From the NCBI GenBank assembly GCA_018653085.1, contig JABIAY010000016.1, positions 1 to 64,000 on the forward strand: 64,000 nt of DNA. The letters are read 5' to 3'. Source of the DNA: Nitrospina sp. (GTDB lineage: Bacteria > Nitrospinota > Nitrospinia > Nitrospinales > VA-1). The notes under the pieces were generated by a model. That model saw only the letters and a program-made list of their open reading frames with translations. It did no database searches and was not told the DNA's origin. How positions within the stretch are numbered: position 1 is the stretch's first letter; every line of letters starts with the position of its first letter. Of the stretch, positions 1-64,000 are shown piece after piece. Position numbers and translations under genes: made by a program.

Positions 1-1491
1 CCCACCACTCTCGACATGATTCGAGAATCTGGTATTGAACTGGAAGACAACGAGCTCCTCGTCAAACGTCAGGTTTCCAACTCTGGGAAAAACCGTTGTC
101 TTCTCAATGACAGTCCCGTCACGGTATCTACTCTAGCAAAGATTGGTGACCGTCTTGTAGACCTGCACGGACAACACGATCACCAGGCACTGCTTCATCC
201 TGAAACCCATATCGATCTTCTGGACCTGTACGGCAAATCCCAGGAACTCCGCAATGAGTTTGCCTTGAATTTCTCGGACTACCAGACACAGTCCAAAAAA
301 TTTCAATCCATGAAAATGGATGAACAGGAACGATTGCAAAAAGAGGAATTCCTGAGCTTTCAACTTGCCGAAATTGATGCAGCCGGACTTTCAGAAGAAG
401 AGGAAGAAGAAATCAAGGCAGAGAGCCATAAACTCAAACATGCTGAGAAAATACGCGCAGGCCTGCAACAAAGCCAGTCTCTGTTAACCGATGATCAAGG
501 TTCCATACTGGAAAACCTGGGGCAGGTTTTGAAAGAACTGGAAGCTGTTCTTGAAATCGACCCCGGTCTGGCAGAAACGGTTGAGCGGTCCCGTTCCGCC
601 TACTATGAACTCGAAGAAGTGGTGGAATCTTTGCGCGGTTACAATCGGTCTCTGGAGTTCAATCCCAATCGACTGGAAGAAATTGAAGACCGGCTCGCTG
701 AGATAAACGGACTGAAACGAAAATTTGGCAACGACATCACAGAAATTTTAAAGCGTCGGGACCAGATCGCAGAAGAATTACAACAGTTGGCCTCCAACGA
801 CGAAAATATGAAAGCCCTGGAAGAGGAGTTACGGCAAAAAGAAAAGGTGCTGTCTAAACTCGCCATCCGTTTGGCTGAGAAAAGAGAATCTGCGGCAAAA
901 AGTTTTACTGCCAGTGTTGAAAAGGAATTGAAAGAACTGAGCATGGGCAACGTCCAGTTTGGCGTGCGCTTTGATTACCCGTCTGACCCAGATGGATTTA
1001 TTCTGTTCCGCAAAGAAAAAATGAAAGCCTCAGCAACCGGATTGGGCACACTGGAGTTTATGTTTTCCCCCAATCCCGGTGAGGAACTGCGCCCTCTGGT
1101 TAAAATCGCTTCAGGCGGTGAAGTGTCCCGAGTGATGCTGGCTTTAAAATCCATTTTGAACGATCAGGACACCATTCCGGTGATGATCTTCGATGAAGTG
1201 GATACAGGTATCGGAGGAGGGGTGGCAGAAAAAGTCGGCCTTAAACTGCAAAAAGTCGCCAGCACCAAACAGGTTCTATGCATCACCCATCTCCCGCAGA
1301 TTGCCGGGTTGGCTTCTTCCCATTTCCGCATAGAAAAACAAATAAAAAGCAAGCGCACCCATTCCACCATTCACCAACTGGAACATGAAGAACGTGTGGA
1401 AGAACTGGCGCGCATGTCCAGCGGAGAAACCATCACCGACGCCTCCCTGGAACACGCCCGCGAAATGCTTAAACCCACAAACCGCCAGTGA
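1..1491 (+). CDS. recN: DNA repair protein RecN, 3' part (5' end outside window)
   Basis: The frame is open to the first base of the window, so this is the C-terminal ~496 residues of RecN, an SMC-like ATPase acting in double-strand break repair (family usually ~550-570 aa). Counting from the first Met at base 16, the RecN-typical HGQHDHQ motif is at residues 51-57. A long charged coiled-coil region follows (about 75-310). The ABC signature SGGEVSR starts near residue 366, Walker B FDEVDTG lies near 393-399, and the switch region CITHLPQIAG follows. Only the N-terminal Walker A part is missing, because of the window edge and not because of a mutation. The gene is followed by a long repeat-rich gap, so it probably ends its transcription unit. 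Confidence 0.97.
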   Translation, partial: PTTLDMIRESGIELEDNELLVKRQVSNSGKNRCLLNDSPVTVSTLAKIGDRLVDLHGQHDHQALLHPETHIDLLDLYGKSQELRNEFALNFSDYQTQSKKFQSMKMDEQERLQKEEFLSFQLAEIDAAGLSEEEEEEIKAESHKLKHAEKIRAGLQQSQSLLTDDQGSILENLGQVLKELEAVLEIDPGLAETVERSRSAYYELEEVVESLRGYNRSLEFNPNRLEEIEDRLAEINGLKRKFGNDITEILKRRDQIAEELQQLASNDENMKALEEELRQKEKVLSKLAIRLAEKRESAAKSFTASVEKELKELSMGNVQFGVRFDYPSDPDGFILFRKEKMKASATGLGTLEFMFSPNPGEELRPLVKIASGGEVSRVMLALKSILNDQDTIPVMIFDEVDTGIGGGVAEKVGLKLQKVASTKQVLCITHLPQIAGLASSHFRIEKQIKSKRTHSTIHQLEHEERVEELARMSSGETITDASLEHAREMLKPTNRQ

Positions 1492-1712
1492 AAATTAACC
1501 ACAGATAAACACAGATGGACACAGATAAAAGATAAGCACTCTCCCCCCCCTGATAAGGGGGGATTGAGGGGGGTTAGTTTTTAAACTCCCTCTTTCTCAA
1601 GGTACCCGTTCCGGGCTTTCTAAAATTTTTGTAGGATCCCCTAGAGAATTTTGGGACTTCCTTCCTGTGCTACACTTTCCCCAATTCAAAACCAATCGAA
1701 AGGATTAAGCCT

Positions 1713-1886
1713 ATGTGGGAAAACTTTCTAAGCGTTGATTGGTACTCGGCAATTACAGTGTATGTTCTGATTTGTATAATGCTTAAAGTTGGAAGACTCG
1801 TGGAGGTTGCCTGTCACGTAAATCAAAGACTCGCCAGATTTGAAAAGCACTTCCTTCCTAAGGACAATGACGATAGTTTGTTTTAA
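1713..1886 (+). CDS. possible 57-aa membrane micro-protein
   Basis: An ATG-to-TAA frame of 57 codons, preceded by AAAGGA about 9 bases upstream, which is a reasonable ribosome-binding site. The product has one hydrophobic segment (about residues 11-25, SAITVYVLICIM) followed by a basic region and an acidic tail ending DNDDSLF, the layout of a single-pass small membrane protein. It stands alone in a repeat-filled gap and I recognise no family. The evidence is the RBS, the membrane segment and the lack of overlap with the palindromic repeats. A chance frame of this length is quite possible. Confidence 0.4.
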   Translation: MWENFLSVDWYSAITVYVLICIMLKVGRLVEVACHVNQRLARFEKHFLPKDNDDSLF

Positions 1887-2175
1887 CGAGGGGTCAAGTC
1901 CTCTCTCGATGACAACTATAATTCTTCCTACCCTTCGACAAGCTCAGGGTGACGGCTAACTCAGATATTGGATAAACAAATGAGCACGGAAAGGATTTCA
2001 CCCGTATGAACTCCCCCTCATCCTAGCCTTCTCCCTCCAGGGGAGAAGGGACTTTTTGCTTCCTCTCCCTTGAGGGGAGAGGATTGAGGTGAGGGTGATT
2101 TAATAATGTTTTCATCCGCACCCAGAAATACTCGTGCAATATCCGGGCTAAACCTCTGGTGGTAAATCACCCCAG

Positions 2176-2196
2176 CCCCTCTTTGAGAAAGAGGGG
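2176..2196. repeat. Palindromic repeat, CCCCTCTTT stem (copy 1)
   Basis: Perfect 9-bp inverted repeat with a GAG loop, followed by GGTCCATTAAGC. The same arrangement (8-bp stem, same flanking GGTCCATTAAGC) recurs at 46918-46948, which marks it as a dispersed element and not a gene-specific terminator. Confidence 0.7.
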
Positions 2197-2264
2197 TCCA
2201 TTAAGCAACCCCCTCAATCCCCCTTATCAGGAGGAAGTTTATTAAAGTATTGCGCTTGAGTACT

Positions 2265-2312
2265 CGGTCCGCCCTATGGGCAATGCAGTACTGGCCCCGC
2301 GCCTAGCGGTGG
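2265..2312 (-). repeat. Dispersed palindromic repeat (GCCTA-loop head) at gpmA 3' end
   Basis: The hairpin CCGC-GCCTA-GCGG (2297-2309) has the same loop as copies at 8546-8562, 47010-47022, 59954-59966 and 61569-61581, where the stem is CCAC/GTGG or CCGC/GCGG. The stem changes are compensatory. On the minus strand the loop reads TAGGC, and its TAG is the stop codon of gpmA. Confidence 0.75.
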
Positions 2313-3046
2313 GATTGGTTGGCGACGGCTTCGGCGGCTTTTTTTGCGGCTTCGGGGTCACCCAGGTAATAGTGGTTGGTGGCTTTCAGGTCTGCGTCCA
2401 GTTCGTATACCAGGGGAATGCCGGTGGGAATATTCAATTCGAGAATATCTTCTTCGCTGATGTTATCCAGATGCATGACCAGGGCTCTTAAGCTATTGCC
2501 ATGTGCGCAAATCAAAACTTTTTTTCCAGCTTTGATGGAAGGCACGATCTGATCGAACCAATAAGGCAAAAATCGGTCGACGGTATGTTTTAAAGCTTCT
2601 GCGGCAGGCAATTGGTTTTTTGGTATGCCGGCATAGCGGGGATCTTTTGCCGGTAACCTTTCGTCATCGTCAGAGAGAGGGGGAGGGGGAGTGGCATAAC
2701 TTCTGCGCCAGATTTTTACTTGTTCCGCGCCGTGTTTCTCTGCCGTTTCCGCTTTGTCCAATCCTTGCAGAGCACCGTAGTGGCGTTCGTTCAGGTGCCA
2801 GGACCGGGTGACTGGAATCCACATCAAATCCATTTTATCCAGCGCAATCCATAAAGTTCGAATCGCCCGCTTGAGGACAGAGGTGTAGGCCAAGTCGAAG
2901 GTATAACCTTCTTGCAGAAACAGTTTTCCAGCTGTTTCGGCTTCCTGTTTTCCCTGTTCAGTCAGGTCAACATCGGTCCAGCCGGTAAACCGATTCTCCA
3001 AATTCCATTGGCTCTGCCCGTGTCTTAAAAGGACCAACTTATACAT
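2303..3046 (-). CDS. gpmA: 2,3-bisphosphoglycerate-dependent phosphoglycerate mutase
   Basis: Interconverts 3- and 2-phosphoglycerate in the cytoplasm (glycolysis and gluconeogenesis). The 247-aa length is normal for the dPGM family. The phosphohistidine motif [10 protein letters not shown] sits at residues 6-15 (His9), followed by [14 protein letters not shown], the catalytic-Glu motif [11 protein letters not shown], and the second active-site His in [12 protein letters not shown]. The ATG is preceded by a strong AGGAGG site. The C-terminus (…NQSHR) and the TAG stop lie inside a dispersed palindromic repeat, so the repeat appears to have supplied or replaced the end of the gene. It is read divergently from the HD-GYP-like gene. 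Confidence 0.97.
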
Positions 3047-3419
3047 ATTTTGTCCTCCTGGCTAATCAATCCCTAAAGATAACTTAAATTCGACCGCAAT
3101 ATCCCATAAATGGAAAGCGGAAGGGGAAATTTCTACCCCCTCCCGGCTAATTTCCGTAAAAACATTTTCTTCCTAATAGTTACAACAACCCCCGGATTTC
3201 GGGGAATCTAACGTCCCCCCTCAAATGGGGGGATTGCATAAAATAACGGCAAATAAAAAAATTCAAATTATTTGAGTTAAATGATTGACTTTTCGGGTGT
3301 TAGGAATTATATTGCCATTAATCATCAATTCGAATATTATAAATTGTCGGCAAAGTTTTAGATTATTTTTAAGCTTTCTGTTTACATAGGTTGACATCTT
3401 CGGGGAGAAGCAAGCGATT
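3047..3419. other. Divergent intergenic region between gpmA and the HD-GYP-like gene
   Basis: About 370 bases without a gene. It contains two GC-rich palindromic blocks around 3190-3235 (CCCCCGGATTTCGGGG and CCCCCCTCAAATGGGGGG types) and, closer to the plus-strand gene, an AT-rich segment with a near-consensus sigma-70 promoter (3285-3313). The gpmA side shows only the Shine-Dalgarno sequence. Confidence 0.7.
3285..3313 (+). promoter_or_regulatory. predicted sigma-70 promoter of the HD-GYP-like gene
   Basis: TTGACT (3285-3290), a 17-base spacer, and TATATT (3308-3313). This predicts a start near 3320 and a 5' leader of about 100 bases before the ATG at 3420. The sequence match is strong; it has not been mapped. 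Confidence 0.7.
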
Positions 3420-4460
3420 ATGGAAAGCATCGCCCATTTTTATCGTGAAATAAACAGCGGTTTTTTAAATAAAAGCTGTGGTCAGGGTTTTGAAATTTCT
3501 TATCTGGCGGAATACGATGAGAACGATGAACCCCTGTTCCGGAAATTTGTAGACTACACGCCGGAAACTCACGAAAAAATCAAAAAGATGATGGATGGTG
3601 ATGATTGCATGGAGTTTTTCATCCATGAAACAGACCTCATCAAATACTATAAAGATTTCAAAGTTGTAGAACTGCAAAAAGCTCTGGAAAACGAGCCTCC
3701 GAAAAAAGTTTTAAAAAGCGCCTACCTTCTGAGCGAGCAGGTGATCAAGGAATACTTTGAGAACATCGGCTCCACACGCATTTTACGTACCCTGGAAGAT
3801 CTGGTTAAAGTAATACAGGGTTGCATGGATCGTGGAAGCCTTGAGTTTATAGATGTGTTCCATGTCACTAAAAAGGATTTTCACTCCTATACCCACTGCA
3901 TCAACACCGGAATGTATTGCATGGCACTGGCAAATAATTTGCAGATGAAGCCGGAGGCCGTGCGTGAGATCGGCCTGGGAGGCATGTTATTCGATGTTGG
4001 TAAAAAGTCCGTTCCCTATGAAATCATAATGAAAGAGGGGAAACTGGAGCCGAGCGAGTTCCAGTTCATTCGCAAACATCCGTCGGCGGGCCGAAAAACG
4101 CTCAACGATATGAAATGTTATAGCGAAAACATTTTGAAAATGGTGGCGGAACATCATGAAAAGTTTGATGGCACCGGCTACCCGTTCGAATTAAAGGGTG
4201 ACAAGATTTCTCTTTACGCAAGAGTCTGTGCCATCATGGATGTTTTCGGAGCTTTAACCTCTCCCCGGCAAAATCGATCGGGTATGAGTCCTTTTGCCGC
4301 CCTGACCGAAATGAAAAATAATATGGAAGGTCAGTTTGACATGCGAATTTTGGTCAACTTCATCAAAACTCTTGCAGATGCCGCCGCAGCAAAAGTTTCT
4401 GCGTCCAAATCAACCGGTTCTTCGCAAGCATCCGGCAACCAGGTAGCGGCCAGCGCCTGA
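3420..4460 (+). CDS. HD-GYP-like domain protein with altered metal ligands
   Basis: 346 aa. Residues ~1-130 match no domain I recognise. Residues ~150-310 have the HD-GYP layout: YTHCINTGMY, GLGGMLFDVGKK, HPSAGRKTL, AEHHEKFDGTGYP and DVFGALTS. HD-GYP proteins are c-di-GMP phosphodiesterases. Here the diagnostic HD pair of LLHDIGK is FD (His lost), and the D of DVFDALTS is G, while the HHE…DGTGYP segment is kept. Binding without full catalysis, or altered metal use, is therefore plausible. The C-terminal ~25 residues are Ser/Ala-rich and low in complexity. GGGGAG lies 13 bases before the ATG, and a good promoter lies at 3285-3313. No cyclase or receiver domain is attached. Confidence 0.85.
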   Translation: MESIAHFYREINSGFLNKSCGQGFEISYLAEYDENDEPLFRKFVDYTPETHEKIKKMMDGDDCMEFFIHETDLIKYYKDFKVVELQKALENEPPKKVLKSAYLLSEQVIKEYFENIGSTRILRTLEDLVKVIQGCMDRGSLEFIDVFHVTKKDFHSYTHCINTGMYCMALANNLQMKPEAVREIGLGGMLFDVGKKSVPYEIIMKEGKLEPSEFQFIRKHPSAGRKTLNDMKCYSENILKMVAEHHEKFDGTGYPFELKGDKISLYARVCAIMDVFGALTSPRQNRSGMSPFAALTEMKNNMEGQFDMRILVNFIKTLADAAAAKVSASKSTGSSQASGNQVAASA

Positions 4461-4613
4461 TTAGTACTGCCCCTGAACCACCACCTCCGTCTTCCCGGTA
4501 CACCTGTTTTTTTATACCTTTTTTCTTCCACCAGAATTCCAGCACTTGTTCTTTACCCTCCCAGCTTAATAAAGGTAAAATAATCTCTATCAATACCTGC
4601 ATGGAGAATACCT

Positions 4614-4970
4614 GTGTTTGTCGAGGTCGATTACAACAACAATACTGACCAGAGCTTCAATATGATTTTTCGGGATATCAGTCTCCCGCGAGAATTGTAT
4701 TGCATCAAATACCCGGTAAACGGTGAGGAACAACCGGTTCAGATCACAGGCTGGGACGCGGATTCCAATACGTCTTGTCCTGCCTATGCCTGCAAAGTGG
4801 AAGAGTCTGGAGACGGCGTTGCCCTGCTCATTTATGGCGGATCAGGTGGGGTGCGCATGAAACCCCTTGAAGACGAAACACAATGGGACACCGGGTCTTC
4901 CAACCAGTGGGGAGACACACACCTGGTCTACCCGGCAGATTGCTTTATCGTTTATAAAGACGAATTATAG
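4614..4970 (+). CDS. hypothetical protein, 118 aa
   Basis: Starts at GTG with GGAG seven bases upstream; no ATG is available nearby in frame. The product is acidic and lacks a signal peptide or membrane segment. It contains four cysteines (ELYCIKYP, NTSCPAYACKV, PADCFIVY) and reads like a small beta-rich domain. I recognise no family. Its 3' end overlaps the 3' end of tlyA on the other strand by 19 bases, so the two genes converge. A coding function is supported by length, composition and start signal only. Confidence 0.65.
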   Translation: MFVEVDYNNNTDQSFNMIFRDISLPRELYCIKYPVNGEEQPVQITGWDADSNTSCPAYACKVEESGDGVALLIYGGSGGVRMKPLEDETQWDTGSSNQWGDTHLVYPADCFIVYKDEL

Positions 4971-5757
4971 ACCACTAAGCGAATGGTTTCTTCATCTATT
5001 GAGTCTGCGAATTGGCCGTCAACGCAGTGAATCAGAAATTCCCGGTTGCCTTTTTGACCGGTGATGGGGGATTCGGTTACAGCTTTCACCGCCCAGCCTT
5101 TTTCTGCAATAAAACGGTTCACGTCCAGCAATACCCGAATATGTTTGGCAGGGTCTTTAATGATGCCACGGTTTTCCACTTCCTCTTTCCCGACTTCAAA
5201 CTGAGGTTTGACCAGTGCTACCAGTTCTCCCTCCGGCTTGAGGATTTCCAGCAAAGGGGGTATGACAAGCTTGAGCGAGATGAACGACACATCGATCACA
5301 GCCAGGTCCAGCATTTCCCCGACATCCTCTTTGGATAATGTTCGGGCGTTTTTCCTGTCCAGGCAAATGACCCGGGGGTCGCTCTGCAGTTTCCAGTCCA
5401 ACTGTCCGTAGCCGACATCCACTGCATAAACTTTTTCAGCGCCGTTTTGTAAAAGGCAATCGGTAAATCCGCCAGTGGAGGCTCCGACATCTATAACGGT
5501 TTTTCCTGAAGGTAAAACATGGAATTGTTTTAAGGCGTGGTCCAGCTTCAATCCGCCCCTGCTGGCAAAGGGCTGGGGCTCACCAATAATAACGGGAAGA
5601 CAATCTGCAGGGACCAGTCGACCGGGTTTATCGGCAACGGCATCCTGCACCCTTACTTTTCCCGCGAGGATTATGCTTCGGGCTTTTTCCCGGGTGGAAA
5701 CGAGTTTTTTTTTACCAGTAACTGGTCCAGACGGATTTTTTCAATCTTTTGCGTCAT
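4952..5757 (-). CDS. tlyA: TlyA-type rRNA 2'-O-methyltransferase, frameshifted in an A9 run
   Basis: TlyA proteins have an N-terminal S4 RNA-binding domain and a SAM methyltransferase domain that modifies rRNA; family members are ~265-270 aa. The long frame begins only at GTG 5650 and lacks most of the S4 domain. The missing part is in the next frame: ATG at 5757 gives MTQKIEKIRLDQLLVKK, then the frame breaks in nine A's (plus-strand T's 5705-5713) and stops at 5671. Ten A's would join it to KLVSTREKARSIILAGKVRVQ and restore a 268-aa protein. The methyltransferase part has FASRGGLKLDHAL, VIDVGASTGGFTDCLL, DVSFISL and LVKPQFEVG. The ATG overlaps the end of xseB by 17 bases. Causes could be a homopolymer sequencing error, transcriptional slippage, or a recent mutation. 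Confidence 0.88.
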
Positions 5758-5986
5758 CTTCATCCTCAGTCGGAAACAACTCGGTTACCAGCTCACCTTT
5801 CTGGTTTTGGGTGAGCTTTTCTATTTTTGCTTCGGCTTCATTCAATTTCTTCGAACAAACGCGCGACATTTTAATTCCTTCCTCAAAAATCTCCAGGGAT
5901 TTATCAATATCCAACTCCCCTTTTTCGAGATCATCAACGATTTGCTCCAGGCGTTGCATTGCTTTTTCAAACTTAACTTGTCCCAT
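5741..5986 (-). CDS. xseB: exodeoxyribonuclease VII small subunit
   Basis: 81 aa, normal for XseB, the small subunit of the single-strand exonuclease ExoVII. The family core is VKFEKAMQRLEQIVDDLEKGELDIDKSLEIFEEG (quoted here only by its ends: VKFEKAM…LEIFEEG), a helical hairpin followed by an acidic tail. The start is placed at the ATG with GGAGGGAG immediately upstream. The longer open frame to 6067 is only dispersed repeat. The 3' end overlaps the tlyA start, so the two are probably translationally coupled. It follows xseA after 152 bases that contain a palindromic repeat. Confidence 0.93.
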   Translation of the reverse strand: MGQVKFEKAMQRLEQIVDDLEKGELDIDKSLEIFEEGIKMSRVCSKKLNEAEAKIEKLTQNQKGELVTELFPTEDEDDAKD

Positions 5987-6014
5987 AATCTCCCTCCTGC
6001 CAGGCCCGGCCAAG

Positions 6015-6080
6015 TGACCCCAGCGTGACGCTGGACTCAATGAGCAATAACTTTCTCTGGCGAGCAAAATTTATCTCGGC
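6015..6080 (+). repeat. Dispersed palindromic repeat (CCAGCG-TGA-CGCTGG head)
   Basis: Perfect 6-bp stem with TGA loop at 6020-6034, followed by the body ACTCAATGAGCAATAACTTT and then CTGGCGAGCAAAATTTATCTCGGC in shared order (given here in two parts). Copies of head and body recur at 47942-47956 (reverse), 61365-61395 and in part at 8464-8476. It lies between xseA and xseB. Confidence 0.75.
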
Positions 6081-6138
6081 TGAAAATTCAACCCTATTGT
6101 GTTACCCCCTTCATTAATCTTCATCCCCCAAAGGGGCG

Positions 6139-7563
6139 CTAAGGGGATTCTAGTACATTTTCTACCTTACAGTCCAAGCCCCCTTGCGAAAGCCTTATTT
6201 TAACCTTGTCTCCTGGTTTTACTTCAGCACTGCTTTTAAGTGATTTTTCATCTTTGGAGCAGATGCTGTACCCTCTCTCTAAAATTGCCAGCGGGTTTAC
6301 CGCGTTCAGATTTTTAAGGATGCCCTCAAAACGTTCCTTGCGAAAACGCACCTGGGTCTGAATATTTTGCGCCATCCTGTTTTGTAATCCGACAAGCTTT
6401 TCAGATAAAAGCTGAATTTTATTTTTTGGCGATGCCCGGATGAGCCTGTGTTTCCTGTCTTTAAGCCTTTGCTGGTGGGTGACGAGTCCCTGTTCCAAAC
6501 TGCGCACCATCCTGCTGTGCAAATCATCAAGACGTTGAACATGAGGACCAAATATTTCTTTAGGCTGATGAAAAAACCGGCGATCCATCAGTCGGTTTAA
6601 AAGATTCCTGTAAGCCTCGACCTGTTGACCTAACGCTTCTATCAGTTCTCCTGTCAGGGAGCGGATATCTTTAAGCATTTCGTTCAAAACAGGCACAGTC
6701 AATTCTGCGGCGGCTGAAGGAGTGGGGGCTCTGAGGTCGGCGACAAAATCCGCAATGGTAAAATCTATTTCATGGCCCACAGCAGAAACTATTGGAATAC
6801 GCGATGCAAAGATCGCCCGTGCCACCTCTTCTTCGTTAAATGCCCATAAGTCTTCCAACGACCCTCCGCCCCGGCCGATGATGATGACATCCACGTCCTT
6901 CATGCTGTTCAAGTCGCGGATACCCTGAGCAATATCTTTTGCGGAACCTTCCCCCTGCACTTTCGCCGGACGAAGCAGAACAGAAACCTTTGGGTTTCTC
7001 CTGCGAATGATATTAAGGATATCGCGGACAGCGGCACCAGTCCCGGAAGTGACCACTCCTATTTTCCAGGGAAACGTGGGAAGCGGTTTCTTTGCTTCAT
7101 CATCAAACAAGCCTTCTTTTTCCAGCTTTGCCTTCAACTGCTCGAAAGCTTTTTGCAGGGCACCCAGTCCTCTTGGTTCCAGGGACTCGGTGATGACCTG
7201 GTATTCGCCCCGGGCATCGTAGACCGTGATCCGACCAAACATTAAAACCTGATCGCCATCCTCAGGCTGAAATTTGATACCAGCCCGGTAGCCTTTGAAA
7301 AGAACACAGCGGATCTGTGCCTTGTCGTCTTTTAAAACAAAATAACTGTGGCCGGAAGCCACGGTTCTGAAGTTGGAAATTTCTCCTTCGATCCAAACCG
7401 AATCAAACGCCGCCTCCATAATAGCGCGGATGTCTCGGGTCAACCCGCTAACACTGTATACCTGCGGTTGCGTATTTTCCGCCGCAAGATGACTCGAGGT
7501 CGGTTCTTCAGGCACGAGTGAACTTTTAGGTTTTTTAAGTTGGCTTTGCTTTTTGCGGATCAT
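6139..7563 (-). CDS. xseA: exodeoxyribonuclease VII large subunit
   Basis: 474 aa catalytic subunit of ExoVII, which degrades single-stranded DNA in repair. After a ~34-residue basic, low-complexity lead comes the OB-fold (YSVSGLTRDIRAIMEAAF, WIEGEISNF, GHSYFVLKD). The nuclease domain follows: IGVVTSGTGAAVRDIL, GRGGGSLEDLWAFNEE, SAVGHEIDFTIADFVADLRA and PTPSAAAEL. A long coiled-coil region and the C-terminal LERGYSI segment complete the family pattern. No clear Shine-Dalgarno site precedes the ATG, and the N-terminal lead is longer than usual, so the true start could be internal. The gene is 37 bases after folD, in the group folD-xseA-xseB-tlyA. Confidence 0.95.
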   Translation of the reverse strand: MIRKKQSQLKKPKSSLVPEEPTSSHLAAENTQPQVYSVSGLTRDIRAIMEAAFDSVWIEGEISNFRTVASGHSYFVLKDDKAQIRCVLFKGYRAGIKFQPEDGDQVLMFGRITVYDARGEYQVITESLEPRGLGALQKAFEQLKAKLEKEGLFDDEAKKPLPTFPWKIGVVTSGTGAAVRDILNIIRRRNPKVSVLLRPAKVQGEGSAKDIAQGIRDLNSMKDVDVIIIGRGGGSLEDLWAFNEEEVARAIFASRIPIVSAVGHEIDFTIADFVADLRAPTPSAAAELTVPVLNEMLKDIRSLTGELIEALGQQVEAYRNLLNRLMDRRFFHQPKEIFGPHVQRLDDLHSRMVRSLEQGLVTHQQRLKDRKHRLIRASPKNKIQLLSEKLVGLQNRMAQNIQTQVRFRKERFEGILKNLNAVNPLAILERGYSICSKDEKSLKSSAEVKPGDKVKIRLSQGGLDCKVENVLESP

Positions 7564-7600
7564 AAAATTATTTTGCCAGAAATTTCTAAGGAAAAATTTT

Positions 7601-8443
7601 TTAAAGCGTCGCCTTAAAAACTTTTAACGTATTTTCCATGAGCAGAGCGATGGTCATGGGCCCCACGCCGCCCGGAACAGGAGTGATGAGCCCTGCTTTT
7701 TCAGAGACCGGAGTAAAATCAACATCGCCGGTCAGCTTCCCATCAACGCGATTGATTCCCACATCAATCACCACCGTCCCCTCCTTTACCATTGCTGAAG
7801 TCACAAAATGGGGTCGACCAACCGCCGCAATCAATATATCCGCTTGGCGGGTCACTTGTTCCAGATTGGCCGTTTTTGAATGGCAAATGGTCACCGTAGC
7901 ATGGCGTTGTAATAACAAATGTGCCACCGGCTTTCCCACAATATTACTTCGGCCTAAAACTACCGCGTGTTTGCCGGCAATTTCAATATCGTAATAGTCC
8001 AGCAGGGCAATGATTCCTGTCGGCGTACATGGGGTGAGCAGGGCATTGCCGATTGCCAGCTTACCAACATTGATGGGGTGGAATCCGTCCACATCCTTTT
8101 CCGGGTCAATGGACAACAGAATTTTTTCTGAATCAATATGGTCCGGAAGCGGCAATTGCACAAGGATGCCGTTTACCGCATCATTGGCATTGAGTTCGTC
8201 AATGAGGCCCAGCAATTGCGCCTCGGTGGTTTCCGCTGGCAGGTTTTGTTCAAAGGATTGAAACCCGATCTCATGGCATATTTTATTTTTGTTGCGCACA
8301 TAAACCGCCGAGGCGGGGTCCTCTCCAACCAGAACCGTGGCCAGACCCGGCATACGACCTGTTTTGCTTTTCAATTCTGCGGTCTCTTTAGTCAGGCGAC
8401 TACGAATTTCCGCAGATACTTTTTTTCCATCAATAAGAACCAT
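7601..8443 (-). CDS. folD: bifunctional methylenetetrahydrofolate dehydrogenase / cyclohydrolase
   Basis: 280 aa, cytoplasmic one-carbon metabolism: oxidises 5,10-methylene-THF with NADP and hydrolyses the methenyl product. Visible motifs are GEDPASAVYVRNKNK (catalytic Tyr-x3-Lys), ILVQLPLP, PEKDVDGFHPINVGKL, TPCTPTGII, the NADP-binding VVLGRSNIVGKP, and the C-terminal TPVPGGVGPMTIALL. I chose the ATG giving MVLIDGKKVSAEIR because GGAAGGA stands just upstream. The 13 further codons to 8482 are encoded by a palindromic repeat and are not conserved protein. Confidence 0.96.
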   Translation of the reverse strand: MVLIDGKKVSAEIRSRLTKETAELKSKTGRMPGLATVLVGEDPASAVYVRNKNKICHEIGFQSFEQNLPAETTEAQLLGLIDELNANDAVNGILVQLPLPDHIDSEKILLSIDPEKDVDGFHPINVGKLAIGNALLTPCTPTGIIALLDYYDIEIAGKHAVVLGRSNIVGKPVAHLLLQRHATVTICHSKTANLEQVTRQADILIAAVGRPHFVTSAMVKEGTVVIDVGINRVDGKLTGDVDFTPVSEKAGLITPVPGGVGPMTIALLMENTLKVFKATL

Positions 8444-8459
8444 AATTTTCCTTCCACTT

Positions 8460-8562
8460 GGCACCAGCATCGCTGGACCCAATTAGCAAAAACTCTTAAG
8501 GCCGAGATAACTCTTTGCTCGCCTAAAAAAGCGATGGCACACTGGCCCCACGCCTAGTGGGG
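8460..8562 (-). repeat. Dispersed palindromic repeat, full copy with two heads
   Basis: Contains CCAGC-ATC-GCTGG (8464-8476) at one end and CCCCAC-GCCTA-GTGGGG (8546-8562, 6-bp stem) at the other. Between them is the shared body GCCGAGATAACTCTTTGCTC followed by GCC…GCGATGGCACACTGG. The same body occurs at 46960-47010 and 61521-61570. It lies between the sigma-54 activator (3' side) and folD (5' side). Confidence 0.75.
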
Positions 8563-8604
8563 AGTTTAGCAGATTTTTTGATTGATCGAAGGGCGTACTT
8601 CTCT

Positions 8605-10095
8605 TTATTTAATTTCCAGTTCCTTGATCAGCCGGGAAAGGTAGGAGCGTTGAACATCCAGAACCTGCGCAGCTTTGGTCCGGTTACCGCTGGTGGATTT
8701 AAGCGTGTTGGAAATAAAAGTTCTGCGGAACAAATCGCTGGCCTGCTTGAGGGTGGACCCTACATTGAGCTCAATGGGAGCCTGGGAAGTTTCAAAGGGA
8801 AACGCTTCAGGAAGCAGTTCATCACCGTCTGTCAAAACAATAGCCCGCTCCACAGAGTTTTCCATTTCCCGGATGTTGCCCGGCCAGGCATAACTCATCA
8901 GGTGAGAGGTCAGCCCCTTGCCCGGCTTCTTAACAGGCTGGTTTTCCGGACTGTGCTTCTTGATGAAAAAGGTCAGTAAATCGGAAATATCTTCCAGTTT
9001 TTCACGCAGGGGAGGCAGGGTCATTTTTATAACATTAATTCGATAAAACAGGTCCTGGCGAAAATTTCCTTCCTGAACTTCTTTATCCAAATCACGGTTG
9101 GTCGCCGTTATCAACCGGACATCAACCTTGATAGTTTCGGTACCCCCCAAGCGAATGAACGACTCTTCCTGAACAACTCGCAGCAGTTTTACCTGCATAT
9201 CCAGCGGCATTTCCCCTATTTCATCGAGGAAAAGCGTGCCCGTGTTAGCGGCTTCAAACAGACCTATTTTTTGCGTTTCCGCGCCGGTGAAAGCACCTTT
9301 CTCGTGCCCAAAGAGTTCACGCTCCAGAATAGATGCCGGCAAGGCCCCACAACTGACCGAAATAAAAGGGTTGTTCTGCCTTTGACTACGATCATGGATC
9401 AGGTGAGCAAACAATTCCTTTCCCGTTCCACTTTCACCGGTTAACAGAACAGAGGCTTTGGAGTCGGCCACCTTTTCGGCCATGGTAATGCATTTTTGGA
9501 TGGCTTTGCTCTCGCCAACTATCGTATAACGATGCAGGTATTGTTCTTTAAGTCTGCCAAACTCCTCACCCAGCAACTTTCTACTTTTTGAGACTTGAAA
9601 AAATTTTGCCATCAAATTTGCAAAATGTTCCAATATCTCAACATTTTTTTCATTGAAAACCGTTCCGTCTACTTTATCGAGAAACTGGACGACACCGATC
9701 ACTTTTTTATCAATATTCAATGGAAAGCTGGCCATGGACTGGATGGGAATCCGCATCTTTTCACTGACCCCCTGATACCACCGGGGATCTTTGGCCACAT
9801 CGTTGGAGACAATCGATTCCCCGGTTTTTGCAACATGACCGGAAATTCCCACACCAGGCGGTAAGTCAATATCTTTTAACTGGCCCATATTTTTTCCGGA
9901 GGCCTGGTAAAACTGTAGCTTGTAGGTCTTTTCATCCTGAACCAGCAATAACGAGCCGTTTTTAACCCCCACAATATCTTTGGCCGCGTTCATGACCATC
10001 GCTAATAATTCATCCACCTCCCAAGAAGTCATTTGAAAAAGGTTGGATATTTTACGTAACGCCTGAATATTTGTTTCTTTGCCAATTCGTTTCAT
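8605..10095 (-). CDS. GAF-domain sigma-54-dependent transcriptional activator
   Basis: 496 aa bacterial enhancer-binding protein. An N-terminal GAF sensor domain (about 20-170; [43 protein letters not shown]) replaces the receiver of NtrC. The AAA+ domain has Walker A GESGTGKE, the sigma-54 contact loop GAFTGA (in [12 protein letters not shown]), Walker [11 protein letters not shown] and the sensor motifs [11 protein letters not shown] and [11 protein letters not shown] Fis-type HTH ends the protein ([20 protein letters not shown]). AGGA lies seven bases upstream of the ATG. It is divergent from the TMTC-like operon. The ligand of the GAF domain and the target genes cannot be read from the sequence. 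The sigma-54 sites before pilA and fliK are candidates within this window. Confidence 0.93.
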
Positions 10096-10365
10096 GGGAG
10101 ATCCTGTTATTAAATCAATAATATGACTTAAATAAGTTGCACTTTATTGTTCATCACTGGAATTATGTATGATTTTATTTTACACCTTTGGGAAGGTTTT
10201 GAAAAGTGCTAATATCTAGGGGCTTGGGACAAGTTTACTATCAATATTGAGGCGAAATTAAACGATAACTAATTAAGGGCATCTCTAAGCCTGAATATTT
10301 CGTCCAATAAGGTTTTCAAGCCACTTTGTCATTCACCCTGCGATTCATTAATTCTTCCGAACCCG

Positions 10366-12627
10366 ATGATATCCACCCCGCCAGAAATTAAAAAGATTAT
10401 AGGATGTGTGCTTCTTTTAATTCTAGCCAATATCGCGGTATATTTTAATTCCCTGAACGGCGCGTTTCAGTTTGATGATTTACCACTCATCCAAAGCCAG
10501 TGGGTGGAAGACCTGGATGCATTCGATCGCCAGGTTCGTTTCTCCGCATTTGAAAACCGCCCTGTCGTTCTCTGGACCTACGCATTAAACAACACACTTG
10601 GAAAAAACCGGGTTTTTGGTTTCCATTTATTCAACCTCACGGTTCATATCGGCGTCACACTATTAATCTTTCTCATTATTTCACGCACCCAATACCTCAT
10701 TGCCTCCCGCGCTAGCGGGTTTCCTTTGGCAACGGCTTTGCTTTTTGCGTTGCACCCATTGAACACCGATTCGGTATCCTATATATCTTCCCGTTCTTCA
10801 TTACTGGTGACCTTTTTTTATTTGCTGGCGCTTTACCTGTTCACCGGCCTGTTTTCACGTAAAAGCAAAATTCCAGAGTTCAACTTCCGGTGGGTACTTT
10901 TCATACCCATCCTGATAAGCGCATATATGAGCATTGCCTCAAAACTCATTGGCGCAACCTTGCCTGTTCTGATGGGACTTTGGTATCTGGGTTTTATAGT
11001 TTCAACACAGAAACCGCAGTTCGCTGAAAAATTTTTCCAACCCAAGTGGATAGCTACTCTTTTCCTGCTTGCAGGAGCTTTGTTTGCGGGAGCCTACATT
11101 GTTGCCGATTCCTGGCTTTATATTGCCAGGGACCAGGGGCTGGAGCTTTATGGGCGAATGCCTTATTTTCTGATGCAGATAAAAGTAATCGTCTTTTATT
11201 ATCTCAAGCTGTTCCTGTTTCCCTTCAACCTGAACGTGGACAGCGGCCTGCCGTTCAGCACCCCTGCATCCGACCCACTCATATTTTTAGCAGGATTGGT
11301 CATAATCGGAATTCTTTTCGCCGTGGTAAAAGGCAGGAGTCTCTGGGTTGCCATCGGTTTCATTTGGTTTTTCATCACGCTTGCCCCGACCTCCAGCATC
11401 GTTCCTCTGAATGATCTGGCCGTGGAACATCGCACTTATCTGCCCATGACATTAGGGCTTTGCATGGTTGTGGGATGGATCGCCAGTACCTGGCGCTGTT
11501 CAATATTGCTTGTGCTTTTACCCCTGTTTGCGTTGGGAACCGCAACCCGAAACAGTGACTGGGTCAGCGAGATCAGCTTGTGGAAAGATTCGGCCCAGAA
11601 GAATCCCAATTCAACAAGACCCCATAACAATCTTGGCAAAGCCTATTTTGAAAAAGGCGACCTTGTCCTCGCGGCCCACCACCTGGAAAAAAGCGTTGCC
11701 AATATTCCCCACTTCATTGATACCCAGTACAATATAAAGAGTGCTGAAATATTTTTAAAAAGGCGGGAAAAAATCTACGGTGAAAAATCTGCCAAGAAAT
11801 TTTCGCCTTCGGAGTCCATTGGACTTCTGACCGAGCTGGTGGAGCCTCACTACAACCTGGCCAGCGTTTATCTGGACCAAGGACGACTGGATGATGCAGA
11901 AAAAGAATACCTGAAAACCCTGACATTGAGGCCAGGTCATTTGTCATCCAGAATAGGGTTGAGTTCAGTTTATAACCGAAAAGGACTGTACGACCAAGCC
12001 ATAGCCTCGCTGGAACTGGCCGTCAACTCACCAACGTCCGACCCCAGCTTTGCCCTGGCCCGATTGAACCTTGGGGAGCTTTATGGAAAAACCGGAAAAA
12101 TTGAAAACGCGATAAAAGAATGGGAAGCGGCTCTTAAAATCGATCCATCCTTGTTGCCGGCTCATTTCAATCTAGGAACCGCCTATATGATGACTGGCAA
12201 ATTGGAGTTGGCGGTAAGGGCCTTCAAACATTGCCTGCAGTTGAATAACCACTATGAGCCTGCGTTATTCAACCTTGCCAAGGTTTATCAAAAGCAGGAA
12301 AAATGGGACGAGTCCACACAACAATTTAAAAACTTCCTTGAAGTTACCGGCCCCAAGTCTTCCGCCTACGCTCAAATTGGTTTCAATTTTAACCAGCAGG
12401 CAGACTGGAAAACCGCGCAAGAGTTTCTTAAAAAATCTCTTTCACTGCAACCGAATAATTTTAATGCCCATATCTCTCTGGCAGAAACTCTTGCCAACCT
12501 TGGGCAGATGAAAAAAGCCCGGGAACTTTTGCAGGCGACCTTAAAAATGGACCTGAATCCGGTGCAAAAGGAAGCCATAAATAAAATGATGACAAATTTA
12601 ACCCATCCACAAAACACAACCCCATGA
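10366..12627 (+). CDS. TMTC-like membrane protein with C-terminal TPR repeats (1 of 3)
   Basis: 753 aa. The first ~400 residues are polytopic membrane protein with the GT-C-type layout of TMTC proteins, which in animals are O-mannosyltransferases. The first extracytoplasmic loop carries GAFQFDDLPLI (Asp37-Asp38, the place of the catalytic acidic pair). Conserved segments are FGFHLFNLTVHI, HPLNTDSVSYISSRSS and AVEHRTYLPM. About nine TPR repeats (from ~410) follow, including a short linker insertion near 470-490. Its stop overlaps the next ATG (ATGA), so translation is coupled. The likely role is transfer of a sugar from a lipid carrier to exported protein; that is inference from fold and motif. 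The ATG has no strong Shine-Dalgarno site. Confidence 0.88.
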   Translation: MISTPPEIKKIIGCVLLLILANIAVYFNSLNGAFQFDDLPLIQSQWVEDLDAFDRQVRFSAFENRPVVLWTYALNNTLGKNRVFGFHLFNLTVHIGVTLLIFLIISRTQYLIASRASGFPLATALLFALHPLNTDSVSYISSRSSLLVTFFYLLALYLFTGLFSRKSKIPEFNFRWVLFIPILISAYMSIASKLIGATLPVLMGLWYLGFIVSTQKPQFAEKFFQPKWIATLFLLAGALFAGAYIVADSWLYIARDQGLELYGRMPYFLMQIKVIVFYYLKLFLFPFNLNVDSGLPFSTPASDPLIFLAGLVIIGILFAVVKGRSLWVAIGFIWFFITLAPTSSIVPLNDLAVEHRTYLPMTLGLCMVVGWIASTWRCSILLVLLPLFALGTATRNSDWVSEISLWKDSAQKNPNSTRPHNNLGKAYFEKGDLVLAAHHLEKSVANIPHFIDTQYNIKSAEIFLKRREKIYGEKSAKKFSPSESIGLLTELVEPHYNLASVYLDQGRLDDAEKEYLKTLTLRPGHLSSRIGLSSVYNRKGLYDQAIASLELAVNSPTSDPSFALARLNLGELYGKTGKIENAIKEWEAALKIDPSLLPAHFNLGTAYMMTGKLELAVRAFKHCLQLNNHYEPALFNLAKVYQKQEKWDESTQQFKNFLEVTGPKSSAYAQIGFNFNQQADWKTAQEFLKKSLSLQPNNFNAHISLAETLANLGQMKKARELLQATLKMDLNPVQKEAINKMMTNLTHPQNTTP

Positions 12628-14558
12628 ATTCAAAAATTACAAACATGGGTTCCATCGGGTATCAACTGAAGTCCATTACGATTCTCATCTGTATGGGTCT
12701 TCTGGCTTTCTGGGCTACTTTTCACTCGCCCTTTCTTTATGATGACGCCCATGCCATTGTTGAGAATCCTTATATTAAGCATTTGAGTGATTTTCAAAAG
12801 AGCATTGGCATTGAAAACATTTTTAATCGTTCCGTTCTTCTCCTGACGTTTGCGGTAAATCGGGAAATAGGTGGGCTGGATGTATTCGGGTATCACCTTA
12901 CCAATGTTTTGGTCCATATACTGACCGGCGTAGTCTGGTATTTTCTGGTCAGCGAATTATTGCTTTTAGAGCCATCTCGATATCGGCTCAAACGCTTGCC
13001 TTTAATTTGCGCTTCCATTCACCTTGTCAATCCTCTCACGGTTGAAACAGTCACTTATATTTCCAGCCGCTCATCAGGGTTGGCAACATTTTTTTATCTG
13101 CTTGCCTTTTATATTTTTTGCAGGCTGGTCCGGCCTCGGAAAGAAAACCTGGCTTGGACAGGCAAACTACTTTGCATTGCAGGGATTTCAGGTTTCCTTT
13201 TTCTCGGAGTTGGAACCAAGGAAATTGTCGTCACCTTCCCTCTTATGGCAATCGTCTATATATGGCTCATCACTCCAGCCGACGAAAGAAAATCTTTAAA
13301 GGCAAAAATTGGAGTCCTTCTCCTGCCCCTTTTGATTTATTTTTGTTATCGTTATATAGAGCAGGGCAATATTTTTTCTTTAAAGGCCGACCCAACCTCC
13401 GGGGAGACCAGCCGTTTTTTATATTTTTTCAGTCAAATTAAAGTAGCGGTTCACTATTATCTGCTCAAGCTGTTCCTTCCCTTTAACCTCAACTTTGAGC
13501 CGGATATACGCTTACTACCCGATTTTATAGACGGGCAGTTGGTTTGCGCTGGCGCAATTTTAGGAGTCGGAGCAGTAATGGTATTTCGCCATAAATCTCA
13601 TGTTTTGCAATTTGCCGCTCTCTGGTTTTTTATCACATTGCTTCCCTCATCCAGTTTTATTCCTCTCAAACAAATTGCCACTGAGCATCGCACCTATTTA
13701 CCCGGGTTGGGATTCAGCCTTGCGTTGGGCTGGTTGTTCCTGAGCACTCAATCGGTCCGTACTTTGGCAACTGGTCTTTTGTTGGCATTTTTATCTCTTA
13801 CTTTTTTGCTCACGGTAAATCGCTCGCTTGATTACCGATCTGCAATCAGGCTGTGGCAAGACACAGCGGAAAAGTCGCCAAATAAAGCACTGGTTCATAA
13901 CAACCTGGCTACCGTGTATATGGAAAGCAAAATGTTCGAAGAGGCAAAAGAGGAGTTGGCGATTACCCTGCAGTTAAATCCTACTCAGTCGGATGCCTAT
14001 GCAAACCTGGGCCATATCCATTTCCAACAGGAACACTGGAATGAGGCCATTGAAGAATTTAATCAGGCTATCACCCTGGGTTCCAACAAACCGGACACCT
14101 ATTATTTTGCGGGCCTTGCCTGGAACAAACAGAAGGCCTATGGACAGGCTATTCCGTTTTTACAAAAAGCCGTCAGCATGCGATCGCATAACGCCGATTA
14201 CCATTTTGCTCTGGGCGATGCGCTTCGACAGGTAGGGGCTTTTGATGAAGCGCTTCGGGAGTTTCGCCGGACACTGGCAATCAAACCTGAACACCCGCAG
14301 GCGCAAAATAACATTGGTGTTATTTTCTGGAATTTACAAGCTTATGAAAAAGCTGAAGTTGAATTTAAAAAGGCATTGGACATTCAGCAGGATCTTCCGG
14401 AAATCCATCACAATCTGGCCGCCCTGCATCTGAAAAACAATCGTTATGCCGACGCCGTTCCCCACTTGGAGCAGGTTCTCAGACTACAACCGGGAAATAC
14501 AACTGCCCAAAAATTGCTCGACCATGCCATGAGCCAGATGAAGAAAGGGCCGTCATGA
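12624..14558 (+). CDS. TMTC-like membrane protein with C-terminal TPR repeats (2 of 3)
   Basis: 644 aa paralog of the upstream gene with the same order of parts: first loop SPFLYDDAHAIVENPYI (Asp40-Asp41), FGYHLTNVLVHIL, HLVNPLTVETVTYISSRSS, ATEHRTYLPG, then about six TPR repeats from ~425 to the end. It overlaps both neighbours by four bases (ATGA), so three related genes form one translationally coupled run. The TPR part is shorter than in copy 1. Clear divergence between copies suggests different acceptors or sugars and not a recent duplication; that is inference. Confidence 0.88.
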   Translation: MNSKITNMGSIGYQLKSITILICMGLLAFWATFHSPFLYDDAHAIVENPYIKHLSDFQKSIGIENIFNRSVLLLTFAVNREIGGLDVFGYHLTNVLVHILTGVVWYFLVSELLLLEPSRYRLKRLPLICASIHLVNPLTVETVTYISSRSSGLATFFYLLAFYIFCRLVRPRKENLAWTGKLLCIAGISGFLFLGVGTKEIVVTFPLMAIVYIWLITPADERKSLKAKIGVLLLPLLIYFCYRYIEQGNIFSLKADPTSGETSRFLYFFSQIKVAVHYYLLKLFLPFNLNFEPDIRLLPDFIDGQLVCAGAILGVGAVMVFRHKSHVLQFAALWFFITLLPSSSFIPLKQIATEHRTYLPGLGFSLALGWLFLSTQSVRTLATGLLLAFLSLTFLLTVNRSLDYRSAIRLWQDTAEKSPNKALVHNNLATVYMESKMFEEAKEELAITLQLNPTQSDAYANLGHIHFQQEHWNEAIEEFNQAITLGSNKPDTYYFAGLAWNKQKAYGQAIPFLQKAVSMRSHNADYHFALGDALRQVGAFDEALREFRRTLAIKPEHPQAQNNIGVIFWNLQAYEKAEVEFKKALDIQQDLPEIHHNLAALHLKNNRYADAVPHLEQVLRLQPGNTTAQKLLDHAMSQMKKGPS

Positions 14559-16315
14559 AATCCGGCGATTTTAAATTTTCACAAACTCTGCTTAGCCAAC
14601 TGGGTTATTGCCTGCTCATCTCTTTGCTTGGAGTTTTATTTTTTTCCAATCATCTCAACAATCCTTTTCAATTTGACAGCGTTGCTTACATTGCCAACAA
14701 CGCCAGCTTAAAAAATCCAGAAACCCTGCTAACCCTTGAATTCTGGCAAAGGGAATTTCTATCACGTAGCCTGCTAAGAATGTCCCTTGCCCTTAATGCT
14801 CACCTGGATGGCTTTCGACCCTTTGGGTACCATATTCTCAACCTCGCTTTTCATATTCTCAATGCTCTGCTTCTCTTTTTTGTTCTGGAAAAATCCTTTC
14901 ACCGTTTTGGCATGGAAGCAATGGGTTGTAAAAGAATCCGCGCCGTTTCATTTTTTTCAGCCGCTTTTTTTCTTTGCCATCCGATCCAAACAGAGTCTGT
15001 AATTTATATCATGAGCCGTTCAGAGGTCATCGCCTCTACGTTTTACCTTGCCGGATTTTTACTGTTTCAACAATTACTGAACCGACCCTCAACCTCTCGC
15101 CTGCAATATTGCTTTTATTTTCTGGCACTATTTTTAATCGCCCTGGCAGGTTTCAGCATAAAACAGATTGTCGCGACTCTGCCCGCTATACTGGCCTTAT
15201 ATTACCTTTGCAGTTGCCCCGAACAAGCACCTGCTTTGCGGTTTTTAAAAAAGTGGAGGTGGGCGATATTTGGCATCATTGCAGGAATTATCAGCTCTCT
15301 GTTCTATAAACTCCTCACCGATGAGACATTTCTTATAGGCCCATCACGAGCTGAGGAGATGGTCGGCAGAGCCAAGTACATGCTCAGTCAACCGAGTGTG
15401 ATCGTTTTTTATTATTTAAAAATGTTGCTATTCCCGATGAATCTCAATATCGACCCCGATATAGAGGTTGTCGCCCGTTTGCTGTCCTGGAACTTTTTAA
15501 TCCCAGTACTTTGCATAGCCTCTTTGTTGCTTTGCTCCCTGAAATTTTTTAAGACTCGTTTTGTTTTCTTTTTTCTGTGCTGGTTTTTCATCATCCTTTC
15601 CCCTTCCTCTTCCATTGTCACCCTGCACGATCTTGCCGCAGAACACCGGGTCTACCTCGCGTCAGCGGGAATTTTCGTCTTAATTACCTACTGGGTCTCC
15701 GAGATAACCCGTAGATGGGGAGAAATTCCAGCACTAAAAATTATTCTTATTTTTTGTGTATTCGCCTTGGGAATTATGACCCTGAAACGGAATGCGGTGT
15801 GGCAATCGGAGCTCTCGCTCTGGCAGGATACGTATCAGAAGTCGCCGCATAAGCTACGCCCGCTGATTAATCTGGCGCGGGCCCACAGTCTGGAAGGCAA
15901 CACCGATAAAGCCATAAAATATTATCAGGAGTCACTTGTTGAGGGACCCGCAGTCTTTGCTACTAATTACAATTTGGGGGATCTTTATCTGAAGAAAAAC
16001 TTGGTAAACGAAGCCATGCGGCATTTTAACCTGGCCAGCCGCATTGAGCCTGAAATTCCTGAATCCTTTGCCAGGATTGGAGAAATTTATCTATTACAAA
16101 AAAAATTCGAACTGGCAGACCCTTATTTCAGGCGTGCTGTGGAGCTCAATCCCCGGTCTGCGCAGGTGTTCAAAAACCTGGGCGTTTTGAATTTCTACCA
16201 CCTCAATAAACCCAAGCAGGGCCTGGCCTTTTTTTCCCGCTCCCTGACTCTCGATCCCGGTCAACCCGAGGCCAGCAAGATTCGCGAGCTTCTGTCTCAA
16301 TTCAAACCCGAATAA
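14555..16315 (+). CDS. TMTC-like membrane protein with C-terminal TPR repeats (3 of 3)
   Basis: 586 aa, third member of the tandem set: FGYHILNLAFHILN, HPIQTESVIYIMSRSE and AAEHRVYLAS match the family, and about four TPR repeats close the protein. The first-loop motif reads FQFDSVAYIANN, so the second Asp of the FDD/YDD pair is Ser42. This may weaken or change catalysis. The SSR of the YISSRSS segment is also changed to MSR. It overlaps the previous gene by an ATGA. A 61-base gap separates it from the next large membrane protein. Confidence 0.86.
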   Translation: MKSGDFKFSQTLLSQLGYCLLISLLGVLFFSNHLNNPFQFDSVAYIANNASLKNPETLLTLEFWQREFLSRSLLRMSLALNAHLDGFRPFGYHILNLAFHILNALLLFFVLEKSFHRFGMEAMGCKRIRAVSFFSAAFFLCHPIQTESVIYIMSRSEVIASTFYLAGFLLFQQLLNRPSTSRLQYCFYFLALFLIALAGFSIKQIVATLPAILALYYLCSCPEQAPALRFLKKWRWAIFGIIAGIISSLFYKLLTDETFLIGPSRAEEMVGRAKYMLSQPSVIVFYYLKMLLFPMNLNIDPDIEVVARLLSWNFLIPVLCIASLLLCSLKFFKTRFVFFFLCWFFIILSPSSSIVTLHDLAAEHRVYLASAGIFVLITYWVSEITRRWGEIPALKIILIFCVFALGIMTLKRNAVWQSELSLWQDTYQKSPHKLRPLINLARAHSLEGNTDKAIKYYQESLVEGPAVFATNYNLGDLYLKKNLVNEAMRHFNLASRIEPEIPESFARIGEIYLLQKKFELADPYFRRAVELNPRSAQVFKNLGVLNFYHLNKPKQGLAFFSRSLTLDPGQPEASKIRELLSQFKPE

Positions 16316-16376
16316 AATCCAAACTAAGGACCTCTGGCATCAATAACCACCCGATCTCCAAAGCAAAATTTGATCT

Positions 16377-18830
16377 ATGAAAAATAAATGGATTTTAAAA
16401 TTACTTAACTTATCCCTGTTCGTTTTTGGGGCGGCCTATATAGTCCTGCATGTCGAATTTAACGAGGGGAGTTATTTTTACTATTTTTTCAAAGCCAAAG
16501 TCTATTATTCGATTTTTAATAAAATAATTTTTCCTGTTGGCTTTTGGGGTTGTTTTGCCCTTTTTTATTTCTTTTACTACCTCTTGAGCCAAAGAAGTGA
16601 AAGTCATCGCGGAACTTTACTACATAGTTTGCGTTACGCCTTGTTTTACCATTTATTTCTTCTTCTACTTACCCATTCCAACGAAATTGTTTCCTCTTAC
16701 TATTTTTCCACTCCGTTTTTTTCAGTTTACGAAAGGCTATTTTTAGCCATAGCCTTTGTTGGTTACTATCTGGCGGGGATGAAAGTTATTCAGAAGGTAG
16801 TGACATCAGGGTGTAAGTTCTGGGAACTAGTTCTTCCTGTTTCAACAATAGTCCCTTTTATATATTCACCTTCACCGCTTATTCATGCTTTCTACCTCAC
16901 CCTCAGCCTTGGACTTTTTATGGGCTGGCAATTCCTGACCCAGGAGAAGTGGAAGGATTTATTGGGGAATTTAATATCTAATGACTATTTCAAAATAGGT
17001 ATTATTTTCTTACTGAGTTTGGGACTCAGGCTGTGGTATGCCTACCCCTATGCCACGCATGACTTAATAGGAAATAGTGCGGATGGGCCGGTTTACTTTA
17101 AATCCGCATTGGCTTTTGCAAACGGCAACTGGGGTGATGTGAATTTTTGGCATGCTCCTTTTTACCCGCTCTACCTTTCTGTATTTCTCATTTCGTTTGG
17201 TAAAACCTCGGCTGTGCTTTTTTACAGCCAGGCTATTTTGGGATCAGTAACCCCGGTAATCATATTTTTGATTTGCCAAAAGCTAATGCTCAGACGGGCA
17301 TCCTTTATTGCTGGCCTGCTGGTCGCCTTATCCCACCTGAGCATCCACTACTCAGTGGTGATCAATCGCGCCGCTCCCTTGTCAATAGCCATTCCTTTAC
17401 TGATGTATTCGATTCTGTGTCTGGGTAACAAATTTGGTCCCCTAAAATATTTACTACTGGGCGTTCTTTTTGGCGGCACTTTTTACTTGGGTCAGGAAAC
17501 ACTCCCTGTTCTTGCGTTATTTGCAATTTATTTAGCACATCATCTATGGAAATCAGAGGCTCCCCGTAAGAAAAGAATTTTCCACACGGCATTGATCGGG
17601 CTGGGAGTGATATCCATCTTTTTCAGCTTGAACGGAATTTACCACTCTCACACGGACCAATGGTTACCATTGGGAAGAGCTTCTGACGCAACACACGCAA
17701 GTTCTCTCTGGAATTATAATAATAATTCTTACGCAAAAGAGATGATTGATATGGGCTTCGACCCGATTCAATCTCCGGATAAAAGTTCTGACGTGTTTCT
17801 GGAAAATCCACTACGAATATCTGGCCTGTTACTGGGAAAACTATTTACGGAACTCCCAGACCTTTTGTTCGAGCCCGGAGGCGTATTATTTGTCCCTTTA
17901 CACCTTGCCTTTGAAAGCTTTTATTCCGCCCACCTGCAATTTTATATTTACCTTTTTGTCCTTATTGGACTGGTGGTTTTTATCTCGACTAAATCCGTAA
18001 TAAAAACTGACAAGCTTCTATTACTGGGTCCAATATTTATTCTGATAATTTTTTGCTCCTTTCTTGTAGGAACTTTTCGGTTTCGTGCTCCCTTTACACC
18101 TTTGAACATGATTTTTCTGGCAACGGCACTCGAATTATTTCTATTTAGAGGGAAATCATTAAAAGACAGTCCCTGGCAATTTGTGCATTTCAAAATGTCG
18201 TTGCCGTGGAAAAATGTGCTTCAACGAAAGCCTGTGTTTTTGAGTACCAGCGGGATAATTGTAGCGTTTTCAATTTGGGCAATTGTTGGCAACTTATTTC
18301 CCCCTTCGCCTGGAACCCCTGCTCAATACCGTCTGACTCCCTGGTTAATCCCCTCCAAGCAAAAGGTGTTTGCTACAAGATATCTGGGTCTCAATGAAAC
18401 AACATATTCTTATTACACCAGGGCCGAGGGGAACGAGACCCGTTCTGCTATGGAAGTTCGATTCAATATGTGCCAGAGATTAATGCCGGGAATGAAGCCC
18501 TATTATCAATTAGCGGTTGATGGAAAATTAATAGGAAAATCTAAAAAAGTGTTAAGTGGCTGTTTCAGAGTTAAAGAACGAATAAAATTCAATTTTGAGA
18601 CCGGGATGATCAGTTTATTTATTTTTGTTTCACCCGATGGAATTATTGGGGAATTAAAACCGATTTCTTTTTCTGTTGATGGAGCCTACAACAAGAAGGA
18701 AAAAGTAACGATGCCCGTAGCCAGCCCAATCCCCCTCGATAGCAATATGAAACAGTATATTGAGCAATTCAAAGTTTATGCTGAAAAGATAAGAATTGAT
18801 AAACCCGAGTTATTTCTCCTGCCAGAATAA
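16377..18830 (+). CDS. large polytopic GT-C-like (GT39-type) membrane protein
   Basis: 817 aa. About 240 N-terminal residues form several membrane helices. Then comes a segment resembling the start of ArnT/PMT-type glycosyltransferases: RLWYAYPYATHDLIGNSADG-PVYFKSALAFANGNW (Asp in the first loop) and FWHAPFYPLYLSVF. Many further helices run to about residue 640, and a ~175-residue C-terminal soluble domain without a recognised motif follows. The extra N-terminal membrane block and the C-terminal domain make it longer than ordinary GT39 enzymes. It lies 61 bases after the TMTC-like trio on the same strand and is likely co-transcribed. Substrate is unknown. Confidence 0.78.
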   Translation: MKNKWILKLLNLSLFVFGAAYIVLHVEFNEGSYFYYFFKAKVYYSIFNKIIFPVGFWGCFALFYFFYYLLSQRSESHRGTLLHSLRYALFYHLFLLLLTHSNEIVSSYYFSTPFFSVYERLFLAIAFVGYYLAGMKVIQKVVTSGCKFWELVLPVSTIVPFIYSPSPLIHAFYLTLSLGLFMGWQFLTQEKWKDLLGNLISNDYFKIGIIFLLSLGLRLWYAYPYATHDLIGNSADGPVYFKSALAFANGNWGDVNFWHAPFYPLYLSVFLISFGKTSAVLFYSQAILGSVTPVIIFLICQKLMLRRASFIAGLLVALSHLSIHYSVVINRAAPLSIAIPLLMYSILCLGNKFGPLKYLLLGVLFGGTFYLGQETLPVLALFAIYLAHHLWKSEAPRKKRIFHTALIGLGVISIFFSLNGIYHSHTDQWLPLGRASDATHASSLWNYNNNSYAKEMIDMGFDPIQSPDKSSDVFLENPLRISGLLLGKLFTELPDLLFEPGGVLFVPLHLAFESFYSAHLQFYIYLFVLIGLVVFISTKSVIKTDKLLLLGPIFILIIFCSFLVGTFRFRAPFTPLNMIFLATALELFLFRGKSLKDSPWQFVHFKMSLPWKNVLQRKPVFLSTSGIIVAFSIWAIVGNLFPPSPGTPAQYRLTPWLIPSKQKVFATRYLGLNETTYSYYTRAEGNETRSAMEVRFNMCQRLMPGMKPYYQLAVDGKLIGKSKKVLSGCFRVKERIKFNFETGMISLFIFVSPDGIIGELKPISFSVDGAYNKKEKVTMPVASPIPLDSNMKQYIEQFKVYAEKIRIDKPELFLLPE

Positions 18831-18851
18831 ATAATATTATAAAAATATTTT

Positions 18852-19979
18852 ATGCCTGAACCATTTAAAAATTTGCTCAGCAAGACCGTTATAACCGGCA
18901 TGGGGAAGCATTTTGCCAGAGCGTGGCCTGAGTTTGATCGTGCGGCGTTTATCGCGGCGGCGACAAAAAACCTGAATGCGCTGGAACTTAAAGAACGCTC
19001 GGTCCAGATAACCTCCACTATGGCCACTTTCTTACCGGACGATTTTCATAGGGCGGCGGCAATCATGTTGGCAGCACTTGCGCCCGATGATTGGGACGAT
19101 GCCGGCAACCCGGAAGTGGATGACCGGGGTATTGTGGGTTGGGCCGTCATGCCCATGACCCATTACGTCGGTCTATACGGTCTCAAACATTTCCCTCTTT
19201 CCATGACACTGCTCAAGGAAATGACCAAGCGGTCCAGTTCGGAATTTGGCATTCGTTTCTTCCTGCTCGAAGAACCAAAGCGCACGTTATCCACACTCGA
19301 AAAATGGACGCGCGATTCCAACCACCATGTTCGCCGACTGGTCTCCGAAGGCACGCGCCCCCGCCTGCCTTGGGCCATGCAACTGCCAGCCTTTGTCAAA
19401 GACCCTGCACCAATCCTTCCACTGCTGGAAATGCTCAAGGATGACGAAGAAGAATATGTCCGCCGCTCCGTCGCCAACAATCTCAACGATATCGCCAAGG
19501 ATCATCCGGACAGGGTTGCGAAGATAGCCGGGCAGTGGTTGGCCGGGGCCAGCAAGGACCGGAAAAAGCTGGTCAATCATGCTTGCCGCACGTTGATCAA
19601 GAAAGGACACCAGAAGACATTGAAAGCCCTCGGTTATGGACCGGCCCGGATTGAACTTAAAAAATTGAAAATATTGACTGCTCGCGTAGCTTTTGGCGAT
19701 GCCCTTTTATTTGAGTTATGCCTGACCTCGACCTCTAAAAAACCCCAACCGCTGATCATCGACTATGCCATTCATCATCGCAAGGCCAATGGAAGCACGA
19801 CAGCAAAAGTCTTCAAGTGGAAAAAGATCACACTTGAATCATGTGCAACACTTTCGGCAAAACGGAAACATGCGATCAAGAAAATCACCACGCGGGTTTA
19901 TTATCCCGGCACGCATAAGTTGGAAATCATGGTTAATGGCGTTTCCCTTGGAACCAAAACTTTTAAGTTGGTTATGTGA
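18852..19979 (+). CDS. alkC: AlkC-type DNA alkylation repair glycosylase
   Basis: 375 aa. AlkC enzymes are HEAT-repeat DNA glycosylases that remove 3-methyl-purines. The order of parts fits: MPEPFKNLLSKTVI start, HEAT-like helices through ~270 (HVRRLVSEGTRPRLPWA, DDEEEYVRRSVANNLNDIAKDHP, and NHACRTLIKKG), then an Ig-like C-terminal domain (~275-375; DALLFELCLTSTSKKPQPLIIDYAIH in two parts, GTHKLEIMVNG) as known in AlkC. It is an isolated gene 22 bases behind the glycosyltransferase and converges on the Rrf2 gene. Its base composition looks richer in GC than the membrane-protein block before it, which could reflect separate acquisition. Confidence 0.88.
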   Translation: MPEPFKNLLSKTVITGMGKHFARAWPEFDRAAFIAAATKNLNALELKERSVQITSTMATFLPDDFHRAAAIMLAALAPDDWDDAGNPEVDDRGIVGWAVMPMTHYVGLYGLKHFPLSMTLLKEMTKRSSSEFGIRFFLLEEPKRTLSTLEKWTRDSNHHVRRLVSEGTRPRLPWAMQLPAFVKDPAPILPLLEMLKDDEEEYVRRSVANNLNDIAKDHPDRVAKIAGQWLAGASKDRKKLVNHACRTLIKKGHQKTLKALGYGPARIELKKLKILTARVAFGDALLFELCLTSTSKKPQPLIIDYAIHHRKANGSTTAKVFKWKKITLESCATLSAKRKHAIKKITTRVYYPGTHKLEIMVNGVSLGTKTFKLVM

Positions 19980-20020
19980 AGGCACAAATGGAAGTTAAAT
20001 AGAGGGCCCTTCGAACGTCG

Positions 20021-20512
20021 TTAAGCTTTCCTTTGCTCAATCCACTTTTGAGCTTTTTTCAATTGCCGAGGATCGACCTTTGATTTTACCTGTTCCAGTA
20101 AATCCGATAGCTTGACCTTAGCCAATTCGTCCCGCCACACCTTCTCCGCATTCCACATCGCCGAAGCAATCAAGCAGGGTCTTTTATATGACGGGCTCTT
20201 TTCCAGAGCAGTGGGTCCTTTCCGACGGATTTCATCGCACTCAAAGCAGGGATCGTTTCCCTCTATAGATAAAACTATATCAAGCAACGAAACCTTATTT
20301 GGTTTTTTGGCAAGCTGATATCCCCCCTTTGGTCCCGAAACCGTGTTCAATATGCCGTCGTGAGAGAGGGTTTGCAGGGCTTTTGCCAAATAAGGGTGGG
20401 GCACTCCATGAAACTCCGCTAACTCTTTCCCGGTCAAACTGGTTTCCTTCGGCAACCCGGCAAGAAGCGAACAACAGTGAATAGCCCATTCTACGGTTGA
20501 ACTTATTTTCAT
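20021..20512 (-). CDS. Rrf2-family transcriptional regulator
   Basis: 163 aa from the ATG giving MKISSTVEWAIHCC. The open frame to 20677 is rejected because it would run through the divergent promoter. The winged-helix part has GKELAEFHGVPHPYLAKALQ and the Rrf2 signature SGPKGGYQLAKKP. The sensor region has three cysteines, C89-x2-C92-x20-C113 (NDPCFECDEIRRKGP, KRPCLIAS), suitable for an Fe-S cluster or thiol switch. TTGATT-N17-TATATT lies so close upstream that the predicted start is the A of the ATG, so the mRNA is probably leaderless, and no Shine-Dalgarno site is present. It is divergent from an AhpD-like/cupin pair, which it probably controls through the palindrome at 20601-20617. Confidence 0.92.
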   Translation of the reverse strand: MKISSTVEWAIHCCSLLAGLPKETSLTGKELAEFHGVPHPYLAKALQTLSHDGILNTVSGPKGGYQLAKKPNKVSLLDIVLSIEGNDPCFECDEIRRKGPTALEKSPSYKRPCLIASAMWNAEKVWRDELAKVKLSDLLEQVKSKVDPRQLKKAQKWIEQRKA

Positions 20513-20518
20513 AGGGAA

Positions 20519-20547
20519 AATATAGTACGTCTGCCAAATACAATCAA
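20519..20547 (-). promoter_or_regulatory. predicted promoter of the Rrf2 gene, leaderless start
   Basis: On the minus strand, TTGATT, a 17-base spacer and TATATT; the end of the -10 box is six bases before the ATG at 20512. A start seven bases after the -10 box would be the A of the initiation codon. Coordinates of the box edges are given to within a base or so. Confidence 0.6.
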
Positions 20548-20581
20548 GAAAGGAAATGACGGCAGGAAAGATCGGTGTCTC

Positions 20582-20610
20582 CTGACAATAAAACCTATTG
20601 CGGATAAAAT
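20582..20610 (+). promoter_or_regulatory. predicted sigma-70 promoter of the AhpD-like/cupin operon
   Basis: CTGACA (20582-20587), 17 bases, TAAAAT (20605-20610): five of six matches in each box. The predicted start is near 20617, giving a leader of about 47 bases to the ATG at 20664. The -10 box is overlapped by the inverted repeat at 20601-20617. Confidence 0.7.
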
Positions 20611-20617
20611 ATATCCG
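20601..20617. promoter_or_regulatory. inverted repeat CGGATA-N5-TATCCG, probable Rrf2 operator
   Basis: Perfect 6-bp arms with AAATA between them, covering the -10 box and start site of the AhpD-like operon. An Rrf2 dimer bound here would block RNA polymerase. Assignment to the neighbouring Rrf2 protein is inference from position. Confidence 0.6.
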
Positions 20618-20663
20618 TGATAGGATTGGAAAATATTCCGAACTTCTTTTGAAAGGGACCCGA

Positions 20664-21134
20664 ATGGAAACACGCATTGATTATCAAAATACTGCCCCTA
20701 AGGCTTTGAAAGCATTACTCGGAGTCGAAACCTATCTGGGACATTCCAGTCTCAGTCCCAAGATTCAAGGGTTGATCAAGCTTCGGGCCTCCCAAATCAA
20801 TGGATGCGCCTTTTGCGTGAATATGCATTACGGCGAACTGAAAAAATTGGGAAGTGCTGACACCTATTTAAACCTGGTCTCGGTATGGAGGGAAGCCCCG
20901 TGTTTTTCAGATAAAGAACGTGCGGCTCTGGCCTGGGCCGAATCCGTAACCTTGCTGGCCGATACTCACGTTCCGGATCAGGAATACGATCTCGTGAGAA
21001 AATATTTTTCAGAAGATGAATTGATTGATCTAACGGTTGCTATAGGACAAATTAATTTATGGAACCGACTTTCCGTTGCTTTCAGGATCCTACCTCCTGT
21101 CGATGCCACCGAAGGTCGGAGAAACCTTTCATGA
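20664..21134 (+). CDS. carboxymuconolactone decarboxylase / AhpD-like protein
   Basis: 156 aa from ATG METRIDYQ; AAAGGGA lies upstream. The AhpD active-site pattern is present: KLRASQINGCAFCVNMHYGEL has CxxC and the following His. The remainder fits the family (DKERAALAWAESVTLL, DLTVAIGQINLWNRLSVAF). AhpD-type proteins use this CxxC to reduce partner peroxidases or detoxify peroxides; other members have no known substrate. The frame upstream to 20598 is excluded because it covers the promoter. The stop overlaps the next ATG (ATGA), so it is coupled to the cupin gene. Confidence 0.93.
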   Translation: METRIDYQNTAPKALKALLGVETYLGHSSLSPKIQGLIKLRASQINGCAFCVNMHYGELKKLGSADTYLNLVSVWREAPCFSDKERAALAWAESVTLLADTHVPDQEYDLVRKYFSEDELIDLTVAIGQINLWNRLSVAFRILPPVDATEGRRNLS

Positions 21135-21535
21135 CAAACATTCGACTTGCACTGTGTACATTTATTTTTGTTTCTTTCGCTCTCCCCATTCTTTCCAGTG
21201 CCGGGGCAGCACACTCTGTGACCCTCCTCAAAAGTCAGGACTTGTCCGGGTTAAAAGGAAAGGAAGGTGTATTGGTAACGGTTAGTTATGCGCCTGGGGA
21301 ATCGTCCCCAATGCATCGGCACAATGCGCATACCTTTGTTTACGTATTAGAAGGATCCATTGTCATGCAAGTAAAAGGCGGAAAACCCGTAACTCTAAAC
21401 CGTGGTGACACATTCTACGAATCGCCCGAAGATATTCACAGCGTATCAAAAAATGCAAGCGACTCACATAACGCCAGGTTCCTCGTATTTTTTGTTAAAG
21501 CCAAGGGTGCCCCTTCAGTCCTTCCCGTCAAATGA
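21131..21535 (+). CDS. exported single-domain cupin protein
   Basis: 134 aa. An N-terminal signal peptide (MTNIRLALCTFIFVSFALPILSSAGA, given as start MTNIRLALC and end LSSAGA) directs it to the periplasm. The cupin barrel shows the metal-site pattern SPMHRHNAHTFVYVLEG, then GDTFYESPEDIHSVSKN with the fourth ligand His. Cupins of this size act as small dioxygenases, isomerases or sensors; no substrate can be named. It overlaps the AhpD-like gene by ATGA, pointing to a joint role in a redox or organic-compound stress response controlled by the Rrf2 regulator. Confidence 0.88.
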   Translation: MTNIRLALCTFIFVSFALPILSSAGAAHSVTLLKSQDLSGLKGKEGVLVTVSYAPGESSPMHRHNAHTFVYVLEGSIVMQVKGGKPVTLNRGDTFYESPEDIHSVSKNASDSHNARFLVFFVKAKGAPSVLPVK

Positions 21536-21577
21536 AGGTTTATGAATATTTTTAATGGTCCATTTTTGAATCATTTT

Positions 21578-21586
21578 TGATATAAT
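21578..21586 (+). promoter_or_regulatory. extended -10 promoter upstream of tRNA-Leu
   Basis: TGATATAAT combines a TG extension with a perfect TATAAT. No good -35 box is seen at the usual spacing. The perfect 7-bp inverted repeat at 21597-21614 lies just after the expected start. Confidence 0.5.
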
Positions 21587-21654
21587 CCTGAAAAGTTATA
21601 TGAGCATTCATATAGAGATAGCAATTCCCGCCGTAAATTATTGAAAAATAGAGT

Positions 21655-21741
21655 GCCGGAGTGGTGAAATTGGTAGACGCACAGGATTCAAAATCCTGCG
21701 AGGGCAACCTCGTGTCGGTTCGATTCCGACCTCCGGCACCA
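21655..21741 (+). tRNA. tRNA-Leu (anticodon CAA)
   Basis: Acceptor arm GCCGGAG pairs with CTCCGGC. The anticodon stem is CAGGA/TCCTG with loop TTCAAAA, giving anticodon CAA (reads UUG). The long variable arm CGAGGGCAACCTCGT is typical of leucine tRNA. T arm GTCGGTTCGATTCCGAC. The 3' CCA is encoded. All four stems can be drawn without mismatch. Confidence 0.97.
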
Positions 21742-21792
21742 CCCACTTGCGTGGGGCGCAATGTGGCGGTGACGCTCCGCAACCGCCAAAGC
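21741..21792 (+). repeat. diverged dispersed hairpin repeat next to tRNA-Leu
   Basis: CCCAC-TTGC-GTGGG followed by GCGCAATGTGGCGGTGACGC resembles the reverse-oriented repeat head and body CCAC…GTGGGGCCAATGTGC seen at 40101-40125. It starts within one or two bases of the tRNA end and may act as its 3' processing or termination hairpin. Confidence 0.5.
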
Positions 21793-21901
21793 AATCCAAA
21801 TTCCTACCCAGAACGGGTATGTGATATCCTCCCCCTTGACCCTCATGCCCCACAGGGATAAGAGCCCATTTTACTGAAAACTCCCGTCCGCCAAAAATTC
21901 A

Positions 21902-22222
21902 ATGAGCGATTCTCACAGTCCTGAAGCAAAAGCCTACTGGAAAGAAAATATCCGACTTGTGCTTTCACTTTTAGCCGTATGGTTCGTGGTTTCTTTTGGC
22001 ATGGCTATCCTGCTTGTCGATGTGCTGGATAATATCCGTTTCTTCGGATTTAAATTCGGATTCTGGATGGCGCAACAGGGTTCCATTTTTTGTTTCGTCA
22101 TTCTCATCTTCATCTATGTCTACAAGATGAATAAACTCGACCACAAATATGGTGTGGATGAGGACCGGGACGATTTCGCGCGGGATGATACTTATTATCA
22201 CGATGAAGAGCCTGAGAAATAA
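21902..22222 (+). CDS. DUF4212 small subunit of a sodium:solute symporter
   Basis: 106 aa with two membrane helices (about 20-42 and 58-80), a charged tail, and the family-typical WKENIRLVLSLLAVWFVVSFG and FGFKFGFWMAQQG. DUF4212 proteins are regularly encoded just before a VC_2705-type sodium:solute symporter, as here with a 6-base gap. It is likely an accessory or targeting subunit of that transporter in the inner membrane. Confidence 0.93.
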   Translation: MSDSHSPEAKAYWKENIRLVLSLLAVWFVVSFGMAILLVDVLDNIRFFGFKFGFWMAQQGSIFCFVILIFIYVYKMNKLDHKYGVDEDRDDFARDDTYYHDEEPEK

Positions 22223-22228
22223 TCCGCC

Positions 22229-24010
22229 ATGGATGTTCAGACATTAACTTTTATATTCGTTGGGGTCACGTTTGCTATTTATATTGGCATCGCCATCTGG
22301 GCGCGGGCGGGCACCACCGATGATTTCTATGTCGCCGGGGGAAGCGTTCCCCCGCTTGCCAATGGCATGGCGACCGCCGCCGACTGGATGTCTGCCGCTT
22401 CGTTCATCTCCATGGCAGGCATCATATCTTTTGTTGGGCGCGACGGTGCCGTTTACCTGATGGGGTGGACAGGGGGTTATGTTCTGCTCGCCTTACTTCT
22501 GGCGCCTTATCTTCGCAAGTTCGGCAAATACACAGTTCCCGATTTTGTCGGCGACCGTTATTATTCTGACATCGCTCGATTGGTTGCGGTCGTGTGTGTT
22601 TTGTTTGTTTCGTTCACTTACGTGGCAGGTCAAATGCGGGGAGTGGGAATCGTTTTCTCCCGTTTTCTCGAAGTCGAAATCACCACCGGCGTTCTGATCG
22701 GAATGACCATTGTGTTCTTCTACGCTGTTCTTGGGGGCATGAAGGGAATCACCTACACCCAGGTGGCACAGTATTGTGTTCTGATTTTCGCTTTTCTGGT
22801 GCCTGCCATCTTCATATCCATGCTGATGACGGGAAACCCCGTCCCGCAACTGGGATTCGGTAGTACGCTCGTGGATGGCTCCAATACATATCTATTAGAC
22901 AAGCTCGATCAGTTATCCGTAGAACTTGGATTTTCCGCTTATACAGCAGGCAATAAATCCACCATCGACATGTTCTTCATCACTGCAGCTTTGATGGTTG
23001 GCACTGCGGGGCTTCCCCATGTCATTGTGAGGTTCTTCACAGTTCCAAAAGTCCGTGATGCCCGGATATCAGCCGGGTATGCCCTGGTGTTCATCGCCAT
23101 ACTCTACACAACCGCCCCGGCCCTCGCCTCTTTTGCCCGGGTCAACCTCATCAACACTGTCCACAATGCGGAATATAAAACCACCCCTTCATGGTTTAAG
23201 AACTGGGAAAATACCAACCTCATCGCCTGGGTGGATAAAAATCAGGATGGGAAAATCCAGTACTCAGCGGGAAAAGCGTTCGATGGGAAGCCGCAATTTA
23301 TAGAAACACGCGGCCCTGAAGGGGAGAGAAAAATTTCCAATTCACCTACCGACACCCGCAACGAACTCTATATCGACCGCGACATCATGGTTCTGGCAAA
23401 TCCGGAAATTGCCAATCTGCCCAATTGGGTCATCGCCCTGGTCGCCGCAGGCGGACTTGCCGCCGCGCTTTCCACCGCTGCAGGCTTGCTACTGGTCATC
23501 TCAACATCTATCTCTCACGACCTGTTGAAAAAAATGTTCCTGAAAGATATTACCGACAGGCAGGAATTGTTTTTTGCCCGGATGTCAGCGGCACTGGCTA
23601 TCACCATCGCCGGTTATTTTGGAATCCACCCACCGGGATTCGTCGCGCAGGTGGTAGCGTTCGCTTTTGGGCTTGCGGCCTCGTCATTTTTCCCGGTCAT
23701 TTTAATGGGAATTTTTTCAAAACGCATGAACAAGGAAGGCGCCATTACCGGAATGGTCATTGGGCTGACCTTCACCGCCGGCTATATCATTTATTTCAAA
23801 TTCATTAACCCATCTGCCAACTCCGCAGAAAACTGGTGGTTTGGAATTTCGCCGGAAGGGATCGGAACTTTGGGAATGTTATTTAATTTCATGGCCTCAA
23901 GCCTGGTCAGCCGGTTCACGGCTCCGCCTCCGAAAGAGATTACGGATATGGTGGACGATATAAGAATTCCGCAAGGCGCCGGAGCTTCCTATCACCATGT
24001 AAAGTCATAA
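22229..24010 (+). CDS. sodium:solute symporter (VC_2705 / ActP-like)
   Basis: 593 aa, about 13 membrane helices, SSS family. Motifs include FYVAGGSVPPLANGMATAAD, GWTGGYVLLALLLAPYLRKFG, FVGDRYYSD, AGQMRGVGIVFSRFLEV and GTAGLPHVIVRFFTVPKVRDAR. A hydrophilic loop of roughly 90 residues (about 305-390) interrupts the membrane part, as in other VC_2705-type members. Together with DUF4212 it probably takes up a small organic acid such as acetate with sodium; the substrate cannot be read from sequence. Confidence 0.93.
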   Translation: MDVQTLTFIFVGVTFAIYIGIAIWARAGTTDDFYVAGGSVPPLANGMATAADWMSAASFISMAGIISFVGRDGAVYLMGWTGGYVLLALLLAPYLRKFGKYTVPDFVGDRYYSDIARLVAVVCVLFVSFTYVAGQMRGVGIVFSRFLEVEITTGVLIGMTIVFFYAVLGGMKGITYTQVAQYCVLIFAFLVPAIFISMLMTGNPVPQLGFGSTLVDGSNTYLLDKLDQLSVELGFSAYTAGNKSTIDMFFITAALMVGTAGLPHVIVRFFTVPKVRDARISAGYALVFIAILYTTAPALASFARVNLINTVHNAEYKTTPSWFKNWENTNLIAWVDKNQDGKIQYSAGKAFDGKPQFIETRGPEGERKISNSPTDTRNELYIDRDIMVLANPEIANLPNWVIALVAAGGLAAALSTAAGLLLVISTSISHDLLKKMFLKDITDRQELFFARMSAALAITIAGYFGIHPPGFVAQVVAFAFGLAASSFFPVILMGIFSKRMNKEGAITGMVIGLTFTAGYIIYFKFINPSANSAENWWFGISPEGIGTLGMLFNFMASSLVSRFTAPPPKEITDMVDDIRIPQGAGASYHHVKS

Positions 24011-24026
24011 ATAAAGCCATTGCCGT

Positions 24027-24067
24027 CATACCCCTTTGGGGCACAAAGGTTTAGGGAAAGTATCACG
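24027..24067 (+). repeat. short GC hairpin repeat (CCCCTTTGGGG type)
   Basis: TACCCCTTTGGGGCACAAAGG then TTTAGGGAAAGTATCACG is closely matched at 59869-59905 (TACCCCTTCGGGGCACGAAG …GAAGAGTATCACG) and, reversed, at 59226-59275. It lies between two convergent genes and may serve both as a transcription stop, but there is no T-run. Confidence 0.55.
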
Positions 24068-24071
24068 GCCT

Positions 24072-26291
24072 CTAAAGAATTTTGAACATCAGGAAAGTCA
24101 TGTCATCAAACTGGGGGGCGTTGCGAGTGAAAGTCTGTATGGCATTCTCTACTTTTTCCAGAATCTCTTCCGGTGTTCCACTGGGTTCACTGATCATAGA
24201 TCGTAGTCTGGTCATACCAAAATGTTCTTTTTGATCGTTCATCGGTTCCACCACCCCATCAGAATACAGGAAAACCAAATCACCAGAAAAAAGCTGAACC
24301 TCCTCTTCTATATAGGAGACGTTTTCAGCAATTCCTAAAGGGATCCCGCCTGCTTTCCCTGCCTCCAGTATTTCGCTATCTCCCCTGCGGATCAGCATGG
24401 CATGGTGGCCCGCATTGCAGACCCTCACTTTTTTACTCTTAACATCAAGCAATAGAAAAACAGCCGTGGCAAACATTCCCTTGCGGGAACGTCTCGCGGC
24501 AATATCATTCACCTGACGAATCACATTCCCCGGTTGAGGGTCTTGCATAGCGACATAGCGAAAGTCACTCATCAGTCTTGCCATGTATAAAGCCGCTGAA
24601 ACCCCCTTGCCGGATACATCGCCAAGAACTATTCCCAGCCTGTCTTGTTCCAGCTCTATGAAATCGTAAAAATCTCCTCCCACAAATTTTGCCGGAACTG
24701 TTTTAGCGGCAAACTTAAAATCAGGAATATCAGGAGTCGCTTCCGGCAAAAACCCTTCCTGCACCAAGGTGGCCATTTTCACTTCACTTTCGATTTGATT
24801 TTTTTCGTCAGTGATTCTGCTCAGTTCCTCCTCAGCCTTGCGTCTCTCTGTTATATCTCTGCCATAAATATTGATATAGCCGGATTCGATAACGGGCATG
24901 AGCTCAAAGGTGAATTTTTTATTTTTGTGCTCCACCTCCATTTCCTGGTTTTCTCCCAGGTTTAGAGCGGTTTCAATCAGTTCATGAAAAATAACGGGCA
25001 GGACATTGCCTGTCTTGATGTCCCAACCTTCCAAAACGGTGGTGGCCGCTTTATTAGCGTATAGAACATTTCCAGTTACTCCGGCACGAATTACGGGATT
25101 GGGGTTTTCGCCGGGGAGCTTGGAAATATCCTTAATCTGTTGAATATATTTTTTGAGTGCCTGCTCCATAAAGCGAAACGAATTAGCAAGCCTGCCGACC
25201 TCGTCGGTAGAATTTATTTCCGGGATGGGGGTATCCATATTGCCCGTTGCCATTTCTTCAGCAGCCTTGGACAACACACCCAGAGGCCGGGTAATGGACT
25301 GGGCAATAAACCAGATGGCCAGTAGCAACAGGGCCAATCCGCCTGCGGCAAAAATGCGTAGCTCCATCTGCAGTTTGTTGAGACCCGCCAGCAGTTCTTT
25401 CTGCGGAAAAATAACTCCCAGTGACCATCCGTTGGAGGGTAGGGGTGCGTAAAACAGCCAGGCGTCCTCACCGGTAAAAAGATGTTTTTTGGAAATGAAA
25501 TTCGTCTCGCCGTTTACCATACTCTCTCCCAGCTTGTGAAGCTCTGGCTGGTTGAACTTATTGGCAAGGCTGAATATGGTCTCGTTCATGATCATATCTT
25601 GCCTGGGATGTGTGATAAGGGTTCCCTCTTTGGAAATGAGGAATGCGTAACCGGTTTCAGCGATTTTTATGGAAGAGACCATTTCCTGCAACCATGCCAG
25701 GGAAATATCCGCGGTTACAATTCCCATCAGTTGTTTTTTGCCTTTTATATCGCGATAAAAGGGAACCGAATAGGTAGCCATAATAATATTCCCGGCCCCT
25801 TCATCAAAATAGGGTTCGCTCCACATGGGTTTGTTTTTCTCTTTGGGAATTTTGTACCAGTCCCATGAAAAATACTTATACGACTCGCTACCAATATAGG
25901 TGAATTTTGTTTCACCTTTTTGCTTGTAAAAATAGGGCGCGAAATAGAGCGCATCGGGATCAAACATATAAGGTTCAAAGGCGATGGTTGCCCCATATAA
26001 TTCTGGATTATTCTCCACGGTCTGGCGGATGAGCAACAGCAGGTTCTCTTTCGTATGAGAAGGGCCTTCCAGGGAATAAGCCATTTGCTGGGGAATTTTT
26101 TCTACAGCTTTGATGATCGTTTCTATTTTGTTTAACGTGGAATATGACAGGTTCTCTGCCGAATTCCTCAGGTTGCCTTTAAATATGGAACGGGTTTTCT
26201 TGGCATTGTGGTTGCTGACTATCAGGAAAAATATGCCTGCGGTAACGAGAATCAAAGATATCAGTTTAAAAACAATGCCTCTGTTTTTCAT
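24072..26291 (-). CDS. dCache-HAMP-PAS sensor with SpoIIE/RsbU-type PP2C phosphatase
   Basis: 739 aa. TM1 (~8-28), a large extracytoplasmic dCache-type sensor (~30-305; YGATIAFEPYMFDPDALYFAPY, GYAFLISKEGTLITHPR, W…LGVIFPQKELL), TM2 (~310-332), HAMP (~333-385), a PAS-like segment (NPNPVIRAGVTGNVLYANKAA), coiled coil, then a phosphatase domain with FVGGDFYDFIELE, LGDVSGKGVSAALYMARL and LYSDGVVEPMN, which holds the metal-binding Asps. Such proteins dephosphorylate an anti-sigma-factor antagonist (STAS) in partner-switching signalling. No STAS protein or HATPase_c anti-sigma gene is near. It is the last gene of the minus-strand polysaccharide block, 53 bases after the O-antigen-ligase-like gene. 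Confidence 0.92.
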   Translation of the reverse strand: MKNRGIVFKLISLILVTAGIFFLIVSNHNAKKTRSIFKGNLRNSAENLSYSTLNKIETIIKAVEKIPQQMAYSLEGPSHTKENLLLLIRQTVENNPELYGATIAFEPYMFDPDALYFAPYFYKQKGETKFTYIGSESYKYFSWDWYKIPKEKNKPMWSEPYFDEGAGNIIMATYSVPFYRDIKGKKQLMGIVTADISLAWLQEMVSSIKIAETGYAFLISKEGTLITHPRQDMIMNETIFSLANKFNQPELHKLGESMVNGETNFISKKHLFTGEDAWLFYAPLPSNGWSLGVIFPQKELLAGLNKLQMELRIFAAGGLALLLLAIWFIAQSITRPLGVLSKAAEEMATGNMDTPIPEINSTDEVGRLANSFRFMEQALKKYIQQIKDISKLPGENPNPVIRAGVTGNVLYANKAATTVLEGWDIKTGNVLPVIFHELIETALNLGENQEMEVEHKNKKFTFELMPVIESGYINIYGRDITERRKAEEELSRITDEKNQIESEVKMATLVQEGFLPEATPDIPDFKFAAKTVPAKFVGGDFYDFIELEQDRLGIVLGDVSGKGVSAALYMARLMSDFRYVAMQDPQPGNVIRQVNDIAARRSRKGMFATAVFLLLDVKSKKVRVCNAGHHAMLIRRGDSEILEAGKAGGIPLGIAENVSYIEEEVQLFSGDLVFLYSDGVVEPMNDQKEHFGMTRLRSMISEPSGTPEEILEKVENAIQTFTRNAPQFDDMTFLMFKIL

Positions 26292-26344
26292 TTGCGCAAC
26301 CTTATTTGCTTTGGAAATAATAAAAGGTCTGATTGGTGATCTGC

Positions 26345-28069
26345 TTAAAAATCGTCAGTCCGCTCCGCGTTGTCCTTACTCTTCTCAAGGTTTTTGAGTC
26401 CGGTCAATGCCGCGTTTCGGGATCGTGGATCTTTTATGGATTTTTTATAATATTTTCGAGCTTCAGAAAAATTTCCCTGGAGGCTCTTGATTTCACCCAG
26501 CATCAAATAGGTTGCCATACCATACGGATTTCGACGGGCCACTTCATTAAAATCATTTTCCGCCTGACTGAGATTTTGGAGATCACCAGATTGACGAAAC
26601 GCTGCAAGATGGAGAGTGCCGGACAAATAATGCGGCCTTCCACATTGATGACACAACTTCTTAGCCCGTTCAATATTTGCGAACAACTCATCCACGGTCT
26701 GGCTCGATGAAATACCATGGGAAATAAGCCTATGGTAACTATAATATTGCCATATCGTGAAAGCCCCTAACACAATGATAATTGAGACTGCTTTGGGCCA
26801 GAACTCTTTTGCTCCAGACATGAGTGTCCATTTTTCCTGACCCTGGGTTTCCCGGTTTAGAACCTCCACGGAAATAACCAGGAACACAAATAAGTAAATA
26901 AAGTCTGAAATCAGCCAATTGTATTCGATGAGATTGTGAAGCAGAAATCCGGATAGAGAAAGCGCAATATAAAAATTTATCCCCGCCACATCAGGACTAC
27001 CCCTTTTGAATACCCTAACAAGGGTCGCACCCAAAGCAGTCAGGCAGGCCATCAGAAGCCCAAACCCAACCAGCCCTGTTTCGGTGGCAGTTTGTAGATA
27101 CATATTGTGGGCGTGAGGTGGGTTGTATTTCAGTCCCGTCTGTGAATACAATTCCACAAATGTCCACAGCCCGCTTCCCAACAACCAATGTTCCTTAAAT
27201 ATAGACCATGCACCGGTCCAATATATGAGCCGATTTTCCATATGCGCCCAGACCCAGGGGCGGCGGACCATAGAGCCTGACGTTGTTGCGGAACCAGGCT
27301 CCGAGCCGTGGCCGAGAAGACTTACCAGCCCTATATAAACCAACAACGCAAATATCAAACACCAGCCCAAAATCTTCAGGTCGCGATAATTTTTTTTCTT
27401 TAATAAATAAACAGCCATCCCCAGAACCATGAAGGCGGCCAGCAATTGTCCTCCAGGGGAACCGGAAAAACCTATAGCCGCCCAAACCATTGTCCAAATT
27501 CCGCCGAGTGTCATTCTCCAAATACTGGAACGACAGTGAGCCAGCAAATAAAATCCGATGGGAATATGGATCACGAGATAACCTGAAAAATAATTTGGGT
27601 TTGAAAAAAAGGAGGTGGATGTCGAGCCGAACTTGTTGGGCTGGTACAACAGGGATGGAACAAACTGTTGCAGAATTCCAAAACCAGCATGAATTCCTGC
27701 CAATATAAAAATAATTAAAAACGCTTTTCTCAGTGTTTCAATGTCTTTTAAAAAATAAACAAGAGCTATGGCTAACAATAGAGCATTGAAAACTTTCAAG
27801 GCCGGATACAAACTCAAATCGGCATTGAGGGAAAAATAAAAACTGGTTGCAGAAAAGAGCAAAAAAACAATCAGGGTGACCGACAGAATACCCACCCCAT
27901 GACCTGCCCGTTCTTCATCCTTTCGCAGGACAAAAGTCATGCCTAAAAATGCCAGGGATAGAAAAGCCAGCAAGGCGTTTGTATCGTGGATATTTTTGAG
28001 AAAATAAATATTCTCGCAACCCAGAAATACAATTACCACCAAATAAAAAAAAGGGAATATATTCAGCAT
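26345..28069 (-). CDS. O-antigen ligase-like (Wzy_C) membrane protein with C-terminal TPR
   Basis: 574 aa, about 11-12 membrane helices. The large periplasmic loop before ~330 carries the Wzy_C pattern: WTGAWSIFKEHWLLGSGLWTF then PPHAHNMYLQTATETGLVGF (about 315-335), containing the functional His. The C-terminal ~120 residues form TPR-like helices (CHQCGRPHYLSGTLHLAAF, MATYLMLGEIKSLQGNFSEA). The family includes WaaL lipid A ligase and the PilO/PglL protein O-oligosaccharyltransferases. These cannot be told apart by sequence alone. The position four genes downstream of pilA makes a protein-glycosylation role worth considering. Confidence 0.86.
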   Translation of the reverse strand: MLNIFPFFYLVVIVFLGCENIYFLKNIHDTNALLAFLSLAFLGMTFVLRKDEERAGHGVGILSVTLIVFLLFSATSFYFSLNADLSLYPALKVFNALLLAIALVYFLKDIETLRKAFLIIFILAGIHAGFGILQQFVPSLLYQPNKFGSTSTSFFSNPNYFSGYLVIHIPIGFYLLAHCRSSIWRMTLGGIWTMVWAAIGFSGSPGGQLLAAFMVLGMAVYLLKKKNYRDLKILGWCLIFALLVYIGLVSLLGHGSEPGSATTSGSMVRRPWVWAHMENRLIYWTGAWSIFKEHWLLGSGLWTFVELYSQTGLKYNPPHAHNMYLQTATETGLVGFGLLMACLTALGATLVRVFKRGSPDVAGINFYIALSLSGFLLHNLIEYNWLISDFIYLFVFLVISVEVLNRETQGQEKWTLMSGAKEFWPKAVSIIIVLGAFTIWQYYSYHRLISHGISSSQTVDELFANIERAKKLCHQCGRPHYLSGTLHLAAFRQSGDLQNLSQAENDFNEVARRNPYGMATYLMLGEIKSLQGNFSEARKYYKKSIKDPRSRNAALTGLKNLEKSKDNAERTDDF

Positions 28070-28090
28070 AGTAAATGGATAGTAGTGCGG

Positions 28091-29707
28091 CTAATTCAAA
28101 TTTTTATATTGGTAAATTTCAATATTGCTTTTGCCGTCAGGTTTCGACAATTGCCATACCCTTTTCCATCCCGGGTTATTTTCCAAAACCTCTTTTTTGT
28201 AATCGGTGGCCTCTAAAGGCATTATAAAAAATACATTCTTAAGATCTGCTGTATTCCCTGTTCCCGGTTTTATCGATTGGTATTTGGAAGGAAAAACAGG
28301 AAACGTTTCACCTTGCGGAAATAGTTTTTTCTCTCCAGGCCACCAAAGAGCTGGAATAGTATTAATTTTCGGTTGTCCCCAAAGATAAACCATTATGCCG
28401 TCCTGAGGGTTTCCCTGACTCCAGGAAGTCAGTACATATATGGGCTCTGCCTTGCTTTTTGTGATCAAAAACTCTGCGGCCTCTTTTACTCCATGACCTG
28501 AACTTTGACTTGTTAAGTATTGATAGCGGTCAATTTTCGGGAAAAAAGCCTTGAATGGGTCCTTACTTAAATTTTTTGAAAAAACTATTCCCTCAGAAAC
28601 CATAAAAATCAGAAGAACAGCAAGGAGAATGTTGGCCCAGGTCGAATGCAATACGTTCAGTCTTCTGGATACATAGTTCGCAAGCTGAACAAGGGCCCAC
28701 CCCGATAAAATAATAAGAGGGGGGATCACTATCAAATAATATCTGGAAAAAATACGATCTCCTATCAGCACAATAATAGACGCCGGAATCACAAACAATA
28801 GTAAAAGAGTAATTCCTGTTTTATTTTTCTGCAGCAATGCGTAAAAAATTCCAAACGCTATAACCAGAAATAACGGGAAGGTTAGATAAATCATAAAATA
28901 AACGTAAATAGTCCAGATATTTCTCCCCCAAATATCAATCGGGAAGCCCACTAAAGTTTCAATAGGGATATAGAAATTAGTTGATGAAAAAATCGGGTGT
29001 CGATTATTAAAACCAATAACCTGATCCGTTAAAAAATAAGGTAGATTTATCAGCAGAACCAAAAAAATGGTCCCGCTTAAAAATTTTAGAAAGTTTATTT
29101 TGGTATAAGTTTTCGCTAAGAGAAAAATAACGAAGGGTGCCGGGAAAAACATTAATGCGGTAGATTTTGTTAAAAACGCCAAACCCAAAAGGGTTCCCAA
29201 TAGCACAAAGCTCCTTATTTTCAATTCATTTTCTTTGGTAATCCTGAAAGAAACCCAAACAGTCCAAATTCCAAATGCGTTAACCAGGCTTTCCATCAAG
29301 GCCAAACGCTCAAAAAAAATGAAGTAGGGGCAAAATAAATAAATAATTGCTGAAACTTTACCTACCCGATCCGAGAAAAGCTCCCGGCCCAGCCAATAAA
29401 TCCCAAGCGTTGAAGCCGCTCCTGCCGCTACCGATACCAACCTTCCTGCCAGAAGGGGATCGGGAAAAAAATTCTGATAGGTCGCTACAATCCATATAAA
29501 TAAAGGTTTGAATGCATTTACCTTGGTTAAAAAAAGGTTCTCCCAGTTGCTGTCGATTATTTGTGCGATATGAATATACATCGCTTCGTCCGTAAATATC
29601 GGCAACAAGGTCAATCCGGTTAAACGTGTCGCGAAGTATAGGCCCATCAATCCTGCCAGAAATATAAATTCTGCAGCAGGCAATTTATGTTTATCCCGTG
29701 TTTGCAT
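28091..29707 (-). CDS. GT39/ArnT-like membrane glycosyltransferase
   Basis: 538 aa, about 11-12 membrane helices. The first periplasmic loop has FTDEAMYIHIAQIID (Asp40-Glu41, the usual acidic pair of PMT/ArnT enzymes). AGRLVSVAAGAASTLGIYWLGRELF and GLAFLTKSTALMFFPAP are also family-typical. A soluble C-terminal domain starts near 390. It would transfer a sugar from a polyprenyl-phosphate donor on the periplasmic side. It sits 21 bases upstream of the O-antigen-ligase-like gene on the minus strand. Acceptor unknown. Confidence 0.88.
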   Translation of the reverse strand: MQTRDKHKLPAAEFIFLAGLMGLYFATRLTGLTLLPIFTDEAMYIHIAQIIDSNWENLFLTKVNAFKPLFIWIVATYQNFFPDPLLAGRLVSVAAGAASTLGIYWLGRELFSDRVGKVSAIIYLFCPYFIFFERLALMESLVNAFGIWTVWVSFRITKENELKIRSFVLLGTLLGLAFLTKSTALMFFPAPFVIFLLAKTYTKINFLKFLSGTIFLVLLINLPYFLTDQVIGFNNRHPIFSSTNFYIPIETLVGFPIDIWGRNIWTIYVYFMIYLTFPLFLVIAFGIFYALLQKNKTGITLLLLFVIPASIIVLIGDRIFSRYYLIVIPPLIILSGWALVQLANYVSRRLNVLHSTWANILLAVLLIFMVSEGIVFSKNLSKDPFKAFFPKIDRYQYLTSQSSGHGVKEAAEFLITKSKAEPIYVLTSWSQGNPQDGIMVYLWGQPKINTIPALWWPGEKKLFPQGETFPVFPSKYQSIKPGTGNTADLKNVFFIMPLEATDYKKEVLENNPGWKRVWQLSKPDGKSNIEIYQYKNLN

Positions 29708-29782
29708 AGGAGGAGCCAGAAGCTATCACTTTAAGTGATGAAAAATACTGCCGACATGAGCCGATCTCGCTAAACGTTCAGA

Positions 29783-31471
29783 TCAGTCTTTATTTCTATT
29801 TGTATACAGCTTGACCTGTTCCCGTGCGATGTCTGCCCAATGGGGTTCCCGCTTTTTCCGAAACAGGCGTTCGGAAAATTCCATATGCGAAAGGGCTTTC
29901 TGCCAGTTTTCAGAATCTGCATAGAGGGTTGCCAAATCAAAATGAGTTCCCGCATCCCCGGGTATGAGATCAACAAGCTTTTCATAAACCAGAATAGCCT
30001 TTCTCGCCTTCCTAGTCTTCCATAAAGCCAGCGCCTGAGCTCTTAATACTGGACGGTTATCAGGATTGTTTTTTATTAAATCGTTCAGGGGTTCAATAGC
30101 CTGTGAATAACGTTTATTAGCAATCAGATTCAATCCGATTTTTAAATTTAGCTCATCAGCGTAGGATTGCCTGACTCCACGGGTGAATTCAGGAATATTA
30201 AAAAGCAGGATTAAAAATGAACACACGAGAAACATTTGCGCGGACTTTATCCATTGACTTTGCTTCAGCCTGAAAAAAAATGTATCAAGCGTGAAGCCTG
30301 CAAAAATTGCATAGTAGGGGACCATGGGAATTCTAAACCGGGCGAGTATATAAAAAAGTATAATAGCAACGGTGATTCCTCCCATAAACCCGTAGAGTAG
30401 TTTGATATTTTTTCCTTTACCCACTTGAAATAAAAGTCCCGTGAGAGCCAGGGAGGAGATAAGAGAAAAGTTTGAAAGGGGTGTATTTAATAGAGGGGAA
30501 AATTTTTTGAATAATAAAAAATCATAATTGTTATACGGCTCCAGACTGGAAAACATATAAAATAATTTGCGGACGTACAAGCCCAGCATCTGCAACGGCT
30601 GTCCGGCAAGGCGATCCCAGAAAACCGCCAGCATTTCACCGTAACCCATACTCAGGGCGCCGGGATATTCATGCTCCTTGCTTAACCCAATCCCCAGATA
30701 GTCCGGGTGATTTCCAATTAACAATGCGGCAGGACCGGAGGCATCAAACAATACAAATTTTCCATGGACCAACCAGCCTCTGTAAAGAAGTGGGATGAAG
30801 AAAATGAGCGCCACTCCCGCTATCTGTAAAAAGAGCTTAAGATTTTTGCGGTCAAAAGGAGCGAGGTATAAAAGAGGCAATAATAGAAAAATAAGGGCTA
30901 CATTAGGACGACATTGGATAAACAAAGAAATCGAAATCCCAGCCGCCAATATTAACAGGTTCCTGGGGTTTTTTAGAACCTGGATAACAAGATAAAGGGA
31001 CAGGATTCCTAAAAAAGTTAGAAGGGAAGCGCGAAGCATCACTCCTTCATACATCAGAGCGGGGCCGTAGAAATTATATAAAATTGCACCAAAAATCGCC
31101 GCGCGATGATTGAACAATTCCAGGGCGACCCGATAAACCAGCAACACGGTAAAAATACCCATCGTAAACTGAAAAAACCAGAATGCGATCAGGTCCTGTC
31201 CTGTAATTTTAAAAAAGAGACCGACAAAATAAGTATAAAGAGGGGAAAATCGGTTTGACGGGGATAGGGCTAGAAGGTCTCCTGCGGCAAAATTGTGGGC
31301 TCCTAAATAATAATCATACGAATCCGTATGCATGTAAACATACATAAAAAAGGGATTGTATTGATAATCTGTTAAATAGTAAGCGCGTGTCAAGGCCGCC
31401 ATGACAAAAATGAGGAAAAACCAGAGCGGTTTATTGTGGGTCTTTTCTGTCAAGGGGCTGGCAATTTGCAT
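29783..31471 (-). CDS. GT39-like membrane glycosyltransferase with C-terminal TPR
   Basis: 562 aa. A GT-C-type membrane region has its first loop YMHTDSYDYYLGAHNFAAGD (Asp50, Asp53), then RFSPLYTYFVGLFFKITG and FGAILYNFYGPALMYEGVML. From ~435 the protein changes to TPR-like helices (IGLNLIANKRYSQAIEPLN, HFDLATLYADSENWQKALSHM). The membrane-plus-TPR layout echoes the three TMTC-like proteins at 10.4-16.3 kb and the O-antigen-ligase-like neighbour. It is 51 bases after the YfhO-like gene and 75 bases before the next. Confidence 0.86.
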   Translation of the reverse strand: MQIASPLTEKTHNKPLWFFLIFVMAALTRAYYLTDYQYNPFFMYVYMHTDSYDYYLGAHNFAAGDLLALSPSNRFSPLYTYFVGLFFKITGQDLIAFWFFQFTMGIFTVLLVYRVALELFNHRAAIFGAILYNFYGPALMYEGVMLRASLLTFLGILSLYLVIQVLKNPRNLLILAAGISISLFIQCRPNVALIFLLLPLLYLAPFDRKNLKLFLQIAGVALIFFIPLLYRGWLVHGKFVLFDASGPAALLIGNHPDYLGIGLSKEHEYPGALSMGYGEMLAVFWDRLAGQPLQMLGLYVRKLFYMFSSLEPYNNYDFLLFKKFSPLLNTPLSNFSLISSLALTGLLFQVGKGKNIKLLYGFMGGITVAIILFYILARFRIPMVPYYAIFAGFTLDTFFFRLKQSQWIKSAQMFLVCSFLILLFNIPEFTRGVRQSYADELNLKIGLNLIANKRYSQAIEPLNDLIKNNPDNRPVLRAQALALWKTRKARKAILVYEKLVDLIPGDAGTHFDLATLYADSENWQKALSHMEFSERLFRKKREPHWADIAREQVKLYTNRNKD

Positions 31472-31522
31472 TAATCGTTGTGGATATTTGAGGGAACAAT
31501 AAATTTAAAGGGAACTAAGGAT

Positions 31523-33922
31523 TCAGACATTTTCCTCGATTTTATATTTAAACAGAGTGACCCCGCAGATCAGTATTGTTAAGAGGGTGATTGCCAGGCC
31601 CAACTTGAAAGAGAGCGGGTCATATTCAAAGCGTACCCGATGCTCGCCCTGCTCGATAACAACGGCGCGAAATACATAATTCGCGCGAAGAATTTCTACC
31701 TCTTCGCCGTCCACATAAGCTTTCCACCCAGGATAATAACTATCGCTTAAAAATAATAGGCTGCGTTCCCGGGAATTAACTGAGAGTTCTACGGTATTGC
31801 TTTCATAAGAATCCACCCTGACCGGTTCTAATTTTTCAGGGGCCTTCTTCTCATCGCAAGGAAAACCTTTCGGTTCCGCATCGAGCAATACTAGTTGTTC
31901 CGGATTAAAGCTTTTGCTCTCAAGGGTTTTTTTATATTCGTCATCGGAGCTCGCAACCTTACACCGGGAAACCAAAAAGGCGTGCGGAAGCATTTTTTTA
32001 TTTTCGTAAATTTTGGTGACGTCGGATTCCTCAAACTCCGCTCTTTCTTGCGGGTCTTGCGGGATGGGTTCGTAGGAGTAGACCAACTCAAAGTCAGGTG
32101 AGGTGATGGGTGGCAGGGACACCACATATTTAACATTCATCATATTTAACAGGTTGGTGCTGTCTATCGCCGGAGCACTTGTAATCAGATCCACCACCTT
32201 TCTCCAGCGTTCTTGTCTGGTGACAGCCACTCCATTCACATCAAGAATGCGTTGATTGCCAAGAAGCCCGGTGAATAATTTTTCTTTACGGATATCCAGT
32301 CCTTTCCAGTTTTCTTTAATTTCATTTTCCGTCTTCCGGGTTTTCGGGGTCACAAAAATTCTAAGCAGTTCAGGGTCAGACAGAATGAACTTTGGGTTTT
32401 CACCTGTCTTTTGAATTTTTGTGAATTCCTCTCTTTGATAAAAATTGAAATGGGCAAAAAACAGATCCAAGGCAAATATGGTTATTACCCCCACCAGAAT
32501 AACTGGCCTTTTGAATTTGGGTTGTGAATACAAGAATAAACCCAGGCAGAACAAACTGGAAAAAACGAGGAATCGTTTAAAATTAAAAAGGTTGAGTTCG
32601 ATTTCGTTGTAGGCGGGGTGGTCCCACCCTGAAGCTTTTAAAGAAGCAACAATGGGTTCATTGAAAATACTAAAAGCTCCAAACACAAGCATGAAGAAAA
32701 ACCCCAGGGTCAATATATATTGCGCCCATCTTTGGCTTTCAGGGCTCCTCTCTGCCAACGTCTTTTTAAAATAATCGTAGCCCAATCCCGCCGCCACGGA
32801 CAGGACCAAAACCGCAAGAAAAATAAATTTCACCGGGAAACGCAGTTTGTTGAAAAGCGGGAGGTAATCATAAAGAACGGGATAAAAAAATGTGTTGTTT
32901 CCCATCGCCAGTACCAGGGAAATTAAAAATAAAAGCAGAAATCCCTGTGCCCGCCTATCCCATTTTCTTAGAAAGAATACCGCCAGAATAAAGGGTATCC
33001 CTCCCATATATATTGTTTTCAACCAGTTCTGGAAGAGCCAGTATTTTTTTATGTCTGTCGCCAGGCCATACATGTCCGGCACGAAAAACTCAACCAGGTC
33101 GTAAAGATGCAAAGACCAGGTTGCCGCTTCTTTATAAGGAAGCCCGCCAGACCGAATGGAAAGTTGGGAAAGCTCAAGAAAGGGAATCAGCTGGACCGAT
33201 GACAAACCGAAAAATACTGCGCAGAAAATCGCAAAAAAAACCAACCGGCGGCGAATTTTTATAAAGTTATCGAGTCCCAGCACCAGTTCCGGGAACAAGG
33301 TCAGAAAAAATGCCACTCCAAAAGTCAGATAGCATACTTCTACCCCTCCACCCAAAAACATTATCGTACCTATGACCCCGGATAAGAGCGCATGATCGAG
33401 ACGGTTGTTTTTTATCGATGAAAAATAGCAGAGAAAAAATAGCGGGACCCAGGTGACCGACAGCAAAGTGCTCAACAAGCTATGCACCGAGATCAGATAG
33501 CCCGAAAGCATAAATCCGATAGCTGATATGATGGCCGCACCCTGACTTGCGCGCATTGCACGCACCAGCAAATAGGTAAAAATACCTGCCAGAGCAAAGT
33601 GGAGCTCTATGTTTAAATTGAAGGCCCAGTTAAAGGGTAGAAATAAATGAAGAACGCTTGTGGGGTAGAGCACCCCCGGTTGCAGGGTGGCAAAGAGAGG
33701 ATGGCCGTTATGATAATAGGGATTCCATAAAGGGAAAATGAAGTTCTTGACTTCTTCTATCCAGAACTGCCGTGGAGGGATAAAAAAAACCAGGAGGTCC
33801 CGTTCGATGAACAGAGACCCCCTGATATCGCCGAAATAACAAACCGCAAGAACCGTCAGGAACCCTATCGGCCAAACCCGCCGAAGAAAGATAATGATCT
33901 CCCTCCTTGAAAAAGTGGTCAC
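31523..33922 (-). CDS. YfhO-family polytopic membrane protein
   Basis: 799 aa, around 13-14 membrane helices and a large C-terminal extracytoplasmic domain with the typical YfhO ending (LLFLSDSYYPGWKAYVDGEE, GEHRVRFEYDPLSFKLG) plus one last helix. YfhO proteins resemble GT-C glycosyltransferases and in Gram-positives modify lipoteichoic acid. The start is GTG; AGGTGA lies ten bases before it. The upstream sequence has a 12-bp direct repeat GGTCACCTAAAA (33918-33946), part of which makes the start region. The pilA stop lies 42 bases upstream, so transcription from the pilA promoter could run into this gene. Confidence 0.88.
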   Translation of the reverse strand: MTTFSRREIIIFLRRVWPIGFLTVLAVCYFGDIRGSLFIERDLLVFFIPPRQFWIEEVKNFIFPLWNPYYHNGHPLFATLQPGVLYPTSVLHLFLPFNWAFNLNIELHFALAGIFTYLLVRAMRASQGAAIISAIGFMLSGYLISVHSLLSTLLSVTWVPLFFLCYFSSIKNNRLDHALLSGVIGTIMFLGGGVEVCYLTFGVAFFLTLFPELVLGLDNFIKIRRRLVFFAIFCAVFFGLSSVQLIPFLELSQLSIRSGGLPYKEAATWSLHLYDLVEFFVPDMYGLATDIKKYWLFQNWLKTIYMGGIPFILAVFFLRKWDRRAQGFLLLFLISLVLAMGNNTFFYPVLYDYLPLFNKLRFPVKFIFLAVLVLSVAAGLGYDYFKKTLAERSPESQRWAQYILTLGFFFMLVFGAFSIFNEPIVASLKASGWDHPAYNEIELNLFNFKRFLVFSSLFCLGLFLYSQPKFKRPVILVGVITIFALDLFFAHFNFYQREEFTKIQKTGENPKFILSDPELLRIFVTPKTRKTENEIKENWKGLDIRKEKLFTGLLGNQRILDVNGVAVTRQERWRKVVDLITSAPAIDSTNLLNMMNVKYVVSLPPITSPDFELVYSYEPIPQDPQERAEFEESDVTKIYENKKMLPHAFLVSRCKVASSDDEYKKTLESKSFNPEQLVLLDAEPKGFPCDEKKAPEKLEPVRVDSYESNTVELSVNSRERSLLFLSDSYYPGWKAYVDGEEVEILRANYVFRAVVIEQGEHRVRFEYDPLSFKLGLAITLLTILICGVTLFKYKIEENV

Positions 33923-33964
33923 CTAAAAGCGGTCACCTAAAAACAACCAACAAATCAGACAACC

Positions 33965-34348
33965 CTAAAACGATTCAGCAAGCTGATCTGACTGGGCTCC
34001 GCCGGAAGCTCCACCGTTAACGGTGTAGGTCCAAGTGAAGGTAACACCATCAATTACAGCCGTAACTGCTGCTGCTGCTGCCGTGATGCTGGTAATGCCA
34101 CTGGTATCAATACTGGCAACAACAATTGTCGGGGTATAGGTGGTAGACGAAATCAGTGACCGTGCGTGCAACATGGTGATCTGCCCTGCCATAGCCCCTG
34201 TAAGCCCATTCGCAACCGACGTTCGGGCATTGCCCTGCAAGTCAATAAAGCGTGGGATAGCAACAGCCGCCAGGATACCCAAAATTACGATAACCATGAC
34301 CAGCTCAATGAGGGTGAAACCTTTATTACTGTTAAGACGGTTCTTCAT
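33965..34348 (-). CDS. pilA: type IV pilin
   Basis: 127 aa prepilin. A short basic leader ends at the PilD site NSNKG|FTLIELVMVIVILGILAAVAIPRF, quoted here as NKG|FTLIELVMV and AAVAIPRF, with the Glu at +5. The mature protein is only ~117 aa, has no cysteine pair, and is rich in Thr/Ala/Ser with stretches such as ITAAAAAVTAVI. Such Ser/Thr-rich surfaces are common O-glycosylation sites in pilins. AAGGAGA precedes the ATG chosen; the frame to 34381 is only leader. A sigma-54 promoter stands about 95 bases upstream (34442-34458), as is known for pilA under PilS/PilR control. The pilS and pilR genes lie just upstream. Confidence 0.94.
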   Translation of the reverse strand: MKNRLNSNKGFTLIELVMVIVILGILAAVAIPRFIDLQGNARTSVANGLTGAMAGQITMLHARSLISSTTYTPTIVVASIDTSGITSITAAAAAVTAVIDGVTFTWTYTVNGGASGGAQSDQLAESF

Positions 34349-34441
34349 GATCGTTTCTCCTTTATATTCAACCATTTTCACATAAAATAACGGTAAACAA
34401 CTGAAAAGTCAAGACTTGTAAGGTCTTCTACCTATAAGAGG

Positions 34442-34458
34442 TGCAAACTTCCTGCCAA
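34442..34458 (-). promoter_or_regulatory. sigma-54 promoter of pilA
   Basis: Minus strand TTGGCAGGAAGTTTGCA fits the -24/-12 consensus, with GG and GC separated by exactly ten bases. The expected start is near 34431, giving a leader of about 80 bases. PilR-regulated, RpoN-dependent pilA promoters are established in other bacteria. Confidence 0.8.
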
Positions 34459-34596
34459 ATTTATATTCAGGAGAAGGTTTCTTCACACTTGTTTGCCGAG
34501 ACACCCTAAGATGGGGAAAATCAAGAACAATCGTGGTATTTGTAGTTAGATATTTTAAAGCAAAGAAAACTTTGATTTGCCGAGGAAAGGATAAAC

Positions 34597-34612
34597 GGGT
34601 AATCCGTTACCC
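34597..34612. repeat. hairpin GGGTAA-TCCG-TTACCC
   Basis: Perfect 6-bp inverted repeat 33 bases downstream of the 204-aa membrane-protein gene and upstream of pilA. It has no T-run; it may be a weak stop or mRNA-stability hairpin separating pilA from the genes before it. Confidence 0.4.
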
Positions 34613-34644
34613 ATTTTGTAACTTCGCGTTCCCGATAAAACCAT

Positions 34645-35259
34645 TTACATCAGTGTCATAAGTAAAAATATCACCAGGTAGGTCGAGCCCAGAAGTAGAA
34701 ACAAGCCAACCAGAACATGGTTTTTCATGACCCAGTTATCCAGTGCGGTATAAACCGTGTCGGCGCTTTCTTTGAGCGCCTCGGTTGAATACTGCGTGTC
34801 CATCTTATTGCTGAGACGCTGAAAAGCTTCCGGGCTGACCAGGAAAAAACCACAGGCCGCGGCTCCGAGAAAAGAAGTAAAAACCAGCAACCATTGGATG
34901 GAGACCACCGCAATTTCGCTGAAGGTTTGTGCGGTTTTTCCGGAAGGCTGGACAACAAGGGAAATAAATTTATCGGCCTCGAAATCAAGCAACAGGTACT
35001 TCAAGGTGAGCAAAGCCCCGGCCAGAAACAGGCTTCCCACCCACCATCGGTTCCTTGCTATAAGGTCGTTGGTATCAATATGCGTGTCCATAGCACCATC
35101 TATCTTCTCGGTCGAAAACCAGGAGTTGAACCGACCATTAAGATGAAGCGCCGCCTTTGGCTTAAACAAGATCATTGCACTGTAACAAAACGCGCCGACC
35201 ACCAGAATAAAAGACAGGTAAAGTGCAGTATCTAACAGTATTTCGTAAACCACTTTCAT
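34645..35259 (-). CDS. hypothetical four-helix membrane protein in the pil cluster
   Basis: 204 aa with four membrane segments (about 10-30, 75-95, 118-140, 180-202) and two cytoplasmic/periplasmic loops without known motif. It is preceded by a strong AGGAGGAAG site. It lies between a pseudopilin gene (39 bases upstream) and pilA, on the same strand, which suggests a part in pilus assembly or anchoring. I do not recognise the family. Confidence 0.85.
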   Translation of the reverse strand: MKVVYEILLDTALYLSFILVVGAFCYSAMILFKPKAALHLNGRFNSWFSTEKIDGAMDTHIDTNDLIARNRWWVGSLFLAGALLTLKYLLLDFEADKFISLVVQPSGKTAQTFSEIAVVSIQWLLVFTSFLGAAACGFFLVSPEAFQRLSNKMDTQYSTEALKESADTVYTALDNWVMKNHVLVGLFLLLGSTYLVIFLLMTLM

Positions 35260-35298
35260 GGCATCTTCCTCCTGATACTGGTTTATAGTTGAACGGGA

Positions 35299-35922
35299 TT
35301 ACTGAGTCTTATCGAGTCTTTCCTGTTCTGTCGGTTCGCCTCGCCGTTTTTTAGCTCGGTCTTCTTCTGCTTTGAGTTGGCTGGTAGTTTCGAGATTTTT
35401 CTTGCCAATGATCCCATTGGCTGAATCGTAGGGCCATTTAGCCACAGAGAGATCTTTTCTTTGATGATAAATTGAACCCGTTGTTTGAAAATCCGTTACT
35501 GTGGTTCCAGCTTCTTCCGGCGTTAGATTACCCCCGCCTCCCGTTACAAAAGCCCAGGTCGATGCGTCTTCTTCTGCGCCAGAAGGCGCACTGTTGCTTC
35601 GACGGTCATAACCCTCGGGAACTTTGCTGAGATTGGTAAACGGGTCATCGGGAAATTTAGCGGCTACGCCATTTAACAAATCATTGCCAAAATTATTAAC
35701 CAAGTTGGAACGTATTACATCGATAGTCCTATCCTCTGCCGTTATTTCCGCCTGTTGGACAGCGGATATCATCTTCCCCGCCGCAATGGAGGTCAGTATG
35801 CCGATCATGATGATCACCATGATCAGTTCAATAAAAGTAAACCCCGCTTCCCGGGATATATGTTGAGGAAAAATCTTCATTTTTTCTAGTCGGCTTTCTA
35901 TTTTCATTGCCAGGGAAACCAT
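35299..35922 (-). CDS. type IV pseudopilin / minor pilin
   Basis: About 207 aa. The prepilin site is REAG|FTFIELIMVIIMIGILTSIA (Glu at +5). Start uncertain: ATG 35922 lies two bases after the pilC stop and gives a 27-residue leader. ATG 35907 or 35880 give 22 or 13 residues. I list the first because coupling to pilC is likely. The mature domain is ~180 aa, and the C-terminal 40 residues are highly charged (KAEEDRAKKRRGEPTEQERL), unusual for a pilin and possibly disordered. It resembles a minor or GspG/H-like pseudopilin. Confidence 0.88.
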   Translation of the reverse strand: MVSLAMKIESRLEKMKIFPQHISREAGFTFIELIMVIIMIGILTSIAAGKMISAVQQAEITAEDRTIDVIRSNLVNNFGNDLLNGVAAKFPDDPFTNLSKVPEGYDRRSNSAPSGAEEDASTWAFVTGGGGNLTPEEAGTTVTDFQTTGSIYHQRKDLSVAKWPYDSANGIIGKKNLETTSQLKAEEDRAKKRRGEPTEQERLDKTQ

Positions 35923-35924
35923 TA

Positions 35925-37151
35925 TCAGTGTGCCATTTTCGTCATATCCCACATAGGCATGAAGATAGCCAGTGCGAGAAATAATACCAAGCCTGCCATA
36001 AACAATAGCAGGATTGGCTCAATCATGGAAGACAGGTTTTTAACAGCGTGGTCCACCTCGTCATCGTAGTAGTCCGCCACTTTTTCCAACATTTCATCCA
36101 ACGCACCGGACTCTTCGCCAGCCGCGATCATCTGGATTACCAATGGCGGAATAAGTCCGCTTTGTTGTAGCGGTGCGGCAAGACCCAGTCCTTCCTGTAC
36201 GCTATCTTTAAGTCCGCGAATGATGGACGAGATCACCGTGTTATCAACGACCTTGGCCGTTACAGTAAGAATTTCAAGAATGGCTACCCCTCCCGCCTGT
36301 AAAGTGCTAAATACCCGCGCGAATTTAGCCATGGAAGAACGCAACAGGATGGGGCCCATGATAGGAACCTTGAGCATGAACATATCCCATTGATAACGTC
36401 CTCTTTCGGTGGAAGTATATTTCTTGAAGGCAAATACAATCAGGACTATCCCTCCCAGTAGCAAGTACCAGTAATCAAAAAACGCCTTGTTGCTGGCAAT
36501 GAGAATCTTGGTCGCTAAAGGCAAGTCAATTTTGGCCTTCTCAAACATCTTCACAAAAATCGGGACCACTTTCCACATCAGGATGACGACAGCAATACTC
36601 ATTGCTGAAACAACCATTTTAGGATAGCTCATGGCTCCCTTGACCTTAGCGTCGGTTTCCACCTGCCTTTCCATCAGGGTTGCGAGACGTTGGAGCAGTT
36701 CATCCATTACACCGCCCGCCTCCCCTGCCTCAATCATGCTCGAATACAGTTCATTAAAAACATCCGGATGCTTTTGCATCGCTTCGGACATGGAAAGACC
36801 GCCTTCAATATCCATCCGAACCTGCTTTACAACCCTTTTAAATTTTGGCGTTTCAACCTGATCTTCAAGAGCCACCAGAATGCCCAATACGGGAATACCT
36901 GCATTGAACAAGGTGGCCATCTGCCGCGTGAACAGCACCAGCTCCTTCATTTTAACTTTTTGAAACCGTTCAAGCGGGTCTGCCTTGTCGCCCTTTTTGT
37001 TTCCCGCTTCCTGCTCCGCCGACTTAATCGTTATCGGGAAATGCCCCAGCCGGTCGAGTTCGTTACCTACCACTTCGGCGTCCCGGGCATCCATACTGCC
37101 TGTCACCAACTCACCCATTCTATCTCTGGCTTTGTATTCAAATAAAGGCAT
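35925..37151 (-). CDS. pilC: type IV pilus inner-membrane platform protein PilC (copy A)
   Basis: 408 aa from ATG (MPLFEYKARDRMGE). The T2SSF fold occurs twice, with membrane segments near 170-195, 225-245 and 375-400. Typical motifs are FTRQMATLFNAGIPVLGIL, EAGEAGGVMDELLQRLA, KFARVFSTLQAGGVAILEIL, MIAAGEESGALDEMLEKVADYYDDEV. PilC anchors the assembly ATPase below the pilus. It is nine bases after pilR, with no separate Shine-Dalgarno site. A second pilC-type gene lies at 49933-51132. Confidence 0.94.
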   Translation of the reverse strand: MPLFEYKARDRMGELVTGSMDARDAEVVGNELDRLGHFPITIKSAEQEAGNKKGDKADPLERFQKVKMKELVLFTRQMATLFNAGIPVLGILVALEDQVETPKFKRVVKQVRMDIEGGLSMSEAMQKHPDVFNELYSSMIEAGEAGGVMDELLQRLATLMERQVETDAKVKGAMSYPKMVVSAMSIAVVILMWKVVPIFVKMFEKAKIDLPLATKILIASNKAFFDYWYLLLGGIVLIVFAFKKYTSTERGRYQWDMFMLKVPIMGPILLRSSMAKFARVFSTLQAGGVAILEILTVTAKVVDNTVISSIIRGLKDSVQEGLGLAAPLQQSGLIPPLVIQMIAAGEESGALDEMLEKVADYYDDEVDHAVKNLSSMIEPILLLFMAGLVLFLALAIFMPMWDMTKMAH

Positions 37152-37160
37152 CGTCAATGA

Positions 37161-38576
37161 CTAGTCCGAAGACCCAAGATCGTATTTTTTCATTTTATTA
37201 TGCAGGCTTTTCCGGCTAATGCCCAAGCGGTCAGCCGTTTCCTGGCGTTTCCAGTTTTCTTCTTTCAGTGCTTCCAAAATCAATGTTTCTTCCGCATCCG
37301 AAACCAGCACTTCCAGTTTATTTTGCAAGCTCGCACTGGCAGAAACTTCCCGGGAAGACCCTGCGAGCAGAGGATAAATTTCGAGAAGCTCCTTATTTCC
37401 CATTATCTTATCATAGGAAAGCACCATACAACGTTGAATAACATTTTCCAGTTCGCGCACATTCCCTGGCCAAGAATGTTGCAAGAATGATTCCATTGCT
37501 TCCGAAGAAAAACCTTTAAGGTTCTTTTTAAATTTTTCGCTGTACACCCCAAGAAAGTGTTTCACCAAAATCGGGATATCCTCCTTTCTATTTCGCAGAG
37601 GTGGCAGAACAACAGAGACAACATTTAAACGGTAAAACAGGTCCTCGCGAAATTCTCCCTGGGCCACTGCTTTTTCAAGATCTCTATGTGTTGCGGTAAT
37701 CAGCCGAAATTCTACAGGGATGGATACTTCTCCTCCAACCCGTTCCAGCTCGTTTTCCTGAATCACCCGCAGAATTTTCATTTGCGTAACCAGAGGCATA
37801 TCTCCAATTTCATCAAGAAATAAAGTACCCTCGTTGGCCAGCTCAAACTTCCCCCGCTTTTGTTTGTGGGCTCCTGTAAACGCTCCTTTTTCATAACCGA
37901 AGAATTCCGCCTCCATGAGTTCCTGGGGAACCGCGGCGCAATTTACTTTTATGAAAGGCCCTTTACTTCTTTGGCTGTGAGCATATAACGCCTGGGCCAC
38001 TAATTCTTTTCCCGTACCGCTTTCTCCCTGAATGAGAACCGAAACATCGCTGGTGGCGACTTTGCGCACCCGCTCGATCACATCACTCATCGCCTTGCTA
38101 CTACCCAGAATCCGATCGAAACTATAATCTGTCTCAAGCTGGGATCGCAGTTGGTATACCTCCCTTTGCATGAAGGCTCTTTCAAGACCGCGGCGAATGA
38201 CAACACGCAGTTCTCCAATTTCCAGAGGTTTATTGAAATAGTCGAATACCCCCTGTTCCATAGCCGTAATAGCCAGATCTTTACTACCAAAAGCGGTAAT
38301 AAGGATCGCCACCACATCCGGAAACTTGTCTTTGATCCCGGTAAAGGTTTCCATTCCGTTCATCTCGGGCAGGTTGTAATCAAGAATGACCAAGTCAAAT
38401 ATTTCCTGCGCGAACAGCTTAATAGCTTTTTCGCCGCTCTCTACGACCTGAAAGTAGTAGCCTTCCTTTTCCAGAGCTTCTGAAAGAAAAAAGCGCATTC
38501 CTTCATCGTCCTCCACGATGAGGATTTTTCCCTTCACTTTATCCGCTGACGATTTCGTTATCTGTTCAGGAGTCAT
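37161..38576 (-). CDS. pilR: NtrC-family response regulator, PilR-like
   Basis: 471 aa. Receiver domain with ILIVEDDEG and phospho-acceptor Asp66 (VILDYNLPEMNG). AAA+ domain with GESGTGKE, the sigma-54 contact loop [16 protein letters not shown] and FREDLFYRLNV. Fis-type HTH at the end (RQETADRLGISRKSLHNKM). It overlaps the sensor kinase gene by 11 bases, the standard two-component arrangement. Between pilS and pilC and upstream of a sigma-54 promoter for pilA, it is the natural activator of pilA. Confidence 0.95.
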   Translation of the reverse strand: MTPEQITKSSADKVKGKILIVEDDEGMRFFLSEALEKEGYYFQVVESGEKAIKLFAQEIFDLVILDYNLPEMNGMETFTGIKDKFPDVVAILITAFGSKDLAITAMEQGVFDYFNKPLEIGELRVVIRRGLERAFMQREVYQLRSQLETDYSFDRILGSSKAMSDVIERVRKVATSDVSVLIQGESGTGKELVAQALYAHSQRSKGPFIKVNCAAVPQELMEAEFFGYEKGAFTGAHKQKRGKFELANEGTLFLDEIGDMPLVTQMKILRVIQENELERVGGEVSIPVEFRLITATHRDLEKAVAQGEFREDLFYRLNVVSVVLPPLRNRKEDIPILVKHFLGVYSEKFKKNLKGFSSEAMESFLQHSWPGNVRELENVIQRCMVLSYDKIMGNKELLEIYPLLAGSSREVSASASLQNKLEVLVSDAEETLILEALKEENWKRQETADRLGISRKSLHNKMKKYDLGSSD

Positions 38577-40092
38577 AACCGGTTTTCTGTCCTGTTTTTG
38601 AGTTTTCCTCTTGTCCTTCAGCGTGGTCGGTCATGGGAAACTCAATATTAAATTCTGTAAATCCATTGGAGTGGGAAGGGGTCAAAGTCCCGCCGTGAAG
38701 CGTTACAATCTGATGGGTGATTGGCAACCCTAAACCCGTACCATCTTTTTTAGTGGTGAAAAAAGGATCAAACAAATTCGATATAATTTCAGGCGGAATG
38801 GGATCGCCGCTGTTTTTAATCTGCACAAATATCACTCCTTTTGTAACACCCTCTTCATTGACAAGGCGATTGGGATCGAACGCCGTGATCATGGCAATTT
38901 CCCCTCCTTCGTTAACAGCCTGCACCGCATTCAGTAGAAGATTTAAAAATGCTTGTACCAGTTTCTCCCCATCCCCCCAAAGGACCGGGAGGTTCGGATC
39001 CATGACCTGCGTGACCTGAATCTGTTTTTTATCAATATTCAGCTGTACCAATCCCAGAGCCTGCTCTATGAGCTTGTTAATATCGCAAAAATGGAAATCG
39101 CTTTGAGTGGGCTGGGAAAAGTTCAGAAGGCTGGTGACCACCCCATTGAGCCGGTCAATTTCGCGGATCATGGTCTTCGTATAGGTTCGAGCTCTGGCCC
39201 CTTCTTTAAATTCTTCATCCAGCAATTGGGTCAGCCCTTTGATCGAGCCTAAAGGATTTCTAATTTCATGAGCCAGCCCGGCGGCCATTCCACCGAGCGC
39301 CGCCAGCTTATCCGCTCTTTGCATTTTTTCCGTGATCTCACTGGCACGAGTCAGGTCTTTCAGGGTCATGGCCATTCCCACAAAATTGTCATCCTTGTCT
39401 TTGAGTCGGGATGTTGAAAACGTCAGTCTTAAATTTCTGCCTTCTGCATTTATTGCTTCCAGCTCCTTCAAAGAATGCTCGACCTGATTTTTTACCGAAT
39501 CTGTAATCCACTTTTCCAGAAACGGATCAATGCTCAAAACTTTCAACAAAGTACTGTGAGACTTGCCGACCAAATCTTCCGACTCACATTGCAAAATATT
39601 CAAAGCACCCCGGTTGACGGAAACAATTTTCCCATGGGGGTCCAAAAGAATCCACCCTCCCGCCATGCTGTCGATAAAATATTCGTTCAAAGAGGAAACC
39701 ATCAGATTAAAATCTTTTCCCAGTATTCCCAGTTCGTCCAGTCCTTTAACATCCAACCGACTACTGAAATCTCCTTCGGCAATTTGCCGGGCTCCTGTTA
39801 AAATTTTTCTTAGCGGATGCAAAATAGCATAAACAATGCCAACACCCGCCACGGCCCCCAGAAAAGTAAAACCCAAAATTTCCAGTCTGGTCCAGTATAA
39901 CAGTTCATTGACTTCGGGCTTCAGGGCAGGTACCAGGGAAAGGATATGGTTCTCAACTAAAAAGTATTCGAAAAGAACCAGAGCGATGAAGCCGGAGGAA
40001 AAAGCAATGAGGGCAACTACAAAGGGAATAATTATATAAAGACTGATGGGCAGTCTTTTTTTGAAAAGAAAATAAAACCAGCGTTTATTCAT
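38566..40092 (-). CDS. pilS: PilS-like sensor histidine kinase
   Basis: 508 aa from ATG (MNKRWFYFLFKKRLP); the nine codons upstream to 40119 are repeat sequence. Two membrane helices (about 15-40 and 65-90) frame a short periplasmic loop. Then come HAMP (to ~145), PAS (~150-255), HisKA with GGMAAGLAHEIRNPLGSIKG, and HATPase_c with GDGEKLVQAFLNLLLNAVQA and KKDGTGLGLPITHQI. Classical PilS has six helices, and this one has two plus HAMP. It is named for its place and its partner PilR. It is separated from pilB by a 139-base segment made of palindromic repeats. Confidence 0.9.
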   Translation of the reverse strand: MNKRWFYFLFKKRLPISLYIIIPFVVALIAFSSGFIALVLFEYFLVENHILSLVPALKPEVNELLYWTRLEILGFTFLGAVAGVGIVYAILHPLRKILTGARQIAEGDFSSRLDVKGLDELGILGKDFNLMVSSLNEYFIDSMAGGWILLDPHGKIVSVNRGALNILQCESEDLVGKSHSTLLKVLSIDPFLEKWITDSVKNQVEHSLKELEAINAEGRNLRLTFSTSRLKDKDDNFVGMAMTLKDLTRASEITEKMQRADKLAALGGMAAGLAHEIRNPLGSIKGLTQLLDEEFKEGARARTYTKTMIREIDRLNGVVTSLLNFSQPTQSDFHFCDINKLIEQALGLVQLNIDKKQIQVTQVMDPNLPVLWGDGEKLVQAFLNLLLNAVQAVNEGGEIAMITAFDPNRLVNEEGVTKGVIFVQIKNSGDPIPPEIISNLFDPFFTTKKDGTGLGLPITHQIVTLHGGTLTPSHSNGFTEFNIEFPMTDHAEGQEENSKTGQKTGYDS

Positions 40093-40250
40093 ACCATCCA
40101 CCACTCGGCGTGGGGCCAATGTGCAATAGCCCTATTGGCCGACAGAGAATTCTCTCGGCTCAACGAGTCTTTGCTCTTTGCCTCCAGTGGCTCGCTGGCA
40201 CCAGCGGTTCGCCGGCACTTGGGAGCCAGCGTCACGCTGGAACTACATCG
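40093..40250 (-). repeat. composite palindromic repeat between pilB and pilS
   Basis: One end is CCAC-TCGGC-GTGG (40101-40113), touching the pilS start region. The other end is CCAGCG-TCA-CGCTGG (40226-40240), whose loop, read on the minus strand as TGA, is the pilB stop codon. The body contains TTGGCCGACAGAGAATTCTC and CGGCTCAACGAGTCTTTGCT, related to other copies. Internal imperfect hairpins (GGCACCAGCGG…CCGGCACTTGG) suggest nested copies. Confidence 0.7.
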
Positions 40251-41959
40251 GCAAAGGTCACCCGATTTAATTCATCAACAGTAGTATACCCACCCAGGAC
40301 TTTGGAAATACCGTCTTCACGTAACGATTTCATATCCTGTGTTTCGCGGGCTCTTTCGCGAATGCTCATTGGGGCCGCCTTTTGCAGAACAAGTTCCCGA
40401 AGATCGTCGGTGATAACCAACACTTCAAAAATTCCCATTCGCCCTGAATACCCGCTCTTCTTGCAGGCTTTACATCCTTCTCCGTGATATAGCGTAACTG
40501 AGGAAGGTGGGTTCCCACCTGGAAAAAGAACGCTCCGTTCTTTCTCGGTAGCTTCATGCTGAACCTTGCATTGCTTGCAGATTTTACGAACCAGCCTTTG
40601 GGCCAATACACCCACAATTGAAGAGGCCAGCAAAAATGGCTCGACTTTTAAATCAGAAAGCCGAGATAACGCGCCAGGCGTATCATTGGTATGCAGGGTG
40701 CTCAACACCAGATGACCGGTCAGGGCCGCCTGGATGGCAATCTCCGCCGTCTCCGTATCGCGGATTTCACCCACCATGATAATATCCGGATCCTGACGCA
40801 TTAACGAACGCAGGCCTGTTGCAAAAGTTATATTCGCTTTTGGGTTGACCTGCGTCTGGCGAATTCCTTCCAGTCGGTATTCCACCGGGTCTTCAATAGT
40901 CTTGATGTTTCTCGATGGTGAATTCACTTTTGCCAGAGAACCATATAGGGTCGTTGTTTTTCCGCTACCTGTAGGCCCCGTTACCAGAATAACTCCATAG
41001 GGCTTATCAAGCAGTTCATTATATTTTTTCAAAGCCGCGCCCATCAGGCCGGAAGCCTCAAGGTCCACCATCAGTTTGCTCTTATCAAGAATACGAAGCA
41101 CCATGTTTTCACCATAAATGGTGGGGCAGGTGGAAACACGAAGCTCAATTTCTTTCGGACCCAGCTTTGCCGAAAAACCCCCATCCTGCGGCGATCGGGT
41201 TTCAGCAATATCCATGTTCGACAACACCTTGATCCGGGAAATCAGAGCCGACTCCACTGATTTGGGCGGCTGGGATGCTCCAAACAAGACTCCATCAATC
41301 CGGTAGCGAATATTCAGCCCCGTCTCGGTCGGTTCAATATGGATATCACTGGCCCCATCATCGAGAGCCTGCTTGAGAATCATTTCCACCAGCTTGGCCA
41401 CTGGCGCGTCTGCGGTATCCAGCGTTGCGGCTGTCCCTCCTCCGCCAGATACTATAGCTTGAGCTTCTTCCTTCTTCTCTTCCTGGGTTCCCAGACTTTT
41501 AACCGCCGCCGTGATGGAAGCCGCAACACCATATTCTTCCTGAATAGCCCTGTCGATATCAGATTCTGCCGCCAGTACCGTTGTTACGTCCAATCCAGTT
41601 CGAATCGTCACCTCGTCAATGGCGAAAATATTTAACGGGTCAGCCATGGCCAGCTTCAGCGAACCGTTTTTAATTTCTATCGGAATGACTCTGTGCTTCC
41701 TGGCAATCGCCTCCGGAACCTTGCGGATCGCATCCTGTGAAATCTTCACTCCCTGCATATCCAGGTAAGGGATTTTCAGTTGATCCGCCAGGCTGGTTAG
41801 AAATTTTTCTTCCGTGATAAATCCCAACTGCACCAATGCCGCTCCTAACGGAATATTTTTCTGCTTCTGCTCAGCCAGGGCCTGATGTAACTGTTCCTCT
41901 GTGATAGCCTCGGCTTTCACCAGAACATCGCCTAATTTAAGTTTTTGACGGATAGCCAT
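40232..41959 (-). CDS. pilB: type IV pilus assembly ATPase PilB
   Basis: 575 aa. MshEN-type N-terminal domain (~1-150; GDVLVKAEAITEEQLHQALAE, PYLDMQGVKI), then the GspE/PilB ATPase core: Walker A GPTGSGKTTTLYGSL, Asp box ASDIHIEPT, Walker B DPDIIMVGEIRDTETAEIA, His box LVLSTLHTND, and the zinc tetracysteine CKQC…CKAC. It powers pilin polymerisation at the inner membrane. MshEN domains bind c-di-GMP in several PilB homologues. GAGGAAA precedes the ATG. The final codons (…VPA, CCA GCG TGA) are the palindrome of a dispersed repeat. Confidence 0.96.
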   Translation of the reverse strand: MAIRQKLKLGDVLVKAEAITEEQLHQALAEQKQKNIPLGAALVQLGFITEEKFLTSLADQLKIPYLDMQGVKISQDAIRKVPEAIARKHRVIPIEIKNGSLKLAMADPLNIFAIDEVTIRTGLDVTTVLAAESDIDRAIQEEYGVAASITAAVKSLGTQEEKKEEAQAIVSGGGGTAATLDTADAPVAKLVEMILKQALDDGASDIHIEPTETGLNIRYRIDGVLFGASQPPKSVESALISRIKVLSNMDIAETRSPQDGGFSAKLGPKEIELRVSTCPTIYGENMVLRILDKSKLMVDLEASGLMGAALKKYNELLDKPYGVILVTGPTGSGKTTTLYGSLAKVNSPSRNIKTIEDPVEYRLEGIRQTQVNPKANITFATGLRSLMRQDPDIIMVGEIRDTETAEIAIQAALTGHLVLSTLHTNDTPGALSRLSDLKVEPFLLASSIVGVLAQRLVRKICKQCKVQHEATEKERSVLFPGGNPPSSVTLYHGEGCKACKKSGYSGRMGIFEVLVITDDLRELVLQKAAPMSIRERARETQDMKSLREDGISKVLGGYTTVDELNRVTFADVVPA

Positions 41960-42215
41960 AAAATCTTTTTCCTCAAGAAACCATAATATTTAAACGACTT
42001 GTAAAACCTGATGTTACACCCAAACGAACCATTTTAAAAGTGCCTCTACCCACCCGTTGCAAATCTTAACAAAGTTGTTACTTAAACAGAATACCGAGGT
42101 AGGAACTGTTTTGCCCAGCCAAGCTTGGAAATCAGAACTGGAAAACCCGGATTTTTTTTCTCCTTGAGGCAGATTTTGCCTGATCCTGAGGGCTGAGTTC
42201 TGCCTGCCTTGGAAC

Positions 42216-42238
42216 GTATAAACCTATATGTATAAACC
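42216..42238. promoter_or_regulatory. direct repeat GTATAAACC x2, possible activator site
   Basis: Two exact 9-bp copies with start-to-start distance 14 bases, ending 23 bases before the -24 element of the fliK sigma-54 promoter. Position and repetition fit an enhancer-binding-protein site, but the distance is shorter than usual for such enhancers. Confidence 0.4.
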
Positions 42239-42261
42239 CATTGGGAGCTCATATCCGTTTT

Positions 42262-42276
42262 TGGCATCGGTTTTGC
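42262..42276 (+). promoter_or_regulatory. sigma-54 promoter of the fliK operon
   Basis: TGGCATCGGTTTTGC, with GG and GC separated by exactly ten bases (-24/-12 layout). The start is expected near 42288, 38 bases before the fliK ATG. Hook-stage flagellar operons are sigma-54 dependent in many bacteria. Confidence 0.8.
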
Positions 42277-42325
42277 TCAAGAGATAGGTGGATAAACTTT
42301 ATTTATAATTAATCGGACCTTTAAA

Positions 42326-43909
42326 ATGCCCGGTAGCGCACTAGCCGTATTCGCCGTCAAAGCCCCCGTAGAACCCACTGCTCCGACTCAGGACCAGATG
42401 AACGATAGTGGCTTTAAAGATTTTATAGACACCGCCGTACACAAGGTAGACGCGGCTCAAAAACCGTCCAAAGATGATTCCCCACAAAACCAGAACGATA
42501 CCCAAGCTAAAAAAACCCAACCCAAAGCCAAAACACGCACAGAGGACAACAGTCAGGAAGTCTCTGCGCCGAAAGAAAACAAACCCCAGTCGACTCCCGA
42601 AACCGAGATCAAAGATTCATCGGTTGAAAATACTGTGACCAAAGATTCACTGATAGAAGACACAAAAATTCTGGCGGCTCAATTACAAGAGCTGGGTATC
42701 AACCAAGCCCAGTTTGAGTCTTTGCTGGATCTGCTCGGTTTGAATGGCGATGCGGATCTGGATACCTTGCTCCAGTCGCTGACCCAGGCTTTAAATTTAA
42801 ACCAGAACAGCTCAGGTGATGGAACCAATCCATCGGAGCTGATAGCAAGAATTCAGCAGAATCAAGGAGAAGCGGTTAACCTTCTGAAGCAAATCGGATT
42901 GTCGGACACAGAAGCAAAAAACTTCTTGAATCATTTACAATCCCTGCAAAACGCTTCCGCTCAAAAAGGACTCGATAAAAACATCGACCTTCAGGCTAAA
43001 TTAGACTCCCAAACCAATCGGTCTGATGAAACGAGCGCGAAAAATTCTGATCTTGATAATAACCAGACTGAAAGTGATGAGGGACCGGATTTCTTAACCC
43101 AGTTAAAAAATACCGTGAAACCAAAAGACACGGCTGAGAAAACGGATATCGCAAAAGGAACAGAAAAAACCGTGCGTTCCGCCTCAGCAGAAAAACTCAC
43201 CGAAACTACAAAACAAAATGAAGCCCCAAGGATTACCACACAGGAACCGGTGAACGAAAAGGGTGGCCAAACCTCCAATCTCAGCGAATTACTGAGCGAT
43301 AAAAACGCCCAGGCAAATATCCTCCAAACAGAAAGTTTTGCCGATGGCAAAGGCTTTAAAGGTCTGGAAACTACCAAGACAGGTCCCGACCTGCAAACTC
43401 AATCTCCAACCGTCACCGCCAACACTGCTGTAAAAGCGGTGGAGTCGAGCAAACCAATTTTACCTGAGAACCTGTTGGCCCGCGGAGCTACGGAAGCAAA
43501 AATTATCAACCAGATTGCCAACAAGATGACCGTTCGCACCAGTGGGGCGCAGAATGAGGTCCAAATCAGGCTGGACCCCCCTTCTCTGGGAACGGTAAGA
43601 ATGAAAATCATCACCTCCGGAGAAACGGTAAGAACCGTAATTGTGGCAGAAAATCCAGCTGTAAAGCAGGTCATTGAAAACAACTTTAACCAGTTGCGTG
43701 ATGCTATGGGCGAACAGGGTCTAAAGCTGGACAGCTTCACCGTTACGGTTGGCGGAGAATCGGGCCATCAAAACCCATCGGGGGAGTCTTTGGATGAAGA
43801 AAATAACTCTTCGTTGTTTGAGCAAACAGCTAACGCAGACGAAAACTCGGAGACCGCGCCGGTTTCCTTATTTTTTGGAGACAATCAATCCATTAGCGTC
43901 ATTGCTTAA
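42326..43909 (+). CDS. fliK: flagellar hook-length control protein
   Basis: 527 aa. Long polar, Gln/Asn/Lys/Thr-rich N-terminal region (~1-400), low in complexity as usual in FliK, which is exported and measures hook length. The conserved C-terminal Flg_hook domain (~400-495) has EVQIRLDPPSLGTVRMKI, NNFNQLRDAMGEQGLKLDSF. It is the first gene after a sigma-54 promoter and stands 33 bases before flgD. No obvious Shine-Dalgarno site precedes the ATG. Confidence 0.92.
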   Translation: MPGSALAVFAVKAPVEPTAPTQDQMNDSGFKDFIDTAVHKVDAAQKPSKDDSPQNQNDTQAKKTQPKAKTRTEDNSQEVSAPKENKPQSTPETEIKDSSVENTVTKDSLIEDTKILAAQLQELGINQAQFESLLDLLGLNGDADLDTLLQSLTQALNLNQNSSGDGTNPSELIARIQQNQGEAVNLLKQIGLSDTEAKNFLNHLQSLQNASAQKGLDKNIDLQAKLDSQTNRSDETSAKNSDLDNNQTESDEGPDFLTQLKNTVKPKDTAEKTDIAKGTEKTVRSASAEKLTETTKQNEAPRITTQEPVNEKGGQTSNLSELLSDKNAQANILQTESFADGKGFKGLETTKTGPDLQTQSPTVTANTAVKAVESSKPILPENLLARGATEAKIINQIANKMTVRTSGAQNEVQIRLDPPSLGTVRMKIITSGETVRTVIVAENPAVKQVIENNFNQLRDAMGEQGLKLDSFTVTVGGESGHQNPSGESLDEENNSSLFEQTANADENSETAPVSLFFGDNQSISVIA

Positions 43910-43942
43910 TGAATTTTTATAATCATTTTTCAGGACAATAAT

Positions 43943-44599
43943 ATGCCAATCATCAATCCGACTTCACCGACTACTACAGGAGGCATCGCCGCTACCGGGG
44001 ACAGTTCTCTGGGAAAAGACGACTTCCTGCAAATCCTTGTGGCGCAATTGCAGGCCCAGGATCCACTTGCCCCCATGGAAGGCCAGGAATTCGCCTCTCA
44101 ACTGGCACAGTTCAGTAGTCTTGAGCAATTGACCAACGTGAACGATAATCTGGAAGCCAGCCAGGCTTTTGATGTCGCGATGAGCAATAACTCGGCCATT
44201 GCCCTGATTGGTAAAAACGTGGATGCCCCTGGCAATGCAGTCGACTTGAAATCCGGCGAGGTAGAGACCTTGAGCTTTTCGCTCGATGGTGACGCCGCCG
44301 ATGTAAGCATCGATATTTTTAACAGTACCGGAGCCATAGTCTCCACCATCGACCTTGGTGCGCAAACCAAAGGACTTCGTGAATATGTATGGAATGGCAC
44401 GGATTCTTCCGGCGCATTGCTTCCTGCCGGCAACTATACTTTCAATGTCACGGCTTCAGATTCTGTGGGCAATTTCGTGCCGACGGAAACATTCGCCGCC
44501 GGCCTGGTAACCGATGTCATCTTTGAAGGCGGGCAGGCCTATGCCATTGTTAATGGACAAAAACTCGCTGTAAACGAAATTTCAAAAGTAAGCCTTTAA
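43943..44599 (+). CDS. flgD: flagellar hook assembly/capping protein
   Basis: 218 aa. N-terminal FlgD motif GKDDFLQILVAQLQAQDPLAPMEGQEFASQLAQFS (quoted by its ends LGKDDFLQIL and EFASQLAQFSSLEQL). The FLIPA/Ig-like part has YVWNGTDSSGALLPAGNYTF, as in the FlgD beta domain. It caps the growing hook and is needed for FlgE assembly. AGGA precedes the ATG. fliK-flgD-flgE is a common order. Confidence 0.96.
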   Translation: MPIINPTSPTTTGGIAATGDSSLGKDDFLQILVAQLQAQDPLAPMEGQEFASQLAQFSSLEQLTNVNDNLEASQAFDVAMSNNSAIALIGKNVDAPGNAVDLKSGEVETLSFSLDGDAADVSIDIFNSTGAIVSTIDLGAQTKGLREYVWNGTDSSGALLPAGNYTFNVTASDSVGNFVPTETFAAGLVTDVIFEGGQAYAIVNGQKLAVNEISKVSL

Positions 44600-44629
44600 T
44601 TAAGCTATAACGTAAAAAGGAGATCAGTC

Positions 44630-45856
44630 ATGGGTTTAATCAGTTCATTATTTACCGGGGTCAGCGGCCTGAGAGGAAATGCCGAGGCCATGGGAGTCAT
44701 TGGTGACAATATTTCCAATGTCAATACAGTAGGCTTTAAAGGCAGTAAAGCCGTATTCAGTGACATTTTCAGCACCATTCTCTCCAACGGATCTACAACC
44801 AGCCAGTTGGGCCGCGGCTCGCAATTGCAGGGAACCATTCAGGAATTCAGCCAGGGTTCGTTTGAGTCTTCCTCAAATGCTCTCGATCTGGCTCTTGACG
44901 GTTCCGGTTTCTTTGTGGTCAACAACGGTGCTGGGAACTTTTATACTCGCGCCGGTCAATTCAGATTAAATGATGACGGATTGGTCCAGGCCATCACTGG
45001 TGAAATTTTACAGGGTTCGTCAATTTCCAATGGTGTGGTTAGCACTTCCACTACAGATATTGATCTGGCGGGAGTGCAGTCCTCCCCGCAAGCCACCACC
45101 ACGTTTACGCTGGGAGCTAATCTCGATGCCTCCGCCACAGCCGCTACGACATTCACTTCACCTGTCACCACTTACAATTCGGTGGGTACCCAGATTATCG
45201 TCAGCCTTCAGTTCACCAAAGTTTCCGGTGCAAATCAATGGACTTATGCTGTCTCCCCTTCTGATGGCACTGTAACTTCAGGGGCATCCGGTACGGTCAC
45301 CTTTGACACCTCGGGGCAATTGAGTTCACCTACGACCGACCAAAGCATAGTTATCGATTTTTCTGCGGCCAGCACACCGGCCGCCACTCAAACTCTGACA
45401 TGGGATCTGGTTGACGCTTCTGGAAATACCAACGGCAAGTTGACAGGGTTCGCTGCGGCATCCAATAACAACTCTCTCGTTCAAGACGGGTTTACCACAG
45501 GTACCCTTGTTGGCCTGACAGTAGCTACCGATGGTAAAATATCCGGCTTGTTCAATAACGGACAAACGGCTGAGCTGTTCCAGGTAGCTTTGGCGGACTT
45601 TCTCGCTCCTTCGGGATTGACCCGGCAGGGTTCGAACCTGTTTGCGGAGTCTGCCGATTCCGGGCAATCGGTTTTGGGATTTGCTGAGACCGGCGGGTTC
45701 GGGTCAGTTGTCGGCCAGTCGCTGGAGCTTTCCAACGTGGACCTGGCAGAACAGTTCGTCACCATGATTCAAACCCAGCAGGCTTTTCAGGCCAGCGCAA
45801 GAATCATCACCACAACCGATGACTTACTTACGGAGGCCGTGAATCTGGTACGATAG
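44630..45856 (+). CDS. flgE: flagellar hook protein
   Basis: 408 aa. N-terminal rod/hook signature LFTGVSGLRGNAEAMGVIGD followed by NISNVNTVGFKGSK. Middle D1/D2 domains are Thr/Ser-rich. The C-terminal family signature is SNVDLAEQFVTMIQTQQAFQ and ARIITTTDDLL. Secreted through the flagellar export apparatus to build the hook. AAAAGGAG gives a strong start. A strong intrinsic terminator follows 26 bases after the stop. Confidence 0.97.
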   Translation: MGLISSLFTGVSGLRGNAEAMGVIGDNISNVNTVGFKGSKAVFSDIFSTILSNGSTTSQLGRGSQLQGTIQEFSQGSFESSSNALDLALDGSGFFVVNNGAGNFYTRAGQFRLNDDGLVQAITGEILQGSSISNGVVSTSTTDIDLAGVQSSPQATTTFTLGANLDASATAATTFTSPVTTYNSVGTQIIVSLQFTKVSGANQWTYAVSPSDGTVTSGASGTVTFDTSGQLSSPTTDQSIVIDFSAASTPAATQTLTWDLVDASGNTNGKLTGFAAASNNNSLVQDGFTTGTLVGLTVATDGKISGLFNNGQTAELFQVALADFLAPSGLTRQGSNLFAESADSGQSVLGFAETGGFGSVVGQSLELSNVDLAEQFVTMIQTQQAFQASARIITTTDDLLTEAVNLVR

Positions 45857-45881
45857 TATTCACATGATTTGATCTCTTCCA

Positions 45882-45913
45882 AGACCCGGACTTTTAGTCC
45901 GGGTCTTTTTTTT
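45882..45913 (+). terminator. intrinsic terminator after flgE
   Basis: Perfect 11-bp stem AGACCCGGACT / AGTCCGGGTCT with a TTT loop, running straight into eight T's. It ends the fliK-flgD-flgE unit. Confidence 0.95.
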
Positions 45914-45960
45914 GCAACGCGTCCTTGCCTGTAGAACCCAGACTTTGTTACATTAGGCGC

Positions 45961-46881
45961 ATGAGTCGTGATGAACAAATCCGCGAAGTAAAATCAGCCA
46001 CCCTCCTCCGATTCAATCAGGTTTGGCAACGGAATTTTCAAGCCAACCTTAAAGCCATACAACAAAATCCCGGAGTCGTTGCCCTTAAAAACAAATTTCG
46101 CGATCTACCTTGCATCGTGGTGGGTGCCGGGCCGTCCCTGGATAAAAATATCCGCTTTCTTCGCCGCGCTCAAAATAAAGCCGTCATCATTGCCTGTGAT
46201 GCCGCATTAAAACCATTGATGGGAAACGGAATCGTCCCCAACTTTGTGGTTTGTCTGGACCCTCAAGAAGAAATCTCCCGGTTTCTCATGAATGTTCCGC
46301 ATGAAGGAATAACCCTTGTGGTTCCTTCTATCGTGCATCCCCATGTTCTTGAACTTTGGGAAAACAATATCCTTTTCTTCAATAAATTCGCACCGGATAT
46401 TCCAACTTTGGTTGAAATTCAAAAAATGGTTCCCCATATTGGCATATTGACACCAGGTGGAACGGTTTTATCGGTGACTTATGACCTGGCCTTTCAAGCT
46501 GGGGGCAACCCGATTGTATTCGTCGGCCAGGATCTTTCGTATCCCAAAAAGAAATCCCACAGCCATGGAAGCGATGCCGCAGGCAAAGGCTTGAAGTTCA
46601 TGATGGATAAACAGAAAGACCAGTTGGTACTGGAAACGGATATCAACGGTCAAAGTTTACGAACATTAAAATCCATGGCGGTGTCCAAAAAATGGTTCCA
46701 CTGGGCATTCACAACTTTTAAACGGGAAAACCCATTAACGGTTTTCAATTGCAGTGAAGCCGGAATATTGACCGATCACTGCTCCCTGCAACCTCTGGCC
46801 GAAACCATTTTCAAACACTGCACTCGCAAACTGAATATTCCCTGGATTTTGAAAAAAGCCCTGAAACGAAAGAACCGCTAA
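45961..46881 (+). CDS. DUF115 / MptE-like domain protein
   Basis: 306 aa from ATG (MSRDEQIREVK). The PF01973-type core is visible: KFRDLPCIVVGAGPSLDKNI, VIIACDAALKPLMGNGIVPN, VCLDPQE, GTVLSVTYDLAFQAGGNPIVFVGQDLSYP (in parts), and HGSDAAGKG. In archaea this domain is a 6-hydroxymethylpterin diphosphokinase. In bacteria it is the core of Maf motility accessory factors that glycosylate flagellin with nonulosonic acids. Here it is shorter than Maf and follows the hook operon after a terminator, so it has its own transcription start. A role in flagellar glycosylation is likely but not proven. Confidence 0.8.
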   Translation: MSRDEQIREVKSATLLRFNQVWQRNFQANLKAIQQNPGVVALKNKFRDLPCIVVGAGPSLDKNIRFLRRAQNKAVIIACDAALKPLMGNGIVPNFVVCLDPQEEISRFLMNVPHEGITLVVPSIVHPHVLELWENNILFFNKFAPDIPTLVEIQKMVPHIGILTPGGTVLSVTYDLAFQAGGNPIVFVGQDLSYPKKKSHSHGSDAAGKGLKFMMDKQKDQLVLETDINGQSLRTLKSMAVSKKWFHWAFTTFKRENPLTVFNCSEAGILTDHCSLQPLAETIFKHCTRKLNIPWILKKALKRKNR

Positions 46882-46904
46882 CTCACATATTGCATGCGAG
46901 TTTC

Positions 46905-47025
46905 TAAATCACCCCAGCCCCTCTTCCAGAAGAGGGGTCCATTAAGCCACCCGGCTCGTTAAGCCGAGACAACTCTTTGCTCGCCAAATAAAGCTATTGC
47001 ACGTTGGCCCCGCGCCTAGCGGCGC
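46905..47025 (-). repeat. composite repeat at the 3' end of the FGE-fold lipoprotein gene
   Basis: Contains the CCCCTCTT-CCAG-AAGAGGGG stem (46918-46937) with GGTCCATTAAGC, the shared body GCCGAGACAACTCTTTGCTC, and the head CCGC-GCCTA-GCGG (47010-47022). The lipoprotein gene reads through the head, and its TAG stop (46994-46996) lies within the repeat body. Confidence 0.75.
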
Positions 47026-47830
47026 AGCGGAAGCCTTGCCAGATATTGAATTGGTCGGGTCGTTCGTTAAAGCGGTAGGTGGTTCTCATATAGTAGGCTT
47101 TGTAATACCAGTTGCCCCCGCGTAGAACCTTGCTGATTCCGGTTTCAGGTCCTTGAGGATCTTTTTGTTCGCGATCTTCATAGGTTCCTCCACCAAACCA
47201 ATCGGCAACCCACTCCCAGACATTACCCGCCATGTGATGAATGCCGTAAGGGGAAACACCCCGGCTCATGCTATCTACCGGCTCCATCACCTTGAAACCC
47301 AATTCAGTAAATTTACGCCGGAAAGTCACACGACTGTTGTCGGGAAATTCGTTGCCCCAGGGGAAAATTCTCTGGTCGGTTCCCCGTGCGGCTTTTTCCC
47401 ATTCAGCTTCTGTGGGCAGGCGTTTGCCTTTCCAACGGCAATAGGCATCGGCGCCATACCAAGAGACACGATTAGCAGGGAAGTTCTCCAATCCAGCCCG
47501 CGATTTATATTTCCCTTCCACCAGCTCAACCGTGACGCTTGGGGTGATTTCTATAAACCGCCCGGCGGAATCCTGATGGGCATTGAGAAACTCGGCGAAG
47601 TCGGTGCTCGTCACCTCATATTTATCCATCCAGTAAGCACTGAGTGTGACTTCATGAACCGGGTCTTCATCCATGTCTCCCCATTCGTTGTCATTCTCTA
47701 TTGCAAAACCCATGGTGAATGGCCCTTCTGGAATGAAGACCATGGAATTATTTTTTTGCGGGGAGGTGGCGCATGATGACAAAAAAAGAACTATCACCCA
47801 ACCCGCCAGAGTATTAAAAATATTTTTCAT
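46994..47830 (-). CDS. lipoprotein with formylglycine-generating-enzyme (SUMF1) fold, catalytic Cys pair absent
   Basis: 278 aa from ATG MKNIFNTLAGW. A lipobox LSSC near residue 20 predicts a lipid anchor. The rest is an FGE-sulfatase domain: FIPEGPFTMG, VHEVTLSAYWMDKYEVTSTDF, NRVSWYGADAYCRWKGKRLPTEAEWEKAARG, HHMAGNVWEWVADW, LRGGNWY, GFRCAAR (longer ones quoted in pieces). In true FGE the catalytic cysteines occupy the YCYRYRC-like position; here it reads MRTTYRFNERP, so sulfatase maturation is unlikely. The fold is more probably a binding or other oxygenase-like module. The end of the gene (ARRGANVQ) is encoded by a dispersed repeat. It is last in the second pilus block. Confidence 0.88.
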   Translation of the reverse strand: MKNIFNTLAGWVIVLFLSSCATSPQKNNSMVFIPEGPFTMGFAIENDNEWGDMDEDPVHEVTLSAYWMDKYEVTSTDFAEFLNAHQDSAGRFIEITPSVTVELVEGKYKSRAGLENFPANRVSWYGADAYCRWKGKRLPTEAEWEKAARGTDQRIFPWGNEFPDNSRVTFRRKFTELGFKVMEPVDSMSRGVSPYGIHHMAGNVWEWVADWFGGGTYEDREQKDPQGPETGISKVLRGGNWYYKAYYMRTTYRFNERPDQFNIWQGFRCAARRGANVQ

Positions 47831-47921
47831 TCGATGACACTTGGCTGATAAAACGAAGAGATGCCACGCATGGGAAAACGGCAACAACTTTTTAAACCGA
47901 GTAAACATTTGCCCACAAAAT

Positions 47922-47960
47922 AAAGCCATTGCTAGTTGAGTCCAGCGTCACGCTGGTTTA
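47922..47960 (-). repeat. Dispersed palindromic repeat at the CDGSH gene end
   Basis: CCAGCG-TCA-CGCTGG (47942-47956). On the minus strand the loop is TGA and forms the stop codon of the CDGSH gene, exactly as in pilB (…CCA GCG TGA). The body continues as ACTCAACTAGCAATGGCTTT. Confidence 0.75.
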
Positions 47961-48178
47961 ATTTTTTCGTGTGACCCATCGCAGAAAGGTCTGTTCTTCG
48001 TTCTGAAGCAACCACACAATAAATAGGTTTTATTTTTATCCAGCTTCAATATTTCCGGCCCACCGCCGCCGGTCGTGTGATGCGTGGCATCACAAAACGG
48101 CCAGTGGTTGGACTGCATACAGGTGCAAACAGCAATTTCCTCAGTATCGGTTATTTTTATAGGTCCTTCTCCTGACAT
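47948..48178 (-). CDS. small CDGSH-type iron-sulfur protein with two motifs
   Basis: 76 aa with two CDGSH-type 2Fe-2S sites: CTCMQSNHWPFCDATH and CGCFRTKNRPFCDGSH. Each has the CxC…PxCD…H ligand set. Family members are electron carriers or redox/iron sensors. It lies 17 bases after the sensor kinase gene on the same strand. The final Pro-Ala-stop is encoded by the palindrome CCAGCGTGACGCTGG. Confidence 0.93.
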   Translation of the reverse strand: MSGEGPIKITDTEEIAVCTCMQSNHWPFCDATHHTTGGGGPEILKLDKNKTYLLCGCFRTKNRPFCDGSHEKIKPA

Positions 48179-48195
48179 TTTCGGTATCCTTTATT

Positions 48196-49896
48196 TTAGT
48201 GAGAAGGCATAGGAACAGGTTTTACGCTGTCTTGATCCGGAAGAAAAACCGTGAATAAAGTTCCTTTGCCAACTGTACTTTTAACATCCATAACCCCTTT
48301 GTTTCGGTTGACGATTTGATAAACAGTCGCCAATCCTAAGCCTACCCCGTTTTTCTTGCTGGAATAAAAAGGGTCATAAATATTACTGATCTGATCGAGG
48401 GCAATGCCGCAACCTTCATCTTGAACCTCAAGAACCATACCTCGGTGATTTGCCTGGAACTCTCCGCTCTGGAAAGAAAAAACCTCCTTGAGTGTCAAGG
48501 TCAGGGTTCCCCTGGACATCGCCTCCAATGCATTGATGCACAAGTTCCACACAACCTGCTTAATTTGTTCCTCATCTCCATTCAAAATCAAATGGTCTGT
48601 CGTTCCCTCGAAAACAATCTGTTTTTTAGAGCTAATGTCCTCTTTATTTTTTAGCAGGATGATTACATCCTGAATAAGCTGGGTCAAATCTATAATAGTA
48701 TTGTTGTTCTTTTTGGGCTGAGAATAGTTGAGAAAATCGGAAAGAATGACATTAAGGCGATCCGTTTCCTTAATGACTATTTGCATCAGTTTTTTATATG
48801 AGTCTCCAAGCTTGAGACCTCTTGCCAAAACCTGAATGGAACCACTCAGTGAAGTCAGCGGGTTTCTGATTTCATGGGCCAATCCTGCCGAAAATCTTCC
48901 CACCGCCGCTAACTGCTCTGTCCTCGAAACTTTTTCCTGCATTTCTTTTACTTCAGTGAGATCTTCAAATACCAGAATGTATCCCGGCGCATCAAGGTCA
49001 GCAAGGTGGCTGATTTTAATCCGGATAAAAATGATCTTTCCATCTTTTCTTTGGTATTCCCCCTCAATTTGTTTTGGGATAACAGGTTTTTTATCTGCGG
49101 AAAACAGATTTTTCAATTCAGCCAAAGGTATCAACCGCTCAATGGGTTTCTCCAGGCTTTCTTTGGTGGAATAACCTGTGAGCGCTCTCGCGGCAGGATT
49201 GATCAGCGTGATTATGCCCTCCAGGTCGATGGTGATCAAACCATTTCCCATATTCTGTACAATGTTCCGGTTGAAAGCTCTTTGCTCTTCCAGATTGATG
49301 CTTGCGCGAACCAGTTCCTCTTTGACTATTCGCAAACGGTGTGAAAGAAAACTGCTTAAATACGCCACCGTGTAATAAGAAACAATGTTTAGAAAAATTA
49401 CATAAAAAACATAACCGCTTTCAAAAGACACCTTCGATTCCGGAAACAAATAAACCGGAGTGATAATGCCAAAATATTCCAGGTCTACCAGCACCCCATA
49501 AATGATGATAGCGCCTGATGCCGCCAGATAGGCCGCGGCCCTGGGCAGGGTGACGCTGGATGCAATGATTACAAATAAGAAAAGGAAGGAAATGGGGCTG
49601 TCAATACCCCCTGTGGTAAAGAGAATGCCTCCTACCAGGAGCAAATCGCCCGAGACCTGAAGCGAAGCGTTTTCCGTCAAGGTCAAAAATCTGAAAAGAA
49701 CGGCATAAACAAGGGACATGAAAAAGCCTGCCCCGATAGCCATGCAGAGAGGTTCTATAGGTGCGGTGATTCCCAGCCGTTCTTGAAAGGTAAGCAGGAG
49801 GCCCACAAATCCGGTCAAAAAGAAGACCCTCAAGAGCATGATTCTTCTGACTCGTTGCTCTAGTTCCTGATCCTGATTGTGGGTTTCGCGTGTCAT
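48196..49896 (-). CDS. PilS/NtrB-type sensor histidine kinase, multi-helix input
   Basis: 566 aa. About six membrane helices in the first ~190 residues without a large periplasmic loop, as in classical PilS. PAS (~205-320; NMGNGLITIDLEGIITLINP), HisKA (GRFSAGLAHEIRNPLTSLSG), HATPase_c (GDEEQIKQVVWNLCINALEA, KKNGVGLGLATVYQI). No response regulator gene is adjacent. By topology it fits PilS better than the kinase beside pilR, so cross-talk to PilR is possible. It follows pilC copy B after 36 bases. Confidence 0.92.
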   Translation of the reverse strand: MTRETHNQDQELEQRVRRIMLLRVFFLTGFVGLLLTFQERLGITAPIEPLCMAIGAGFFMSLVYAVLFRFLTLTENASLQVSGDLLLVGGILFTTGGIDSPISFLFLFVIIASSVTLPRAAAYLAASGAIIIYGVLVDLEYFGIITPVYLFPESKVSFESGYVFYVIFLNIVSYYTVAYLSSFLSHRLRIVKEELVRASINLEEQRAFNRNIVQNMGNGLITIDLEGIITLINPAARALTGYSTKESLEKPIERLIPLAELKNLFSADKKPVIPKQIEGEYQRKDGKIIFIRIKISHLADLDAPGYILVFEDLTEVKEMQEKVSRTEQLAAVGRFSAGLAHEIRNPLTSLSGSIQVLARGLKLGDSYKKLMQIVIKETDRLNVILSDFLNYSQPKKNNNTIIDLTQLIQDVIILLKNKEDISSKKQIVFEGTTDHLILNGDEEQIKQVVWNLCINALEAMSRGTLTLTLKEVFSFQSGEFQANHRGMVLEVQDEGCGIALDQISNIYDPFYSSKKNGVGLGLATVYQIVNRNKGVMDVKSTVGKGTLFTVFLPDQDSVKPVPMPSH

Positions 49897-49932
49897 GGCT
49901 TGGCCGGATCCGCCAACGAATTCAATCTTCGT

Positions 49933-51132
49933 CTAAATAGCTTCTCCCATTTTAAATATGGGTAAGTACATGGCAACTACAATGAACCCGACAATACATC
50001 CCAGAAAGACCATGAGCATGGGTTCCATCAGGGATGTTAGGCCTTCAACGGCGGCATCGACTTCTTCATCATAGAAGTCGGCGATTTTGGACAGCATTTT
50101 ATCCAAAGCACCCGAGGACTCTCCAACATCGATCATTTGAATGACCATGGGAGGAAAAACAGATTCTCGCGAAAGGGGAGCGGCAATGGTTTCACCTTCT
50201 TTGATGGCGGCAATGGTTTTGAACACGGCAATTTCCACGATTTTATTTCCCGAGGTCCGCGCGCAAATATCCAAAGCTTCGATCAAAGGCACTCCGCTTG
50301 ATATCAGGGTTCCCAGTGTCCGCGAAAATTTTGCCACCGAAACCTTTTGAATCAAAACTCCAACCACCGGGAGCTTTAAGGAAATCCGATCTATTTCAAT
50401 ATTCCCTCGTTCGGTGGCATAAACTTGTTTGAAGACGAAGATAAAAGCGACCACCCCACCTATCATGACGTACCACTGATCCCTGAAGAAGTCGCTGACA
50501 TTCATAACGATCTGTGTGGGCCCCGGCAGTTCCTGTCCTCCTCCTGCAAACACCGCGGCAAACGACGGGATAACAAAAACCATTAAAAATGCTACGACGA
50601 CAAAAGCGACCGTCATAATGGCCCCCGGATAAACCATAGCGGATTTTACTTTCTTCTTTAGTGCTTCTGCTTTTTCAATATATGCCGCCAGACGCCTGAG
50701 GATGATGTCCAGGATTCCGCCCACTTCTCCCGCTTCAACCAGGTTGCAGTAAAGCGAATCCCAAATCTTTGGAAATTTTTTCAGGGATTCCGACAGGTTG
50801 TTTCCGACTTCGATATTGCTTTTAACTTTTAAAATCGTTTCGCCAAATGTCGGGTTGTCCGACTGTTTTCCAAGAATATCCAGGCATTGGACCAGAGGAA
50901 GCCCCGCATCGACCATGGTGGAAAACTGACGGGTAAAAATAACCACATCTTTTGTGGTAATTTTATGGACTTTGGGCCCAAATAAAGCACTTTCACCACC
51001 TTTTTTCTTGATGGTAGTAGGACGGATGTTCTGCGATTTCAGTTTAGAGACCGCGGCTTTTTCATCTTCCGCTTCCACTTCCCCGGTTTTCATTTTGCCC
51101 CGGACCCGCGACTTGTAGGTAAAAGTAGGCAT
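49933..51132 (-). CDS. pilC: type IV pilus inner-membrane platform protein PilC (copy B)
   Basis: 399 aa, two T2SSF domains with membrane segments near 168-190, 222-240 and 375-395. Motifs: MPTFTYKSRVRGKMKTGEVE, VVIFTRQFSTMVDAGLPLVQ, EAGEVGGILDIILRRLA, KFSRTLGTLISSGVPLIEAL, MIDVGESSGALDKMLSKIADF. It resembles PilC of retractile type IVa pili. It lies beside the retraction ATPase genes, while copy A lies beside pilB. Confidence 0.94.
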   Translation of the reverse strand: MPTFTYKSRVRGKMKTGEVEAEDEKAAVSKLKSQNIRPTTIKKKGGESALFGPKVHKITTKDVVIFTRQFSTMVDAGLPLVQCLDILGKQSDNPTFGETILKVKSNIEVGNNLSESLKKFPKIWDSLYCNLVEAGEVGGILDIILRRLAAYIEKAEALKKKVKSAMVYPGAIMTVAFVVVAFLMVFVIPSFAAVFAGGGQELPGPTQIVMNVSDFFRDQWYVMIGGVVAFIFVFKQVYATERGNIEIDRISLKLPVVGVLIQKVSVAKFSRTLGTLISSGVPLIEALDICARTSGNKIVEIAVFKTIAAIKEGETIAAPLSRESVFPPMVIQMIDVGESSGALDKMLSKIADFYDEEVDAAVEGLTSLMEPMLMVFLGCIVGFIVVAMYLPIFKMGEAI

Positions 51133-51144
51133 AATCGGCTTGGG

Positions 51145-51570
51145 TTAATCCTGTTGATTTAAAGTGTAAGAGTTGATTTTATTTTTTGTGCTTTCAAGCT
51201 CCAGCCCAATGCGTGTCAGCAAATGGGTTGTCATCCGCAGGCGTTCCACCAATGCCAGGATAATGGGTTTCATACCGTCCTGAAGGTCATTCATTGATTT
51301 ATCAAAAAATTCCTTATAGATCACGCCAACTGTCACATCGCCTATGGCGGTTATATTGGCACTGCGCACGGTTTCTGAGATCAAGCCCATCTCCCCGAAA
51401 ACTTCTCCCTCCGTGAGAGTTCCTACGGCTACGATTTTTTTATCAATTTTCTTGGTAACGCGAACTTTGCCTTTGAGAATTACGTAGGCATTATTACTCA
51501 TAATCCCTTCGGTGACGATGACATCGCCATCGCCAAAATGTTGGTGAATTGGAGTGTCTTGCAAGCTCAT
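51145..51570 (-). CDS. cyclic-nucleotide-binding domain protein (no DNA-binding domain)
   Basis: 141 aa. A single cNMP-binding beta-roll (DGDVIVTEGIMSNNAYVILKG, GEVFGEMGLISETVRSANITA) with the phosphate-binding-cassette place reading GEMGLISETVRSANI, close to the FGEMALL…RSA consensus. A helical C-terminus follows and no HTH. It overlaps the zinc-ribbon gene by four bases and stands 12 bases before pilC copy B. It may pass a nucleotide signal to the retraction machinery; that is inference. Confidence 0.9.
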   Translation of the reverse strand: MSLQDTPIHQHFGDGDVIVTEGIMSNNAYVILKGKVRVTKKIDKKIVAVGTLTEGEVFGEMGLISETVRSANITAIGDVTVGVIYKEFFDKSMNDLQDGMKPIILALVERLRMTTHLLTRIGLELESTKNKINSYTLNQQD

Positions 51571-52274
51571 GATTTCCCCGCAGAGTGAAGGGTTTCTTTG
51601 AACACCTTATAAAAAATTTCATTTTCGGAAATTGATTTTTTTAACACATCTTCCAGCTTACCTATGTCGCTTTCGTTGATCACAACATTGACACTTTTTT
51701 GGAAAGCTTGCATGTTTTTGAGCGTCTTAAAATTCTTACCCATCAACGCGACAAAAATATTCCTGCGGGTCACCATGGGCATTTCGGTCAGGACTTTGTA
51801 AACAGGGTTAGTACTCAGATCCTTGTTTCCATAGTTTTCATGCAGGGCAATAAAATGGAAGTGGGTAAACTTCATTTTATGAATTGCGTGTTCCGGCGAT
51901 TTTGCGTATTGAATTTTATAATCCCTGCTTTCCAGCGCCTGAGTCCATGCAGATTGATTGGTTTCGTCTAATATCAGTGCCAACTGGTCGTTTTCATCAT
52001 AGATAACCAGGTCGTCATCATCTTCAAATTCTTCCTGATTCATGACCATACCCGCCGTATCCAAGGCCTCTTCTTCTTGTTTGGGTGGTGCGGCTGGCGC
52101 AGGGGGTGTGGCCGGTGCAGGGGGTGTCGCCGAATCCTGGGTTTTCTTCAGGTGCTGATCTACCTTGATTTTGTTTTTACAGCCCGGACAGGTGACAGCG
52201 AAAGCCTGGTCCTTCGGCAGTTTCTCATCCGGAATATTCATCGACCGCTTGCACGCATCACACGTAACTTGCAT
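51567..52274 (-). CDS. zinc-ribbon protein with Pro-rich linker and receiver-like C-terminal domain
   Basis: 235 aa. N-terminal MJ0042-type zinc ribbon: CDACKRSMNIPDEKL…CPGCKNKI (two CxxC). A Pro/Ala linker (TPPAPATPPAPAAPPK) and an acidic stretch follow. Then comes a ~130-residue domain (NDQLALILDETNQSAWTQAL, YKIQYAKSPEHAIHKM, NIFVALMGKNFKTLKNMQAF) that reads like a response-regulator receiver fold without the phospho-Asp and Lys signature. I assign no function. Its place between the PilT paralog and the cNMP protein suggests an adaptor for the pilus motor. Confidence 0.8.
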   Translation of the reverse strand: MQVTCDACKRSMNIPDEKLPKDQAFAVTCPGCKNKIKVDQHLKKTQDSATPPAPATPPAPAAPPKQEEEALDTAGMVMNQEEFEDDDDLVIYDENDQLALILDETNQSAWTQALESRDYKIQYAKSPEHAIHKMKFTHFHFIALHENYGNKDLSTNPVYKVLTEMPMVTRRNIFVALMGKNFKTLKNMQAFQKSVNVVINESDIGKLEDVLKKSISENEIFYKVFKETLHSAGKS

Positions 52275-52290
52275 CTTGATTTACCCTTTC

Positions 52291-53463
52291 TTATTTTTGA
52301 ACCTGAGCCCCATACTCATCGTCCATGTTCAACTCGTCAATATCTGTAGTCTTTTCTCCCTTGGCCGATTTGAGGTTGTCAATACCCCGACCTACCACAG
52401 CCTTGCGGGAAGCATATGCGAGAGCAGTTTCTTCTGTGACGAGACCTTCCTGATACAATTTCAGTATATGCTGATCGAAGGTCCACATGCCGTATGCATC
52501 GCCGTTGGTAATAATTTCGTAATAGGTTTTATCTTCTGTCTCACCATTAATAATAGTGTCTTTTACCCGCAGATTGGAAGTCATGATTTCAAGCAACGCA
52601 ACCCGACCCCCGCCTACTTTCGGAAGCAGACGCTGACAAATAATATAGCGAATGGTGTCTGCCAGACGTATGCGTATCTGTTGCTCCTCTTCCTGGGAAA
52701 ACATGCCCACGATGCGGTTGATGGTTTGCCCGGCATCGACTGTATGCAAGGTACTCATGACAAGATGACCGGTTTCCGCCGCACTAAGGCCGATCTCTAC
52801 CGTTTCCCGGTCACGCATTTCCCCAACCAGAATAACCTTCGGTGCCTGGCGAAGGGCCGCCCGGAGTCCGCTGGAAAACGCATCATAATCGTTCCCTAAT
52901 TCTCGCTGGTTAAAGGTGGCTTTTTTATGGGGATGCACAAATTCCACAGGATCTTCCAGGGTGATGATGTGCATGGATTTTTCTTCGTTCATTTTATTCA
53001 ACAACGCCGCAAGCGTGGTCGACTTACCACTTCCGGTCGCCCCTGTAACCAGGATAAGGCCGTTTTTTTCTTCGGCGGCTTTGGCAAACTGAGCCGGAAG
53101 TTTTAAGTCCTCAATGGACGGTATTCGTGTCTCCAGTTTTCTCAATACGACGGTATAGTTTCCGCGCTGTGAAAATATATTCACGCGAAACCGGGCCTTA
53201 CCCACTAGAAAATAGGAGCAGTCGCAGGAACCCTGCTGGATTAAAATTTCTGTCAGTCTCCTATCCGAGTTGATCAGGTTCAGGGCAAATATTTCTGCCT
53301 GAAACGGAGTGAGCTCCTCGATAGGGGGATCAATGGGAACCGCTGTCAATTCCCCGGACGACTCCACCTGGCAGGCTTTGCCAACTGTGATGTTGAGATC
53401 GGAAATATTTCCGAACGCTTCCAGCATGGTGGTTAGAATATGATCGATTTCTGCTTTTCTCAT
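52291..53463 (-). CDS. PilT/PilU-type pilus retraction ATPase (second copy)
   Basis: 390 aa. GspE-type ATPase with Walker A GATGSGKSTTLAALL, Asp box ITLEDPVEFVH, Walker B KVILVGEMRDRETVEIG and His box LVMSTLHTVDAGQTINR. The N-terminal domain differs from PilT (SDLNITVGKACQVES instead of SDLHL). The C-terminal tail beyond ~350 is acidic and longer, as in PilU-like paralogs. It follows pilT after 7 bases. Probably an accessory motor. Confidence 0.92.
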   Translation of the reverse strand: MRKAEIDHILTTMLEAFGNISDLNITVGKACQVESSGELTAVPIDPPIEELTPFQAEIFALNLINSDRRLTEILIQQGSCDCSYFLVGKARFRVNIFSQRGNYTVVLRKLETRIPSIEDLKLPAQFAKAAEEKNGLILVTGATGSGKSTTLAALLNKMNEEKSMHIITLEDPVEFVHPHKKATFNQRELGNDYDAFSSGLRAALRQAPKVILVGEMRDRETVEIGLSAAETGHLVMSTLHTVDAGQTINRIVGMFSQEEEQQIRIRLADTIRYIICQRLLPKVGGGRVALLEIMTSNLRVKDTIINGETEDKTYYEIITNGDAYGMWTFDQHILKLYQEGLVTEETALAYASRKAVVGRGIDNLKSAKGEKTTDIDELNMDDEYGAQVQK

Positions 53464-53470
53464 AGGTCAC

Positions 53471-54544
53471 TCATAAAAATTCGGGTGGTGTACTTAGGAA
53501 CTGGACAAACCGCTCCTTAACAATCGCCTTGTCATAGGCATCTTCCGGGCTGACTTTTTTCGCTTCCAGAGCTACGAGAATGGCATCGTCCAAGGACTGC
53601 ATGCCATATTTTTTCCCCGTCTGGATCGCCGAAGGAATTTGAAAGGTCTTGCCCTCGCGAATCAAGTTGGAAACCGCTGGGGTCACTACCAGGACTTCCA
53701 GCACTGCCATTCTTCCTTTTTTATCGATACGTTTGAACAGGTTCTGAGCTATTACGCCTTTTAAAGATTCAGAAAGTGTGGTGCGAATTTGCGACTGCTG
53801 GTGCGCCGGGAACACATCGATTATTCGGTCAACAGTTTTTGCCGCACTCTGGGTATGAAGGGTGCCAAAAACCAAATGGCCTGTGGAAGCGGCTTCCAAA
53901 GCCAGCTCAATGGTTTCCAGGTCCCGCATTTCACCAACAAGTATGATATCCGGATCTTCCCGCAAAGCACCGCGCAGGGCAGATTTGAACCCTTTGGTGT
54001 GCACCCCTACTTCCCGGTGATTCACAATACAGCTTTGGCTTTTGTGAACAAATTCAACCGGGTCTTCGACGGTAATAATATGGCTCTTCTTGTTTCTGTT
54101 GACGTAGTCCATCATGGCGGCAAGTGTTGTGGATTTGCCGCTTCCCGTAGGCCCGGTGACCAGGACCATTCCCTTATGCAACATAGAAAGTTTGGTGATG
54201 ACTTTTGGAAGCCCCAGTTGCTCAGCAGTCAGAATTGTGCTCGGAATTTCCCTGAAAACGGCTCCCACACCCCATTTCTGCTGAAAATAATTCGCTCGAT
54301 AACGAGCCAGGTTGGGAATTTCATAGGCAAAATCCACATCACCGGTTTCTTCAAAAACCTTGATTTTATTTTCCGGGGCAATTTCATACAACATGGCTTT
54401 CAGTTCATCATTCTCCAGCGCTTTGTATTTGACCCGTTCCATGTCCCCATGGACTCTGAGAATGGGCTGCGAACCCGAAATCAAATGAAGATCTGAAGCT
54501 CCCTGCTCATTCATCAACTTGAAAAAGGCATCAATTTTAGCCAC
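53471..54544 (-). CDS. pilT: type IV pilus retraction ATPase PilT
   Basis: 357 aa from GTG (MAKIDAFFKLMNEQGASDLHL). Walker A GPTGSGKSTTLAAMMDYVN, Asp box VEDPVEFVHKS, Walker B DIILVGEMRDLETIELALEA, His box LVFGTLHTQSAAKTVDRIID, and the PilT C-terminal region VSNLIREGKTFQIPSAIQ (AIRNLIRE-like). It drives pilus disassembly and twitching. The GTG is three bases from the upstream stop, so translation is probably coupled to the RodZ-like gene. Confidence 0.95.
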   Translation of the reverse strand: MAKIDAFFKLMNEQGASDLHLISGSQPILRVHGDMERVKYKALENDELKAMLYEIAPENKIKVFEETGDVDFAYEIPNLARYRANYFQQKWGVGAVFREIPSTILTAEQLGLPKVITKLSMLHKGMVLVTGPTGSGKSTTLAAMMDYVNRNKKSHIITVEDPVEFVHKSQSCIVNHREVGVHTKGFKSALRGALREDPDIILVGEMRDLETIELALEAASTGHLVFGTLHTQSAAKTVDRIIDVFPAHQQSQIRTTLSESLKGVIAQNLFKRIDKKGRMAVLEVLVVTPAVSNLIREGKTFQIPSAIQTGKKYGMQSLDDAILVALEAKKVSPEDAYDKAIVKERFVQFLSTPPEFL

Positions 54545-54547
54545 GGT

Positions 54548-55480
54548 TCACTCTACCAGTTTAGAGTTAATAAAAAAGTCTTTAACTACCCTGTCTTCAC
54601 TCTCCGGCAAAACCAGGACCTCGCCGTTTAAAAATAATTCCACTCCGGTTTTATTACCTACCGTCAACCGAATCGTTTCATCACCCCAGAAAGTCTTCGC
54701 GGTTCCAGCCGGGAGAATAAAATCTTCTTCCCTGGAGTTATCGATGGTCATATTAAACCACGAAATTTCTTTTGCATGAATCGAAAGCTTTAAAGGTTTT
54801 TCGATGTCTGCGGAATTTTGAGCATCCCAATCAGACATCGAAGCACCTGGAGTCATCAATTCGACCGGTTCTAGAAGAGATGAGGCTTGTTCCTCGTTCA
54901 CATCTTCGGTAGGTTGATCGGACGAACTGATTGGATTCGAAAGTTCCGGAGCCTCCAGATCAGCAGGGCTCTCTTCCTGAGTGCCCATATTTTCTTCCAC
55001 AAGCGGTTCCTCAAGCAAATCGCTCATTAAAGGCTCCGGATCGACTACCTTAGCCTGCGTTTGAAGAGAGGAAGCTTTTTTTTCCTCCAGTTTGCCTGAA
55101 GAGTCTTCCGTCCCGCTTTTCATCAGGAATCCCACTCCAAACAAAAGACCGGCAACCACCAAAACTGACAAGCCATATGCCAAGAGGGTTTTAGGTTGTA
55201 TGCTGAATGAAGATGCTTCCTGAGGTAAATTTTTCTGATCTCTGAGCTCCGCAGATTCTTTATAGATATTGAGCATTTCCTCAACATCCGAACCAATGGT
55301 GTTGGCATAGGAGCGAATATACCCCTTAATAAAAACCTCGCCCGGGAGTTCGTCAAAGGAGTTCTCTTCAAGAGCCCTGAGAAAACGAATATGAATTTTG
55401 GTGGTCCCGGAAATTTCTTCCAGAGGCACCCCTCTTAATTCGCGTTCGTGCTTTAAATAAGAACCAAAATTTTCAACCAT
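54548..55480 (-). CDS. RodZ-like protein (HTH, one membrane helix, C-terminal DUF4115)
   Basis: 310 aa from ATG (MVENFGSYLKHERELRGV). Cytoplasmic HTH_25 domain (~1-90; LEEISGTTKIHIRFLRALEE, LPGEVFIKGYIRSYA), one membrane helix (~110-135), an acidic Ser/Glu/Pro-rich linker, and a DUF4115 beta domain (ISWFNMTIDNSREEDFILPA, GVELFLNGEVL). RodZ links MreB to the wall synthesis machinery; RodZ-like proteins in pilus operons are less studied. GGAGGT lies 13 bases from the ATG. It is followed by pilT with a three-base gap. Confidence 0.88.
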   Translation of the reverse strand: MVENFGSYLKHERELRGVPLEEISGTTKIHIRFLRALEENSFDELPGEVFIKGYIRSYANTIGSDVEEMLNIYKESAELRDQKNLPQEASSFSIQPKTLLAYGLSVLVVAGLLFGVGFLMKSGTEDSSGKLEEKKASSLQTQAKVVDPEPLMSDLLEEPLVEENMGTQEESPADLEAPELSNPISSSDQPTEDVNEEQASSLLEPVELMTPGASMSDWDAQNSADIEKPLKLSIHAKEISWFNMTIDNSREEDFILPAGTAKTFWGDETIRLTVGNKTGVELFLNGEVLVLPESEDRVVKDFFINSKLVE

Positions 55481-55527
55481 AATTTTGACGACCACCTCCG
55501 CCGCAAACGGACGGGATATTCTGGGGT

Positions 55528-56322
55528 TTAATTTGGACTAACCAACCGCATATATTCCTTGGATTTTTTTGCCAACTCCCCTCTGGGGGAATAAAGCATT
55601 ACTTTTTGAAAATGCTTCAGAGCCTGTTCTTTTTTTTCTTCCCTTAAATATAGTTGCGCCAACTCAAAATGGGCTTGAGAAAAACGCGGCCTGATAGACA
55701 GGGCCTTCTGCAAAGACTTCATAGCTTGATCAAAACGCTCCTGATTGATATAAGCCAGGGCCAGGTTAAGCCGAATTCCTGCATTATCTTTTATTTCAAG
55801 GGCTTTTTTCCACTCGATTTCCGCTTCATCCTTTTTTCCCAGGTTATAGAAGCACAGCGCAACCCAATTATAAACCTGTTGGGGTTGTAGGGTTCCGGGT
55901 CGTGCAAGGTCTTCCCGAAAATATCGGATCGCCTTTTGCCAGTGCCCCTGTTGCATGTAGAGCAAACCCAACTGCCGATAGGGCTCCTTGAAGTCCTTGT
56001 TTAGTTTTACACTTGTTAAGTACTCCTGCTCTGCTCTTTCGAGAATCCCCTTGGAAAAATAAGCCTGTCCCAGGAAAAAATGGAAATTAGGTTCTGCGGG
56101 ATCCAGCTCGATGGCTTCTTTTAGCAAGGCCACCATTTTATCCGTCTGGTTCAATGAACCTGCCTGACGGGCTTCCTTGAATTTTTCTTGGGCTAGGGCT
56201 TTCTTATCATCCGGCTTGTTCAGCAGGTCAGTCGTGGCGCAACCTGTGGAAAACACAAATGCCAGCGAACAAATTACAGCCCACTTTTTAGGTATCGGGA
56301 CCCTGGCCGTCAAAAAGCTCAT
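55528..56322 (-). CDS. pilF: PilF/PilW-like TPR lipoprotein
   Basis: 264 aa. Signal peptide with lipobox FSTGC (lipid-anchored). About six TPR repeats follow (FHFFLGQAYFSKGILERAEQ, EPYRQLGLLYMQQGHWQKAI, AHFELAQLYLREEKKEQALK). Pilotins of this type help PilQ secretin assembly in the outer membrane. It is first in the minus-strand pilus block and has a near-consensus promoter 37-45 bases upstream. No Shine-Dalgarno site is seen before the ATG. The symbol is by similarity of architecture. Confidence 0.82.
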   Translation of the reverse strand: MSFLTARVPIPKKWAVICSLAFVFSTGCATTDLLNKPDDKKALAQEKFKEARQAGSLNQTDKMVALLKEAIELDPAEPNFHFFLGQAYFSKGILERAEQEYLTSVKLNKDFKEPYRQLGLLYMQQGHWQKAIRYFREDLARPGTLQPQQVYNWVALCFYNLGKKDEAEIEWKKALEIKDNAGIRLNLALAYINQERFDQAMKSLQKALSIRPRFSQAHFELAQLYLREEKKEQALKHFQKVMLYSPRGELAKKSKEYMRLVSPN

Positions 56323-56365
56323 AAGTTTTTAAATTTTATAAAGTTATCTCAATTAGCGAATAAGA

Positions 56366-56394
56366 ATTATAGCAAATGGCTAAAGCTTTCTCAA
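56366..56394 (-). promoter_or_regulatory. near-consensus sigma-70 promoter of the second pilus operon
   Basis: Minus strand TTGAGA (56394-56389), 17-base spacer, TATAAT (56371-56366). The start is predicted near 56359, about 37 bases before the pilF-like ATG. Confidence 0.8.
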
Positions 56395-56667
56395 CTGGCT
56401 AAACGACAAAGAATCAAAGGACAAGACCTGAAAATGTTAAAAATTCTGAAAAATTCTAAAGAATAGGTCTCGTCAAGCCGATAGGAGCTATGATGTATAT
56501 TGTCCAAAAATCAGGGATTTAACTCGAAAAACCAGCTAAATCTCTGTAAATAAAAGATTTTTTGATTTTTTGACATTTAAACTTAAAACACATTAAGGTT
56601 TTAGGGATCACCTGAAATCGATGTGCTAGCATTATTTAGTTGAATTATATATACTATTAAGTATTCA

Positions 56668-56748
56668 AGGGGTTGTGGCTATTACGCCATCCCTCTAAAT
56701 AGAAGGTTCTTTATATTAACTAAAAAAACCTCGTGAACTTGGAGGTTT
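56668..56748 (+). promoter_or_regulatory. structured leader (two hairpins) upstream of secreted protein 1
   Basis: Hairpin 1 (56668-56694) has AGGG/CCCT outer and TGGC/GCCA inner stems with an asymmetric bulge. Hairpin 2 (56726-56748) pairs AAACCTC with GAGGTTT across a 9-base loop. No T-run follows. Function unknown. Confidence 0.35.
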
Positions 56749-56841
56749 GAAGGGAGGCGCCTGGCAATATTTGTTTCATAGCTGTTCCTAAATTAGATAT
56801 CACTTTCAATTTGAAGCATATATATATAGGAGAGAAGTATA

Positions 56842-57456
56842 ATGAAAACCAAGCTGACAAAGCGATTTTCGAAGTTAGTCGCAATTTTAGCTTTTCTGGC
56901 CATTTTGGCAGGAAACGCTTATGCGGTTACTAATAGTGAGTCTGTTGTATCTCCTTACTGGCAGTCGGACTCATCATCTTATACCTTCATTGCAGTGAGT
57001 CACACCTCACTTTCCGGTATGGCCTCACAGATTGGTTTAACAGTAAATGCCATCACTAGCGACCAAAGCGCATTTTCTACTGCGGTAACTTTTACAATTG
57101 AGTCTGGAACAACAACGAGAATATTTATCGTTAGAACCAACCAATCTACCATCAATTCGACCAGTATTTCGTCTGCACAGTTCATAGTTGGAACCACCAA
57201 TTTCGAGCATGGGCATATTCGTGTCGATCCGATTTCAAGTAACCCAGAGACTATTAATTCTGCAACCGGCAACTTGGGCTTGACGGGCGGCGGTTACAGG
57301 GATATCACGATGCTGTCTTTCTGGGGTACGGTGGTTGTAGAAACAAATACCACGGGTTTCGCCATGGAATTTATTGGCGATATGCATGATTCCGCCGCAC
57401 CACCGAACTTTGACGGTTCGCAAGGAATGGATGTAGGAGGTCCTGCAGCACCGTAG
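56842..57456 (+). CDS. secreted protein of unknown family, member 1 of a pair
   Basis: 204 aa with a signal peptide cleaved near residue 28 (…LAGNAYA). The mature protein is Ser/Thr/Asn-rich and has no cysteine. It shares with the next gene the motifs SPYWQ…DSSSYTFIAVSHTSLSGMASQIG, FIVRTNQSTINS, SAQF…VRVD/RVTS-type, LSFWGTVVVE and GFAMEFIGDMHDS (each quoted in part). I recognise no domain; the pattern suggests a beta-rich extracellular fold. AGGAGA precedes the ATG, and the leader contains two hairpins. It reads divergently from the pilF-pilT block. Confidence 0.85.
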   Translation: MKTKLTKRFSKLVAILAFLAILAGNAYAVTNSESVVSPYWQSDSSSYTFIAVSHTSLSGMASQIGLTVNAITSDQSAFSTAVTFTIESGTTTRIFIVRTNQSTINSTSISSAQFIVGTTNFEHGHIRVDPISSNPETINSATGNLGLTGGGYRDITMLSFWGTVVVETNTTGFAMEFIGDMHDSAAPPNFDGSQGMDVGGPAAP

Positions 57457-57512
57457 GTTAATGTTCTAAATTTCAACCTTGAACTGGAAAAATTCATTAA
57501 GGAGAACGATCC

Positions 57513-58205
57513 ATGAAGAATATAAAACAATTAATCCTGTTTGCGCTTATTGGGATGCTTTATTTCGCCCCAACCGCCTCAGGAGAAATCACCCAGGCGG
57601 ACGATACTCGGTTTAGTGCTCGTATAGCCATTTCGCCTTATGCTCAGGCTGTACCTAATGACAGTTACACATTCATCGGTGTCAGCCATCCTTCGCTGGA
57701 TAGTGCTTTGACCCAGATCGGTGTTGTGGTAGAAGCCATTGGCATGACCACCACGACTAACAACGCCGCAGGTAGAGCAGCGGTTTTTACGGTAGATGCA
57801 GGTGAAACTCACCGGGTATTTATTGTAAACCAGAGCAATGCTACTATTAATTCCTCAAACGCATCGTTCACGGATAGCCGGACTCATCTGATACCGACCA
57901 TTGACTCTGCGCAGTTTGGTGCAGTCAGGGTCACTTCTGTGAGTGAGCGCCCACAACTGGTGGCGGGTTCCAGAGAAGTTGATGTCGGTGGTGTCAAAAA
58001 GTTCGACAATTTAGCCCAGCTCACAATCTGGGGTATCGTCTACATTGAATCCGGCGGAGCCGGTTTTGCCATGGAGTTCATCGGCGATATGCAGGATTCA
58101 ACATTGGGTGGTAATCTGTCATCTGGAGTGGGTTCCAATCTTGGTAATTCCGCCGATAGCAGTTCAAACAGTCCCCTAGCAAGACCTGCTCGTGGTATCA
58201 ACTAG
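57513..58205 (+). CDS. secreted protein of unknown family, member 2 of a pair
   Basis: 230 aa, signal peptide ending near TASG (residue 24). Colinear with the upstream protein: SYTFIGVSHPSLDSALTQIG, RVFIVNQSNATINSS, IDSAQFGAVRVTS, LTIWGIVYIE and GFAMEFIGDMQDS. It is longer in the middle and has a Ser/Gly/Asn-rich tail. TAAGGAGA gives a strong start 57 bases after member 1, and a strong terminator follows. The pair is therefore one operon. No function can be assigned. A surface or pilus-associated role is only suggested by the neighbours. Confidence 0.85.
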   Translation: MKNIKQLILFALIGMLYFAPTASGEITQADDTRFSARIAISPYAQAVPNDSYTFIGVSHPSLDSALTQIGVVVEAIGMTTTTNNAAGRAAVFTVDAGETHRVFIVNQSNATINSSNASFTDSRTHLIPTIDSAQFGAVRVTSVSERPQLVAGSREVDVGGVKKFDNLAQLTIWGIVYIESGGAGFAMEFIGDMQDSTLGGNLSSGVGSNLGNSADSSSNSPLARPARGIN

Positions 58206-58236
58206 ACGAGTCGGTTAGCATTAAGTTTTCATCTCA

Positions 58237-58270
58237 GGGGCCGGCCATTGATGGCTGGCCCCTTTTTTTT
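58237..58270 (+). terminator. intrinsic terminator after the secreted pair
   Basis: Stem GGGGCCGGCCAT / ATGGCTGGCCCC (one G·T pair) with a tiny loop, followed by eight T's. Confidence 0.93.
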
Positions 58271-58297
58271 CACCTTGTTGTTCAAAGGATCTGAACT

Positions 58298-59143
58298 ATG
58301 AGACGCTACTTTTTCTTCGCTTTACTTTCTTCCCTGCTGTTTGCCTGTACTTCCCAAGACGTTAAAATTGACGCGAAACAATCCCAGGCACATTACAAAT
58401 TAGGACTGGAGTTTGCTCAATTGAGCCTGTTCAAAAATGCCTTGGAGGAGTTTGATCTGGCTATCAAATTCAATCCTGAAGATGCCAAGGTTTACCGTAA
58501 AAAAGGCATCCTTCTTTTTGGAATGAAAAAATATGAGGACGCAAAAAATAATTTTCAAAAAACCATCATGTTGGACCCGAACGATGTACAAGCCCAGATC
58601 AACCTGGGAATGGTCCATTACACCTCAGGAAACAAAACGGAAGCCTTGAAAAGCTGGGAACACGCTGTAAGGCTTAACCCTGACGATAACGATTCCAAGG
58701 CATTGAATAATATTGGAAATATTTATAAAACAAACAACGATCTCCCAAAAGCCATTGAGTATTATCAAAAGGCTATTACCTATGAACCTGCAAACTCCAC
58801 TTACTTGAATAACCTCGGGGATAGTTACCGTTTAACAGGCGACCTGGATAAAGCTGAAGAAACTCTTTTGAGATCCCTGGAAGTCGACACCAATGGAATG
58901 CTCACTCATTTCAATCTGGGAATCCTTTACCAGACAGAGGGAAATTTCAACAAGGCTATTGATTCATTTCAAAAATCATTAAATATAAATCCGTCTTATA
59001 CAGAAGCGTACTACCAGCTTGCTACCACCCATCTTAAGACGAATAATAAAGAATCCGCCAAGCAGTCCCTGGAAAAAGGGCTTCAGGCCGATCCTGGTAA
59101 TTTAAGGTTTCAGGAGCTTTATAATAAAGTATTGGCTTCTTAA
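58298..59143 (+). CDS. TPR lipoprotein
   Basis: 281 aa. Lipobox LFAC near residue 17 predicts a lipid anchor. Seven TPR repeats fill the rest (AHYKLGLEFAQLSLFKNALE, AQINLGMVHYTSGNKTEALK, STYLNNLGDSYRLTGDLDKAE, THFNLGILYQTEGNFNKAI). AAAGGA precedes the ATG. It is architecturally similar to the PilF-like lipoprotein across the region but not an evident duplicate. A perfect hairpin follows its stop. Partner proteins are unknown. Confidence 0.9.
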   Translation: MRRYFFFALLSSLLFACTSQDVKIDAKQSQAHYKLGLEFAQLSLFKNALEEFDLAIKFNPEDAKVYRKKGILLFGMKKYEDAKNNFQKTIMLDPNDVQAQINLGMVHYTSGNKTEALKSWEHAVRLNPDDNDSKALNNIGNIYKTNNDLPKAIEYYQKAITYEPANSTYLNNLGDSYRLTGDLDKAEETLLRSLEVDTNGMLTHFNLGILYQTEGNFNKAIDSFQKSLNINPSYTEAYYQLATTHLKTNNKESAKQSLEKGLQADPGNLRFQELYNKVLAS

Positions 59144-59152
59144 AAATTTTCT

Positions 59153-59175
59153 CCACCGGCCCCAATGGCCGGTGG
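59153..59175. repeat. perfect 9-bp hairpin downstream of the TPR lipoprotein gene
   Basis: CCACCGGCC-CCAAT-GGCCGGTGG starts ten bases after the stop codon. It lacks a T-run. It may stabilise the transcript end or assist termination. Confidence 0.6.
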
Positions 59176-59316
59176 CCATGATATTTGTGATGCCCTCTTC
59201 CTTAACCTTCATGAGCGCATTATATTCTACCTTAGACTTTGTGCCCCGTAGGGGTAGCACGGGTACTTCCTCAGTAAAACTTGCAGCCGCAAATTCTCCG
59301 GATGTACAATACCGGA

Positions 59317-59766
59317 ATGAATGATATCGATTCCCAAACAGAAAATAGCCCCTCCGCTACAGAATTAAAGACAATCCTTTCCAACCACAAAACCTGGCTG
59401 GAAACAGATGGCCGTGATGGAGAGCAGGCAAACCTGAAAGACTGCCAATTAAAAGGGGCTGTACTATTAGGCGCTGATCTTAGAAACGCCAACCTTGAAG
59501 GAGCATACCTGTATGGGGCCTATTTGAAAAATGCCAACCTTGAAAACTCCAATTTACAGGGAGCCAACTTGCGGGGAGCCAACTTGCGCTGGGCCAACTT
59601 AAAAAATGCTGATCTGAAAAATGCCAATCTTGCCCGTGCTGATTTCATGCAGGCTGAAATAAAAAATGCCCATCTCGAAGGAGCCAACCTGAAAATGGCT
59701 GAAGGCCTCACACCGGAACAACTGGCATCAGCCCATACAGATCCCTCTAGCGAGGGAGGCGACTAG
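59317..59766 (+). CDS. pentapeptide-repeat protein
   Basis: 149 aa from ATG MNDIDSQTENS; a TTG and another ATG lie 12 and 5 codons upstream, so the start is uncertain. From about residue 40 there are roughly eighteen A(N/D)LxN-type pentapeptides (ANLKDCQLKGAVLLGADLRN, ANLENSNLQGANLRGANLRW), which predict a right-handed quadrilateral helix. Such proteins include gyrase protectors and structural scaffolds; function here is unknown. No signal peptide. Its end lies next to a cluster of palindromic repeats. Confidence 0.88.
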   Translation: MNDIDSQTENSPSATELKTILSNHKTWLETDGRDGEQANLKDCQLKGAVLLGADLRNANLEGAYLYGAYLKNANLENSNLQGANLRGANLRWANLKNADLKNANLARADFMQAEIKNAHLEGANLKMAEGLTPEQLASAHTDPSSEGGD

Positions 59767-59767
59767 G

Positions 59768-59970
59768 CAAGAACTGGATTGCGCCAAGACAACTCTTTGC
59801 TTGTCAGCAAAACTGCTGGTTTATGCAAACCCCCTTTATCCCCCTTGTCAGGGGGAACATTAAAGTATTACCCCTTCGGGGCACGAAGTTTAAGGAAGAG
59901 TATCACGTGCGCTTGAGGGCTTAGCCTGCTTGACGGGCAATGCAGTGCTGGCCCCACGCCTAGTGGTGGA
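59768..59970. repeat. repeat cluster between the pentapeptide gene and hpnH
   Basis: Holds a partial body (GCCAAGACAACTCTTTGCTT), a CCCCCTTGTCAGGGGG-type block, the CCCCTTCGGGG hairpin with CACGAAGTTTAAGG, and the head CCAC-GCCTA-GTGG (59954-59966). The order of the last blocks matches the stretch 2200-2309 before the gpmA end, including GTATT…GCGCTTGAG and GGGCAATGCAGT. Confidence 0.75.
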
Positions 59971-60970
59971 AAACCATTTTGGCGGAATCGAGCATACCTT
60001 TCAGGTTGGATGTTGCATCCACAACCGCTGTGGGTTCATAACCACAGTGGGCAGTGCAGTCGGCGCATTTTCGGTTATTTTGATGACCGTAGTTCTCCCA
60101 CTCAGTGGTTTCCATCAGCTCCTTAAAAGTTTCTGCATAACCATCGTCTAAAAGGTAGCAGGGCTTCTGCCAACCCAGCACGGAATAATTCGGGTTTCCC
60201 CAGGGCGTACAAGAGTAATCCCGCTTTCCACGCAGAAATTCCAAATAAAGCGGGGAGTGATTCAAATCCCAACGGCCCTTTTTATTTTTCGCGAGCAGTT
60301 TGTCGAAAAAATCAAACGTTCGCCGCCGCCCAAAAAAATGGTCCTGATCCGGTGCATCCGGGTAACGAAACGCAGAGGCCATCGTTACACCATCTATCCC
60401 GAGAGGAGATAAATAATCCAAAAATTCTTCTGCCTTTTCTACAGTCGTATCCTCAAAAAAGGTGGTGGCACTGGTAACCCGAAATCCTCTTTTCTTCGCT
60501 TCCTGAACCGCCTCGATGGCCAGCTTGAATGTTCCTTTTTGATCAACAATGCGGTCATGATCCTCTTCCATTCCATCCAGATGAATGGATAGAGTCAAAT
60601 AAGGGCTTACCGGCAATTGATCCAGATAGTCTTTGAGCAGAATCGCGTTGGTGCACAAATAAATAAAACGTTTCATAGCCACCAGGCCCTCAACGATTTC
60701 CACAATATTCGGGTGCATTAATGGCTCCCCGCCAGCGATGGAAACAACAGGAGCGCCACATTCTTTCGCGGCTTCAAAACATTGCTCCGGAGTCAGGTTC
60801 TGCTTCAATATTTCGTTGGGTTTTTGAATTTTTCCACAACCAATACATTCTAAATTACAACGAAACAAGGGCTCCAGCATCATCACCAGGGGATAACGCT
60901 TATTACCTTTTATCTTTTGCCGAAATAAATAAGACCCTATTTTTAACGCTTGAATCAGCGGGACAGACAT
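59960..60970 (-). CDS. hpnH: hopanoid biosynthesis radical SAM protein HpnH
   Basis: 336 aa. Adenosyl-hopene transferase joins the 5'-deoxyadenosyl group to the hopene side chain, the first step to extended hopanoids. The radical-SAM cluster motif is CNLECIGCGK (CX3CX2C), with SIAGGEPLMHPN and LSIHLDGMEEDHDRIV. The C-terminal part has several cysteines (NRKCADCTAHCGYEP), as usual for HpnH. The TAG stop is in the loop of a palindromic repeat. No other hpn gene is in the window. Confidence 0.95.
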   Translation of the reverse strand: MSVPLIQALKIGSYLFRQKIKGNKRYPLVMMLEPLFRCNLECIGCGKIQKPNEILKQNLTPEQCFEAAKECGAPVVSIAGGEPLMHPNIVEIVEGLVAMKRFIYLCTNAILLKDYLDQLPVSPYLTLSIHLDGMEEDHDRIVDQKGTFKLAIEAVQEAKKRGFRVTSATTFFEDTTVEKAEEFLDYLSPLGIDGVTMASAFRYPDAPDQDHFFGRRRTFDFFDKLLAKNKKGRWDLNHSPLYLEFLRGKRDYSCTPWGNPNYSVLGWQKPCYLLDDGYAETFKELMETTEWENYGHQNNRKCADCTAHCGYEPTAVVDATSNLKGMLDSAKMVFHH

Positions 60971-61121
60971 TGAATTGAATACCCTTAAAATTAAATTGTT
61001 TCAGAAAAATTTCTTGCTAAACTTCCAGAGTGTTTATTATAAGACCTGTTGTTTTGGGGGCAAAGAGTTTTATCGTTACCGAGAAAGGCATCCGCCAAAC
61101 TAAACGCCAGGAACAATCCCC

Positions 61122-61142
61122 ATTAGCGGGGGATCCGCTAAT
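61122..61142. repeat. perfect hairpin ATTAGCGG-GGGAT-CCGCTAAT
   Basis: 8-bp arms, ending 12 bases before the TTG start of the 65-aa membrane protein. It could mask the start site in the mRNA, or be another mobile palindrome. Confidence 0.5.
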
Positions 61143-61154
61143 CGGAAACCCATT

Positions 61155-61352
61155 TTGAAAAAACTTCTCTTCTTCCTCATTTTTGTTGTGGCCATGCTGG
61201 CTTTGGATGGAACCCTGGCCAAAGATATTTTTGATTATGGAATCCATACCGTATCGGGTTGGCTGGGACTGGCTTTGGTCGTTGGCATTGTTCTCACCCT
61301 GATCTGGGCAGAATCCACCAAAACCCACCATGACAAAAACACCCGCAAGTAA
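61155..61352 (+). CDS. possible 65-aa membrane protein
   Basis: Begins with TTG: MKKLLFFLIFVVAMLALDGT is a clear hydrophobic N-terminus after two lysines, and a second helix (WLGLALVVGIVLTLIW) follows. The tail is basic. No strong Shine-Dalgarno site; a stable hairpin stands just upstream. Composition favours a real product over a chance frame. No family recognised. Confidence 0.5.
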   Translation: MKKLLFFLIFVVAMLALDGTLAKDIFDYGIHTVSGWLGLALVVGIVLTLIWAESTKTHHDKNTRK

Positions 61353-61359
61353 ATCCACC

Positions 61360-61581
61360 AGGCGCCAGCGTGACGCTGGACCCGATAGGCAATAACTTTC
61401 TTTGGCGAGCAAGAAGTATAGGCGGCTTGACGAGTTTTTGCTATCTGCCACCAGCCGCTTGGCCGGGCCACATACCTGGTGCCCCTTAGCAGGGGTCGCA
61501 ACTAAGCAAGGGCTTGATTGTGCCGAGATAACTCTTTGCTCGCCAAAAAGAGCGATGGCACACTGGCCCCACGCCTAGTGG
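61360..61581 (-). repeat. double copy of the dispersed palindromic repeat upstream of the U32 gene end
   Basis: Head CCAGCG-TGA-CGCTGG (61365-61379) with body GGCAATAACTTTCTTTGGCG, a diverged middle with CTTGACGAGTTTTTGC, and a second body GCCGAGATAACTCTTTGCTC ending in head CCAC-GCCTA-GTGG (61569-61581). The U32 gene stop (TAG) begins on the very next base. Confidence 0.75.
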
Positions 61582-62862
61582 CTAAACAGCCGTCTCGATT
61601 TTCTGCAACAGACTCAATAACGCAAAGGGTTCTGCCTGCCGATCGAGTTTAATCCAGATGGTTCCATTTCCACCATGCGCTACAGTTGCTTTCTCTCCGG
61701 TATTTGTTTCCATTGCATCAATGGTAAATTTGAACTGCCCGCTGGGAGAAATATATTCCGCCATATCTCCAAGCTCAATTCGGTTTTTAACTTCTACTTC
61801 CATCCAACCCGGTCGTTCATTCACGATCTGTCCGCCAAATACCTGGGCCTGATTTTCCTCCTGCGGCGATTCAAACCTCTCGGTTTCTCGATTGGAGGCG
61901 GATATTAAAAATGCGGATGTGAAACCTCGATTAGCCGTCTTGTTAATTTCTCCCAGTAGCTCCGGATCGAAAGAACGTCCCTCCGTTAGATCGGTGATAG
62001 CCTTGCGGTAAGCTCGGGTAACCAGGGACAAATAATAAATAGATTTAGACCGGCCCTCAATTTTAAATGAGATGACACCCGTGTCCTGAAGTGGTTTCAA
62101 ATATTCCACCGCTCTCAAGTCTTTCGAGTTCATGATATAAGTGCCGTGCTCGTCTTCCTCCATGGGCATCATTTCGCCTTTGCGCTGGGTTTCCTCAATG
62201 GCATACTGCCCCTTCAACGGCTGATACTGTTCGGTTTCCTTTCCCTCTTCTTCCTTAACATTAAATTCCCATCGACAACTGTTGGTGCATGTGCCCTGGT
62301 TGGCATCACGGTGATTGAAATAGTTGGACAACAGACACCGGCCCGAATAAGCAATACAAATCGACCCATGCACAAAAGCCTCCAGCTCTAAACCGGGAAC
62401 TCGATCATGGATTTCCTGAATCTCTTCCAGGCTAAGCTCTCGGGATAAAATAATTCGCTTAACACCAAGGTTGTACCAAAACTCAGCCGAGGACCAATTC
62501 ATGGTATTGCTTTGCACCGAAAGATGAACCGGGATCTCCGGAAACTCCTTGAGAGCAAATTGAATCATTCCCGGATCAGCCATGATGAAACCATCGGGTT
62601 TCAATGCGGCGTGTTGAGCCAGGGATTTTTTAAAGGATTCGATTTTCCGGTTAGGCGGAAGAATATTGGCGGTAATATAAATCTTCTTGCCCATTTTGTG
62701 GGTATAAGCAATGGCCTCTTCAAGTAAGTTATTTTTAAAGGGATTTTCTCTTGCCCTGAGGGAAAATTTGGGAATGCCCGCATACACCGCATCCGCACCA
62801 TACGCCAAAGCGTATTTTAATTTCTCAGGGCTCCCGGCAGGGGATAGTAATTCAGGAACCAT
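61582..62862 (-). CDS. trhP: peptidase U32 family protein, TrhP (YegQ)-like
   Basis: 426 aa. Despite the family name, TrhP/YegQ acts with RNA: it is needed for 5-hydroxyuridine at tRNA position 34. Motifs: LLSPAGSPEKLKYALAYGAD, AVYAGIPKFSLRARE, ADPGMIQFALKEFPE, LSREL, FVHGSICIAYSGRCLLSNYF, and NQGTCTNSCRW with the conserved cysteines (longer ones in parts). The C-terminal beta domain is present. Length fits the family. The symbol is by similarity. It ends against a palindromic repeat. Confidence 0.88.
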   Translation of the reverse strand: MVPELLSPAGSPEKLKYALAYGADAVYAGIPKFSLRARENPFKNNLLEEAIAYTHKMGKKIYITANILPPNRKIESFKKSLAQHAALKPDGFIMADPGMIQFALKEFPEIPVHLSVQSNTMNWSSAEFWYNLGVKRIILSRELSLEEIQEIHDRVPGLELEAFVHGSICIAYSGRCLLSNYFNHRDANQGTCTNSCRWEFNVKEEEGKETEQYQPLKGQYAIEETQRKGEMMPMEEDEHGTYIMNSKDLRAVEYLKPLQDTGVISFKIEGRSKSIYYLSLVTRAYRKAITDLTEGRSFDPELLGEINKTANRGFTSAFLISASNRETERFESPQEENQAQVFGGQIVNERPGWMEVEVKNRIELGDMAEYISPSGQFKFTIDAMETNTGEKATVAHGGNGTIWIKLDRQAEPFALLSLLQKIETAV

Positions 62863-63056
62863 AATTGAATCCAGTATTTAAGGGTGTTTTATAGTTGAGT
62901 TTTTCAGCTTACACCAATGAGATACAAAACCGCAACCACTAGGCTTGGGGCCCGTATTTTCCATCGGCTTACGTGCCCCGAGAGGTTCTGGCAACGGCTC
63001 ACCAACCATTAAGTTAAAAGGAATCTAGGTAAAACGGAAGGAAAATCTGAAAACGA

Positions 63057-63440
63057 TTACCCGTTAGAGGGAGGGGGAGACTTGCCCTCTTGCAGATTTT
63101 CCACCAAGGTCAGGGTAGCCCGAAGCCTTTTTGCTAAAACTTTGAGCATAGGCATAAGAGCCTGCGGGTTATGTTGCGCCAGATGGTTAAACGTCTCCTG
63201 CGTCATCACCGATATCGTGCAGTCTTCTAAAGCCAGCACAGTCGCGGAACGGGGGAGAGAGTCGATCAGGCTCATTTCTCCAAAAATATCATTCTCCTTG
63301 AGAACACCTACAACCTGTTCTTCGCCACTGCTCAATATCTTGGATACTTGTACGCTTCCCGATTCAATAATATAAGCACAGTCGCTCAACGTGCCTTCCT
63401 TAATAATTTCCTCGCCCTTTTTAAAAAATTGTGTCTTCAT
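63057..63440 (-). CDS. cyclic-nucleotide-binding domain protein (tandem copy 1)
   Basis: 127 aa, a lone cNMP-binding domain without HTH: GEEIIKEGTLSDCAYIIESG, NDIFGEMSLIDSLPRSATVLA (phosphate-binding cassette), then a helical tail with LMPMLKVLAKRLR. It is followed upstream by a related gene, so the two are tandem paralogs. Members of this type are often regulatory partners of kinases or pili. The nucleotide and partner are unknown. Third such protein in the window (see 51145-51570). Confidence 0.9.
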   Translation of the reverse strand: MKTQFFKKGEEIIKEGTLSDCAYIIESGSVQVSKILSSGEEQVVGVLKENDIFGEMSLIDSLPRSATVLALEDCTISVMTQETFNHLAQHNPQALMPMLKVLAKRLRATLTLVENLQEGKSPPPSNG

Positions 63441-63643
63441 AAAGAACTATGTATAAATAATTTAATAATTTCCTCGCAGAACTTACAAACAAAAAAACAC
63501 TTGAAATCCACACAGACGGGTGATGACTCACCCGTAAAAAGCCAAATACCAAGGGATTTGGGCCTAGTTTAGTTCTTTAGGGGTGAAATTGCAAATCACC
63601 ATAATAAGAGCCTGGACGGATCTATCTCTTGACATACAAACCC

Positions 63644-63677
63644 AAAAAAGGACCTGCATACACCAAAATGCAGATCC
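63644..63677 (-). terminator. intrinsic terminator after the second cNMP-binding gene
   Basis: Minus strand GGATCTGCAT-TTTGGTGT-ATGCAGGTCC (one T·G pair) followed by six T's. It separates the two tandem cNMP genes into different transcripts. Confidence 0.88.
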
Positions 63678-63734
63678 TGACCCAACCTCTCAAGTATTAA
63701 CCGAAATTTTAAAAGAGCACCATCCTAATCCTTT

Positions 63735-64000
63735 TCAGACTTCTGCCGGAACAGGCTGTATCAAGGTTTTCTGGCCTTCAACCTGCTCTAAAATATTCAG
63801 GGCTTTTCTCAATCGGCTGGCAAGAACTTTAAGAATTGGCATCAGGGCCTCCGGGTTACGCTTTGATAATGAATTAAAAACCTCCGGCGTCATCACTGAT
63901 ATCGTGCAGTCTTCTAAAGCCAGCACAGTCGCGGAACGGGGAAGGCCATCGATCAGACTCATTTCTCCAAAAATATCATTCTCTTCAAGAACACCTATGA
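63735..64000 (-). CDS. cyclic-nucleotide-binding domain protein (tandem copy 2, 5' end outside window)
   Basis: The frame is open to the last base of the window. The visible ~87 residues include GVLEENDIFGEMSLIDGLPR (with SATVLALEDCTISVMT) and the helical tail LMPILKVLASRLRKAL. The core is almost identical to copy 1, and a stretch of about 50 bases (63200-63255 versus 63890-63945) is nearly unchanged even at synonymous sites, which suggests recent duplication or gene conversion. The C-terminal tail differs. Confidence 0.9.
   Translation of the reverse strand, partial: IGVLEENDIFGEMSLIDGLPRSATVLALEDCTISVMTPEVFNSLSKRNPEALMPILKVLASRLRKALNILEQVEGQKTLIQPVPAEV

Follow-up and report, generated by a model that had tools for sequence, protein, structure and literature searches.

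A predicted type IV pilus retraction operon of Nitrospina, built on a conserved three-gene motor module with a candidate phosphorylation-independent adaptor

Results

Organization of the locus

The DNA analysed, referred to here as the window, was a stretch of 64,000 nucleotides from the marine Nitrospinota member Nitrospina sp. (assembly GCA_018653085.1, contig JABIAY010000016.1, positions 1-64,000, forward strand). Five open reading frames without internal stops were found on the minus strand in the order pilT1–pilT2–ZnRec–cNMP–pilC, with spacings of 7, 16, -4 and 12 nt (Table 1). The ATGA overlap, in which ZnRec ends and cNMP begins, was retained in the majority of Nitrospinaceae loci, and 31 related loci from across the class share the gene order, which excludes a chance arrangement. 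The tight five-gene run proposed in the first-pass annotation was borne out in its coordinates, gaps and four-base overlap, whereas the boundary drawn around it proved too narrow. Genes for RodZ-like and PilW-like proteins lie upstream, at positions conserved in related loci, and pilS and CDGSH genes lie downstream, the former keeping its place 3' of pilC at the Nitrospinota loci and the latter found in many related loci. The nearest NCBIfam model to the pilC product was Myxococcus PilC, with a score under the cut-off. The whole run is, by its predicted gene products, a type IV pilus retraction operon, with probable co-transcription read from the spacing.

Table 1. Features of the retraction locus and a further cNMP gene in the window.
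Feature	Positions	Strand	Evidence	Assignment
Further stand-alone cNMP protein	63057-63440			
PilW/Tgl-like gene	55528-56322	minus	TIGR02521 type_IV_pilW, 100 bits (cut-off 154)	TPR lipoprotein (pilotin-type)
RodZ-like gene, 3 nt upstream of pilT1	54548-55495	minus	Pfam HTH_25 + RodZ_C	RodZ-like protein
pilT1	53471-54544	minus	TIGR01420; 357 aa, GTG start	Canonical PilT-type retraction ATPase
pilT2	52291-53463	minus	TIGR01420; 390 aa	Second PilT-family ATPase
ZnRec	51567-52274	minus	Zn_ribbon_4; AlphaFold model	Pseudo-receiver
ATGA overlap	51567-51570	minus	Direct sequence reading	ZnRec stop/cNMP start
cNMP	51145-51570	minus	PF00027; 141 aa	Stand-alone cyclic-nucleotide-binding domain
pilC	49933-51132	minus	T2SSF, E=7e-67	T4P/T2SS inner-membrane platform protein
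pilS-like gene	48196-49896	minus	Pfam 6TM_PilS, PAS, HisKA, HATPase	Histidine kinase
CDGSH gene, 3' end of run	47948-48178	minus	PF09360, E=5e-18	CDGSH iron-sulfur protein

The two PilT-family ATPases

Both ATPases scored above the cut-off of 319 for TIGR01420, the PilT/PilU family (PilT1, 463 bits; PilT2, 381 bits), and the closest solved chain to PilT1 was PilT of P. aeruginosa (3jvu, 400 bits). The Walker A motif, catalytic Glu, and Asp and His boxes were kept in the 73 PilT1 and 78 PilT2 sequences compared and were invariant in the A6 set; in PilT2 of the window, Walker A/B and the Asp and His boxes are intact. At the C-terminus, PilT1 retains the AIRNLIRE-type motif as AvsNLIREgKTFQ; the corresponding region of PilT2 is altered (RVKDTIINGETEDKTYY) and departs from the canonical PilT motif, and PilT2 has a conserved tail of its own (GEKTTDI..L..D..Y). 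PilT2 forms a clade separate from PilT1 and is 64-88% identical across phyla. Its identification as PilU was not favoured, as it scored higher against PilT (5fl3, 286 bits) than against PilU (9n32, 228 bits). By these comparisons, PilT2 is a putative accessory second ATPase that resembles PilU by the place of its gene but not by its sequence.

ZnRec, a pseudo-receiver with a zinc ribbon

ZnRec consists of a four-Cys zinc ribbon (residues 1-40), a disordered acidic/Pro linker, a pseudo-receiver (residues ~97-200) and a C-terminal helix (residues 201-231). The receiver part of the window protein had no match in Pfam; its relatives gave weak Response_reg matches. In the AlphaFold model, the global confidence of which was moderate (pTM 0.60) because of the linker, this part is predicted to adopt the (beta-alpha)5 receiver fold and was CheY-like by Foldseek (E ~2e-5, target TM ~0.7), with matches that included CheY, KdpE and NtrC1 at a probability of 1.0. 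The phospho-acceptor position is occupied by His145 instead of Asp in the window protein and, among 152 relatives, by Asn in 57, Asp in 24, Ser in 23 and His in 13. The Lys position after beta-5 is Asn in 136 of the 152 and Lys in a single one, and an Arg-Arg pair is invariant. All four ribbon Cys were present in 108/152, the window protein included; most Nitrospirota forms are missing the ribbon. Some unlinked relatives (L201 and L234) carry in front a DUF4388 domain, which we take to be PATAN and which was absent from the window ZnRec by Pfam. The residues and the predicted fold thus fit the initial description of an adaptor without a phosphorylation site; the adaptor role is one that we infer.

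The cNMP protein and a putative source of cAMP

The cNMP protein matched the Pfam cNMP_binding model at 64.6 bits, and the fold nearest to its predicted one was that of cAMP-bound Bd1971. When aligned to E. coli CRP, it was found to keep the six cAMP-contact positions (G-E, R-S, T-T/S), as did 32/32 relatives when one S-to-T and eight T-to-S variants were allowed. The protein ends after the CRP-type C-helix and has no helix-turn-helix DNA-binding domain, which rules it out as a transcription factor of the CRP/Vfr type. These features agree with its first reading as a nucleotide sensor, with cAMP as the probable ligand. The same genome encodes two class III cyclases, with scores of 89.5 and 69.7 bits, as a putative source of cAMP. 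A further stand-alone cNMP protein is encoded in the window (Table 1), and the genome has other such proteins.

Conservation and co-occurrence of the module

The genomes surveyed were mostly MAGs. By this approach, the conserved core of the locus was found to be the triad pilT1–pilT2–ZnRec, which occurs in Nitrospinota, Desulfobacterota and Nitrospirota. The order of the triad was the same at nearly every ZnRec locus in the latter two phyla and at all Nitrospinota loci that were long enough, and its flanks differ between lineages. Of 247 Desulfobacterota genomes, 70 encoded both PilT2 and ZnRec, 165 neither, 10 PilT2 only and 2 ZnRec only (p=7.5e-48). In both genomes with ZnRec only (L199 and L278), a contig end truncates pilT2, and the PilT2-only class is mostly a threshold effect, because a divergent pseudo-receiver lies directly downstream in 8 of the 10. 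The two genes are usually adjacent; eight genomes with an unlinked pilT2 encode ZnRec elsewhere. Among the 21 Nitrospinota without ZnRec, 20 are also without both PilTs, and in the remaining one pilT2 runs off the contig.

The cNMP gene adjoins the triad at almost every Nitrospinota locus, L134 being an exception. In Desulfobacterota and most Nitrospirota the triad comes without it, which indicates that a cAMP input is not essential to the module; one Nitrospirota genome, L251, has a stand-alone cNMP gene next to ZnRec, in divergent orientation. The triad is the natural unit, to which cNMP, pilC and pilS are Nitrospinota additions. A lack of neighbourhood conservation had been named beforehand as refuting the first-pass annotation; the outcome was strongly in favour of that annotation, with the triad present in three phyla and gained or lost together and cNMP near-constant in Nitrospinota. 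The proposal that both small proteins are dedicated control parts of the motor is supported in part, by synteny and co-occurrence, but is weakened for cNMP, which lies outside the triad and is one of several stand-alone cNMP proteins of the genome.

Discussion

Proposed mechanism and alternatives

A phosphorylation-dead ZnRec that accompanies a second motor ATPase in three phyla suggests a component by which pilus retraction is controlled. We consider it probable that the retraction operon is built on a three-gene motor module in which ZnRec is a phosphorylation-independent adaptor of PilT2, and that cNMP provides the cAMP input in Nitrospinota. PilT1 would be the ordinary retraction ATPase, and ZnRec a dedicated cytoplasmic adaptor of PilT2, with a receiver fold that is not phosphorylatable in the usual way and would serve as a constitutive docking domain. 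Contact may be made on the adaptor side by the long C-terminal helix and the Arg-Arg pair, R170/R171, and the candidate site on the partner is the tail peculiar to PilT2, residues 365-381; the zinc ribbon, where present, may tether one more partner. A cAMP-binding cNMP homodimer, apparently translationally coupled to ZnRec, would be an addition in Nitrospinota and would most likely signal cAMP to the complex of ZnRec and PilT2 and so adjust retraction. The bolder proposition, that ZnRec defines a new class of obligate phosphorylation-independent retraction-motor adaptors and that the Nitrospinota motor is directly cAMP-gated via a stand-alone CRP-like subunit, is advanced only tentatively.

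It is quite possible, if on balance doubtful, that cNMP has a role separate from the motor, such as signalling by transcription or kinases via PilS or others, with its place in the operon reflecting co-expression only. Such a role would suit a protein that shares its operon with pilS, does not belong to the triad in other phyla and has other cNMP proteins for company in the window, yet it fits less well with the missing DNA-binding domain, the ATGA coupling to ZnRec in most Nitrospinaceae loci, the near-constant presence in Nitrospinota and the divergent gene beside ZnRec in L251.

ZnRec, for its part, could be a localisation or assembly factor (a polarity landmark or chaperone) that brings PilT2 to the pilus base, not a regulator of its activity. 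We regard this as rather unlikely, considering that most Nitrospirota ZnRec forms are missing the zinc ribbon. The combination of ribbon and pseudo-receiver does recall polarity proteins: profile A4 gave a match to the zinc finger of GltJ/AgmX (7zok, E=2e-4) and a weak one to a FrzS fusion (E=0.05). FrzS works by polar recruitment (PMC11580455), and FrzS, SgmX and SopA bring PilB to the pilus base in Myxococcus. A search of the genome with PF00025, a model that detects MglA weakly, gave one match, in a 790-aa frame; a GltJ-type zinc-ribbon adaptor acting with an MglA GTPase was not adopted because this search revealed no MglA-size GTPase ORF. Localisation and activity control of PilT2 by ZnRec are not separable by sequence.

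That adjacency merely reflects old operon inertia or co-transfer, with ZnRec and cNMP as unrelated signalling proteins without a motor role, is very improbable. Identities of 68-78% across phyla, in the pairs of PilT1 and PilT2 that were compared, would allow for transfer of the cluster in one piece, but passive synteny as the cause of conservation was rejected because the flanks vary around a constant triad and unlinked genomes keep both pilT2 and ZnRec, and in addition divergent ZnRecs remain beside pilT2 and ZnRec and the PilTs are lost together in Nitrospinota.

With ZnRec preferred as a PilT2 adaptor and cNMP as its cAMP input, the module bears on a process, the regulation of T4aP dynamics, that has been described as poorly understood (PMC9815625), as the coordination of retraction ATPases has been described as not fully understood (PMC12632253). 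In the part of the literature surveyed, PilZ/FimX, SgmX/FrzS/SopA, PilG and PixE all act on the extension ATPase PilB. In agreement with the initial remark that no described system with this set was known, the open-access literature searched held no description of the pilT1–pilT2–ZnRec–cNMP–pilC set. The literature search returned nothing on pilT together with MJ0042, and the words response regulator, zinc and receiver were absent from a Geobacter PilT paper (PMC5065972). As the companion of a second retraction ATPase in three phyla, ZnRec offers a concrete candidate for the control of retraction that can be put to the test, and cNMP a possible cAMP route to the motor without a transcription factor; if true, a second messenger would act on the retraction machine itself and not on transcription. 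A hypothesis of function is thereby gained for proteins of which the family libraries applied here recognised the zinc ribbon only.

Comparison with known systems

Two adjacent PilT-family ATPases are also found in gammaproteobacterial T4aP systems, where the second retraction ATPase, PilU, depends on PilT (PMC6762196). PilT2 differs in that its sequence shows no greater closeness to PilU than to PilT and in that it comes with a dedicated pseudo-receiver. CRP and Vfr share with cNMP the cyclic-nucleotide-binding domain, C-helix and six cAMP-contact positions but also carry a helix-turn-helix domain. Bdellovibrio Bd1971 is a cAMP-gated EAL phosphodiesterase with the nearest solved fold, bound cAMP and a non-transcriptional output (PMC6717892); Bd1971 has its EAL enzyme, whereas the cNMP domain stands alone in a pilus operon.

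GltJ/AgmX resembles ZnRec in its MJ0042-type four-Cys ribbon but belongs to the Myxococcus gliding machinery, and no GTPase of MglA size was found here with the weak model used. The cyanobacterial PATAN-CheY proteins PixE, LsiR and PixG are likewise receiver-type proteins aimed at the pilus motor, and recall the ZnRec relatives with DUF4388; in contrast to the window ZnRec, which has no such domain, they are described as response regulators on the extension motor, PixE binding PilB1 (as cited in PMC7690835). The pseudo-receiver of Myxococcus xanthus FrzS is, like that of ZnRec, without phosphorylation residues, and FrzS stimulates T4aP function, acting through SgmX on PilB (PMC11580455). FrzS and PixE are precedents for the adaptor reading of ZnRec. 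FrzS has a large C-terminal coiled coil where ZnRec has only a 31-residue helix, and FrzS acts on the PilB side, whereas ZnRec bears a zinc ribbon and is encoded beside the retraction ATPase.

The retraction operon and its surroundings

The genes for PilT1 (canonical PilT-type retraction ATPase), PilT2 (second PilT-family ATPase), ZnRec (zinc ribbon and pseudo-receiver), cNMP (stand-alone cyclic-nucleotide-binding domain) and PilC were found to form the tight minus-strand run proposed in the first-pass annotation, with intergenic distances of 7, 16, -4 and 12 nt, including the four-base overlap it had noted for the cNMP gene. Its limits (49933-54544) were too narrow. Upstream, 3 nt separate pilT1 from the end of a gene for a RodZ-like HTH_25 protein, which in turn follows a PilW/Tgl-like TPR lipoprotein gene; downstream of pilC, the run goes on with genes for a kinase of the PilS type and an iron-sulfur protein of the CDGSH family. 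A second, T4P/T2SS-like cluster includes pilB, which carries an MshE-type c-di-GMP motif; the window thus also encodes an extension-type ATPase, close to the retraction module but separate from it. Flagellar genes lie between both clusters.

Features of the window
Feature	Position	Strand	Description
pilT1	53471-54544	minus	
pilT2	52291-53463	minus	
ZnRec	51567-52274	minus	
cNMP	51145-51570	minus	
pilC	49933-51132	minus	
T4P/T2SS-like cluster	33965-41959	minus	pilB, histidine kinase, NtrC-type regulator, GspF-type pilC, prepilin-like genes
fliK, flgD, flgE	42326-45856	plus	flagellar
Tandem pair	56842-58205	plus	secreted-looking, 204 and 230 aa, similar ends; no Pfam match
cNMP-domain protein	63057-63440	minus	stand-alone
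cNMP-domain protein	63735-63998	minus	stand-alone; runs off window

Conservation of the gene set

Related loci with a named source belong to Nitrospina, Nitrospinaceae and Nitrospinota MAGs, which places the window in a Nitrospinota genome. Across 31 such loci within the class, the order pilT1-pilT2-ZnRec-cNMP-pilC-pilS was kept wherever the contig was long enough, usually with the lipoprotein and RodZ-like genes upstream. By profile search of Nitrospinota genomes at least 80% complete, full-length ZnRec was detected in about 40 of 57. A PilT2 search of 21 ZnRec-negative genomes (seven at least 90% complete) revealed no PilT-type ATPase in 20, and in the single exception pilT1 and the pilT2 start run off a contig end. 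Since PilM-like proteins persist in several of these negative genomes, the retraction set appears to be an optional module whose genes disappear together.

A pattern scan of GTDB (one genome per species) yielded 160 ZnRec relatives, the best 80 of which were from Nitrospinota, Desulfobacterota and Nitrospirota. Of the neighbourhood first proposed, the order pilT1-pilT2-ZnRec (the triad) held in these three phyla, but outside Nitrospinota cNMP, pilC or pilS almost never stood alongside and the flanking genes were unrelated. Of 247 Desulfobacterota genomes, 72 gave a ZnRec hit, 80 a PilT2 hit and 70 both (Fisher p=7.5e-48, which overstates independence, as related sequences share ancestry). By coordinates, pilT2 is immediately followed by ZnRec in 62 of the 72; in two more (L199, L278) pilT2 is cut by a contig end beside ZnRec, and eight genomes carry both genes unlinked. 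Ten genomes scored as PilT2 only; in eight of these, the next gene after pilT2 encodes a divergent pseudo-receiver of shorter length. ZnRec was present in 24 of 148 Nitrospirota genomes, with pilT2 directly upstream in all 24. Because unlinked genomes keep both genes and divergent pseudo-receivers adjoin pilT2, these genomic patterns argue for functional coupling of PilT2 and ZnRec.

PilT2 and ZnRec

PilT1 matched P. aeruginosa PilT most closely. In the window, PilT2 is 38% identical to PilT1; it falls in a separate clade and retains the Walker A, catalytic Glu, Asp box and His box but not the AIRNLIRE motif; it has a conserved C-terminal tail that PilT1 lacks. An assignment as PilU was not favoured, as PilT2 is no nearer to PilU than to PilT.

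ZnRec is predicted to begin with a four-Cys ribbon, followed by a disordered linker, then by a receiver-like domain, placed among CheY-like receivers by Foldseek, and finally by a 31-residue helix. When aligned to the receiver of the NtrC-type regulator in the window, His145 occupies the phospho-acceptor Asp position; among 152 relatives, Asn, Ser and His predominate here (24 have Asp), and 136 carry Asn in place of the Lys, in agreement with the missing phosphorylation site reported earlier. Arg170-Arg171 is invariant or nearly so. Because most Nitrospirota forms lack the ribbon, the pseudo-receiver is, by sequence comparison, the constant part.

In Desulfobacterota (L206, L212, L216), second paralogues without the ribbon directly adjoin a gene whose product is similar to c-di-GMP phosphodiesterases of the HD-GYP type (DUF3391 and HD_5 by Pfam in L206), a hint that the family may also have a c-di-GMP arm. 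Unlinked relatives (L201, L204, L234) have an N-terminal DUF4388 (Pfam, L201 and L234), which we take to be PATAN-type, and lie beside a gene for a small protein of ~100 aa.

The cNMP protein

At the positions that align with the cAMP contacts in E. coli CRP, cNMP keeps Gly59, Glu60, Arg69, Ser70, Thr114 and Thr/Ser115. It has the CRP C-helix and no HTH, cAMP-bound Bd1971 is the solved structure closest to it in fold, and the host genome (3.16 Mb, 78 contigs) encodes two class III nucleotide cyclases. cNMP likely binds cAMP. The two cNMP-domain proteins at the window's end, mutually similar, have the RSA motif but lack the Thr-Thr/Ser pair of CRP. The putative cAMP arm formed by cNMP is a Nitrospinota addition; in Nitrospirota locus L251 a stand-alone cNMP gene (1073-1492, plus) adjoins ZnRec divergently, a possible independent pairing with the triad.

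Proposed mechanism and comparison with known systems

In the best-supported reading, ZnRec would be an obligate partner of PilT2. Receiver folds without phosphorylation chemistry usually serve as docking surfaces, and the pseudo-receiver may dock on PilT2 in this way; its sequence would fit control of localisation or of activity alike. In Nitrospinota, cNMP would bind cAMP and probably pass this input to ZnRec/PilT2. In keeping with the first-pass annotation, no description of the pilT1-pilT2-ZnRec-cNMP-pilC set was found in the open-access literature, the scope of our search. The known part is a T4aP retraction motor and the new part a widely conserved, putative control part, undescribed in that literature. 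Precedents for such receiver-type control of pilus motors are FrzS of Myxococcus (PMC11580455) and PixE, a PATAN-CheY protein reported to bind PilB1 (PMC7690835).
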